From a virus, in the IMG/VR virus record IMGVR_UViG_3300047551_000492, positions 1 to 37,249 of that record: a stretch of DNA of 37,249 bases; one strand, written 5' to 3'. The notes beneath the pieces were generated by a model. The model ran no database searches, was not told where the DNA came from, and saw only the letters and a program-made list of their open reading frames with translations. A program made the position numbers and the translations under genes. Position 1 is the stretch's first letter. Each line of letters opens with the position of its first letter. Below are positions 1-37,249 of this stretch, piece by piece.

Positions 1-122
1 AAGCAGATACCGCTTTCCGAAAGTCTGGCGATCTAGGCGAGATCGTACAGGAACAACCAGAAATGGTTGAAAAATCCCTATGGGGCGGACGTTTCCTCAA
101 AACAGCCGACTTATTTAAATAA
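1..122 (+). CDS. C-terminal end of an upstream gene (possible prohead protease or scaffold), partial
   Basis: An open frame enters from the left edge (first complete codon at 3) and stops at TAA 120-122, leaving the last 39 residues of a protein. The visible tail is charged and ends with a short aromatic and hydrophobic patch (WGGRFLKTADLF). No domain can be recognised in so little sequence. In many tailed phages the gene directly before the major capsid protein encodes the capsid maturation protease or scaffold, so that is the likeliest identity, but it rests on position alone. The capsid gene's ribosome-binding site follows 12 bases after the stop. Confidence 0.55.
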   Translation, partial: ADTAFRKSGDLGEIVQEQPEMVEKSLWGGRFLKTADLFK

Positions 123-134
123 GTTAAATCACTC

Positions 135-143
135 AGGAGGTGA
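135..143 (+). promoter_or_regulatory. Strong ribosome-binding site of the capsid gene
   Basis: AGGAGGTGA lies 4 nt before the ATG at 148 and is nearly fully complementary to the 16S rRNA 3' end. It decides the start: an in-frame upstream start at 67 would add 27 residues, overlap the previous gene and have no comparable site. Confidence 0.85.
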
Positions 144-147
144 CAAT

Positions 148-1275
148 ATGTCGGAAGAGATTAAGAAAAACCAGCCAGGAGAAACTGGCGAACTAGGCGG
201 AACAGCCCCTGGTCTTTATCAAGGTCAAGGTGCATTCGCTTCAGGTGGTGTTGGTGGTGTAACAGATCCAGGTACAGATACACTTGGAAACATTCCTAAC
301 GCTAACTTTGGTGTTACCACTGGTCCTAATGCCGTAAACCCTTCGGGTGATGCTGCAAGCGGAATCCTACGCCCTGAACAGGCACGTCGTTTTATTGACT
401 ACGTTTGGGATGCTACAGTTCTCGCCCAAGATGGTCGTCGTGTGACGATGAGAGCAAACACCATGGAATTAGAGAAGATCAACGTTGGTGAGCGTGTAAT
501 TCGTGCTGCTGCTCAAGCAGTTGGAAATTTCACAAACACTGGTGCGACCTTCTCCAAGGTAGAACTTACCACAAAGAAAATCCGTTTGGATTGGGAAGTT
601 TCTGCTGAAGCACTAGAAGACAATGTCGAGGGAGGTGCATTGGAAGATCATCTTGTTAGATTGATGACCAATGCTTTTGCTAATGACATTGAAGATCTTG
701 CTATTAATGGTGACGGAACAACCGCACCATTCCTTTCAATTATGCCTGGCTTCATTAAGAAGCACCAGGATAATGGAGATTCACATGAAGCAGCGATCAC
801 CGTTGCTGACAATGCATGGACTCCAGAAAAGATGCAGGAGATCATCCTTGCTATGCCACGTAAGTACCGTGCACTTAAGAACAATCTTAAGTTCTATGCA
901 GGTACAGATGCATTCGCAGGTATCGTTAAGAACAACGGTACATTGTCTGATGCAATCGCTGAAGCACTTGGCAAGAATGGTAACACCTATGCTAATACAC
1001 AGGCTTACCTAGATGGTCAAGGCCAGACATTCGGTGGAGCACGTACAACTCGTGTTCTAGGTATCGATGTCCAAGAAGTTCCTTACTACCCTGAAGGATA
1101 TGTCGATTTGACATTCCCACAGAACCGTGTTTGGGGCTTCCAGCGTGATATCGTCGTAAACCGTGAATATGTTGCTAAGAAGGACACAATTGAATATACT
1201 GTGTTCGTTCGCTTCGGTATTCAATGGGAAGAAGAAGACGCTATTGCATGGGCAGACGCTGCTGCAGATGCATAA
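148..1275 (+). CDS. Major capsid protein (HK97-type fold likely)
   Basis: This 375-residue protein is the probable capsid subunit. About the first 70 residues are Gly/Pro/Thr-rich and low in complexity, like a flexible N-arm or short scaffold segment. The rest is a compact alpha/beta sequence with features seen in HK97-fold capsid proteins: RPEQARRFIDYVWDAT near residue 80, a helix and loop ending NDIEDLAINGDGT in the middle, and a C-terminal strand pattern VVNREYVAKKDTIEYTVFVR followed by an acidic tail. The name rests on this pattern, length, position before connector genes, and its very strong ribosome-binding site. Codon use differs from most neighbours: Arg is mostly CGT, Asn often AAC, Phe TTC and Lys AAG, whereas the tape measure gene favours AGA, AAT, TTT and AAA. 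That fits selection for high expression. A strong hairpin follows the stop. Confidence 0.85.
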   Translation: MSEEIKKNQPGETGELGGTAPGLYQGQGAFASGGVGGVTDPGTDTLGNIPNANFGVTTGPNAVNPSGDAASGILRPEQARRFIDYVWDATVLAQDGRRVTMRANTMELEKINVGERVIRAAAQAVGNFTNTGATFSKVELTTKKIRLDWEVSAEALEDNVEGGALEDHLVRLMTNAFANDIEDLAINGDGTTAPFLSIMPGFIKKHQDNGDSHEAAITVADNAWTPEKMQEIILAMPRKYRALKNNLKFYAGTDAFAGIVKNNGTLSDAIAEALGKNGNTYANTQAYLDGQGQTFGGARTTRVLGIDVQEVPYYPEGYVDLTFPQNRVWGFQRDIVVNREYVAKKDTIEYTVFVRFGIQWEEEDAIAWADAAADA

Positions 1276-1294
1276 TCTGTAATCAGTAACCTTT

Positions 1295-1334
1295 GAGAGG
1301 GGGCAGGGGCTAGATCTCCTCCCCCTCTTAATCT
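1295..1334 (+). terminator. Strong hairpin after the capsid gene (terminator or mRNA stabiliser)
   Basis: AGAGGGGG (1296-1303) pairs perfectly with CCCCCTCT (1321-1328). An inner AGGGG/CTCCT stem extends it past one bulged C (1304), leaving a 6-nt loop. The downstream tract is only moderately T-rich (TTAATCTTT), so termination may be partial. A new promoter follows at once. Confidence 0.7.
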
Positions 1335-1343
1335 TTAGTATTC

Positions 1344-1352
1344 TGTTATAAT
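1344..1352 (+). promoter_or_regulatory. Extended -10 promoter (TGtTATAAT) for the connector operon
   Basis: A consensus TATAAT (1347-1352) is preceded by TG one base upstream, and no convincing -35 is visible. Transcription would start near 1359, giving a leader of about 15 nt that still holds the TAGGAGG ribosome-binding site before the ATG at 1374. It sits directly after the hairpin that may end the capsid transcript. Confidence 0.6.
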
Positions 1353-1373
1353 AGTTCACATAGGAGGTTAATA

Positions 1374-1856
1374 ATGGAAGAAAATAATATAAATAATGAA
1401 GCGCCAGTAGAAACATCAGTCGTTGCTGAACCAGTTGTTGAGGCTCCTATGCCAGAAGCAAATGTAGAGCCAGCAGTAGTAGAATCAGTTGTTCAAGAAC
1501 CAAGTGCTTGGGAAAAGTACAAAGTTTCTGCAGCAGAGGAATCTGCTGATAAGGGAGCAATTACTACACAAGATTTGTCAAGAGGATCAGGAACAGTTCA
1601 GGCTGTAGGTCAAGTTGCAAATGGTGTAATTGGCGTAACACAGGTAGAGCGTAAGGTTGAACAGCCATCTACTATTGTAAAGAAATCAAATAAAACAGTA
1701 GCAATTCATTCTACAAAGAATGTTAGTTTGCCTGGAGTTGGTAAAGTATATCGTGGATATAATATTGTCACCCCAGAGCAGGCTGAAAGATGGTTGACTC
1801 GTGACCATATTCGTCTTGCTACACCAGAAGAAGTAGCCAAGGAGTTTGGTCGCTAA
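1374..1856 (+). CDS. Small acidic virion-associated protein, function unknown
   Basis: This 160-residue protein has two parts. Residues 1-50 are acidic and rich in Val, Pro, Ala and Glu, with repeating PVVEAP-like stretches, and look disordered. Residues from about 105 to the end form a compact basic domain ending WLTRDHIRLATPEEVAKEFG, which resembles the C-terminal segment of small proteins found between capsid and connector genes in other phages. I cannot assign a function; a decoration, capsid-accessory or neck role is possible from position only. It has a good ribosome-binding site (AGGAGG, 1362-1367), and the next gene starts immediately after its stop. Confidence 0.75.
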   Translation: MEENNINNEAPVETSVVAEPVVEAPMPEANVEPAVVESVVQEPSAWEKYKVSAAEESADKGAITTQDLSRGSGTVQAVGQVANGVIGVTQVERKVEQPSTIVKKSNKTVAIHSTKNVSLPGVGKVYRGYNIVTPEQAERWLTRDHIRLATPEEVAKEFGR

Positions 1857-2735
1857 ATGCAAATTCTGAGAGTCCCGCCATATAATTTAAGTGTAACTTT
1901 AAATGTTGGATCTGCATCCACAGAATATGATTACACAATTACAGATATGGCGGACTCTTCAGTTGTAGAAGACTCAGTTACTTCTAATGCAGATTCTAAA
2001 GTAGTAATTTCACTATCTTCAAAATATGATACAGAATATAAGGTAGAAATTGATGGAGACGAATATTTTATTGATGTAATTCGTCCATATGTAAACCCAA
2101 ACGATCACGGGAATACTGCAAGTGAGATTGCAGAATACGCATCTAATGAAGAATTAGCCAGAGCAATTATAGACTCCGTATGTGATGTAGAATTTTATTA
2201 TAAGAAAAAAGTAATTCAAACAACGGGCCAAGGTACAGATTACCTGCCTATTTGGGTAGATGCCAAAAAAGTTTTAAAAGTTTATGAAAACAATGTTTTG
2301 CTTTATGATGCAGATGATTTAGAAAATTCTGTTTCAGCATTTGAGATTATTCCAGATGGCTCTGCAATTACAATGACATTTAATGATGCAATAAACAGAG
2401 ATGAGTCTGCTCGTATTTTATTGCCAGCATCACCGACAGATATTACGGAACTTGATTATTCTGCAAGAGGATTTCCAAAGACATGGGATTATACAATTGT
2501 ATTAGAAGTAGGATATAACAAGGTGCCATCTGATATCGTAAGAGCAACAGAGTTACTTATTCATGATATCGATTGTGGCAAGTTAGATTATTATAAACGT
2601 TATATTGGTGCATATAATACAGATCAATTTAGAGTTCAATTTGATAAGGCAGTATTTGAAGGTACTGGTAATTTAATTGTAGATAAAATACTTGATAAAT
2701 ATCGCAAACCGATTGAGTTCATTGGAGCACTATAA
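1857..2735 (+). CDS. Head-to-tail connector / adaptor-like protein
   Basis: The 292-residue product starts one base after the previous stop, so translation is probably coupled. Residues 1-75 look like a small beta-rich domain. From about residue 85 the sequence is mainly helical at first (EIAEYASNEELARAIIDS), then carries a beta insertion, and ends in helices (DIVRATELLIHDIDCGKLDYY) and a LDKYRKP tail. This layout, with an N-terminal helix pair, a beta middle and a C-terminal helix, matches gp6/gp15-type adaptor proteins that dock under the portal. The N-terminal beta domain makes it longer than typical adaptors. The assignment rests on fold pattern and gene order, not a diagnostic motif. Confidence 0.6.
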   Translation: MQILRVPPYNLSVTLNVGSASTEYDYTITDMADSSVVEDSVTSNADSKVVISLSSKYDTEYKVEIDGDEYFIDVIRPYVNPNDHGNTASEIAEYASNEELARAIIDSVCDVEFYYKKKVIQTTGQGTDYLPIWVDAKKVLKVYENNVLLYDADDLENSVSAFEIIPDGSAITMTFNDAINRDESARILLPASPTDITELDYSARGFPKTWDYTIVLEVGYNKVPSDIVRATELLIHDIDCGKLDYYKRYIGAYNTDQFRVQFDKAVFEGTGNLIVDKILDKYRKPIEFIGAL

Positions 2736-3184
2736 TGGTAGTATGCGAAACCCCAGACTTCGCATTTCCTATGCAAGCAGATGTATATCATCCAATAGTC
2801 GAGCAAGGCATTTATGGAGAAGTTAAAAAGACTTGGATTTTAGATAGAACTATTGCATGCTCTTTTGCAGCAGCAGGAACGGCATTCAAAGAAGAAGTAA
2901 TGCCAAATATAAATATTACACAGGATAAATTATTGCTTGGTAGATGTAAAACAGATATTCGTATATCAAGTCTTGAAGCCCGCAACTCCATAACAAATGT
3001 AATTATTACAAATATAAAAGATAAAAATTGTAATGAAATATATATAGAGACATCTGGTCCTCGTGCAGGGAAATCTACAATATTTGAAATAGCCACACAG
3101 GATCCGTTTGCTGGACCATTTGGAGATGTTGAATATTATAAACTTATTCTTCGTAGATCTGAAAATCAGGCGGTAGATGTATGA
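2735..3184 (+). CDS. Head-closure / stopper-like neck protein
   Basis: The 149-residue protein starts within the previous stop (TAATG, one shared base), implying coupled translation. It is predominantly beta, with alternating hydrophobic strands (TNVIITNIKDKNCNEIYIET), and has no membrane segment or signal peptide. Small beta-barrel proteins at this point, after the adaptor and before the tail terminator, are usually head-closure (stopper) proteins. No sequence motif proves it. Its stop overlaps the next start by 4 nt (ATGA). Confidence 0.5.
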   Translation: MVVCETPDFAFPMQADVYHPIVEQGIYGEVKKTWILDRTIACSFAAAGTAFKEEVMPNINITQDKLLLGRCKTDIRISSLEARNSITNVIITNIKDKNCNEIYIETSGPRAGKSTIFEIATQDPFAGPFGDVEYYKLILRRSENQAVDV

Positions 3185-3855
3185 AGATTGCATTTAATAG
3201 TACCGCTTTTCGTAAAGATATGAGAAATATTGTTGACTATTCAATAGGTTTTGTTGACGGGATTCATGCAGGTAAAAAAAGATTTTTAGACGTCCTTGGG
3301 CTACAGACGATAAATTTATTAAAAGAATATATTGATTCTAATGCAAGAGCAAATCCAGCAATGCTACATCATGTTTATGAGTGGCATCAAACAGGAAGTC
3401 CTGCTGCAAGATTGTTTGATATTAAGTATATAACAAATCCAACAGGAATATCTTTTACATCATCATTTAAACAATCTACATCAATTAAAGACGGGTCACG
3501 TGTTCCTTTTTATGATAAAGCAAGAATAATTGAAAATGGCATTGCTGTTACTATTCGTCCTGTTAAAGCAGAAGTTCTCGCATTTGATATAAATGGAGAA
3601 GAAATTTTTACAAAAAACCCAGTTGAAGTTTTAAATCCTGGAGGAACTGCTGCTCAAAGAGGATTTGAAAAAGTTTTTGATTCATTCTTTAATAGATTTT
3701 TTAGCCAAGCATTTTTACGAATTAGTGGTATTGCTCAATACCTAGAAAGACCAACAATATATAAAAAAAATCTATCTGCTGGTAAAAAGATGGGCAGATC
3801 AAAAGGATATGAGACGGGCTATCGTTGGATAGCAAGTGCAGGAGTTGGAAGATGA
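3181..3855 (+). CDS. Neck / tail-completion protein, unassigned
   Basis: The 224-residue protein begins with an ATGA overlap. It opens with FNSTAFRKDMRNIVDYSIGF and a helical N-terminal half, then a beta-rich part with short strands (GIAVTIRPVKAEVLAFDING), and a basic C-terminus rich in Lys, Arg, Gly and Tyr. By position it corresponds to the HK97 gp10-like or minor-capsid neck proteins that lie between head closure and tail terminator. I recognise no specific family signature. A structural role in the head-tail joint is the reasonable inference. Confidence 0.5.
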   Translation: MKIAFNSTAFRKDMRNIVDYSIGFVDGIHAGKKRFLDVLGLQTINLLKEYIDSNARANPAMLHHVYEWHQTGSPAARLFDIKYITNPTGISFTSSFKQSTSIKDGSRVPFYDKARIIENGIAVTIRPVKAEVLAFDINGEEIFTKNPVEVLNPGGTAAQRGFEKVFDSFFNRFFSQAFLRISGIAQYLERPTIYKKNLSAGKKMGRSKGYETGYRWIASAGVGR

Positions 3856-4385
3856 CAGAATCTACATCAGTATTAAATACACCAGTTCTATGGATTAATC
3901 AATATCTTAAAGAAAAGATTTCTGAGTTATCTGGTTTGGACGATGTTCCATTTTTCCCTACTGGGCCTTCTACATTAGAAACTCTGCAGAAACAGTTTCC
4001 AGAAGGTGGAACTATGGCTGTATGGGATAGAATGTTTAAGATGCGTAGAGGACCATTCCCGCATATTAAGTGTGAGCAGGTTTTGTATTATTTTTATGCC
4101 AGTGGATCAGAACCTACAATACAGATGATTAAGATACAGGAAGCAGTAATGAGGCTATTGGACCGTGGAGATGAGAGTGCCCAAGAACTAAATTCTTGGA
4201 CTAAGGATAAAACTTTTGACGGCATGAGTTGTAAGTTCTATTTCCATGATTTTAAGATATACCAGTTAGAAGAGGCACGGGATATAGTAGACTTTGGAAC
4301 AGCCCGAACCTATGCGGGTAACAAGATCATTATTGACTACGACTACCATCAAAGGCAAGACGTAATAGACTCAGTAAATTCATAA
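3852..4385 (+). CDS. Tail terminator-like protein
   Basis: The start at 3852 (ATGA overlap with the upstream stop) is preferred over an in-frame start at 3825 that would extend into the upstream gene, giving 177 residues. The sequence mixes an N-terminal helix (TPVLWINQYLKEKISELSGL), a beta strand with aromatics (CEQVLYYFYAS), a middle helix (IKIQEAVMRLLDRG) and C-terminal strands. This alpha/beta order is like gpU-type tail terminators, which cap the tail tube and join it to the neck. Being the last gene before the major tail protein supports this. Identity is inferred from context and length. Confidence 0.55.
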   Translation: MTESTSVLNTPVLWINQYLKEKISELSGLDDVPFFPTGPSTLETLQKQFPEGGTMAVWDRMFKMRRGPFPHIKCEQVLYYFYASGSEPTIQMIKIQEAVMRLLDRGDESAQELNSWTKDKTFDGMSCKFYFHDFKIYQLEEARDIVDFGTARTYAGNKIIIDYDYHQRQDVIDSVNS

Positions 4386-4427
4386 AAAGGCTGTATACTT
4401 ATCAATGAGGAAACACGCCTTTTAATT
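4384..4427 (+). terminator. Possible weak terminator before the major tail gene
   Basis: AAAAGGC (4385-4391) can pair with GCCTTTT (4417-4423) across a 25-nt loop, followed by AATTTCT. The loop is long and the stem short. A -10-like TATACT (4394-4399, preceded directly by TG) lies inside the loop, so this region may instead be a promoter with a leader of about 48 nt. Confidence 0.35.
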
Positions 4428-4453
4428 TCTAGAAAAATAAAGAGGTGAAATAA

Positions 4454-5086
4454 ATGGCATATACACGTGGTGATAGTACACAAATCATCGTAGGTGCAGC
4501 AGCACTTTTTACGTATGAGGCAGGTCCACTACCAGAGACTGGTGTTCTTCCAGGTTACTCAGCAGGCGTATCTTACAGAGACACTCTTACTGACGAACTC
4601 GAGGGCGGACTTCCAGTTTTTCGTAACGTAGGTTATACAATGAATGGTTTGGAACTACAGTTCCAGCCAGACTTTGGCGAAGTACAGGTTGATCAGGTTC
4701 TTGACGTTGCTAAGTTGTTCAAGCAAGGCATGCAAGTTAATCTCAATACAACATTTGCTGAGGCAACATTGGAAAATCTTCTATTCGCACTTGCAGGTTC
4801 TGGAGATGATCTAGACACAACAGGTGCTCATCCAACACTAAATCTTTCAGCAGGTAATATTGGCGAATGTCCAGTAGAACGTGGTTTGGTTGCAGTAGGT
4901 CCAGGAACTGGTGACTGCGCTGACTCAGATTCTATTGAAAGAATTTATGTTGCATACCGTGCACTTTCAATCGAGAGCGTAACTGTAGGTGCCAAGCGTG
5001 ATGAGGCTACAATGTTTGAAGTTTCATTCCGTTTGCTACCAAATGACAACGCATCATACGGTAAGATCGTAGATCGTTCTCTATAA
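4454..5086 (+). CDS. Major tail (tube) protein
   Basis: The 210-residue protein is beta-rich and acidic, and lies just before the tail-assembly chaperones and tape measure gene, the standard position of the tail-tube subunit. It opens MAYTRGDSTQIIVGAAALFT and contains tube-protein-like patterns such as GLELQFQPDFGEVQVDQVLD and a C-terminal ATMFEVSFRLLPN strand. AGAGGTGA at 4441-4448 provides a good ribosome-binding site. Like the capsid gene, it favours CGT, AAC and TTC codons more than its neighbours do, fitting a protein made in many copies. A terminator-like hairpin follows its stop. Confidence 0.75.
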   Translation: MAYTRGDSTQIIVGAAALFTYEAGPLPETGVLPGYSAGVSYRDTLTDELEGGLPVFRNVGYTMNGLELQFQPDFGEVQVDQVLDVAKLFKQGMQVNLNTTFAEATLENLLFALAGSGDDLDTTGAHPTLNLSAGNIGECPVERGLVAVGPGTGDCADSDSIERIYVAYRALSIESVTVGAKRDEATMFEVSFRLLPNDNASYGKIVDRSL

Positions 5087-5104
5087 TACAACTTAATAAT
5101 ATCA

Positions 5105-5144
5105 GAAGGCCCAGTCATATTTGAAAAGGCTGGGCTTTTCTGTT
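5105..5144 (+). terminator. Rho-independent terminator after the major tail gene
   Basis: GCCCAG (5109-5114) pairs with CTGGGC (5130-5135). Wobble and A-T pairs (AAG with TTT) extend the stem to about 9-10 bp around a 15-nt loop, followed by TTTTCTGTTT. It separates the highly expressed tail-tube gene from the chaperone genes. Confidence 0.75.
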
Positions 5145-5153
5145 TGGTATAAT
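5145..5153 (+). promoter_or_regulatory. Extended -10 promoter (TGgTATAAT) giving a leaderless chaperone mRNA
   Basis: TATAAT (5148-5153) is preceded by TG one base upstream. A start seven bases past the box falls at 5160, the A of the ATG. No ribosome-binding site lies upstream of this ATG, so the message is predicted to be leaderless. No -35 at proper spacing is seen; TTGAAA at 5121 is 21 nt away. Confidence 0.6.
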
Positions 5154-5159
5154 AATTAT

Positions 5160-5849
5160 ATGGCAACAAAAATTTATCAAAGTCAAAAAATAAAATTGAT
5201 TGATGATACTGAGTTAGAAATAACTCCTTTAAAAATAAAATATCTTCGTGAGTTTATGGATGTTTTTCAAAATATGAAAAATGCTAAAAGCGATGAAGAA
5301 GCCATTGATATTTTGGTTGAGTGTGCACGAATTTCTTTAAAACAATTTTATCCAAAATTATCTAAAAATATAAATGTTGTAGAAGATAGTTTAGATTTAC
5401 CAAATGTTTATAAAATTGTTAATGCTGCAGGTAATATTAAAATAGATAAAAAATCAGAAGAAAGTATTAAAGATCAGGCAAACGGTAGTGGTCAAACTTG
5501 GGATGAGTTAGATTTAGTAAAACTAGAATCTGAGGCATTTTTGTTGGGTATCTGGAAAGACTATGAAGAGTTAGAAACAAACATATCTATGCCAGAATTA
5601 CTAGCAATATTGTCTACTAAAAGAGAGTTAGAGTATGATGAAAAAAAGTTTTTTGCAGCAATTCAGGGAGTAGATTTAGATAAAAATTCTAAAAAAAGTA
5701 ATGCCTGGGAAGACATGAAGGCAAGAGTGTTTAGTAAAGGAAAGGCCACAAACGCCAAGGACGTTTTGGCACTGCAGGGAGCAAATGCACAAAAGGCTGG
5801 TTTTGGCATTGGTATGGGCTTAGATTATGAAGACCTTACAAAAAAATAA
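5160..5849 (+). CDS. Tail assembly chaperone, long form
   Basis: The 229-residue protein has an N-terminal chaperone domain (about 1-95) and an extra C-terminal domain (about 105-229), encoded in one uninterrupted frame. The N-terminal part is clearly paralogous to the next gene's product: both share PLKI, LRxFM, LxECxxI, QxxPxL, EDxxDLPxVYxIVxAA in the same order. In lambda and many phages the long protein (G-T) is produced by a -1 frameshift at the end of the short one (G). Here it is an independent gene placed first. ATG 5160 is chosen because the in-frame TTG at 5121 lies inside the terminator hairpin and upstream of the -10. The chaperone binds the tape measure protein and recruits tail-tube subunits. 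Confidence 0.75.
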   Translation: MATKIYQSQKIKLIDDTELEITPLKIKYLREFMDVFQNMKNAKSDEEAIDILVECARISLKQFYPKLSKNINVVEDSLDLPNVYKIVNAAGNIKIDKKSEESIKDQANGSGQTWDELDLVKLESEAFLLGIWKDYEELETNISMPELLAILSTKRELEYDEKKFFAAIQGVDLDKNSKKSNAWEDMKARVFSKGKATNAKDVLALQGANAQKAGFGIGMGLDYEDLTKK

Positions 5850-5857
5850 AGTCGCTA

Positions 5858-5866
5858 TGGTATAAT
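5858..5866 (+). promoter_or_regulatory. Extended -10 promoter (TGgTATAAT) for the short chaperone
   Basis: TATAAT (5861-5866) with TG one base upstream lies just after the long chaperone's stop. A start near 5873 gives a leader of about 20 nt holding AAGGAGG (5882-5888) before the ATG at 5893. TTACAA at 5836-5841 could be a weak -35 at 19 nt. Confidence 0.6.
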
Positions 5867-5892
5867 TATTCTACTTATCTTAAGGAGGATAA

Positions 5893-6213
5893 ATGAGTAC
5901 AACCGTGCACGAACAAAAAGAACTAGTTCTAATTGACGGTACTAAAATCAAAGTTAGACCACTTAAAATATCTCTTCTTCGTCAGTTTATGAAGAAGTTT
6001 GAAGGTCTTGCTGGTGTCCAAAATGATAATGATAAGTCAATGACTCTACTTATAGAGTGTGTAGCAATCGCTATGGAACAATATAAGCCTGATCTAGCCG
6101 ATGTAACAAAACTAGAAGATGTTATTGATTTACCAACAGTCTATCAAATTGTGGAGGCTGCATCTGGAATTAATCTTTCAGACTCAGCATTGCTTGCTAC
6201 TTTGCAAGAATAA
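5893..6213 (+). CDS. Tail assembly chaperone, short form
   Basis: The 106-residue protein matches the N-terminal domain of the preceding gene along its whole length (shared PLKI, LRxFM, LxEC, DLPxVYxIVxAA positions) but has no C-terminal extension. The frame ends TAATAA, and the tape measure gene starts 23 nt later, leaving no room for a frameshift extension. It corresponds to the abundant short chaperone (lambda gpG role). Unlike the long form it has a near-perfect ribosome-binding site and its own extended -10 promoter, so it is probably made in larger amounts. Confidence 0.75.
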   Translation: MSTTVHEQKELVLIDGTKIKVRPLKISLLRQFMKKFEGLAGVQNDNDKSMTLLIECVAIAMEQYKPDLADVTKLEDVIDLPTVYQIVEAASGINLSDSALLATLQE

Positions 6214-6236
6214 TAAATTAATATAGGAGACGGTTA

Positions 6237-9200
6237 ATGGCAGGAGATGCAGTAAATAGCAATATTTTTGTAAATATTGATACTACTCAGGCCATGGCAC
6301 AACTTCGTGCCCTCGAGAAAGAATTAACTGCCCTTAACCGATCTCTAATAACTGGAACAAAAGCAGCATCAGTTGCTCAATCTAAATTCGCACAATCTTT
6401 ACTACATAACGTAAACGCTACTGGTCAGTGGTCTGCTGCAATGACCAGAATGACAACAGCAACAGATCAATTTGCTAATCGTTTAGAAAAATCCAAACTC
6501 TCTCTAAAAGAATACTACAGATATGGAATGGCGTCTACCCGATCATTCGGCAGATTTTTTCGTAATGAATATGATACTTTAGGAAAACTTGCTGAAAAGC
6601 GTGTAAAGACATTACAGCAACAATATGTACAACTAGGTCGTGACGCTACTGGGGCAATGCAGGCAATGCGTTTTACCCCAAAAACATTAAACTATAGTGA
6701 TGTAGGCACAAGAATGATGCTTGCAATTCAGCGTCAACAAATGCTTAATAAATTAATTGATGACGGCTCAACAAAACTACTAAACTTTGGTAAGAATACC
6801 CAGTGGGCTGGTCGTCAGTTAATGGTTGGTTTTACCGTTCCATTGATGTTATTTGGTGCTCAAGCAATAAGAACTTTTAAAGAAATAGAAACACAAACAT
6901 TAAGATTTAAAAAGGTATATGGTGATTTATTTACTAATAGTGATGAAACTGAAAAGGCTTTAGAAAATATAAATAAACTTGCTAAAGAATATACTAAATA
7001 TGGACTAAAGGTAGCAGATACAATTAAGACTGCTGCAGATGCTGCTGCTGCAGGTAATACAGGAGAAAATCTACAAAGAATTGTAGATCAGACAAATAAA
7101 CTTGCAGTACTTGGCGGAGTGACACAAGAAAAGGCCTTAGAGACAACAATTGCTTTACAAAATGCATTTAAAATTCAGGGAACAGAATTAAATCAAACAA
7201 TTGACTTTTTAAACGCAGTTGAAAACCAAACTGTTGTTGCTCTTGAAGATTTAACAGAGGCAATTCCACGAGTTGCTCCAGTTATTCAACAATTAGGTGG
7301 AGACGTAAAAGATCTTGCTTATTTCTTGGCTGCAATGCAAGAAGGTGGAATTAGCGCAGCACAAGGAGCAAACGCACTTAAGTCAGGACTTGCATCACTC
7401 ATTAATCCAACAAAAGCGGCTAAAGAAATGGCTGCAGATTTTGGTATAGGTCTTGAAGCACTAGTTAAAGACAATATGGGCAACGTTCGTGGCATGGTTC
7501 AGCAACTCGCTATGTCTTTAGACAGTTTAAGTGCTGGAGATAGAACTAGATTGATAGAAAAAATATTTGGTAAATATCAATTTGCTCGTATTTCTGCATT
7601 GTTAAATAACGTAACAACACAAGGAACACAGGCTGCAAGAGTTTTAGATTTAACAAATAGATCTGTTGAGGAACTTGCTTTATTGAGTCAGCGAGAAATG
7701 AAGACTCAAGAAAATTCTGCTATGAATCAATTAGCAGCAGCAATTGAGCAACTTAAAGTAGCAATAGCCCCTATTGGTCAATTATTTGCAGAAACACTAA
7801 CTCCAGCAATTAAGTTTATAGGAAAGTTTGCTGAAAAATTTAATAACTTACCAGAAGGTTTTAAGAAGGCATTTGCTATTATTGTCGGTGTAGTTGGAGC
7901 ATTAGGTCCTATATTCTTAATGACATTTGGTTTGATTGCCAATGCTTTTGCCAACGGTTTGAAGGGCGTTAACTTATTAAGAAAAGGATATCAGCAACTA
8001 GCATACGGATCATCTGATGCAGCATTTAAAACACAATTCTTAACACAAGAAGAGTTAGAAAATATAGCAGTAACCAATTCTTTATATGCAAAGCATGAAC
8101 AGTTATCTGCAGCATACAGATTAGAACAATCAGCCTTGGCATCTTTGGCATTAGAATATCAAAGAGCATCTGTTGCAATGAGAAACTTTAGTGCATCTAA
8201 TCCAGGAATGTTTTTACCACCTGGAGCAAGAGGTAGATTTGGAGGCACCCCGCCTCAAAGATTTTCTGATGGAACTGGTAGCGTTCCAGGACCAAAAGGC
8301 GCTGGAGATGTTGTGCCAGCAATGCTTTCTCCAGGCGAAGCAGTAATTCCTGCAGATCAGGCACAAAAATATTCTGGCTTCATTAGCGCAATGATTAAAG
8401 ATAAAATTCCAGGTCATTTCCGAGGACTTAATCCTTTTGCTAGAAATCCTTTTATGAAAACAGGATTTGCAGATGAATTAGTTTTTGGAGCAGCATCAGG
8501 TGTTGCGAAAAGAAGTGGTGGGGTTTATTCAGCGTCTGCTGTTGCAGGTAGAGACGATCTATTAAAAATAACCGTAGGGTCTGGAGCAGATGATGGACAA
8601 GATGTTTCATTTTTAATTCGTAAGGCCGAAAAAGATAAATTAGATAATATTTTACTAGAAAATGAAAAATACTATAGCGCTAATGAAAAAAGAAGTAAAA
8701 GGCTTGGAAAAATAAAGCGGGGAGAAAGTGGAATTCTTCATAGCGATAGTCCAGAAGGAAAGTTATATTATGCCATTAAAAGAAAAGGTTTTGCTGGAAA
8801 GGTTATAGATGATTTAGCAAAAGATATAGGCTCAAGAATGCCAGTTGGCAATTCTAGTAGAACTATACCACTCCCATCTCATATTACAAGAAAAAAGCAT
8901 AAGATAGCAAAGGCAATGCCACAAGAAGTAAGAGATGAGTTTGCTAATGAGTTGGTTTCTTTAAGAGATGCAATAAGACGTGGAGATATTACTGACTTAG
9001 ACGAAGCATCACTGTATGGAATTTTAAAAATAAAGCCAAAGGATGATTCAGGATTTGACAATATTGTTGCGAATTTAAGGTCTGGGCAAAAAGGTTACGC
9101 CTCATCCCACATAGTTCCAAGATCTCAATTAGCCAAGGAAGGTAAAAACGAATGGGCTGAAGACAACCTAATAATGGACTCTAATATTGTTAATGAGTCA

Positions 9201-12200
9201 TTAAAAAATACATTTCATGCTCCAATTACAAAACAAAGTGCTGAAACTGTTTTGGCAAGTCTTATTAAAGAGGCACAAGTATCTGAACTTAGTCCAAAAC
9301 AAAAAATTCTAGGATGGATTTTACAAGATAGAATTAAAAGAGGTTTTTACGATAATCCAAATAATCTAAAGACTTTTGCTCATTATGAAGATGGAGTGTT
9401 CTCTGTACCTGGCCCAAAGGGTGCTGGTGATATAGTCCCTGCCATGCTTTCTCCAGGAGAGGCTGTAATTCCTGCAGATCAAGCAGAAAAAAATCGTGGA
9501 CTTATATCTGCAATGATAGCAGGAAAAGTTCCAGGTGCAATAGAAGGTTGGGATGATGCAGATGAAAATACAAAGCCAGGTAAGAAAGGTGGCGTTAGAG
9601 ATTCGCTTAAATGGGCTAGTCCAAAAAACATTGCTGCTGCTGCACGTGGTGGATTTTTAGCAGAACAGGTCGGTGCAGCAGTAAAAAATGTTGGTGGTGC
9701 TGTTGGAAGAGCAACTGCTACAGGGGCCAAGAAAGCAGGAAAGGCTGCGCTTGCTGCTGCAGACAGAAAATATCAAAATTTTATGGAGGACAACACAAAA
9801 GAGTTAAAGAATAATACTGCTGCCACTGCCGACGGTACTGAGAAACAACAGATAACAACAAAGCAACAAGAAAAATTAGCAAAGCAAGAAAAAAAGATGA
9901 ATTGGACCCAAAAATCTATGATGCCTTCCATGGCTCTTGGTATGGCACTACCAATGATTGCCATGCAGCAACAAGCAAAAAATCCAGAAGGATTTATTGG
10001 AAGAAATGCTGATGCAATAATGTATGGCGGTATCGCAGCATCAGTTTTAATACCAATGCTAAATACACCAGGAAGAAGAGTTGCTGGAGGTCTTTTAGCA
10101 TTAGCGGGAGCAGTATATGCATATGAAAAATCTATTAGGAATGCAATATTAGAGGCTGCAAAATTTGGAGACTCATTACATAATACAGTTGCGGTTCTAG
10201 AAAGTTTTGGTGCAGTTACTGGAAGAATGTCTGCCACACAGGTTCAATTAGAAAAACGTCGTAATAGAATGACTGGCCTAGAGCCTTACGACTTATCTTT
10301 TGGACAAGATTTTATTAAGGGCGAGGCTGGCCAGAACTTTAGAAAAGAGTTTTTAAAGTCAACAGAAGGAGTCAGCAGAGGTTCTGCAAAACAAATTCTT
10401 TCCTCAAGACTTGCACAGGCAGTAACACAAAATGTTTTGTCATATGAACAGGCTCAGTCTATAGGGGTCGCCATAGCAAGATCTCTTGGAGACGAGGGCA
10501 TGGAGTTAGAAGTATTGGCAAATCTTAGAGGAATCATGGGGCCAAATGGCGAAGATTTAATTAAAGATCCTCTCAAGGTTCAAATGGAATTAATTGCAAA
10601 CAATAAAACAATTAACGATCAATTCTTTAACTCTTTAAATGCAGAAGCCAAAAAACAATATGCTGGTTTCTTAAATATGAATGGTCAAGAATGGAAGCAG
10701 GCTGGAGTTGTTGGGGTAGGCGCAGCAACAGCAGGCGGTTTATATGGACTTAAAAGATATGTACAAGGTGGTAAGGGAGCAGGCAACATTGGAAGAGCAA
10801 AAGGCGCTTATCACTCTGCCTTGGCAGCCAGAGGCGCCCTACCAATAGTTAGTTCAATTAAGGCAAAAGGACTTGCAAGAGGAGGAACACAGGCTGTTAG
10901 CGTAGGATCAAAAGCACTTATGGGTGCTCGTGCTGCATCATTAGCAGCAACTGGAACTGGTATAGGTGCTGCTGTAGGTATACCAGCATTGATTGCTACA
11001 GCACTTGCCGAGATTGGTCTTAGATATTATCAAAAGGGACAGGAAAGAAAAGAAGTAGGAAAGGTCGCTGGAGCATTGACTGGATCTGCAACAGGAACTG
11101 TTAGAGATGTAACTATGGGAATAGATGCTATTCGTGAAATAACAGATCTAAAAATATCTCAATTAGAAAAAGAATTAGCAATGACTAAAGAGGCTGAGAA
11201 ACGAAAGCAAATTGAAAAAGAGATTCTTGATCTTAAAACTCAATCAGACAAAGATGTAAATCAATTAGTGGGACAAAGAAAAGCAGCAATTGATCAAGCA
11301 ATGCAGTATCGAGATTCAATAAAAGATGATAAGGCTCGTGAATTATTTGATAAATCTATAGAACTATCATCAAAAGATAGAAGAAAAAAGTTAGAAGGAT
11401 ATCAAAGAACAGAAGCAGATAACCTTCAACTATACCTACAAACTCCAGAGTTTAGGGATGCAAAAGTTACTGCGCCAAAAGAACAAATTAGAAAGGCAAA
11501 AGAAGAATTAGAAGCAGCCAGAAAAGCAGCCCTGGAGCCAGGAATTTCAGATATTGAGGCACAAAAACGAAACGAACAAGTAATAGCCAAACGAAATGAA
11601 TTGATTAAATTAGAAAATCAAAAATTTGATCCAGGTAGATTACAAACACAAATAGATATTATGCTCAATGCTGGCTTAGTAACAGATGCAGATGTAATGA
11701 CATTATTAAGTGTTGCAAAAGAAACAAAAGAAAACCCACAATATTATATTGATTTGATTGCTAGTGTAGAAGATCCTGCAGGAGTGATGAACATTCTTGA
11801 TGGTCTAGATAATGTAAAAAGTAAAGAAATAGTTCTTAACATAGTTGATAAAACTAAGGGTACTGAAGAAGGCAAAAACATTATAGATGCATTAACAGAA
11901 TTTAAAAAGGCTAAGGCTGGATTAGATCAAGAATACGGACAAGACTTAGGTGTAGATTTAGATCAGGTAGTTAAAAGAGGAACAGGTAATGCAAACGATA
12001 TACTGTTTGGTAAAAATGGAATTGTAAACGAACAAAACCTAGAAGGCTCTAGAAAAGCACTTAAACGTACATCAAAAGAATTAGGTTTTATGAAGGCTCA
12101 AATTAATGAAAAAGAATTTAGTTCTAAAAATGCTAAAGACCAAAAGACAATGCTTCAAGGTCTTGCTAAACAATATCAGGAAACTTTCGGAGTTGCAAAT

Positions 12201-15200
12201 CAAACATTAGAACAGGTTATTGCAAATTGGGAAAAGATAGGCGGTCTTGATTCTGAGGTTAGGCTACAAGCAGTAATGACAACATCTGTAATTGAATCAA
12301 CTCAATCTCAAAATGAAATTGCTAAAGCAGTAAGAAATGCTTTTATACAAGAAAAGGGCGGATCAAAATATCTAAGCAGCATGCCTTCAGATTTTATTTC
12401 TTATGAGTATGAACAATGGGCACGAGATCCTAAAAACAAAGCAAAAATTCAAAAAATTGCTGAAAATGCAAAAAACGCACAGTATGATGTTTTGTTTGGA
12501 CCAGACGGGGCACTAAATCCAAATGCTTATAAATCAGAAGATCCTAAAGATACTGGACCAAAATTAAATATGGATTGGCTAAATGACTTACTACAAAAAT
12601 TAAAGTTAGTCAAAGAATCTTCTATAGATTCTACTGGAAGTTATACGGATCTAATAAAAGAATTAAATGTTTGGTTAGGAACAACAAACAAACTTAATCC
12701 TTCATTAGATAAACAAAAAGGCGCTCTTAGTGCCATACGTCGTGAGGCTGCAAAAACTGGAACAGTATTGTCTACTGAATTTATGACAATTTTAGAAAGT
12801 ATGGATCCAGAACAATTTGAGATGTGGACAAAGAAATTATTTGATTTAGGTAAAGAAGGTAGAATTACAGAATTATCTAAAGCATTTTTAACTATAAATG
12901 AAGCATTTAATACTGCTGTAATAGGTAAATATATTGATGATCTTGAAGAGGCTGTACGTCAAACAGAAGTTCAAGTAAAGGCTTTTGATGTTTTGGAAAA
13001 TGCTGGCTTTAAGGCAGCAGATGCAATGAGATTAGTTTCTGATGAAGCCTTAGCAGCAGCAGTAGCCAGTAAAAAAATGACTAAAGAAGAATTGAATTTA
13101 TTAAAACAAATTACCGAAACATCTCAAAAACTTGCAGATAAGTTCAAGGTTGTCGGGGACTTTAAGGTTAAGATGGAACAAATTGGTCAACAGTCTGCAG
13201 CATATATGAAATTAAGACAGGCTGGAATAGCAGCAGCGCAGGCTGCAGAACTTTCTAATAGCCCAGAAACTGCAAGAGCAATAGTATATTTGGCAGCAGA
13301 AGGTGGAGAGGCATGGGCAAATGCAACTGTGCAAATAAGAAAATATGCTGAAGAGCAAAAGGCATTGTCAAAACTATTACTTGCTGGCTCGGAAGCAGGA
13401 GATTACGAAGTTACAAGAATAGAGATGGCTAAAAAGTTTATTAATCTTCAAGAAAAACTTATTGAAATGCAGCATAGAAAAGAAAAAAGAAATCTTGAAG
13501 AAAAGATAATGTTACAAGAAGAAGTAGGTCGTCAGTTACAAAATCAAATTGATAAAATAACTAAGACTGAGATTAGACCTAAAGAAGATATTTTAACTCT
13601 TAATCAATATGAACTTGAAGAAATATCCTATAAAGAAGATCAGATTAATGAAACCTATGACGAAAGAATTGAGAGTCTAGAAAGAATTTATTCTATAAAT
13701 GCAAAAACTGCTGAATTAGAAAAGGCTAAACTTAATGTTGCAGAGGCTTTAAGTCGAGGAGATATTGCTGCAGCAGCATCAGCAATACAGCAAGTAAGAG
13801 AACAAGAAAGACAGAACGCACAAGATGCTGCAAGAGAAAATTTAGAAAATCAAAGAGAGTCATTAATTGATTCATTAGGGCGTAAGAAAATTGAAAAAGA
13901 AAACGCTAAAATACAGTTAGAGATAAGCAGAATTCAAAGAGATCGTCTAGATACCCTAGAAAGATCAAAAGAAATAGTTGACGAAGAAATAGATGCAAAT
14001 AATAGAAAACTAGAACAACTTGATATGCTTATACAAAAACAAAAAGAATCTATATCTTTCTTCGGTTTATCTTCTACAGAATTAGACGATGCTTTGTCGA
14101 TATTACAAATGGCCAAGGAAGCAGGAATTGATATTAACGATAAGGCTATATTAGATACATTTATCAAAGCGTTTAAAGAAGGAACTACAGATGCCGAAAA
14201 TCTTAAAAAACTTATTTCAACATTAGTTCCAGAATCTGCTTTGAAATCATTTGCTGAGTTAGCAGCATTAAGAGAAAAGGTTGGACAGCCACCATCTCAA
14301 TTGCCAGTGACAGATAAAGATGGTTTGCCAGAGCCATTCTCAATGATTAAACTTGCATGGGAAAAAATTCAAGGAGAGGCTAAGAAGTATGCTGACTGGA
14401 TATCTAATTTAGTTAAGGAAAAAATTGATTCAGCATCTATCTCTCAGTATGCTGATGCATGGACATTTGATGCTAAAAAGAAAATGTCTGACTACTTAAC
14501 AGACATTAAAGACAAAATTAAAGCAGGAACAATTAGCCCATCTGATATTGAAACTTATGCACAGGCTTGGGTAGATGGTAAACTGCCAGGTGGTAAGGCT
14601 GGAGCATTACAGTATTTGCAAGAATATTTAACCAAAGTATCTGAAGATCTTAAAGATCCAACTTATATTGATGAAGGCAAAAAACTTATTGAATCACTTG
14701 CAGAAACTTGGAAACTTCCAAAAGATGAGGCTGGAAACTATTATACATTTACAAAAGAAGAGCAAGCACTTTTAAGTCTTTTATTTGAAAGCGAAATTCA
14801 GCCAGGAGATATAGCAGCAGGAGCATGGGAAAGAGCCTTGGCTGCTGCAAAAGCATATTTTGATTATTTAAGGTCTCAGGGCACTGGTGGAACTGGTGGA
14901 ACGGGTGGAAATGGTGGTAGTGGTGGCTCACCAGAACAAGCGCTAAAAGAGGCTACAGAAGCAGCAGAAGATGCAGCAAAAGCAGAAAAAGAATCAGCAG
15001 ATGCATTAGCAGAAGCAGAGGCAGCAGCAAAAGAGGCTGCAGATGCATTGGCAGAAGTTGATGCAATTTTAACCGAAATGGAAACAGTAATAGATGAAAT
15101 GGATGAAGCCAACGATGCCATGGCAGCAGAAATATATAAAAAACTACAAAAGAGTGGATCAAGAGCAGAAGCAGAAAATTTCATAAACAACTATCTTGGA

Positions 15201-15542
15201 GGACAAGTTGGTGGTGGAGGACCACTTCAACAAAGATTTTTAAGCCGAGGAGGTCTTGTAAAGCCAAAATATTTTGCAGTTGGTGGAATGGCAAGGGGAT
15301 CAGATAAAATACCAGCAATGTTGTCGCCTGGGGAATTTATTATGAGTAGATATGCTGTTGAAAATTATGGATTAGAAAAGATGAAAGCCATAAATAACGG
15401 AGATTCTGTTGGTGATTCAGTGTATAATTATTCTATAGCGGTTAATGTAAAATCTGATGCAAACCCTGACGAAATTGCAAGAGCCGTGATGACTCAAATT
15501 AAACAAGTAGATTCCAAAAAATTAAGAGGTAACAGAATATAA
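6237..15542 (+). CDS. Tape measure protein (3101 aa) with an embedded HNH-like insert
   Basis: This giant protein sets tail length. At the usual rough 0.15 nm per residue it predicts a tail near 450 nm. Residues about 185-430 match the TP901-type core (FKEIETQTLRF, LAVLGGVTQEKALE, AAMQEGGISAAQGANALKSG). Hydrophobic stretches lie near 545-575, 1228-1300 and 1560-1600, and long charged coiled-coil helices occupy much of 1620-2750. A 45-residue block with the PAMLSPGE motif common in tape measures occurs at 682-726 and again at 1056-1100. Between them is an insert carrying SHIVPRS (H958), N977 and N986, an HNH-like spacing. A third, looser PAMLSPGE copy is at 3026-3033. A Gly-rich linker (2882-2898) precedes an Ala/Glu-rich helix. 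The start follows TAGGAGA, and the stop overlaps the next gene by one base. Confidence 0.92.
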   Translation: MAGDAVNSNIFVNIDTTQAMAQLRALEKELTALNRSLITGTKAASVAQSKFAQSLLHNVNATGQWSAAMTRMTTATDQFANRLEKSKLSLKEYYRYGMASTRSFGRFFRNEYDTLGKLAEKRVKTLQQQYVQLGRDATGAMQAMRFTPKTLNYSDVGTRMMLAIQRQQMLNKLIDDGSTKLLNFGKNTQWAGRQLMVGFTVPLMLFGAQAIRTFKEIETQTLRFKKVYGDLFTNSDETEKALENINKLAKEYTKYGLKVADTIKTAADAAAAGNTGENLQRIVDQTNKLAVLGGVTQEKALETTIALQNAFKIQGTELNQTIDFLNAVENQTVVALEDLTEAIPRVAPVIQQLGGDVKDLAYFLAAMQEGGISAAQGANALKSGLASLINPTKAAKEMAADFGIGLEALVKDNMGNVRGMVQQLAMSLDSLSAGDRTRLIEKIFGKYQFARISALLNNVTTQGTQAARVLDLTNRSVEELALLSQREMKTQENSAMNQLAAAIEQLKVAIAPIGQLFAETLTPAIKFIGKFAEKFNNLPEGFKKAFAIIVGVVGALGPIFLMTFGLIANAFANGLKGVNLLRKGYQQLAYGSSDAAFKTQFLTQEELENIAVTNSLYAKHEQLSAAYRLEQSALASLALEYQRASVAMRNFSASNPGMFLPPGARGRFGGTPPQRFSDGTGSVPGPKGAGDVVPAMLSPGEAVIPADQAQKYSGFISAMIKDKIPGHFRGLNPFARNPFMKTGFADELVFGAASGVAKRSGGVYSASAVAGRDDLLKITVGSGADDGQDVSFLIRKAEKDKLDNILLENEKYYSANEKRSKRLGKIKRGESGILHSDSPEGKLYYAIKRKGFAGKVIDDLAKDIGSRMPVGNSSRTIPLPSHITRKKHKIAKAMPQEVRDEFANELVSLRDAIRRGDITDLDEASLYGILKIKPKDDSGFDNIVANLRSGQKGYASSHIVPRSQLAKEGKNEWAEDNLIMDSNIVNESLKNTFHAPITKQSAETVLASLIKEAQVSELSPKQKILGWILQDRIKRGFYDNPNNLKTFAHYEDGVFSVPGPKGAGDIVPAMLSPGEAVIPADQAEKNRGLISAMIAGKVPGAIEGWDDADENTKPGKKGGVRDSLKWASPKNIAAAARGGFLAEQVGAAVKNVGGAVGRATATGAKKAGKAALAAADRKYQNFMEDNTKELKNNTAATADGTEKQQITTKQQEKLAKQEKKMNWTQKSMMPSMALGMALPMIAMQQQAKNPEGFIGRNADAIMYGGIAASVLIPMLNTPGRRVAGGLLALAGAVYAYEKSIRNAILEAAKFGDSLHNTVAVLESFGAVTGRMSATQVQLEKRRNRMTGLEPYDLSFGQDFIKGEAGQNFRKEFLKSTEGVSRGSAKQILSSRLAQAVTQNVLSYEQAQSIGVAIARSLGDEGMELEVLANLRGIMGPNGEDLIKDPLKVQMELIANNKTINDQFFNSLNAEAKKQYAGFLNMNGQEWKQAGVVGVGAATAGGLYGLKRYVQGGKGAGNIGRAKGAYHSALAARGALPIVSSIKAKGLARGGTQAVSVGSKALMGARAASLAATGTGIGAAVGIPALIATALAEIGLRYYQKGQERKEVGKVAGALTGSATGTVRDVTMGIDAIREITDLKISQLEKELAMTKEAEKRKQIEKEILDLKTQSDKDVNQLVGQRKAAIDQAMQYRDSIKDDKARELFDKSIELSSKDRRKKLEGYQRTEADNLQLYLQTPEFRDAKVTAPKEQIRKAKEELEAARKAALEPGISDIEAQKRNEQVIAKRNELIKLENQKFDPGRLQTQIDIMLNAGLVTDADVMTLLSVAKETKENPQYYIDLIASVEDPAGVMNILDGLDNVKSKEIVLNIVDKTKGTEEGKNIIDALTEFKKAKAGLDQEYGQDLGVDLDQVVKRGTGNANDILFGKNGIVNEQNLEGSRKALKRTSKELGFMKAQINEKEFSSKNAKDQKTMLQGLAKQYQETFGVANQTLEQVIANWEKIGGLDSEVRLQAVMTTSVIESTQSQNEIAKAVRNAFIQEKGGSKYLSSMPSDFISYEYEQWARDPKNKAKIQKIAENAKNAQYDVLFGPDGALNPNAYKSEDPKDTGPKLNMDWLNDLLQKLKLVKESSIDSTGSYTDLIKELNVWLGTTNKLNPSLDKQKGALSAIRREAAKTGTVLSTEFMTILESMDPEQFEMWTKKLFDLGKEGRITELSKAFLTINEAFNTAVIGKYIDDLEEAVRQTEVQVKAFDVLENAGFKAADAMRLVSDEALAAAVASKKMTKEELNLLKQITETSQKLADKFKVVGDFKVKMEQIGQQSAAYMKLRQAGIAAAQAAELSNSPETARAIVYLAAEGGEAWANATVQIRKYAEEQKALSKLLLAGSEAGDYEVTRIEMAKKFINLQEKLIEMQHRKEKRNLEEKIMLQEEVGRQLQNQIDKITKTEIRPKEDILTLNQYELEEISYKEDQINETYDERIESLERIYSINAKTAELEKAKLNVAEALSRGDIAAAASAIQQVREQERQNAQDAARENLENQRESLIDSLGRKKIEKENAKIQLEISRIQRDRLDTLERSKEIVDEEIDANNRKLEQLDMLIQKQKESISFFGLSSTELDDALSILQMAKEAGIDINDKAILDTFIKAFKEGTTDAENLKKLISTLVPESALKSFAELAALREKVGQPPSQLPVTDKDGLPEPFSMIKLAWEKIQGEAKKYADWISNLVKEKIDSASISQYADAWTFDAKKKMSDYLTDIKDKIKAGTISPSDIETYAQAWVDGKLPGGKAGALQYLQEYLTKVSEDLKDPTYIDEGKKLIESLAETWKLPKDEAGNYYTFTKEEQALLSLLFESEIQPGDIAAGAWERALAAAKAYFDYLRSQGTGGTGGTGGNGGSGGSPEQALKEATEAAEDAAKAEKESADALAEAEAAAKEAADALAEVDAILTEMETVIDEMDEANDAMAAEIYKKLQKSGSRAEAENFINNYLGGQVGGGGPLQQRFLSRGGLVKPKYFAVGGMARGSDKIPAMLSPGEFIMSRYAVENYGLEKMKAINNGDSVGDSVYNYSIAVNVKSDANPDEIARAVMTQIKQVDSKKLRGNRI
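8280..8414 (+). repeat. Tape measure internal repeat, copy 1
   Basis: Codes for residues 682-726 (starts SVPGPKGAGD, contains PAMLSPGEAVIPADQA, ends PG). It matches copy 2 at 37 of 45 residues, while many synonymous codon positions differ. That indicates an old duplication kept by selection on the protein, not a recent copy. Confidence 0.85.
9402..9536 (+). repeat. Tape measure internal repeat, copy 2
   Basis: Codes for residues 1056-1100 and is the direct, in-frame partner of copy 1, 1122 nt downstream (374 codons). The two copies bracket a 329-residue insert that contains the HNH-like motif. Confidence 0.85.
14880..14930 (+). repeat. Gly-rich low-complexity linker in the tape measure gene
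   Basis: Seventeen codons, mostly GGT/GGA/GGC glycine alternating with Thr, Asn or Ser (residues 2882-2898), form a short degenerate tandem repeat. It separates the long helical body from an Ala/Glu-rich C-terminal helix and is likely a flexible hinge. Confidence 0.8.
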
Positions 15543-16186
15543 TGTCAACAACATCATACATGACTGGTAGAAAAAAATACCAAAGACCGCAAGCAATGCT
15601 GTGGTCAGAGAACTCTGGCACTCTTTCAACTGGAGGGTTTTATATACCTAATGGCCTAGAGGTTGGCCAAGACCCAGGATCTGAGACAGATGAATCTTTA
15701 TATAATCAATTTTTAATACTATCAGATGATAATAGATCTTCTTTAAATTTTAAGTCAACCAGAATTGAAAAAAAGGAAAGAATGATAAATGGTCGTATGA
15801 GATCTTATCATATTGCAGATAAACTTCAACTGTCTGTTTCTTGGGGATTGCTACCTTCTAGATCATATTTTACAGTACCCGATTTTAATTCAACAACTGG
15901 AAAGTCTCCACATACAGGATCTAATAGTTTAGAATATACAACAGATGGGGGAGCGGGTGGAGTTGAAATATTAGACTGGTATGAAAATCATCAGGGGCCA
16001 TTCTGGGTTTATTTAGCATACGATAAATATTCAAACTTTGGAAAAGATTCTTCGGCCTACGGACATCTGCCACAATATAATCAAATAATACAAATGTATT
16101 TTGATTCATTTGATTATTCAGTAGAAAAACGTGGCGGTAGTAATTTTGATTTCTGGAACATTCAGTTAACATTGGAAGAAGTATAA
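15542..16186 (+). CDS. Distal tail-like / minor tail protein
   Basis: The 214-residue protein starts within the tape measure stop (TAATG). It is beta-rich with many aromatics (FWVYLAYDKYSNFG, IIQMYFDSFDYSVEKRGG, FDFWNIQLTLEEV). The gene right after the tape measure usually encodes the distal tail protein, which forms the ring joining tube to tip, and the C-terminal strand pattern fits that role. There is no cysteine cluster, signal peptide or enzyme motif. Minor tail protein is the safe name; Dit-like is inferred from position and composition. Confidence 0.6.
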   Translation: MSTTSYMTGRKKYQRPQAMLWSENSGTLSTGGFYIPNGLEVGQDPGSETDESLYNQFLILSDDNRSSLNFKSTRIEKKERMINGRMRSYHIADKLQLSVSWGLLPSRSYFTVPDFNSTTGKSPHTGSNSLEYTTDGGAGGVEILDWYENHQGPFWVYLAYDKYSNFGKDSSAYGHLPQYNQIIQMYFDSFDYSVEKRGGSNFDFWNIQLTLEEV

Positions 16187-19100
16187 TGTTTCAAAATGAA
16201 GATTTAAAGCAATACTTAGAAACTGCGCCAACCATAAAGAATCAATCTTTTGTGATTGCAGAATGGAATATGAATGTTCCTGACAATATATTAAAAATTG
16301 GCAATTATCGATATAGACCTACATCAAGTAGTACTGATAAATATAAAATAGTTCCAAATACCTTTGATATAAATGATTCTGGAAATTTTTATACTGGTGC
16401 TACAGATTCAGATATATCAGTTAATGGAGGCATTGATCCAGAAGACAACGAACAGCCTTGGTTTTTATTAGCACAAAACAAAAAAAATAAAATGTTATAC
16501 TCTCTTGAAGATTGTTTTAAAAAGTTTAGACCAAGATCTGGAATAAATAAGGCTGCATATTTTGCAGGGAAAAAATTACATCATTCAAATATAAATATGT
16601 CAAATAGGCCTAGATACTATATGGCAGATAAAAACGATAATTTTAAATATTGGACATCATTTAGGAATGATGCTGGAGATGTTAGAGGAATAGCAAATAA
16701 AATTTTAAATGGTCAATACTATATAGAAGATGCATCTCCATTTGTAGTTTATTCTAATCCAGTGCCTGCCAACAGAATTGTGATTAAAATGCAGACAAAC
16801 GTTGGCTCTATAGACCTTGGACCATTTTCTAACTCAAGCGGATCTTTTAAAGATCCTCTTTATGGAGAAGAAAATCAAACAACCCCAGTTAAATGGAAAG
16901 TTCAGGTATTAAAAAATAATAATTGGATTGATGTGGTGTCGTTTAATAGTGGAAGCAGAAGGGCAGATGGGTCATCTATAATAAAAAGCGATGGATATGT
17001 AGAGTTAGGGTATGGGCTTAAGGTTCCAGACAAATATAAGGACGTATTTGTTCGTGCAGAAGAATATACAGATGAATCCTTTTTGCCAGAAAAATCTATT
17101 AACGGTTACGCATATTTAATCAAGCAAGATGAAGAAGATATTGGAGAATATCATATTTGGTTTAATGATGATTGGGAAATTTTTACACCAACTTACGGAT
17201 GGTATCTTGGAGAAGAAACAGTAAATAGATTAACTAATTTAGTTACAGACTTTACTAATCCCAAATCATTTGTATCAACCTTAGATGGAAATAATATTTA
17301 TCGTGAGTTTGACTATGTTTCTGGAATTAGAATTGTTGTTGATACAATGAATAAACAAAACTCTACATTTGATTTAATAGAATTATCTCCTAGATTAAGT
17401 GCTGACATAACAAATTCTGTAACCTCTTTTAATATATCAAAAACTGCGTCTGACTTAGGTGCCAACGGGCTTCCAGTAAGCCAACTCTTAGCGTCTACTG
17501 GAACATTAGACATATTTGACCATGATGATTCCTTTAATGAAAATAATACATTAAGCATTATTAAAAACTTTTTATCAAACAACATTCAAATAAAATTTTA
17601 TGATGTAATTATAAACGTTAATGGATTTGATTATTTTGTTCCAATAAAGACTATGTATTCTGAAGGGTTTCCAAAATATTCGCATGAAAGTAAAAAAATT
17701 TCTCTTACATTAAGAGACTTATATTTTTATTTAGAATCTATTGCTGCTCCAGAAATGTTAGTGGCAAATGTTTCATTAAGTTATGCCGTATCACTATTAT
17801 TAGATTCTGTGGGATTTTCTAACTATTCTTTTAAAAGAGTCGCTGGAGAAAAAGAACTTATAATACCTTTCTTTTACATCCCTCCTGATAAAACGATAGT
17901 TGAGATATTATCAGACTTGGCAATTTCAAGTCAAACAGCAATGTTTTTTGATGAGTATAATAACTTTATAATGATGAGTAAAAACTACATGCTTCCTTCT
18001 AATAATGAAAGAAGTGTAGATATTACGCTGTATGGATCAGATGATTTTATAGATAGCGGAGTTGTTGAAAATAAAAATAAAAATGAAAAACTTTCTAATA
18101 TTATAGAGTTGGTTTCAGAAGACAAAAATGTATATAACGACGGTGTAATTAATTACAGCACCAGATACATACAAAGATCCTATGGAAGTATTAAACAGGC
18201 ATCAATGATTGATAATGAGGTTGCAGCAAAAAATTGGATATATAAGCCAGTTTTGCTATGGGAAATTACTGGAGAGCAAAACATTAGGTCAATTAATAAT
18301 GAAGTATCTAGTCAATCTTCTTATAGTTTATCTGCAATACCACTTAATTCTAATTTAACGTCAGAAGTTCCAAGGGTAGTTAATAATACCTTAATAAATA
18401 ATGTTATTGATCTTGGCGAAGCAGTATACTGGTTAGGAAGACACAACGGATATTTCTATGCTAACGGAGAAATAATAAAGTTTGATGCAGTTCAGTACAA
18501 TATTCCTGGAGCAGAAAAAATAATACAAACAACATCCTCTAATGGATCATTATCGTTTACTACACAAAATGTTGGAGCGATTGGAAATGTATGGATAAGC
18601 AGTAACCAAGAATATCAAGACTATATGTCTAAATTAACATTTAATGGAAAAATTTATCCAACTGGATTAGTTAGAATATATTCTGAGCCTAAATATGAAG
18701 AAATAAACGGAATAACTGTTCTTAAAAATGGTGATGTGTCTAGCCATGGTCGTGGTCAGTTTGGTACACCAATTGTTTCTCATAGTGCTGGATTAAACTC
18801 TTATTGGTCTAACAATGCCTATATCAGAGGAATGAATATGGTCAGCAAACATCTTTTTGGATTAGGCGATGAAGATATTTTAAATAATGATGCAATTGCT
18901 GAAAAGTCTTTAGGGACAACAGTTGCTGCAGGAGTAAACAATACACGGGCAATAGAAAATACAAGAACTGGAGTTATAAAAAACTTTTTGTCATATTCTT
19001 ATATAAATGAATCTGAAAATAATACCAATAAATCTACTCAGGCAGGGTCAGTGCAATCCTCTGCACTTGTAATGAATGGACCATCTTTTAGCACTACAGA

Positions 19101-20583
19101 GTCACCGTTAGAGTTTATATCTTATCAGTATAAGGCATTAGATAACAGATATAAGCATTTTGGAACACGAATGAGAATTATCGGCAAGATAGAAATTAGT
19201 GAAACTAAAGAACAAACTCCTGTTAATGCAATTCCATATTATGTTTTACCTGGCATACAGCCAAACCAACAATTGAATATATCTGGAGGCTCTGGCGGAA
19301 TAGCAGTTATGCTAAACCCATCAACAAATGTAGGTTACTATTTTGAAATTGTTGCTTTAACAGAAAAAGATGTCAGTGATTATTCTTCTGATGCAAATAA
19401 TATTCATAATATACTATTTTATAAAATTTATTCTGATTCAACAGGAAAGGCAATACCTATTAAATTATGGGGAGGCTTAAGCAATATAATTGTAGATGAT
19501 GGCAAGTTTACTGGACAGGCAAGAATGATAGGCGAAGAAAATCCAACTGTTTATGATCTTGCGGTTGAGTATGAAGATATAGGATCATTCAGAAGATTTT
19601 ATTTATATTTAAATAATAACTTGATAAAGGTTGTTGATGATTCTTCTCCTTTGCCAATACATAACAACATAGCCTTATTTGTTAGAGGTGGATCAAAGTG
19701 TATGTTTGAGAATGTTTATGCCCTTGCAAATAATTACAGCCAGAATACATCTTTTGCTCTTGCCACACCAGTTTCTGCAGCATTTGGAGATGAGCATATA
19801 ACTGCAATCGAATCATTCAGAAAGTATGCAATGTCTGGAATGATACAGTCAACTTATTTATCTGGTATTAGTCCAGCACAACCACCTTCGTTTAATATTT
19901 TCTTTGATGAGTTTGGAACTATTATGAGAGAGGCAGCATATCTAAAAGTGAAATATGATAAAGCATATCCAGCATTGTATGCAAAATTGTCGCCCACTTT
20001 TAATAGAATTAAGGGATATGTAGTTTCTGGCTTTAAGGCTGGTTCTTATGGAGCAGAGTTTTTAATATTTAATGCTACAGATACAGCAATTAATTTGGAT
20101 GAAACTAGTGGAAATTATTTAAGAATACAGGGAATTACATTTACTCAAGAGTCAAGTAATCAGTTGTCAATAGATTCTTATTTTGCTAAAAATACTAACT
20201 TTTCAGATCCAGTGATTGGCAAAGATAATCTAATTATATCTCCTACTAGAGCAGCAATCGATTATAATAAAATAAAAACAAGCAGAATGCTATATGGTAA
20301 AAAAGAGTTTACTTTAGATCCAGTATATATACAATCTAATGATGACGCCAATGATCTCATGGCTTGGCTAACACAAAAAATATTAAAGCCTAGAAAAAAT
20401 ATTGGTGTAAAAATATTTAGCAATCCAACTATTCAATTAGGTGATATAGTTAATATTTCATATAAGAATGAAATTAATCAGGATATGGTATCACCACTAA
20501 CTAGCAAGTTTGTTGTTTATCATATAGACTATAATAAGGATAGTACAGGGCCAGAAATGGCTCTTTACTTAAGTGAGGTATAA
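16186..20583 (+). CDS. Large tail-tip hub / adhesin-like minor tail protein
   Basis: The 1465-residue protein starts inside the previous stop. Residues about 150-280 look like a galactose-binding (discoidin-like) beta sandwich (SPFVVYSNPVPANRIVIKM, then WKVQVLKNNNWIDVVSF). Residues about 390-640 resemble the hub part of tail-associated proteins: strands and an IVEILSDLAISSQTAMFFDEYN segment typical of baseplate hub domains. Residues about 975-1180 form a LamG/concanavalin-like domain (FGTRMRIIGKIEIS, GGIAVMLNPSTNVGYYFEIV, RRFYLYLNNNLIKVVDD). The C-terminal 150 residues return to hub-like strands. The protein probably closes the tube end and carries carbohydrate-binding modules for host recognition. 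No peptidase or glycosidase motif was identified. Domain names come from sequence pattern only. Confidence 0.7.
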   Translation: MFQNEDLKQYLETAPTIKNQSFVIAEWNMNVPDNILKIGNYRYRPTSSSTDKYKIVPNTFDINDSGNFYTGATDSDISVNGGIDPEDNEQPWFLLAQNKKNKMLYSLEDCFKKFRPRSGINKAAYFAGKKLHHSNINMSNRPRYYMADKNDNFKYWTSFRNDAGDVRGIANKILNGQYYIEDASPFVVYSNPVPANRIVIKMQTNVGSIDLGPFSNSSGSFKDPLYGEENQTTPVKWKVQVLKNNNWIDVVSFNSGSRRADGSSIIKSDGYVELGYGLKVPDKYKDVFVRAEEYTDESFLPEKSINGYAYLIKQDEEDIGEYHIWFNDDWEIFTPTYGWYLGEETVNRLTNLVTDFTNPKSFVSTLDGNNIYREFDYVSGIRIVVDTMNKQNSTFDLIELSPRLSADITNSVTSFNISKTASDLGANGLPVSQLLASTGTLDIFDHDDSFNENNTLSIIKNFLSNNIQIKFYDVIINVNGFDYFVPIKTMYSEGFPKYSHESKKISLTLRDLYFYLESIAAPEMLVANVSLSYAVSLLLDSVGFSNYSFKRVAGEKELIIPFFYIPPDKTIVEILSDLAISSQTAMFFDEYNNFIMMSKNYMLPSNNERSVDITLYGSDDFIDSGVVENKNKNEKLSNIIELVSEDKNVYNDGVINYSTRYIQRSYGSIKQASMIDNEVAAKNWIYKPVLLWEITGEQNIRSINNEVSSQSSYSLSAIPLNSNLTSEVPRVVNNTLINNVIDLGEAVYWLGRHNGYFYANGEIIKFDAVQYNIPGAEKIIQTTSSNGSLSFTTQNVGAIGNVWISSNQEYQDYMSKLTFNGKIYPTGLVRIYSEPKYEEINGITVLKNGDVSSHGRGQFGTPIVSHSAGLNSYWSNNAYIRGMNMVSKHLFGLGDEDILNNDAIAEKSLGTTVAAGVNNTRAIENTRTGVIKNFLSYSYINESENNTNKSTQAGSVQSSALVMNGPSFSTTESPLEFISYQYKALDNRYKHFGTRMRIIGKIEISETKEQTPVNAIPYYVLPGIQPNQQLNISGGSGGIAVMLNPSTNVGYYFEIVALTEKDVSDYSSDANNIHNILFYKIYSDSTGKAIPIKLWGGLSNIIVDDGKFTGQARMIGEENPTVYDLAVEYEDIGSFRRFYLYLNNNLIKVVDDSSPLPIHNNIALFVRGGSKCMFENVYALANNYSQNTSFALATPVSAAFGDEHITAIESFRKYAMSGMIQSTYLSGISPAQPPSFNIFFDEFGTIMREAAYLKVKYDKAYPALYAKLSPTFNRIKGYVVSGFKAGSYGAEFLIFNATDTAINLDETSGNYLRIQGITFTQESSNQLSIDSYFAKNTNFSDPVIGKDNLIISPTRAAIDYNKIKTSRMLYGKKEFTLDPVYIQSNDDANDLMAWLTQKILKPRKNIGVKIFSNPTIQLGDIVNISYKNEINQDMVSPLTSKFVVYHIDYNKDSTGPEMALYLSEV

Positions 20584-20584
20584 A

Positions 20585-21082
20585 ATGGCCACCATTGGAA
20601 GTACTCCAGAATTACCCGAAGTAACTACATCGGAAAATGAATCAGATATAAAAATAGCAGCGCCTGATATTATTTTATTTGATGACGAAACAGTTCCAGT
20701 AGAAATAATGACAGATTTAATTTTTGAAAATATAGGTGGTCAAGAACTAATAAATATTGTAAGATCAGATACCATCAATGGACAAAATGTAATTTATCAA
20801 CCAATTAAAAATTTAACGAATCTATACTTACAGTATAATCCTCAAAATATATTGGGACTTCAAGATACGGACAGCAATTATTTTAAAAAATTTCCCATTA
20901 ATTTTGCAACAAGAATCCCAGAATATGGTACTGGTCCAGACGGGTCTATCGTTTATATAGAAGAAGAAACTGGCAATCTAATAGTTAATGTTATAAACTT
21001 AGCAAGAGATGAGCAGGTTGAAATATCTATAATTTCCGATGGTATAGTATTAGATGATACAATATATGAGGTGACAGAATGA
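20585..21082 (+). CDS. Tail tip / baseplate-associated protein, function unknown
   Basis: The chosen ATG at 20585 has GAGG (20575-20578) at proper spacing. An in-frame GTG at 20573 would overlap the upstream gene by 11 nt and add four residues. The 165-residue product is very acidic, with an extended N-terminus (about 35 residues, Glu/Asp/Pro-rich) followed by beta strands. It contains no motif I recognise. It sits in a run of tail-tip genes with overlapping or adjacent starts, so a structural role in the tail tip is likely. Confidence 0.65.
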   Translation: MATIGSTPELPEVTTSENESDIKIAAPDIILFDDETVPVEIMTDLIFENIGGQELINIVRSDTINGQNVIYQPIKNLTNLYLQYNPQNILGLQDTDSNYFKKFPINFATRIPEYGTGPDGSIVYIEEETGNLIVNVINLARDEQVEISIISDGIVLDDTIYEVTE

Positions 21083-22230
21083 TAACTCAAACAGGAAAAG
21101 GTATTTTAGCCAAGTATCTTATTGGCCAGGCGCCCTCGTATGCGTCTTATATTGCTATAGGCTGTGGGGCAAAGCCACTATCAACCAACCAAGCATTTGG
21201 AGATTATTCATCCAAACAATCATTAGATTTTGAAATGTTTAGGGTTCCTATCACCTCAAGGGGATATGTCAATGAAAATGGAATTAATAAGATTGTTTTA
21301 ACTGCAGAATTGCCAACAGACGAAAGATATGAAATATCTGAGGTAGGAGTATACTCTGCTGGAGCAAACCCATCTGCTGGAGCATACGATAGTAGGTCTT
21401 TGTTTGCCTTTACTGTAAACGAAAATTGGGAATACCATAGATTAAATGGTGGTGCTGGAGAATTAGTTGTTAAATATACTCCGCTAGACGATTCTGATGA
21501 TGATAATGTTATTAATGATTTTAATCAAACAATTGGAAATACTCAGTTTGTTGCAAAAGTATTTCAAACAAATTCTGACAATAGATTATTTACCAACACA
21601 AATCGTCTTTTAAGATATGAACGTGCTAGGTTTTACAACAATATAGTTATGATGAGAGGTGATGTTTCTGATTTAACAGTTGTTGACGATCACTTATCAA
21701 TAGGCCCTACATCGGACCATATTCATTTACTAGGTACATCTTTAGACTTTAATAAAAATTCACCAACAGACGAAATAAAGTTAGCCTTTAGTATTATTAA
21801 TAGAGAGCCTTCGTCGTCTATTTTGCCAGACGAAGTAAGAATTTTAGTTGAGTTTGCAGAAGATGATGTTGTTGGAACAGGAGAATGGGCCAGGTTTGAA
21901 GTTATTATGTCTGCAGAAGATTATGATTTTGCCAATAATAGATATTATGTAATAACTAAAAAACTACAAGAGTTATACAAAAGCATAGGCTTTACATGGA
22001 ATAATGTTAATATTGTAAAAATATTTACAACTGTTATTAAAAATAACTCTATTTCAAATAATTTTTATATAGGGCTAGATGCTATAAGATTTGAAAATGT
22101 TTCAACAATAAATCCAATTTACGGAATGTCTGGTTACACAGTATTAAAAAATAATAATGCTGAAACTATTGTAAAGCAAGCAAATACTAGCAACTACATT
22201 GAATTTAGATTTGCCATGGATGTACAATAA
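21079..22230 (+). CDS. Baseplate / tail-fibre-like protein
   Basis: The 383-residue protein overlaps the previous stop (ATGA). The N-terminal 120 residues (ITQTGKGILAKYLIGQAPSY, then YIAIGCGAKPLS and RYEISEVGVYSAG) resemble the attachment domains of phage tail-fibre and baseplate proteins, which have an 'aIGtG ... i.EvGly' pattern. The rest is beta-rich, with a jelly-roll-like stretch around residues 185-350 (RARFYNNIVMMRGDVSDL, ARFEVIMSAEDYDF). It probably forms part of the peripheral tail tip. Exact role unknown. Confidence 0.6.
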   Translation: MITQTGKGILAKYLIGQAPSYASYIAIGCGAKPLSTNQAFGDYSSKQSLDFEMFRVPITSRGYVNENGINKIVLTAELPTDERYEISEVGVYSAGANPSAGAYDSRSLFAFTVNENWEYHRLNGGAGELVVKYTPLDDSDDDNVINDFNQTIGNTQFVAKVFQTNSDNRLFTNTNRLLRYERARFYNNIVMMRGDVSDLTVVDDHLSIGPTSDHIHLLGTSLDFNKNSPTDEIKLAFSIINREPSSSILPDEVRILVEFAEDDVVGTGEWARFEVIMSAEDYDFANNRYYVITKKLQELYKSIGFTWNNVNIVKIFTTVIKNNSISNNFYIGLDAIRFENVSTINPIYGMSGYTVLKNNNAETIVKQANTSNYIEFRFAMDVQ

Positions 22231-22670
22231 TGCCAACCCCAGATCGTGGAATAAAAAAGGTTATTATTCCAAAGTCAAAACTACCAGGATTTTTTGGAGA
22301 GAACAGAAAATATATTTTAAGATATAGATTTATATCAGAAGATAAAAATAGAACATCGCATTGGTCTCCCGTATATAAAATTATTGCAGAAGACACTCCA
22401 GAAGAAATATTAAATAGTTTAATTATCGACACATCAAATAAGGTTATCAACCTAGCCTGGCAACCTCAGTCAAATATATCAGAATATCACATATATGTAA
22501 AATGGAATAATGGTGGTTGGCAATATTATGCTAAAACCTCACAAACAAATTATTCTATAGTTTATGGATCAGATAAAACCTATGTACATGTTGCAGTTCA
22601 AGTACCTACTATTCCATTAGAAAAATTTAATGATGCAGAACTATTTCAAAATGAGGGTAGTCTGGTATAA
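22230..22670 (+). CDS. Fibronectin type III-like tail tip protein
   Basis: The 146-residue protein starts in the previous stop (TAATG). Residues about 65-135 form an Fn3-like beta pattern: INLAWQPQSNISEYHIYVKW, then GGWQYYAKTSQTNYSIV and a final YVHVAVQVPT strand. Fn3 modules are common on phage tails and are thought to bind surface sugars weakly. The last codons and stop (GTA TAA) overlap the promoter of the next gene. Confidence 0.6.
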   Translation: MPTPDRGIKKVIIPKSKLPGFFGENRKYILRYRFISEDKNRTSHWSPVYKIIAEDTPEEILNSLIIDTSNKVINLAWQPQSNISEYHIYVKWNNGGWQYYAKTSQTNYSIVYGSDKTYVHVAVQVPTIPLEKFNDAELFQNEGSLV

Positions 22671-22671
22671 T
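22663..22671 (+). promoter_or_regulatory. Extended -10 promoter (TGgTATAAT) overlapping a stop codon
   Basis: TATAAT (22666-22671) with TG one base upstream overlaps the TAA stop of the Fn3-like gene. A start near 22677-22678 leaves a very short leader that just contains or cuts into AGGAGG (22677-22682) before ATG 22687. There is no clear -35. Confidence 0.5.
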
Positions 22672-22686
22672 TAGACAGGAGGAATT

Positions 22687-23127
22687 ATGGCAAAAATACC
22701 AGTACCAGAACAAGGACAACCTATTGATGTTTCTTATATTAATGCAATAGTTACAGCAATAAATGAATTATCAGAACAGGTGTCTCCAGCACTATACAAA
22801 TATGTAACGATTGATATTCCCAGACAGCCACAACAATCCTTAAAGATATCAGAAACCAGAATTATCGGAGGGTATGTTGATGTTTTTAAAGGTATTCAAA
22901 GTGTCGGGGGACAAAAAGATTTTTTCTATCAATTTAAACCTGAGTTTAAATACCCGCCAATGGTTGTAGCAACACCAGTTAATATTAATGGAACGGAGGC
23001 TGGTAAAACTGTTACTGTTGTTTTGCAAGAGCCTAAAACATCAAGAGTTGACGGTACAGTTATCTTTAATTCAGCAGGAGATGTTTCAATCGGTGTTAAC
23101 TTACTTATCATCGGTGTACCAAATTAA
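22687..23127 (+). CDS. Tail tip / receptor-binding-like small protein
   Basis: The 146-residue protein starts with a helix typical of trimeric fibre heads (DVSYINAIVTAINELSEQVS, residues 14-33) and continues as a beta sandwich (EFKYPPMVVATPVNINGTEA, then VSIGVNLLIIGVPN at the end). The helix-then-sandwich layout, with a KYPPMVVATP strand, resembles C-terminal tips of phage fibres. AGGAGG is well placed, and the gene has its own extended -10 promoter. It is the last clear structural gene in the tail region. Confidence 0.6.
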   Translation: MAKIPVPEQGQPIDVSYINAIVTAINELSEQVSPALYKYVTIDIPRQPQQSLKISETRIIGGYVDVFKGIQSVGGQKDFFYQFKPEFKYPPMVVATPVNINGTEAGKTVTVVLQEPKTSRVDGTVIFNSAGDVSIGVNLLIIGVPN

Positions 23128-23318
23128 TGATCAAATGCAAAAAATGTTTAAGGAAAATGATTATAGATAGAGTTTATAACTCTATTTCTCATTTAGAAAT
23201 ATACTGTTTAATGTGTGGGTCAAGAAGATTTTTTCACCCACCATCTGATTCTGAGGAAGGTAGATGGCTACTAAAAAAGGAAATAGAACGAGCGAAGAAT
23301 ACAATCTCGCCCCTATAA
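23127..23318 (+). CDS. Small zinc-ribbon protein
   Basis: The 63-residue protein starts in the previous stop (TAATG). Four cysteines in two pairs, C4-x2-C7 and C27-x2-C30, form a probable treble-clef or ribbon zinc site. The C-terminus is a charged helix. Such small proteins in phages may act in transcription or translation control; no role can be assigned. Its 3' end overlaps the next gene by 55 nt, and its coding region contains a near-perfect inverted repeat (23167-23185). Confidence 0.65.
   Translation: MIKCKKCLRKMIIDRVYNSISHLEIYCLMCGSRRFFHPPSDSEEGRWLLKKEIERAKNTISPL
23167..23185 (+). repeat. Inverted repeat (8-bp arms, 3-nt spacer)
   Basis: ATAGAGTT at 23167-23174 is followed by TAT and then AACTCTAT at 23178-23185. 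A G-T and an A-T pair could extend the stem to 10 bp. It lies at the boundary between the tail and replication modules, inside the zinc-ribbon gene. It could be an operator or weak hairpin; base composition alone could also explain it. Confidence 0.5.
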
Positions 23319-23806
23319 TTCCTGGCAATAAAAAGGTTTGGTTTTTAAATAAAGACCTTGTTAGAATTGTGCATTATAACAGATCTAATGGCATTATGTC
23401 AATATATAATATTAATAAAGATCAATTAGAAAGTTGTTTAATAAGTGATTTTAAAAATAAAAGAGAAAGAGCATACACTGTTGGAGAAACTGCTGATCTT
23501 GTTAATAGACATAAAAAGTATATGCCTTCATTAATGAAGCGTGGAATTATTCCATTTCCAACAGGATCACAAAAAGGTGGGGCAAGGGGATGGCAAGTAA
23601 GATCATATTACTCTGAGTCGCAAGTAAAAGAGATTCGTGATATACTGGCTACTTATCACATTGGTAGACCAAGAAAAGATAATTTAATAACAAATGATAT
23701 TACTCCTACTAAGGCTGAGTTGACACGCCGAATGGGAGATGGTATACTGACATATACGAAGACTGAGGACGGTAGATTTATACCAATTTGGTCAGAATCA
23801 ATATAA
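23264..23806 (+). CDS. MerR-like helix-turn-helix DNA-binding protein
   Basis: The 180-residue protein overlaps the previous gene by 55 nt, but GGAAGG just upstream supports this ATG. Residues about 70-130 form a MerR-like winged helix: AYTVGETADLVNRHKKYMPS then a turn and QVRSYYSESQVKEIRDIL. A basic tail (GRPRK) follows. An N-terminal domain (about 24-66) precedes it. This type of protein is frequent in actinobacterial phages at the head of replication genes. It may be a regulator or a DNA-binding replication factor; no effector domain is visible. The near-consensus promoter of the next operon lies in its 3' end. Confidence 0.6.
   Translation: MATKKGNRTSEEYNLAPIIPGNKKVWFLNKDLVRIVHYNRSNGIMSIYNINKDQLESCLISDFKNKRERAYTVGETADLVNRHKKYMPSLMKRGIIPFPTGSQKGGARGWQVRSYYSESQVKEIRDILATYHIGRPRKDNLITNDITPTKAELTRRMGDGILTYTKTEDGRFIPIWSESI
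23720..23748 (+). promoter_or_regulatory. Full consensus promoter (TTGACA-17-TATACT) for the replication genes
   Basis: TTGACA (23720-23725), a 17-nt spacer and TATACT (23743-23748), with TG one base upstream of the -10, give nearly all sigma70 elements. Transcription would begin near 23755 inside the MerR-like gene and serve the small gene at 23821 and onward to the helicase. The 12 bp at 23717-23728 recur at the promoter near 36948. Confidence 0.7.
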
Positions 23807-23820
23807 CAGAAGGGTATGAA

Positions 23821-24027
23821 ATGGAAGAAACAAAAGTATCAGTAACGCTTGGCTATACGCTAAACCTTGGAAATTTTCAGTCGCTTAGACTAGATCTAGG
23901 CGTTGTAGATTCAAAGCGTGATGGAGAAAATACAGATCAAGCGTTTGAACGTGTGTATCAGTTTGTTGAAGATAAACTAACAGCAAAAATAGCAGAAGCG
24001 AAAGTTGAACTAGCAGAAAGCGAATAA
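23821..24027 (+). CDS. Small acidic protein of unknown function
   Basis: The chosen ATG at 23821 follows GAAGGG; an in-frame start at 23788 would overlap the previous gene. The 68-residue product pairs a beta-rich N-terminal half (TKVSVTLGYTLNLGNFQSLR) with a C-terminal acidic helix (QAFERVYQFVEDKLTAKIAE). It is the first gene after a strong promoter in the replication cluster, so an early role is possible. I do not recognise the family. Confidence 0.6.
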   Translation: MEETKVSVTLGYTLNLGNFQSLRLDLGVVDSKRDGENTDQAFERVYQFVEDKLTAKIAEAKVELAESE

Positions 24028-24028
24028 T

Positions 24029-24337
24029 ATGACCGACAAACAGAAGCGATTGGCTCTGTTGAGTAGGTTTGATAAACATTATAAGTTTAAACTAGAACAG
24101 AAGCCACAATACAATAAGTGGATTGAGCAGTGGTCTGCTGATGCACTTATAGAGTCATATGGCTTGGATCAGTGCTACGAGTTGTTAGAATATTATTTTG
24201 AGGTTACTGAAAATCCGACATGGAATCATTTTGCATATATAGCACATGATATACTTGAAAGAATACAGGAACAAGAAAAAGATTTAAAAGATAGATACGA
24301 GCGTAGACAGAGGGCAAAGGAATGGCTAAGTGAATAA
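24029..24337 (+). CDS. Small helical protein before the helicase; possible loader
   Basis: The 102-residue protein is almost entirely helical, with many Glu, Lys, Tyr and Trp (ALIESYGLDQCYELLEYYFE, then NPTWNHFAYIAHDILERI). It ends in a charged helix. Its stop overlaps the helicase start by 8 nt. Small helical proteins next to DnaB-type helicases in phages are often helicase loaders or replication accessory proteins, but no motif confirms this here. Confidence 0.6.
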   Translation: MTDKQKRLALLSRFDKHYKFKLEQKPQYNKWIEQWSADALIESYGLDQCYELLEYYFEVTENPTWNHFAYIAHDILERIQEQEKDLKDRYERRQRAKEWLSE

Positions 24338-25556
24338 CTCAGAATCAAAGTTAATCTCAGCAGTTCTTAAAGATAAGCAAGCCCATGTTATGCTTCAGGC
24401 AAATGTTGAAGGTATTTTAAAAACACATTTAGATGTTTGGCAATTCATTAGAAAATATTATGAACACAATTCTACAGTTCCGCCTGTAGAGTTGGTTGTT
24501 GAAAAGTTTAGAGATTTTGAAATTGCTGATGGTGTTGGATCAACTAAACATCACCTTGAGGAATTACAGGCAGAGTATCTTGTTAATAGTCTTAAGGATA
24601 TTTTAAGATCTGCTGCTACCGATGTTCAGGGTGGCCTTGGGGTAGAGGCTCTTGAAACTTTGATTAGCAAGACTGCAGAACTTAGAAAAAATACAGCAGC
24701 CATTCGTGACATTGATGTAACAGATCTTGATTCTGCTGTTGCATACTTTGAAAATCTTAAGAAGCAACAAGAGGCTGGCGCACTTGGAATTAAAACTGGA
24801 CTTCCAGGATTTGATAACTACCTTCCTTCTGGAATCATGCCAGGACAGTTAGGAGTCTTCTTGGCATATCCAGGCATAGGAAAGTCTTGGTTGTCTCTCT
24901 ATTTCGCTGTACAGGCCTGGAAACAGGGTCGTAGCCCAATGATCATAAGTCTTGAAATGTCTGAGGTTGAAGTACGTAATCGTGTATTTGCAATCATGGG
25001 TGAGGGTATCTGGTCTCATCGTAAATTAAGTGCGGGACAAGTAGAGATGGATATGCTAAAGTCATGGCACACAAAGAGTGTTAAAGGAAGACCAGAATTT
25101 CATATTATCTCAAACGATACAGGTGGAGACATCACACCACTAGTTCTTCGTGGCAAGATTGATCAGTATAAACCAGACTTTGTTATTGTTGACTATTTAC
25201 AACTAATGAGTCCAAACAGTAAGTCTGATAATGAAACTATTCGTATGAAGAATCTATCTCGTGAATTAAAGTTAATGGCTATTGCAGAAGAAGTTCCCAT
25301 TATTGCTATTTCTTCTGCTACCCCCGATGATGTGACTAAACTAGAAACCGTGCCAACCCTTGGTCAAACTGCATGGTCAAGACAGATTGCCTATGATGCT
25401 GACTGGGTATTGGCGCTTGGGCGAGGTACAAATAGTGATATTATTGAATGCGTATTTAGAAAGAACCGTAATGGTTTTATGGGGGAATTCCTAGTACAGG
25501 CTGATTTTGATAAGGGATATTACAGATATAAGGATTATGAAGATAAGACAGTATAA
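24330..25556 (+). CDS. DnaB-like replicative DNA helicase
   Basis: The 408-residue protein starts at GTG 24330 behind AAAGGAA. Residues 1-140 form a short helical N-terminal domain like the primase-binding part of DnaB. The RecA-like motor follows: Walker A AYPGIGKSWLS with K185 and S186, a catalytic-region ISLEMSEVEVRNR, Walker B VIVDYLQLM, and the C-terminal part with QTAWSRQIAYDADWVLAL and an Arg-rich FRKNRNG finger region. This is the phage replicative helicase that unwinds DNA ahead of the fork. It sits with primase, ssDNA-binding protein and polymerase. Length is slightly below bacterial DnaB. Confidence 0.9.
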   Translation: MNNSESKLISAVLKDKQAHVMLQANVEGILKTHLDVWQFIRKYYEHNSTVPPVELVVEKFRDFEIADGVGSTKHHLEELQAEYLVNSLKDILRSAATDVQGGLGVEALETLISKTAELRKNTAAIRDIDVTDLDSAVAYFENLKKQQEAGALGIKTGLPGFDNYLPSGIMPGQLGVFLAYPGIGKSWLSLYFAVQAWKQGRSPMIISLEMSEVEVRNRVFAIMGEGIWSHRKLSAGQVEMDMLKSWHTKSVKGRPEFHIISNDTGGDITPLVLRGKIDQYKPDFVIVDYLQLMSPNSKSDNETIRMKNLSRELKLMAIAEEVPIIAISSATPDDVTKLETVPTLGQTAWSRQIAYDADWVLALGRGTNSDIIECVFRKNRNGFMGEFLVQADFDKGYYRYKDYEDKTV

Positions 25557-25557
25557 T
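25552..25557 (+). promoter_or_regulatory. Possible -10 (TATAAT) giving a leaderless start at 25565
   Basis: TATAAT formed by the helicase's last Val codon, its stop and the next base lies 7 bases before ATG 25565, and that ATG has no ribosome-binding site. There is no TG extension and no -35, so this may be an accident of the GTA TAA codons. Confidence 0.3.
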
Positions 25558-25564
25558 ATGCGGT

Positions 25565-25891
25565 ATGGAGACATATCAGCACAAGCCTATCAAAAGGTTT
25601 GGTTTAGACGGTGTCATCAATGATGACTCTGCCATATATAGGTTACAGCAGGAATACATTAGACTGCTGGTATCTGAAATGCGTCTATCTGGATATGTTC
25701 CAAGATTTGACATTGATCCACAGTTTACAATAGAATATAATGACAAAAATAATACATATAACTTTATACTAAGCATATACGGAATATATATAGGGAGAAA
25801 GAAAAGCGAATGGACACTAGGAGTAGACGGAACGAAGGCAATTCATATACAGCCAACCAAATTAAAAGAGTACTCGCAGGATCTGGCTTAA
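25565..25891 (+). CDS. Protein of unknown function overlapping the primase gene
   Basis: The 108-residue product is an alpha/beta protein with a helix (AIYRLQQEYIRLLVSEMRLS) and a strand-rich second half (NTYNFILSIYGIYIGRKKSE). No motif is recognised. There is no ribosome-binding site before its ATG, which suggests leaderless or coupled translation. Its final 82 nt overlap the primase gene in another frame. Position between helicase and primase implies a replication-linked role; this is inference. Confidence 0.5.
   Translation: METYQHKPIKRFGLDGVINDDSAIYRLQQEYIRLLVSEMRLSGYVPRFDIDPQFTIEYNDKNNTYNFILSIYGIYIGRKKSEWTLGVDGTKAIHIQPTKLKEYSQDLA
25707..25736 (+). promoter_or_regulatory. Possible promoter (TTGACA-18-TAGAAT) for the primase
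   Basis: TTGACA (25707-25712) and TAGAAT (25731-25736) are 18 nt apart inside the preceding gene, with a predicted start near 25743 and a leader of about 67 nt to the primase ATG. There is no TG extension. Confidence 0.4.
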
Positions 25892-26754
25892 ATATAGAAA
25901 AAGAAGCAGAATCTGAGTATGTAGTATTTTGTCCATTCCATTCAAATCACAGAACACCTGCTGGTGAAATAAATAAGTATAGCGGTTTGTTTTTTTGTTT
26001 TTCTTGTAGCCATACTGCAGACTTGATAGAGTTAGTCATGCATTGTTCTAACAGAACATATTTTGAGGCTGTCAGATTTATTAAAAGTAAAGAAGTAGAA
26101 ACAGATATTGTTTCTGATATTTCTTCTAAGTTAGTTGAAAAAGAAGAATGGCCAGAATTAGACATGGCCATAGTAAATAAACTATATGAGCAGGCATTAA
26201 AAAGCGACAGAGCAATTCAATATTTCAGTGGAAGAAAAATAACTCAGGATTCTATAAAGAAGTTTAAACTTGGGTATTCTGAGAATCAAGACATGGTAAC
26301 TATTCCTGTACAAAACCATGAAGGATTGTGTGTCGGCTTTGTCGGAAGATCTGTAGAGGGTAAAACATTTAAAAATACCAACGGACTTCCTAAATCAAAA
26401 CTATTATTTAATTTGAATCGTGTTAAGACTGCAAGTCGTGTTTATGTTGTAGAGTCATCATTTGATGCCATAAGACTTGATCAGGTTGGACTACCAGCAG
26501 TTGCTACCCTCGGTGCTAATGTGTCATCAAAACAAATAGGTTTGCTTCAAAAGTACTTTAGCGATATAATGATTATTGCTGATAATGATGAGGCAGGCGG
26601 TAACATGAAAGATAAAATAGTTGAAAGATTAGGCTCTCAAGTTACTGTAATAAATATAGATAAACAATATAAAGATATAGGCGATATGGATGATAAGTCA
26701 ATAAAAGAACTGGACTTACAGTTTGACAAATCAATACTGTCTATGCTAAACTAG
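25810..26754 (+). CDS. DnaG-type DNA primase, compact form
   Basis: The 314-residue protein has a CHC2-type zinc-binding domain (C41, H44, C63, C66) and a TOPRIM catalytic core: VYVVESSFDAI with E215, and ADNDEAGG with D258 and D260. It lacks the C-terminal helicase-binding domain of bacterial DnaG (usually near 600 residues in total), so contact with the helicase must be made differently. The ATG at 25810, 82 nt inside the previous gene, is needed because no other ATG precedes the zinc domain. GGGAGAAAG lies upstream. It makes RNA primers at the fork. Confidence 0.88.
   Translation: MDTRSRRNEGNSYTANQIKRVLAGSGLNIEKEAESEYVVFCPFHSNHRTPAGEINKYSGLFFCFSCSHTADLIELVMHCSNRTYFEAVRFIKSKEVETDIVSDISSKLVEKEEWPELDMAIVNKLYEQALKSDRAIQYFSGRKITQDSIKKFKLGYSENQDMVTIPVQNHEGLCVGFVGRSVEGKTFKNTNGLPKSKLLFNLNRVKTASRVYVVESSFDAIRLDQVGLPAVATLGANVSSKQIGLLQKYFSDIMIIADNDEAGGNMKDKIVERLGSQVTVINIDKQYKDIGDMDDKSIKELDLQFDKSILSMLN
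26723..26752 (+). promoter_or_regulatory. Strong promoter (TTGACA-18-TAAACT, TG-extended) for the ssDNA-binding gene
   Basis: TTGACA (26723-26728), an 18-nt spacer and TAAACT (26747-26752), with TG one base upstream of the -10, lie in the last codons of the primase gene. A start near 26759 gives an 18-nt leader holding AAAGGAGA. Confidence 0.65.
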
Positions 26755-26776
26755 AAAAGAACAAAGGAGAAAAACT

Positions 26777-27439
26777 ATGAGCGTTATCAAGGGACTAAAA
26801 AATATTAATGCCCTGCTCGATAAGAAAAATGATGAAAGCGCACCGAAGGTACGCTGGTTAAAGTTAGCAGATGGACAATCTGTAAAGATTCGTTTCATTG
26901 AAGAACTTGATGAAGACTCTGCACATTATACAGAAGGCCGTGGTCTAGCACTTGTTGTTAAAGAGCACACTAATCCAAAGGACTACAAGCGTAAGGCTGT
27001 AGATACAATGGAATCAGAAGGCCGTGACTGGGCAGAAGAGATGTATCGTAAAGATCCAAAGGGTAATAGCGGATGGCGTGGTCGTCTTCGTTTTTACTGT
27101 AATGTACTTGTTGATGATGGCATGGAAGAAAAGCCGTATGTCGCTATCTGGTCAATGGGTGTAAGCAAGCAATCTGCATTCAACACAATTCGTGAGTATG
27201 CTCTTGAAACAGGAAGCATCTCAAATGTGGTTTGGAAGTTAAAGCGTAATGGTCAGGGAACTGAAACATCATACACTTTGATTCCTTCTGCTCCAGATAA
27301 GGAGCCATTTAAGTGGGAAGGCATTGAGCCATATCCATTGGAAAAGGCACTTCGTCGTGTTCCTTATGCGGAACAAGAAGCGTTCTATCTTGGATTTGAT
27401 TCTCCATCTACAACATCAGCGACGAATATCGACTGGTAG
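26777..27439 (+). CDS. Probable single-stranded DNA-binding protein (gp32-like)
   Basis: The 220-residue protein resembles phage gp32-type ssDNA-binding proteins: an N-terminal helix-strand (VRWLKLADGQSVKIRFIEEL), aromatic and basic strands (WRGRLRFYCNVLVDDG, KPYVAIWSMGVSKQSAFNTI) and a C-terminal tail ending NIDW. The usual zinc-binding cysteines of T4 gp32 are not evident. It has its own strong promoter and good ribosome-binding site, and codon use rich in CGT, AAG and AAC, all fitting an abundant protein. It lies between primase and polymerase, three bases before the polymerase start. Function is inferred from pattern and context. Confidence 0.65.
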   Translation: MSVIKGLKNINALLDKKNDESAPKVRWLKLADGQSVKIRFIEELDEDSAHYTEGRGLALVVKEHTNPKDYKRKAVDTMESEGRDWAEEMYRKDPKGNSGWRGRLRFYCNVLVDDGMEEKPYVAIWSMGVSKQSAFNTIREYALETGSISNVVWKLKRNGQGTETSYTLIPSAPDKEPFKWEGIEPYPLEKALRRVPYAEQEAFYLGFDSPSTTSATNIDW

Positions 27440-27442
27440 TAG

Positions 27443-30400
27443 ATGAATTACGTTCCATTACATTTACATACTCACTTTTCACTATTCGATGGTATTGGGT
27501 TGCCGTCTGAATATGTTGACCGTGCTACGAAGTTGGGTATGCCTGCAATAGCGATTACTGACCATGGCTCCCTTTCTGGCCACAGAGAAATGTATCGTGT
27601 TGCTAAATCTAATGGGATAAAGCCGATTCTTGGCATAGAAGGGTACATGTGTGAAGATAGGTTTGATCAGCGAGACAAAGCAGATCGAACAACTCCACTC
27701 GATATGGTTTATAATCATATTATCCTTCTTGCCAAGAATCAGGTAGGCTTAGAAAATCTTAATAAGTTAAATGAGATAGCATGGACAGAGGGGTATTATA
27801 AAAAACCACGCATTGATTTTGAAGTACTATCTAAATATAAAGAAGGAATTATAGTTTCCTCTGCATGCCCAAGTGGAATTATTGCCAAGTCTATTGAACT
27901 TGAAGAACTTGGAATGGCAAAGAAATACATTAAGTGGTTTAAAGAAGAGTTTGGCGACGACTATTATTTAGAAGTTATGCCACATAACGATGAATCAATT
28001 AACAGAAACATTTTATTATTAGCGGACGAGTTTGGTATTAAGCCAATCGTAACTCCAGACTGCCACCATGTCGATCAGTCTCAAAGAGAAATCCAAGAAC
28101 TTAAACTTATTCTCAATACCTATGCAAATAAGATTCAGAAAGATGCCACATATGAAAAGTCCAAAAAGCAGGGGGACTTAATGAAGCGTCTCGATTATCT
28201 TTATGGTGCAGATAGACAGATGTCATTTAATAAGTTTGACATTCATCTCTTATCATATGAAGAGATTCAGGCTGCTATGGAAAAGCAGTCTATATTTAGA
28301 ACAGACATTTATGAAAACACAATTGATCTTGCAAACAAGATTGAAGACTATGACATTAAAGATAATCTAAACCTACTGCCTGTTCAGTACAAGAATCCAG
28401 ATAAGCAATTATCTGACCTTGCTTATGAAGGATTAAAGGCTAAAGGATTTTCAGACAATAAAGAATATGTGGATAGACTTGAAGAAGAGTTAAAAGTTAT
28501 TAAGGATAAAAAGTTTGGCCCTTACTTCCTTGTTGTTCAGAGTATGATATCTTGGGCAAAGAAGGAAGGAATAATGGTTGGTCCAGGTCGTGGATCATCT
28601 GCAGGATCATTGCTTTGTTACACACTTGGCATTACAGATATAGATCCTATTGAGCATGGGCTATTGTTCTTCCGTTTTATTAATCCAGAGCGCAATGACT
28701 TTCCAGATATTGATACAGATATTCAAGATTCTCGTCGTGATGAAGTAAAGGATTATCTTGTTAGACAGTATAAGCATGTTGCTTCTATTGCTACATTTTT
28801 AGAGTTTAAAGATAAGGGTGTAGTGCGAGATGTTGCTCGTGCATTAAATATACCATTAGCAGATGTAAATAAAGTATTGAAGTTAGTAGATACATGGGAT
28901 GAGTATTGTTCATCAAAAACTACTGCTTGGTTTAGAGAAAAATATCCAGAGGTGGAGCAATATGGGGAACAACTTCGTGGTCGTATTAGAGGTACTGGCA
29001 TTCACGCTGCTGGTGTTGTCACTAGCAAAAATCCTATTTTTAGGTACGCACCAATGGAAACACGCAACTCTCCTGGTAGCGATGATCGTATACCAGTTGT
29101 GGCGGTTGACATGGAAGAGGCTGAAAAGATTGGTCTTATCAAAATCGACGCACTTGGTCTTAAAACCTTAAGTGTAATTAATGATACATTAAAGATTATT
29201 AAAGAGCGTGAAGGCACAAATATTGATTTACTTAAAATTGATATGTCTGATCAAAAAGTTTATCAGATGCTTTCTGAGGGGTATACAAAAGGAGTCTTCC
29301 AGTGTGAAGCAACTCCATATACAAACCTTCTTATTAAGATGGGCGTAAAAAATCTTGCAGAATTATCTGCCTCAAACGCCTTGGTTCGTCCAGGTGCTAT
29401 GAATACCATCGGTAAAGATTATATTGAGAGAAAACATGGCAGACAGGCTGTTAATTACCTGCATCAAACCATGAAGCCTTTTACAGAAGAAACATATGGG
29501 TGTATCCTATACCAGGAACAGGTTATGCAAGCCTGCGTTCAATTAGGAGGGATGTCTTGGTCTGAGGCTGATAAAGTTCGTAAGATTATCGGTAAGAAGA
29601 AAGATGCAAGAGAGTTTGATGCGTTTCAGGAACAGTTTGTTAAAGGTGCTTCTAGGTTTGTTAGTCCTAATCAGGCTCGTGATTTATGGCATGACTTTGA
29701 AGCGCATGCGGGATATTCGTTCAACAAGAGTCATGCGGTTGCTTATTCTACGCTCTCGTATTGGACGGCATGGCTAAAGTATCACTATCCAATTGAGTTT
29801 ATGTACTCATTATTGAAAAATGAAAGGGACAAAGATGCACGAACTGAATATCTTATTGAAGCGAAAAGAATGGGGATTAGCATTAAGTTGCCTCATATTA
29901 ATGATTCGGATATCGATTTTAAGATTGAGGGTAAGGGTATTCGGTTTGGACTCTCGGGGATCAAGTTTATCTCTGATAAGATTGCAGAACGCTATATATC
30001 AGCACGACCTTTTAAGTCTTTTGAGGCACTTAGAGATTTCACGTTTACGAAAGGAAATGGAGTAAATAGTAGAGCATTAGAAGCATTAAGAATTATTGGT
30101 GCTGCTACTTTCCCAGATAATCCACGAAATGATAATGAGATTCGTGAAAATCTTTATGAGTATTTAGGTCTACCAGAATTTACACAAACAGTTCCATCAC
30201 ACTATCACGCCTTTATTAATCCAGTAGAAGATTTTGAAGAAAAGGGATCGTTTATTCTTATGGGAATGGTTAAAGGCATTAAGCGTGGCAAGGGTTGGTC
30301 TCGTGTTGAGATATTAGATAAAACAGGAAGCATAGGTGTATTTGATGAAGAGCAAACTACAATTGAGGCTGGACGAAGTTATATTGCACTCTGTTCTGAT

Positions 30401-30721
30401 AATAGAATTGTTAGCGCTATTCCTGTGGACGAAATAAAAAACTCAGATGCTGCATTAATTAAATTTTTAAATTATAGAATGCTTCCATACAAAGACGATG
30501 AGTTATTTGTGGTATCATTTAAACCTAGAATAACGAAAGCAGGAAAGAAAATGGCATCGCTGACTCTAGCAGATACATCTAGAGAACTTCATCCAGTAAC
30601 AGTATTTCCTACTGCCTTTGCTAAGGCATATATGAAGATTGAAGAAGGCCATGCGTATAAATTTGAATTAGGTAAAACTAAAGACGGTACAGTAATATTG
30701 GAGGATATAAATGTCGGTTAG
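27443..30721 (+). CDS. dnaE: DNA polymerase III alpha subunit (DnaE type)
   Basis: The 1092-residue replicative polymerase starts three bases after the previous stop. The N-terminal PHP domain keeps its metal-binding motifs: LHLHTHFSLFDG (H9, H11), ITDHGSLSG, GIEGY, VMPHND and PDCHHVD, so it may be an active proofreading nuclease. The polymerase core has PGRGSSAGSL, the paired aspartates in PDIDTDIQDSRRDE (D422, D424), and the third catalytic aspartate in KIDALGLKTL (D569). The C-terminal part has a helix-hairpin-helix region and an OB-like domain (FILMGMVKGIKRGKGWSRVE). Bacterial DnaE is about 1160 residues. No sliding clamp, clamp loader or epsilon subunit is visible here, so host factors are probably used. 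Confidence 0.95.
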   Translation: MNYVPLHLHTHFSLFDGIGLPSEYVDRATKLGMPAIAITDHGSLSGHREMYRVAKSNGIKPILGIEGYMCEDRFDQRDKADRTTPLDMVYNHIILLAKNQVGLENLNKLNEIAWTEGYYKKPRIDFEVLSKYKEGIIVSSACPSGIIAKSIELEELGMAKKYIKWFKEEFGDDYYLEVMPHNDESINRNILLLADEFGIKPIVTPDCHHVDQSQREIQELKLILNTYANKIQKDATYEKSKKQGDLMKRLDYLYGADRQMSFNKFDIHLLSYEEIQAAMEKQSIFRTDIYENTIDLANKIEDYDIKDNLNLLPVQYKNPDKQLSDLAYEGLKAKGFSDNKEYVDRLEEELKVIKDKKFGPYFLVVQSMISWAKKEGIMVGPGRGSSAGSLLCYTLGITDIDPIEHGLLFFRFINPERNDFPDIDTDIQDSRRDEVKDYLVRQYKHVASIATFLEFKDKGVVRDVARALNIPLADVNKVLKLVDTWDEYCSSKTTAWFREKYPEVEQYGEQLRGRIRGTGIHAAGVVTSKNPIFRYAPMETRNSPGSDDRIPVVAVDMEEAEKIGLIKIDALGLKTLSVINDTLKIIKEREGTNIDLLKIDMSDQKVYQMLSEGYTKGVFQCEATPYTNLLIKMGVKNLAELSASNALVRPGAMNTIGKDYIERKHGRQAVNYLHQTMKPFTEETYGCILYQEQVMQACVQLGGMSWSEADKVRKIIGKKKDAREFDAFQEQFVKGASRFVSPNQARDLWHDFEAHAGYSFNKSHAVAYSTLSYWTAWLKYHYPIEFMYSLLKNERDKDARTEYLIEAKRMGISIKLPHINDSDIDFKIEGKGIRFGLSGIKFISDKIAERYISARPFKSFEALRDFTFTKGNGVNSRALEALRIIGAATFPDNPRNDNEIRENLYEYLGLPEFTQTVPSHYHAFINPVEDFEEKGSFILMGMVKGIKRGKGWSRVEILDKTGSIGVFDEEQTTIEAGRSYIALCSDNRIVSAIPVDEIKNSDAALIKFLNYRMLPYKDDELFVVSFKPRITKAGKKMASLTLADTSRELHPVTVFPTAFAKAYMKIEEGHAYKFELGKTKDGTVILEDINVG

Positions 30722-31724
30722 CCTTGAAGATGTATTAGCACAATTAAACCCTAAACTAAGGAAAAATATATTAGTTGGAGACGAGGTGCCGAAGACTGAG
30801 TATGCAAAGACTCCAAGTTTTGGACTTAATAGAGCACTAAATGGCGGACTACCATACGGTAGACAAGTACTTGTATGGGGCAGTAAATCAAGTGCCAAGT
30901 CTTCCCTATGCTTACAAATTATTGCAGAAGCACAAAAAGAAGGAAAGATCTGTGCTTGGATTGATGCAGAAATGTCTTATGATAAAGATTGGGCAGGAAA
31001 ACTTGGTGTTGATACTGCAAAGTTAATCGTATCCCAAGCACGAACCATTAATGAAATGGTAGATGTTGGCGTTCAACTTATGGAGGCTGGTGTAGATGTT
31101 ATTGTTGTAGATAGCATTACGTCATTGCTTCCTGCCATTTATTTTGAAAAAGATTCTGATGAACTTAAGGCATTAGAAAATACAAAACAGATTGGCGCTG
31201 AATCTCGTGATTTTAGTAACGCATGGAAAATGATTAACTATGCAAACAATAAGGTTAAGCCAACTTTATTTATTTTAATTTCTCAATCAAGAAATAATAT
31301 TAATGCAATGTATACCAGTCAACAACCAACAGGTGGTCAGGCCACTAAGTTTTATTCTTCTACTGTAATTAAATTGTTTTCATCTGAATCAGAAAACCAA
31401 GCCTTGAAAGGAAAGATCCATGTTGGCGATAAGGTCATTGAGGAAAAGATTGGTAGAAAAGTAAGATGGGAATTACAGTTTTCAAAAACTTCTCCTGCTT
31501 TTCAGTCTGGCGAGTATGATTTCTATTTTAGAGGTGACAATCTTGGCGTGGATAGTGTGGGAGATCTAGTCGATACTGCTGAGTTAATGGGTATCGTAGA
31601 GCGCACTGGTGCTTGGTATTTGCTTCCAGATGGCACAAAGGTGCAGGGCAGAGAAGGATTTATTAATAAAGTAAGAGAGGATCTTGATCTACAAGAAATG
31701 ATTAAGACTAAGATTAGTGGATAA
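30711..31724 (+). CDS. RecA-like recombinase with altered Walker A
   Basis: The 337-residue protein overlaps the polymerase by 11 nt. It has the RecA core: Walker A region GSKSSAKSSL (G57-S64), IDAEMSYDKDWAGKLGVD (catalytic Glu region), Walker B VIVVDSITSLLP, a loop-1/loop-2 region (LISQSRNNINAMYTSQQPTG) and C-terminal strands. The conserved Gly before the Walker Lys is Ala (A62, codon 30894-30896), giving GxxxxAKS instead of GxxxxGKT. It promotes strand exchange in recombination-dependent replication or repair. The Ala may change ATP turnover but other motifs look intact. Followed by an 8-nt overlapping zinc-binding gene. Confidence 0.88.
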   Translation: MSVSLEDVLAQLNPKLRKNILVGDEVPKTEYAKTPSFGLNRALNGGLPYGRQVLVWGSKSSAKSSLCLQIIAEAQKEGKICAWIDAEMSYDKDWAGKLGVDTAKLIVSQARTINEMVDVGVQLMEAGVDVIVVDSITSLLPAIYFEKDSDELKALENTKQIGAESRDFSNAWKMINYANNKVKPTLFILISQSRNNINAMYTSQQPTGGQATKFYSSTVIKLFSSESENQALKGKIHVGDKVIEEKIGRKVRWELQFSKTSPAFQSGEYDFYFRGDNLGVDSVGDLVDTAELMGIVERTGAWYLLPDGTKVQGREGFINKVREDLDLQEMIKTKISG

Positions 31725-31893
31725 ATACACAATTTATGAAGGAAAGTTTCCTTGTAAGACTTGCAAAAAAGAAGTAAAGACAATAAGAGTTTATCCAGCA
31801 ACTGGGATGGCATCCTGGATGTGTCAAGATAAACATTTATCAGAAGTTCAATTATTTAAGGTAGGATATAAGAAGGTTAAAAAACATGAGTGA
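31717..31893 (+). CDS. Small zinc-ribbon protein (58 aa)
   Basis: A GTG-started frame overlaps the recombinase end by 8 nt and the next gene by 8 nt, filling an otherwise empty gap. The 58-residue product is basic, with C13-x2-C16 (FPCKTCKKEV) and C36-x3-H40 (WMCQDKH), a probable zinc ribbon. A tight overlap on both sides and a coherent zinc pattern argue for a real gene. Function unknown; a partner of the recombinase or nucleases is possible. Confidence 0.6.
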   Translation: MDKYTIYEGKFPCKTCKKEVKTIRVYPATGMASWMCQDKHLSEVQLFKVGYKKVKKHE

Positions 31894-32176
31894 GGCAAAT
31901 GAAAGTAAAAGAATAGGTGCCAAGAAGCATAAGAATTCTGGTAGAAATACTAAAAAGGGCGACGCTACTTGGGAAAACTTTACTGTTGATTTTAAAGAGA
32001 ACTCAAAATCTTTTACACTAAATCAGGATGTATGGGCTAAGGCTACAACAGATGCAATACGAAATGGCAACGATCCAGCCATAGTTGTGGTACTTGGCGA
32101 GGGAAACAAAAAGACCAGACTTGCTATAATAGAGTTAGAACTACTAGAACAGATGGTGAATAATGGAACAAAATAA
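31886..32176 (+). CDS. Candidate small PD-(D/E)XK nuclease (Holliday-junction-resolvase-like)
   Basis: The 96-residue protein has a basic N-terminus, then KGDATWENFTVDFKENSKSF (D26, D35, K37) and LNQDVWAKATTDAIRNGNDP, followed by hydrophobic strands (AIVVVLGEG, TRLAIIELE). The order 'GD ... D-x-K ... S-x-x-L ... W-x-K' resembles small phage nucleases of the PD-(D/E)XK type. An acidic residue upstream in helix one (E3 or E6) could complete the site. It lies among recombination genes. The fit is suggestive, not proven; it overlaps the neighbours at both ends. Confidence 0.45.
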   Translation: MSEANESKRIGAKKHKNSGRNTKKGDATWENFTVDFKENSKSFTLNQDVWAKATTDAIRNGNDPAIVVVLGEGNKKTRLAIIELELLEQMVNNGTK

Positions 32177-32468
32177 TACAACACTTGAAATGATTAATGG
32201 TTTAACAGAAATAGCAGAGTATATGGAAGACCAGGAACTAACTACTGCTCTAACATTTATTGCTAAACTTATTATAAAGCCAGACATTCCTATGAATGTG
32301 GCTACTGTAGAAATTGTTAGGCTGCAAGCAATCGCAGCAAAGATGGCTTTTAAGGCTACTTGGATGGCTAATGTGGACAAGTCAGACCGTGGGAAAAAGA
32401 ATATTTATTATACCGCAGCAGAGTCTATAAACAATCTTGTGTCTGCTCTAAAATACATTACTCGCTGA
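32163..32468 (+). CDS. Small helical protein, function unknown
   Basis: The 101-residue protein is predicted all-helical (TLEMINGLTEIAEYMEDQEL, then VEIVRLQAIAAKMAFKATWM and TAAESINNLVSALKYI). It has no cysteines or enzyme motif. It overlaps the upstream nuclease-like gene by 14 nt and ends just before the extended -10 promoter of the Cas4-like gene. A small helical protein in this position might be a nuclease partner, but nothing in the sequence shows it. Confidence 0.55.
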   Translation: MEQNNTTLEMINGLTEIAEYMEDQELTTALTFIAKLIIKPDIPMNVATVEIVRLQAIAAKMAFKATWMANVDKSDRGKKNIYYTAAESINNLVSALKYITR

Positions 32469-32472
32469 TATC

Positions 32473-32481
32473 TGATATAAT
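32473..32481 (+). promoter_or_regulatory. Extended -10 promoter (TGaTATAAT) for the Cas4-like gene
   Basis: TATAAT (32476-32481) with TG one base upstream lies in the short gap before the Cas4-like gene. A start near 32488 gives a 14-nt leader with AAAGGA (32491-32496). No -35 is seen. Confidence 0.5.
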
Positions 32482-32501
32482 TATACAAACAAAGGATAAT
32501 A

Positions 32502-33362
32502 ATGAAAAATTTACTAAAAGAAGTAATGATAAAAGATTCATCAAAAAAGAAAACCGTCACAAGAGTTGAAGATACTTCTTTTATTGATGGCTTGATTGAA
32601 AAGATAGAGTCTGGATATTTAGCACAAGCAAAACCAAAGTTTACAAAGAAGAGCAATTTTTCTCCTTCTGGATTAACATATGGTGCTGGTGAATGCCCAA
32701 GATATTGGTACATGATGTTTGATGGTGCTCCTGCATTTGATAACTCAACCGCCTACGGGGTTGCCAATAGAAATAATGGAACCTATGGTCATGAAAGAAT
32801 TCAAAAGGCAATAGAACTATCTGGGCTTCTTGATAAAGATATGGTTATGGATCCTAAGCCAAGAACTTTTAACAAACAAACACATCCATCAATGGAGTTT
32901 AGAGTAGAGGCAGAAAATCCTCCCTTCCTTGGATATGGCGATGTAATGCTAAATATAAATGACGAAAGAGTTATTGGAGAAATAAAAACAATAAGTAATG
33001 AAGGATTCGAATATAAAAAGAAAAGTAGAAAGTCTAAGATGGGTCATCTTATGCAACTACTAATTTATATGCGATTATGGAAAATTGACAAAGGTGTAAT
33101 GATTTATGAAAATAAAAATAATCATGAACTATTAACTTTGCCAGTTGTAATGAATGATCATTTCCGTCGGTGGGTAGACCAGGCATTTGATTGGATGAGA
33201 GAAGTATATGCGAGTTGGAAGAAGCAGGAGTTACCACAAAAACCTTACAGGTCCAATTCTAAGATATGCAAAGAATGTCCAATACAAAAAGCATGTGCTG
33301 AAGCAGAGACAGGGGTAATTAAAATTAAACCTCTGGAGTTGCTGGAAGATGAAAAGTTGTAA
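32502..33362 (+). CDS. Cas4-like PD-(D/E)XK exonuclease with iron-sulphur cysteines
   Basis: The 286-residue protein has the RecB/Cas4 nuclease signature: GHERI with H97, GYGDVML with D147, the E160-x-K162 pair in VIGEIKTIS, and a Q-x3-Y motif (Q185, Y189) in a helix. Four cysteines, C65 near the N-terminus and C256, C259 and C265 near the C-terminus (CKECPIQKAC), match the 4Fe-4S arrangement of Cas4. No CRISPR array or other cas genes are present. In phages such nucleases are usually recombination or end-processing exonucleases acting with a RecA-like protein. The gene lies between RecA- and RuvC-like genes. Confidence 0.85.
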   Translation: MKNLLKEVMIKDSSKKKTVTRVEDTSFIDGLIEKIESGYLAQAKPKFTKKSNFSPSGLTYGAGECPRYWYMMFDGAPAFDNSTAYGVANRNNGTYGHERIQKAIELSGLLDKDMVMDPKPRTFNKQTHPSMEFRVEAENPPFLGYGDVMLNINDERVIGEIKTISNEGFEYKKKSRKSKMGHLMQLLIYMRLWKIDKGVMIYENKNNHELLTLPVVMNDHFRRWVDQAFDWMREVYASWKKQELPQKPYRSNSKICKECPIQKACAEAETGVIKIKPLELLEDEKL

Positions 33363-33645
33363 CTGGTGCGATAAAAATTTTGATTCAAATATTTCTTATC
33401 AAATATATTGCTCTGAGCAATGTAGAGAACAAGCAACCAAAGAAAAAATAACACAAAGATATATTCAATCTAGAAGGCAGAAAAGAAGAGGAAAGAACAG
33501 GGAGTGTAAGCATTGTGGCTCTAAGTTATCAATATATAACGATGAGCCACTTTGCAATAATTGCAGCATTAATCCTAATGATGTTAAAAAAGCATTAAAG
33601 CAAATTAAAGGAATGGGAAATGACCAAAGCAAAAGAAACAGATAG
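33349..33645 (+). CDS. Double zinc-finger protein
   Basis: The 98-residue protein has two cysteine clusters: C4-x2-C7 with C21-x3-C25 (IYCSEQCREQA), and C53-x2-C56 with C69-x2-C72. A basic linker (SRRQKRRGKNRE) sits between them, suggesting nucleic acid binding. It overlaps the Cas4-like gene by 14 nt and the RuvC-like gene by 26 nt. Role unknown; it could target a nuclease or resolvase to DNA. Confidence 0.7.
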   Translation: MKSCNWCDKNFDSNISYQIYCSEQCREQATKEKITQRYIQSRRQKRRGKNRECKHCGSKLSIYNDEPLCNNCSINPNDVKKALKQIKGMGNDQSKRNR

Positions 33646-34219
33646 ATACTTTAGGCAAGATCTATCGACTCAGCCTGGGGTCATATGTGCTATTGATGCA
33701 AGTACTAATAGTTTAGCCTTTACAATTTATTCCTATAAAAATTTATCAGATCATGGAAAAATTATTTTTGACGGTAAAGATATTTATCAGAAAGTAATTG
33801 ACGCTAACAAAAAGACTAAGGCTTTGTTTCAATATTATAATCTTGTAGAGGCTATTGTTATTGAGCATACTGTTTTTATGAATTCCCCGAAAACTGCAGC
33901 AGACCTTGCTCTTGTGCAGGGTGCAATCATAGGTGGCGCAGGTTTGGCGGGAGTTAATATAATTGGCAAAGTATCCCCAATAACATGGCAATCATATCTT
34001 GGGAATAAAAAACTAACTAAAGAAGAACAACTACAGATTAGATCTGCAAATCCAGGCAAGTCCCTTTCTTGGTATAAATCTTATGAGAGAGACTTCAGAA
34101 AACAAAGAACAATAAAATTATTAGATGTTATTTATGATAAAAAAATAGAAGATAATGATGTTGCAGACTCAGCAGGCATCGGGCATTGGGCTATTAATAA
34201 TTGGGATAAGGCGGTTTGA
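33620..34219 (+). CDS. RuvC-like Holliday junction resolvase
   Basis: The 199-residue protein shows the RNase H-like core of RuvC: first strand AIDASTNSLAF with D26, IVIEHTVFMNSPKTAADLAL with E82, WQSYLGNKKLTKEE, and DNDVADSAGIGHWA with D180 and D183. This D-E-D-x2-D set matches RuvC active sites. It cuts four-way DNA junctions, resolving branched replication or recombination intermediates before packaging. Neighbouring recombinase and exonuclease genes support the role. Its stop falls in the -35 of a predicted promoter. Confidence 0.82.
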   Translation: MTKAKETDRYFRQDLSTQPGVICAIDASTNSLAFTIYSYKNLSDHGKIIFDGKDIYQKVIDANKKTKALFQYYNLVEAIVIEHTVFMNSPKTAADLALVQGAIIGGAGLAGVNIIGKVSPITWQSYLGNKKLTKEEQLQIRSANPGKSLSWYKSYERDFRKQRTIKLLDVIYDKKIEDNDVADSAGIGHWAINNWDKAV

Positions 34220-34244
34220 CAGGAGAGATTATGGGTGCTAAACT
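34216..34244 (+). promoter_or_regulatory. Promoter-like site (TTGACA-17-TAAACT, TG-extended) over the HTH gene start
   Basis: TTGACA (34216-34221) spans the RuvC stop and the start of the AGGAGA site. After 17 nt TAAACT (34239-34244) follows, with TG one base upstream. The predicted start near 34251 is inside the 51-residue HTH gene, so it would serve the downstream DUF1599-like and terminase genes. Confidence 0.5.
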
Positions 34245-34386
34245 ATATACAAATGAACTATGGCTTAAAAAAAGATTTCATATTGATAAGAAATCTCCAG
34301 AAGCCATAGCAAAAGAATGCGGGGTAAGCGTGGAAACCATATATGTTTACCTAGCCAAATTTGGATTAAGGAAGTCAAAGCGATGA
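34231..34386 (+). CDS. Tiny helix-turn-helix protein (51 aa)
   Basis: A 51-residue frame with a good ribosome-binding site (AGGAGA) fills the gap between resolvase and the DUF1599-like gene; its stop overlaps the next start (ATGA). Residues about 21-46 (KSPEAIAKECGVSVETIYVY) form a clear helix-turn-helix like resolvase or sigma-type DNA-binding domains, with a basic end (GLRKSKR). It may be a stand-alone DNA-binding regulator or packaging accessory. A promoter-like site overlaps its own start, which would allow autoregulation. Confidence 0.7.
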   Translation: MGAKLYTNELWLKKRFHIDKKSPEAIAKECGVSVETIYVYLAKFGLRKSKR

Positions 34387-34745
34387 GTTTAGAGCCAGTA
34401 TTCCCAGATATGAAAAGATTTAATTGCCAGGATCTTTATCTTCTTACAGTAGGAACCTCTGCTGGTAGAGAAATATATGACTCTTGTCATGAGATTGCCC
34501 ACATGCTAGTCAAAAAGAACATCGCATATGGAAACTCTGCATTAGAGCCAGTTCGTATTTTTAGTAAAGCAGATGCAAGAGAGCAACTCCATGTTCGTAT
34601 CGATGATAAGTTAAGTAGAATAATGCGTGGTACAGAATATGTTGGTGATAACGATATCGATGATCTTATTGGATATCTTGTTTTGTTAAAAATAGCAAAA
34701 GCAAAAGAATTAGAAAGGCTAGAGGCATACGGACATGTCGACTGA
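34383..34745 (+). CDS. DUF1599 / Nmad1-like protein
   Basis: The start at 34383 (ATGA overlap) is preferred over an upstream in-frame start that would run through the HTH gene. The 120-residue product has KKNIAYGNSALEPVRIFSKA, LHVRIDDKLSRIMRG and DIDDLIGYLVLLKIAKA, which match the DUF1599 pattern (DYGNSA, RIDDKLSRI, DLIGYL), named nucleotide modification associated domain 1. The acidic and basic residues in these motifs are intact. Its exact chemistry is not established; it may act on modified nucleotides or pools. No other base-modification gene was identified in the window. Confidence 0.7.
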   Translation: MSLEPVFPDMKRFNCQDLYLLTVGTSAGREIYDSCHEIAHMLVKKNIAYGNSALEPVRIFSKADAREQLHVRIDDKLSRIMRGTEYVGDNDIDDLIGYLVLLKIAKAKELERLEAYGHVD

Positions 34746-35268
34746 ACAAGATTTAGTAAAGCACTTAGATGAAATAAATAGTGTAGTTGGAGAGTACCTA
34801 AAAGGAAATGATGCAACTAAAATTTCTAAAGATCTTGCTATTCCAAGAACTCGTGTAGTTCAACACATTAATGAATGGAAGGTTATGGCATCTGCAAATG
34901 ATGCTATTAGGTCTCGTGCCAAAGAAGCATTGGCTGTGGCAGATGCACATTACAATAAACTAATTTCTAAATCATACGAAGTAATAGATGAGGCAAGTTT
35001 AAACAATAATTTAAGCGCAAAAACTCAGGCTATTAAACTAGTTATGGATATTGAATCTAAAAGAATTGATATGTTGCAAAAAGCAGGGCTATTAGAAAAT
35101 AAAGAACTTGCAGAAGAAATGTTGCAAATAGAAAAGAAGCAAGAAGTATTAATGGGAATTCTTAGAGATATTGCATCTGAATATCCACAGATTCGTGATG
35201 AAATTATGCGTAGACTTTCTGACATTGCAAAAAAGGATGAAGTGATTACAATTGTCCATGATGTTTGA
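34735..35268 (+). CDS. Terminase small subunit-like protein
   Basis: The 177-residue protein overlaps the previous gene by 11 nt and ends inside the large terminase gene. Residues about 24-48 form a helix-turn-helix (GNDATKISKDLAIPRTRVVQ), followed by long helices (SAKTQAIKLVMDIESKRIDM and NKELAEEMLQIEKKQEVLMG) suited to oligomerisation. DNA-binding HTH plus coiled-coil, placed directly before the large terminase, is the standard small terminase layout. It would recognise phage DNA and start packaging. No specific sequence signature was available, so context carries weight. Confidence 0.72.
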   Translation: MSTEQDLVKHLDEINSVVGEYLKGNDATKISKDLAIPRTRVVQHINEWKVMASANDAIRSRAKEALAVADAHYNKLISKSYEVIDEASLNNNLSAKTQAIKLVMDIESKRIDMLQKAGLLENKELAEEMLQIEKKQEVLMGILRDIASEYPQIRDEIMRRLSDIAKKDEVITIVHDV

Positions 35269-37036
35269 TGATTTTCTTGAAGCCCTTGCCGATAATCATT
35301 TTGAAGAAACCCCAGTAGACGCAAAGACATTTGTTGAGTCCCCAGACTATTTGGGTCAACCTGGTCTATCAGATATTCAATATGACATAGTTCAAGCAAT
35401 GAGTCAGATTTATCGTAAAGAAGATTTACAAATGTTAATGGGTGATGAAGAAGGAGCAAGATATTATGAAAAATACACAAAGAACGAAATCATATTACAA
35501 CTTGGGAAGGGTAGTGGGAAGGACTTTACCTCTACTGTTGCCTGTGCTTATATTGTCTATAAGTTATTATGTCTTAAAGATCCTGCAAGATATTTCGGAA
35601 AACCAAGTGGAGATGCAATAGATCTTATCAATGTTGCTATTAACGCTCAACAGGCTAAGAATGTTTTCTTTAAAGGTTTTAAAACAAAGATTGAAAAGTC
35701 ACCATGGTTTGCTGGTAAGTATGAAGCAAAAGTAGACTCTATTAGTTTTGAAAAATCTGTAACTGTTTATTCTGGTCACTCAGAAAGAGAATCACATGAA
35801 GGTTTAAACCTTTTGCTTGCAGTTCTTGATGAGATTTCAGGCTTTGCATCTGAAGTGGCAACAGGTAATGAACAAGGAAAAACTGCTGACAATATCTACA
35901 AAGCGTTTCGTGGCTCAGTAGATTCTCGCTTCCCAGATCTTGGCAAAGTAGTTCTTCTTTCATTTCCAAGATATAACGGAGACTTTATTTCTGAGCGGTA
36001 TGAAGCAGTAATTGCTGAAAAAGAAGTAGTATCAAAGACACATAGATTTATAATCAATCCATTAATTCCAGAAGATGATAAAGATAATTGGTTTGATATT
36101 AGTTGGGATGAAGATCATATTAAGTCTTATAAATACCCTGGAGTTTTTGCTCTTAAAAGACCTACTTGGGAAGTTAATCCAACTAGAAAGATTGATGACT
36201 TTAAGATTGCCTTCATGACAGACCTTGGTGATGCAATGATGCGCTTTGCTTGTGTTCCTACATATGCTTCTGATGCATTTTTTAAACAGGCAGATAAAGT
36301 AAGAGCCTGTATGAGTATTAGAAATCCTCTTGATACATTCAGAAGATTTGAAGAAAACTTTAAGCCAGATCCAGAAAAAGTTTATTATGTTCATGCTGAC
36401 CTTGCACAAAAACATGACAAATGTGCTGTTGCAATTGCACATGTTGAGAAGTGGGTCAACGTGCAGGTAATTAAAGACTATGAGCAGATATCTCCTGTAG
36501 TAGTTGTAGATGCAGTAGCGTGGTGGGAGCCAAAAGTGGAAGGTCCAGTAAATCTATCTGAGGTAAAGCAGTGGATACAAAATCTACGCAGGCTTGGATT
36601 TAATATTGGATTAGTTACATTTGACCGTTGGCAATCATTTGATATTCAGAATGAACTACAAGCGGTAGGAATGAGAACAGAAACCGTATCTGTAGCAAAG
36701 AAACATTATGAAGATATGGCAATGCTAGTATACGAAGAGCGATTGGTTATGCCTTCTATTGAGTTATTATTTGAAGAATTAACAGAATTAAAAATAACAA
36801 AGACAGATAAAGTTGATCATCCTAGAAAATTATCTAAAGATTTAGCAGACGCAGTTTGTGGCTCTATTTTTGGAGCAATATCATACACGCCAAGGGATCA
36901 AAACCTTGAAGTTGAGATTCACACATTTAAGGATAAGCCCCGTAGAGTTGACACGCTCCCTGAGAACGTGATACAATATAAACCTAGTCAAATAGAAGAC
37001 ATAGAAAACTATTTGGATAGACTAAAAACAATATAA
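35258..37036 (+). CDS. Terminase large subunit
   Basis: The 592-residue packaging motor (start at ATG 35258; a second ATG is at 35261) has the ATPase motifs: Walker A LGKGSGKD (K88) and Walker B LLLAVLDEIS (D191, E192). A C-terminal nuclease region follows, with HADLAQKHDK (D381), VTFDRWQSFD and a DLADAVCG motif carrying the late aspartate. The translocase pumps DNA into proheads, and the nuclease cuts concatemers. No strong ribosome-binding site is close to the start, so translation may be coupled to the small subunit. A full promoter for the next gene lies in its 3' end. Confidence 0.92.
   Translation: MMFDDFLEALADNHFEETPVDAKTFVESPDYLGQPGLSDIQYDIVQAMSQIYRKEDLQMLMGDEEGARYYEKYTKNEIILQLGKGSGKDFTSTVACAYIVYKLLCLKDPARYFGKPSGDAIDLINVAINAQQAKNVFFKGFKTKIEKSPWFAGKYEAKVDSISFEKSVTVYSGHSERESHEGLNLLLAVLDEISGFASEVATGNEQGKTADNIYKAFRGSVDSRFPDLGKVVLLSFPRYNGDFISERYEAVIAEKEVVSKTHRFIINPLIPEDDKDNWFDISWDEDHIKSYKYPGVFALKRPTWEVNPTRKIDDFKIAFMTDLGDAMMRFACVPTYASDAFFKQADKVRACMSIRNPLDTFRRFEENFKPDPEKVYYVHADLAQKHDKCAVAIAHVEKWVNVQVIKDYEQISPVVVVDAVAWWEPKVEGPVNLSEVKQWIQNLRRLGFNIGLVTFDRWQSFDIQNELQAVGMRTETVSVAKKHYEDMAMLVYEERLVMPSIELLFEELTELKITKTDKVDHPRKLSKDLADAVCGSIFGAISYTPRDQNLEVEIHTFKDKPRRVDTLPENVIQYKPSQIEDIENYLDRLKTI
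36948..36977 (+). promoter_or_regulatory. Near-consensus promoter (TTGACA-18-TACAAT, TG-extended) for the secreted protein
   Basis: TTGACA (36948-36953), an 18-nt spacer and TACAAT (36972-36977) with TG one base upstream lie within the last codons of the large terminase. The predicted start near 36984 gives a leader of about 79 nt before ATG 37063. GAGTTGACACGC (36945-36956) is identical to 23717-23728. Confidence 0.7.
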
Positions 37037-37062
37037 ATAAAATGAATAATAAAAGGAGAAAA

Positions 37063-37249
37063 ATGAATTCATTTAAGAAGATCGCTCTTGCCGTGGTTGC
37101 AGCCATGACATTGGGCACACTCGTAGTGACACCTGCAAGTGCCAATACCGTTTCTGTAGACGTAACAACAGAAATTTCTGGCGCAGGTACTGCAGCCTCA
37201 CCATTCACAGTTAAGGTTCCATCTGATAACGTAGTAAGCGTTGCAGACA
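37063..37249 (+). CDS. Secreted protein with Sec signal peptide, partial
   Basis: The frame starts at 37063 behind AAAAGGAGA and runs off the right edge, giving 62 complete codons. Residues 1-27 are a typical signal peptide: basic N-terminus with two Lys (K5, K6), hydrophobic core (IALAVVAAMTLGTLVV) and an ASA cleavage site before residue 28. The mature start is Thr/Val/Ser-rich, like bacterial surface or secreted beta-domain proteins. Codons are GC-richer than neighbours (GCC, CTC, GTG, GGC) and it has its own strong promoter. Roles might be host-surface change or superinfection exclusion, but the visible part shows no functional motif. Confidence 0.8.
   Translation, partial: MNSFKKIALAVVAAMTLGTLVVTPASANTVSVDVTTEISGAGTAASPFTVKVPSDNVVSVAD

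Follow-up and report, generated by a model that had tools for sequence, protein, structure and literature searches.

A tail-assembly chaperone pair likely made by gene duplication instead of programmed frameshifting

Introduction

Most long-tailed phages produce a short and a long tail-assembly chaperone from one gene by way of an occasional slip of the ribosome. Such frameshifting is often treated as nearly indispensable for the ratio of short to long protein. In phage lambda, the G and GT proteins are made through a -1 frameshift (PMC5009743). The gene pair described here resembles lambda G/GT in its inferred function and in its position before the tape measure gene, but it consists of separate genes and would represent a natural replacement for frameshifting.

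Two-gene tail chaperones have been described before. The Bacillus thuringiensis phage 0305phi8-36, reported in 2007, carries a two-gene tail chaperonin, orfs 143 and 144 (PMC2147016). According to that report, orf144 has essentially no recognisable ribosome-binding sequence, and its authors infer a low level of the long product (PMC2147016). A two-gene tail chaperone whose long gene has no ribosome-binding site is already known in kind. Like that phage, the locus analysed here has short and long paralogues with a common G-like domain and no frameshift, located near the tape measure gene. However, in 0305phi8-36 the short-type gene (143) comes first and another gene lies between the pair and the tape measure gene, whereas here the long gene comes first and the short gene abuts the tape measure gene. 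Furthermore, the section of that report drawn on here describes neither a frameshift relative nor a leaderless promoter for 0305phi8-36. Here frameshift relatives are known, and the missing ribosome-binding site of the long gene can be explained by a -10 element close to its ATG.

Genes 26 and 51 of T4, which we take to be its short and long chaperone genes, are divergent and lie on opposite strands, in contrast to the tandem, co-oriented genes with conserved start-signal asymmetry found here. Some T4-like phages are described, in a secondary mention, as having a separate short gene and a fused long gene (Vladimirov, Gautam and Davidson 2022, cited in PMC10885494). The present locus shares with these phages and 0305phi8-36 a separate short gene, a fused long gene and no frameshift. 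The T4_baseplate family (PF12322) gave only one weak match, E=0.04, in one relative, and independent origins of these two-gene systems seem likely.

The closest isolated relatives are Stanwilliamsviridae of Streptomyces (e.g. Coruscant, Moab, Sham) and the Rhodococcus phages NiceHouse and Francesca. These have homologous G and T parts in the same gene order, but differ from the phage studied here in having retained a single G gene, with T lying in the -1 frame, instead of two genes. Because such slipping relatives are extant, each protein can be compared between the ancestral state and the derived one. As far as the literature cited here shows, what is new is the size and consistency of the lineage, the survival of frameshift sister lineages, a tree with one duplication, the long-first order and a leaderless account of the missing ribosome-binding site. 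We consider it quite probable that the pair encodes the counterparts of lambda gpG and gpGT, the chaperones of tail assembly, and was obtained by duplication instead of frameshifting.

Results

The window, by which we mean the whole stretch of DNA that was analysed, is a 37,249-nucleotide virus record from IMG/VR (IMGVR_UViG_3300047551_000492). Within it, two chaperone genes separate the major tail protein gene from the tape measure gene, all on the + strand. The major tail protein gene (4454..5086) matches phrog_2175 (E=4e-30), and its product shares 46-47% identity with proteins annotated as major tail proteins in Streptomyces phages. The long, GT-like chaperone gene (5160..5849) is a single unbroken frame encoding 229 aa. 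Its product comprises a G-type domain (5160..5459) defined by alignments and AlphaFold, a linker (5460..5495) whose position matches the -1-frame entry of the frameshift relatives, and a T-type domain (5496..5849) identified by alignment and by phrog_10474 (E=2e-15). The short, G-like gene (5893..6213; 106 aa) ends in tandem stop codons, TAATAA (6211..6216), and the ATG of the tape measure gene (6237..15542; 3101 aa; PhageMin_Tail, E=4e-27) lies 23 nt past the first of them. An initial annotation, made from the sequence alone, had given these coordinates and frames for an unbroken long gene and a separate short gene, and had placed the tandem stops 23 nt before the tape measure ATG; both readings were correct. 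Elsewhere in the window (24330-33362), the phage encodes its own replication set: a DnaB-type helicase, a DnaG-type primase, DNA polymerase III alpha, RecA and a Cas4/PD-(D/E)XK-like nuclease.

The two proteins are paralogues, as had been supposed. Over 96 residues, BLASTP finds 36% identity between the short protein and approximately the first 100 residues of the long one (E=9e-24). One PHROG, phrog_10504, is matched by both proteins (E 6e-21 and 1e-21), while the second half of the long protein matches a different family, phrog_10474. Among isolated phages, homologues of both halves were found only in Streptomyces phages (127 records), with additional homologues of the T half in five Rhodococcus phages. 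Most of these homologues are annotated as tail assembly chaperones and occupy the equivalent genomic place, and the T half is homologous to the -1-frame T of the Streptomyces phages.

Structure prediction, from alignments that left out rows with non-ATG starts and rows from annotated phages, gave the two proteins of the window the same G fold, in which four helices follow a beta hairpin. The AlphaFold pLDDT of the G domain of the long protein is 68-91 by blocks of ten. The model of the short protein is of modest confidence (pLDDT 66), and its best viral structural match is a tail assembly chaperone (E=1.7e-6). Relations of the G domain to named chaperone families are weak: 18 of 58 members matched phrog_1932, with a best E of 0.001. 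Pfam and NCBIfam gave no confident family for the G domain, and solved structures gave no match by sequence or by fold. The pair has features of the G/GT class, namely the gene position, a shared N-terminal domain with an extra C-terminal domain in the long protein, and a relation to known chaperones through annotated homologues, the viral fold match and the weak PHROG matches.

Related loci were collected from eight viral-contig scans, one genome-contig scan and annotated phages. The relatives are mostly uncultured metagenome contigs, and the scans give near relatives first, so that the locus counts below hold among the matches listed and are no census. At least 601 loci were gathered, at least 353 of them unique over the chaperone region. 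Among the matches listed, 237 of the 353 unique loci carry a fused long gene followed by a short gene, and 102 show the ordinary arrangement, in which a single G gene is accompanied by T in the -1 frame. The split, for which the initial annotation had proposed a survey of related phages, recurs with the same long-first order, and the short gene is found at every split locus long enough to show one. Its recurrence in 237 unique loci, together with start signals kept in nearly all loci examined (see below), makes the layout more than chance.

The remaining loci comprise truncated contigs, single-base breaks (L138, L600) and a doubled domain match in one G gene (Francesca, L456). No clear intermediate, with a frameshift gene and an extra copy, was seen among the 353 unique loci listed; L138 and L600 were considered as such and rejected, since they look like single-base breaks. 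The scan of the genome collection yielded one relative (L295), with a frameshift-type chaperone. This phage contig, about 110 kb long, was assigned to a metagenome bin labelled as a cyanobacterium, and is perhaps a misbinned virus.

We next consider how the relatives with the ordinary layout express T. In all 102 unique frameshift loci among the matches listed, the T part lies in the -1 frame, and 94 of them have an in-frame slippery heptamer of the form X_XXY_YYZ where the -1 frame is open (CCCAAAC in 62, CCCAAAT in 20, AAATTTA in 11 and GGGAAAA in 1). Such in-frame heptamers are 15 times denser at the site than elsewhere in the same genes. Furthermore, 59 of 61 aquatic cases have GAC as the Asp codon preceding the slippery site, compared with 328 GAT to 92 GAC (22% GAC) for Asp elsewhere in those genes. 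Based on the presence of the heptamer, its density and the GAC bias at the site, a programmed -1 frameshift is well predicted in these relatives. In each of five Streptomyces phages inspected base by base, G is a single gene and T occupies the -1 frame; the joined product is annotated in Sham, NiceHouse and Francesca.

Some frameshift loci depart from the common site. Two Boydwoodruffvirinae of Streptomyces (L162, L165) have no perfect heptamer (C_CCG_GAA) despite T being in the -1 frame. One sublineage (L451, L468-L486) uses AAATTTA in place of CCCAAAY, and in a member of it (L470) this site reads GCGGATTTA and is broken. Of note, frameshift-type G genes (e.g. L296-L375) start with TTG in 46 of 65 cases; the long and short genes of the split phages almost always start with ATG.

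In the split loci, a slippery site with T in another frame, the canonical frameshift arrangement, was not found. The heptamer is absent from 172 of 195 short-gene ends, and the other 23 contain TTTAAAY with no T part after it. A hidden frameshift in the short gene was rejected on both grounds. The initial annotation had held that no extended product can arise from the short frame; this agrees with these data, since no T part follows the short gene in split loci. The long gene is itself one frame. Traces of the older arrangement appear to persist in both proteins. The short protein keeps the zero-frame tail of G (INLSDSALLATLQE vs IKLNDPNLLAAAQEA), and in the long protein the linker leads into a T start, TWDELDL, whose -1-frame counterpart in relatives is STWEELDL (S/T-W-E/D-E-L).

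A tree of 87 G domains over 105 columns, with a distant outgroup, was rooted on the Rhodococcus phages, which are themselves frameshift-annotated. Long copies form one clade (100/95) and short copies another (99/96). The two clades are sisters (100/96), are nested among frameshift G lineages and sit on long stems (0.59 and 0.63). Sister clades inside frameshift lineages point to one duplication that replaced programmed frameshifting, and a single duplication would be the simplest reading of the tree. Together with the annotated homologues and the loss of slippery sites, this supports the earlier proposal of duplication in place of frameshifting.

Both copies are under purifying selection, with median dN/dS of 0.16 for the short gene, 0.17 for the long G part and 0.09 for the long T part. 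Within one locus, the long and short G sequences share a mean of 42% identity. The G head of the long form is the more variable (mean identity 60%, vs 70% for the short protein), and a few sites are fixed differently, such as K27 and Y28 in the long form against S and L in the short. The greater variation of the long head and the differently fixed sites suggest that the two G heads may have specialised, a course that was impossible while both forms were one sequence.

Each copy has its own start signals. An exact extended -10, TGGTATAAT, precedes both the long gene (5145..5153) and the short gene (5858..5866), as the initial annotation had reported. A Shine-Dalgarno sequence, AAGGAGG (5882..5888), lies 4 nt before the ATG of the short gene. 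Nothing like AAGGAGG is found before the long ATG, whose distance from the first T of TATAAT is 12 nt. No other -10 in the window stands 6 nt from an ATG; the rest of the intergenic -10 elements are 20-26 nt away. Thus, the reported contrast between a short gene with AAGGAGG and a long gene with none stands, while the lack of a ribosome-binding site that was described for the long gene is better understood as the sign of a leaderless mRNA.

A generic promoter scan found nothing clearly above shuffles in the chaperone region, and the promoter claim therefore rests on conservation. Among the long genes, 190 of 193 have an extended -10, with 5-9 nt from its end to the start codon in 188 of 193; 192 start with ATG, and none of the 193 has a Shine-Dalgarno match over 3 nt. 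Their -10 hexamer is variable, in contrast to the exact extended TATAAT that lies 23-38 nt before the ATG of all 195 short genes, each of which also has a Shine-Dalgarno match of at least 4 nt. This short-gene leader (TGNTATAAT, 23-38 nt, Shine-Dalgarno) is of the ancestral type: frameshift G genes have an extended -10 at 22-33 nt in 64 of 65 cases and a Shine-Dalgarno sequence in all 65. From this resemblance, the short gene keeps the old leader and the long gene has a new, almost certainly leaderless, start.

A published survey treats a -10 box (TANNNT) lying some 12 bp before the start codon as the mark of leaderless genes, which it puts at an average of 19% of genes in Actinobacteria (PMC3160421). 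The isolated relatives infect Actinobacteria. The long gene in the window has its -10 at exactly 12 nt, no Shine-Dalgarno sequence and an ATG. Its mRNA should be leaderless, as the -10 places the predicted transcription start at or within about 3 nt of the ATG.

Upstream of the long promoter lies a probable intrinsic terminator (5103..5142), a hairpin GCCCAG...CTGGGC followed by CTTTTCTGTTT, which would close the major tail transcript. It folds at -20.2 kcal/mol (z=-4.4 vs shuffles). A simple terminator scan did not report this hairpin, whose loop exceeds the length that the scan permits. Of 193 loci, 131 have a stem followed by T upstream of the long gene; between the genes, upstream of the short gene, one was detected in 2 of 195. 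With no terminator detected between the genes in 193 of 195 loci, long-gene transcripts can serve the short gene as well.

Discussion

The comparisons above allow an origin for the pair to be proposed. The ancestor would have had a single G gene, with its T part reached by programmed -1 frameshifting, and this unit would have been duplicated in tandem. The first copy may then have fixed the extended frame, yielding the long gene. The second copy may have lost the T part and the slippery site while keeping the zero-frame stop, yielding the short gene. Synteny, slip sites and the tree support this course of events and show that both copies have been retained ever since. In the short gene, the promoter and the Shine-Dalgarno leader are of the ancestral type; the long gene has a promoter so near that its mRNA should start at the ATG or within about 3 nt of it.

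Judged from the sequence, the long promoter may also read the short gene and so add to an excess of the short form. The expected output would be strongly skewed towards the short protein, as it is elsewhere through frameshifting. By analogy with lambda, coating of the tape measure would fall to the short form and recruitment of tail tube subunits to the long form. The asymmetry of the start signals supports the view that the ratio of short to long protein may be set at initiation. On the fuller reading, in which a whole lineage swapped frameshifting for a gene pair, leaderless and Shine-Dalgarno starts came to set the ratio and the heads diverged into a specialised heteromeric coat of the tape measure, we are evenly divided.

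It is also conceivable, if rather unlikely in our judgment, that the duplication occurred but that the start signals set no unequal ratio, with the two proteins having distinct and roughly equal roles, or with mRNA stability or protein turnover deciding their amounts. Actinobacteria can translate leaderless mRNAs well, so that leaderless need not mean weak. Moreover, the strong divergence of the copies (mean 42% identity within a locus) and the differently fixed sites make specialisation likely, and leaderless genes are common in Actinobacteria (PMC3160421). However, the asymmetry, an exact TATAAT with a Shine-Dalgarno sequence against a variable -10 without one, is kept across divergent loci, which points to selection on expression.

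The second G gene might instead have been acquired from another phage by recombination, with no duplication in place. Phage tail genes are mosaic, and the long stems of both clades would fit such an event. The long and short clades are nevertheless sisters, apart from all sampled frameshift G genes, and the short gene has the ancestral leader at the ancestral position. We consider this origin improbable, and duplication in place remains the reading that we prefer.

A further alternative is that the long gene yields its own short product by internal slippage or termination, in the manner of dnaX, and that the short gene is an accessory copy. The linker in the window does contain a run of six A (GAT AAA AAA TCA), after which the -1 frame stops within a few codons. 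Across the 195 long genes, however, the linker has no conserved slippery heptamer. In-frame heptamers occur there in just 22 and differ in sequence, and slippage within the long gene was rejected for this reason. The short gene, for its part, is present in every long-enough locus and under purifying selection, which makes an accessory role, and this alternative as a whole, very improbable. Finally, the idea that an error of sequencing or assembly broke up a normal frameshift gene, a concern raised with the initial annotation, has a negligible chance of being true: one-base breaks do occur in single contigs (as in the short gene of L138), but independent contigs at 237 unique loci among the matches listed repeat the split, a locus from another assembly record (L082) encodes a long protein identical to that of the window, and the second gene, far from being a broken half, is a paralogue that has diverged and that has a promoter and Shine-Dalgarno sequence of its own.

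The duplicated pair makes two questions testable. One is what counts, the ratio or the sameness of the domain common to both forms; the other is whether a recoding signal can be replaced by conserved starts that are weak or leaderless. There is also a warning for annotation: a large family of lake phages has the two-gene form, and a frameshift should not be forced on these genomes. In one lake contig (L152:4740-5400), a gene resembling SAM-dependent methyltransferases, a family read by eye from the translation, lies in a 777 nt gap between the long and short genes, which indicates that the two are separable units.
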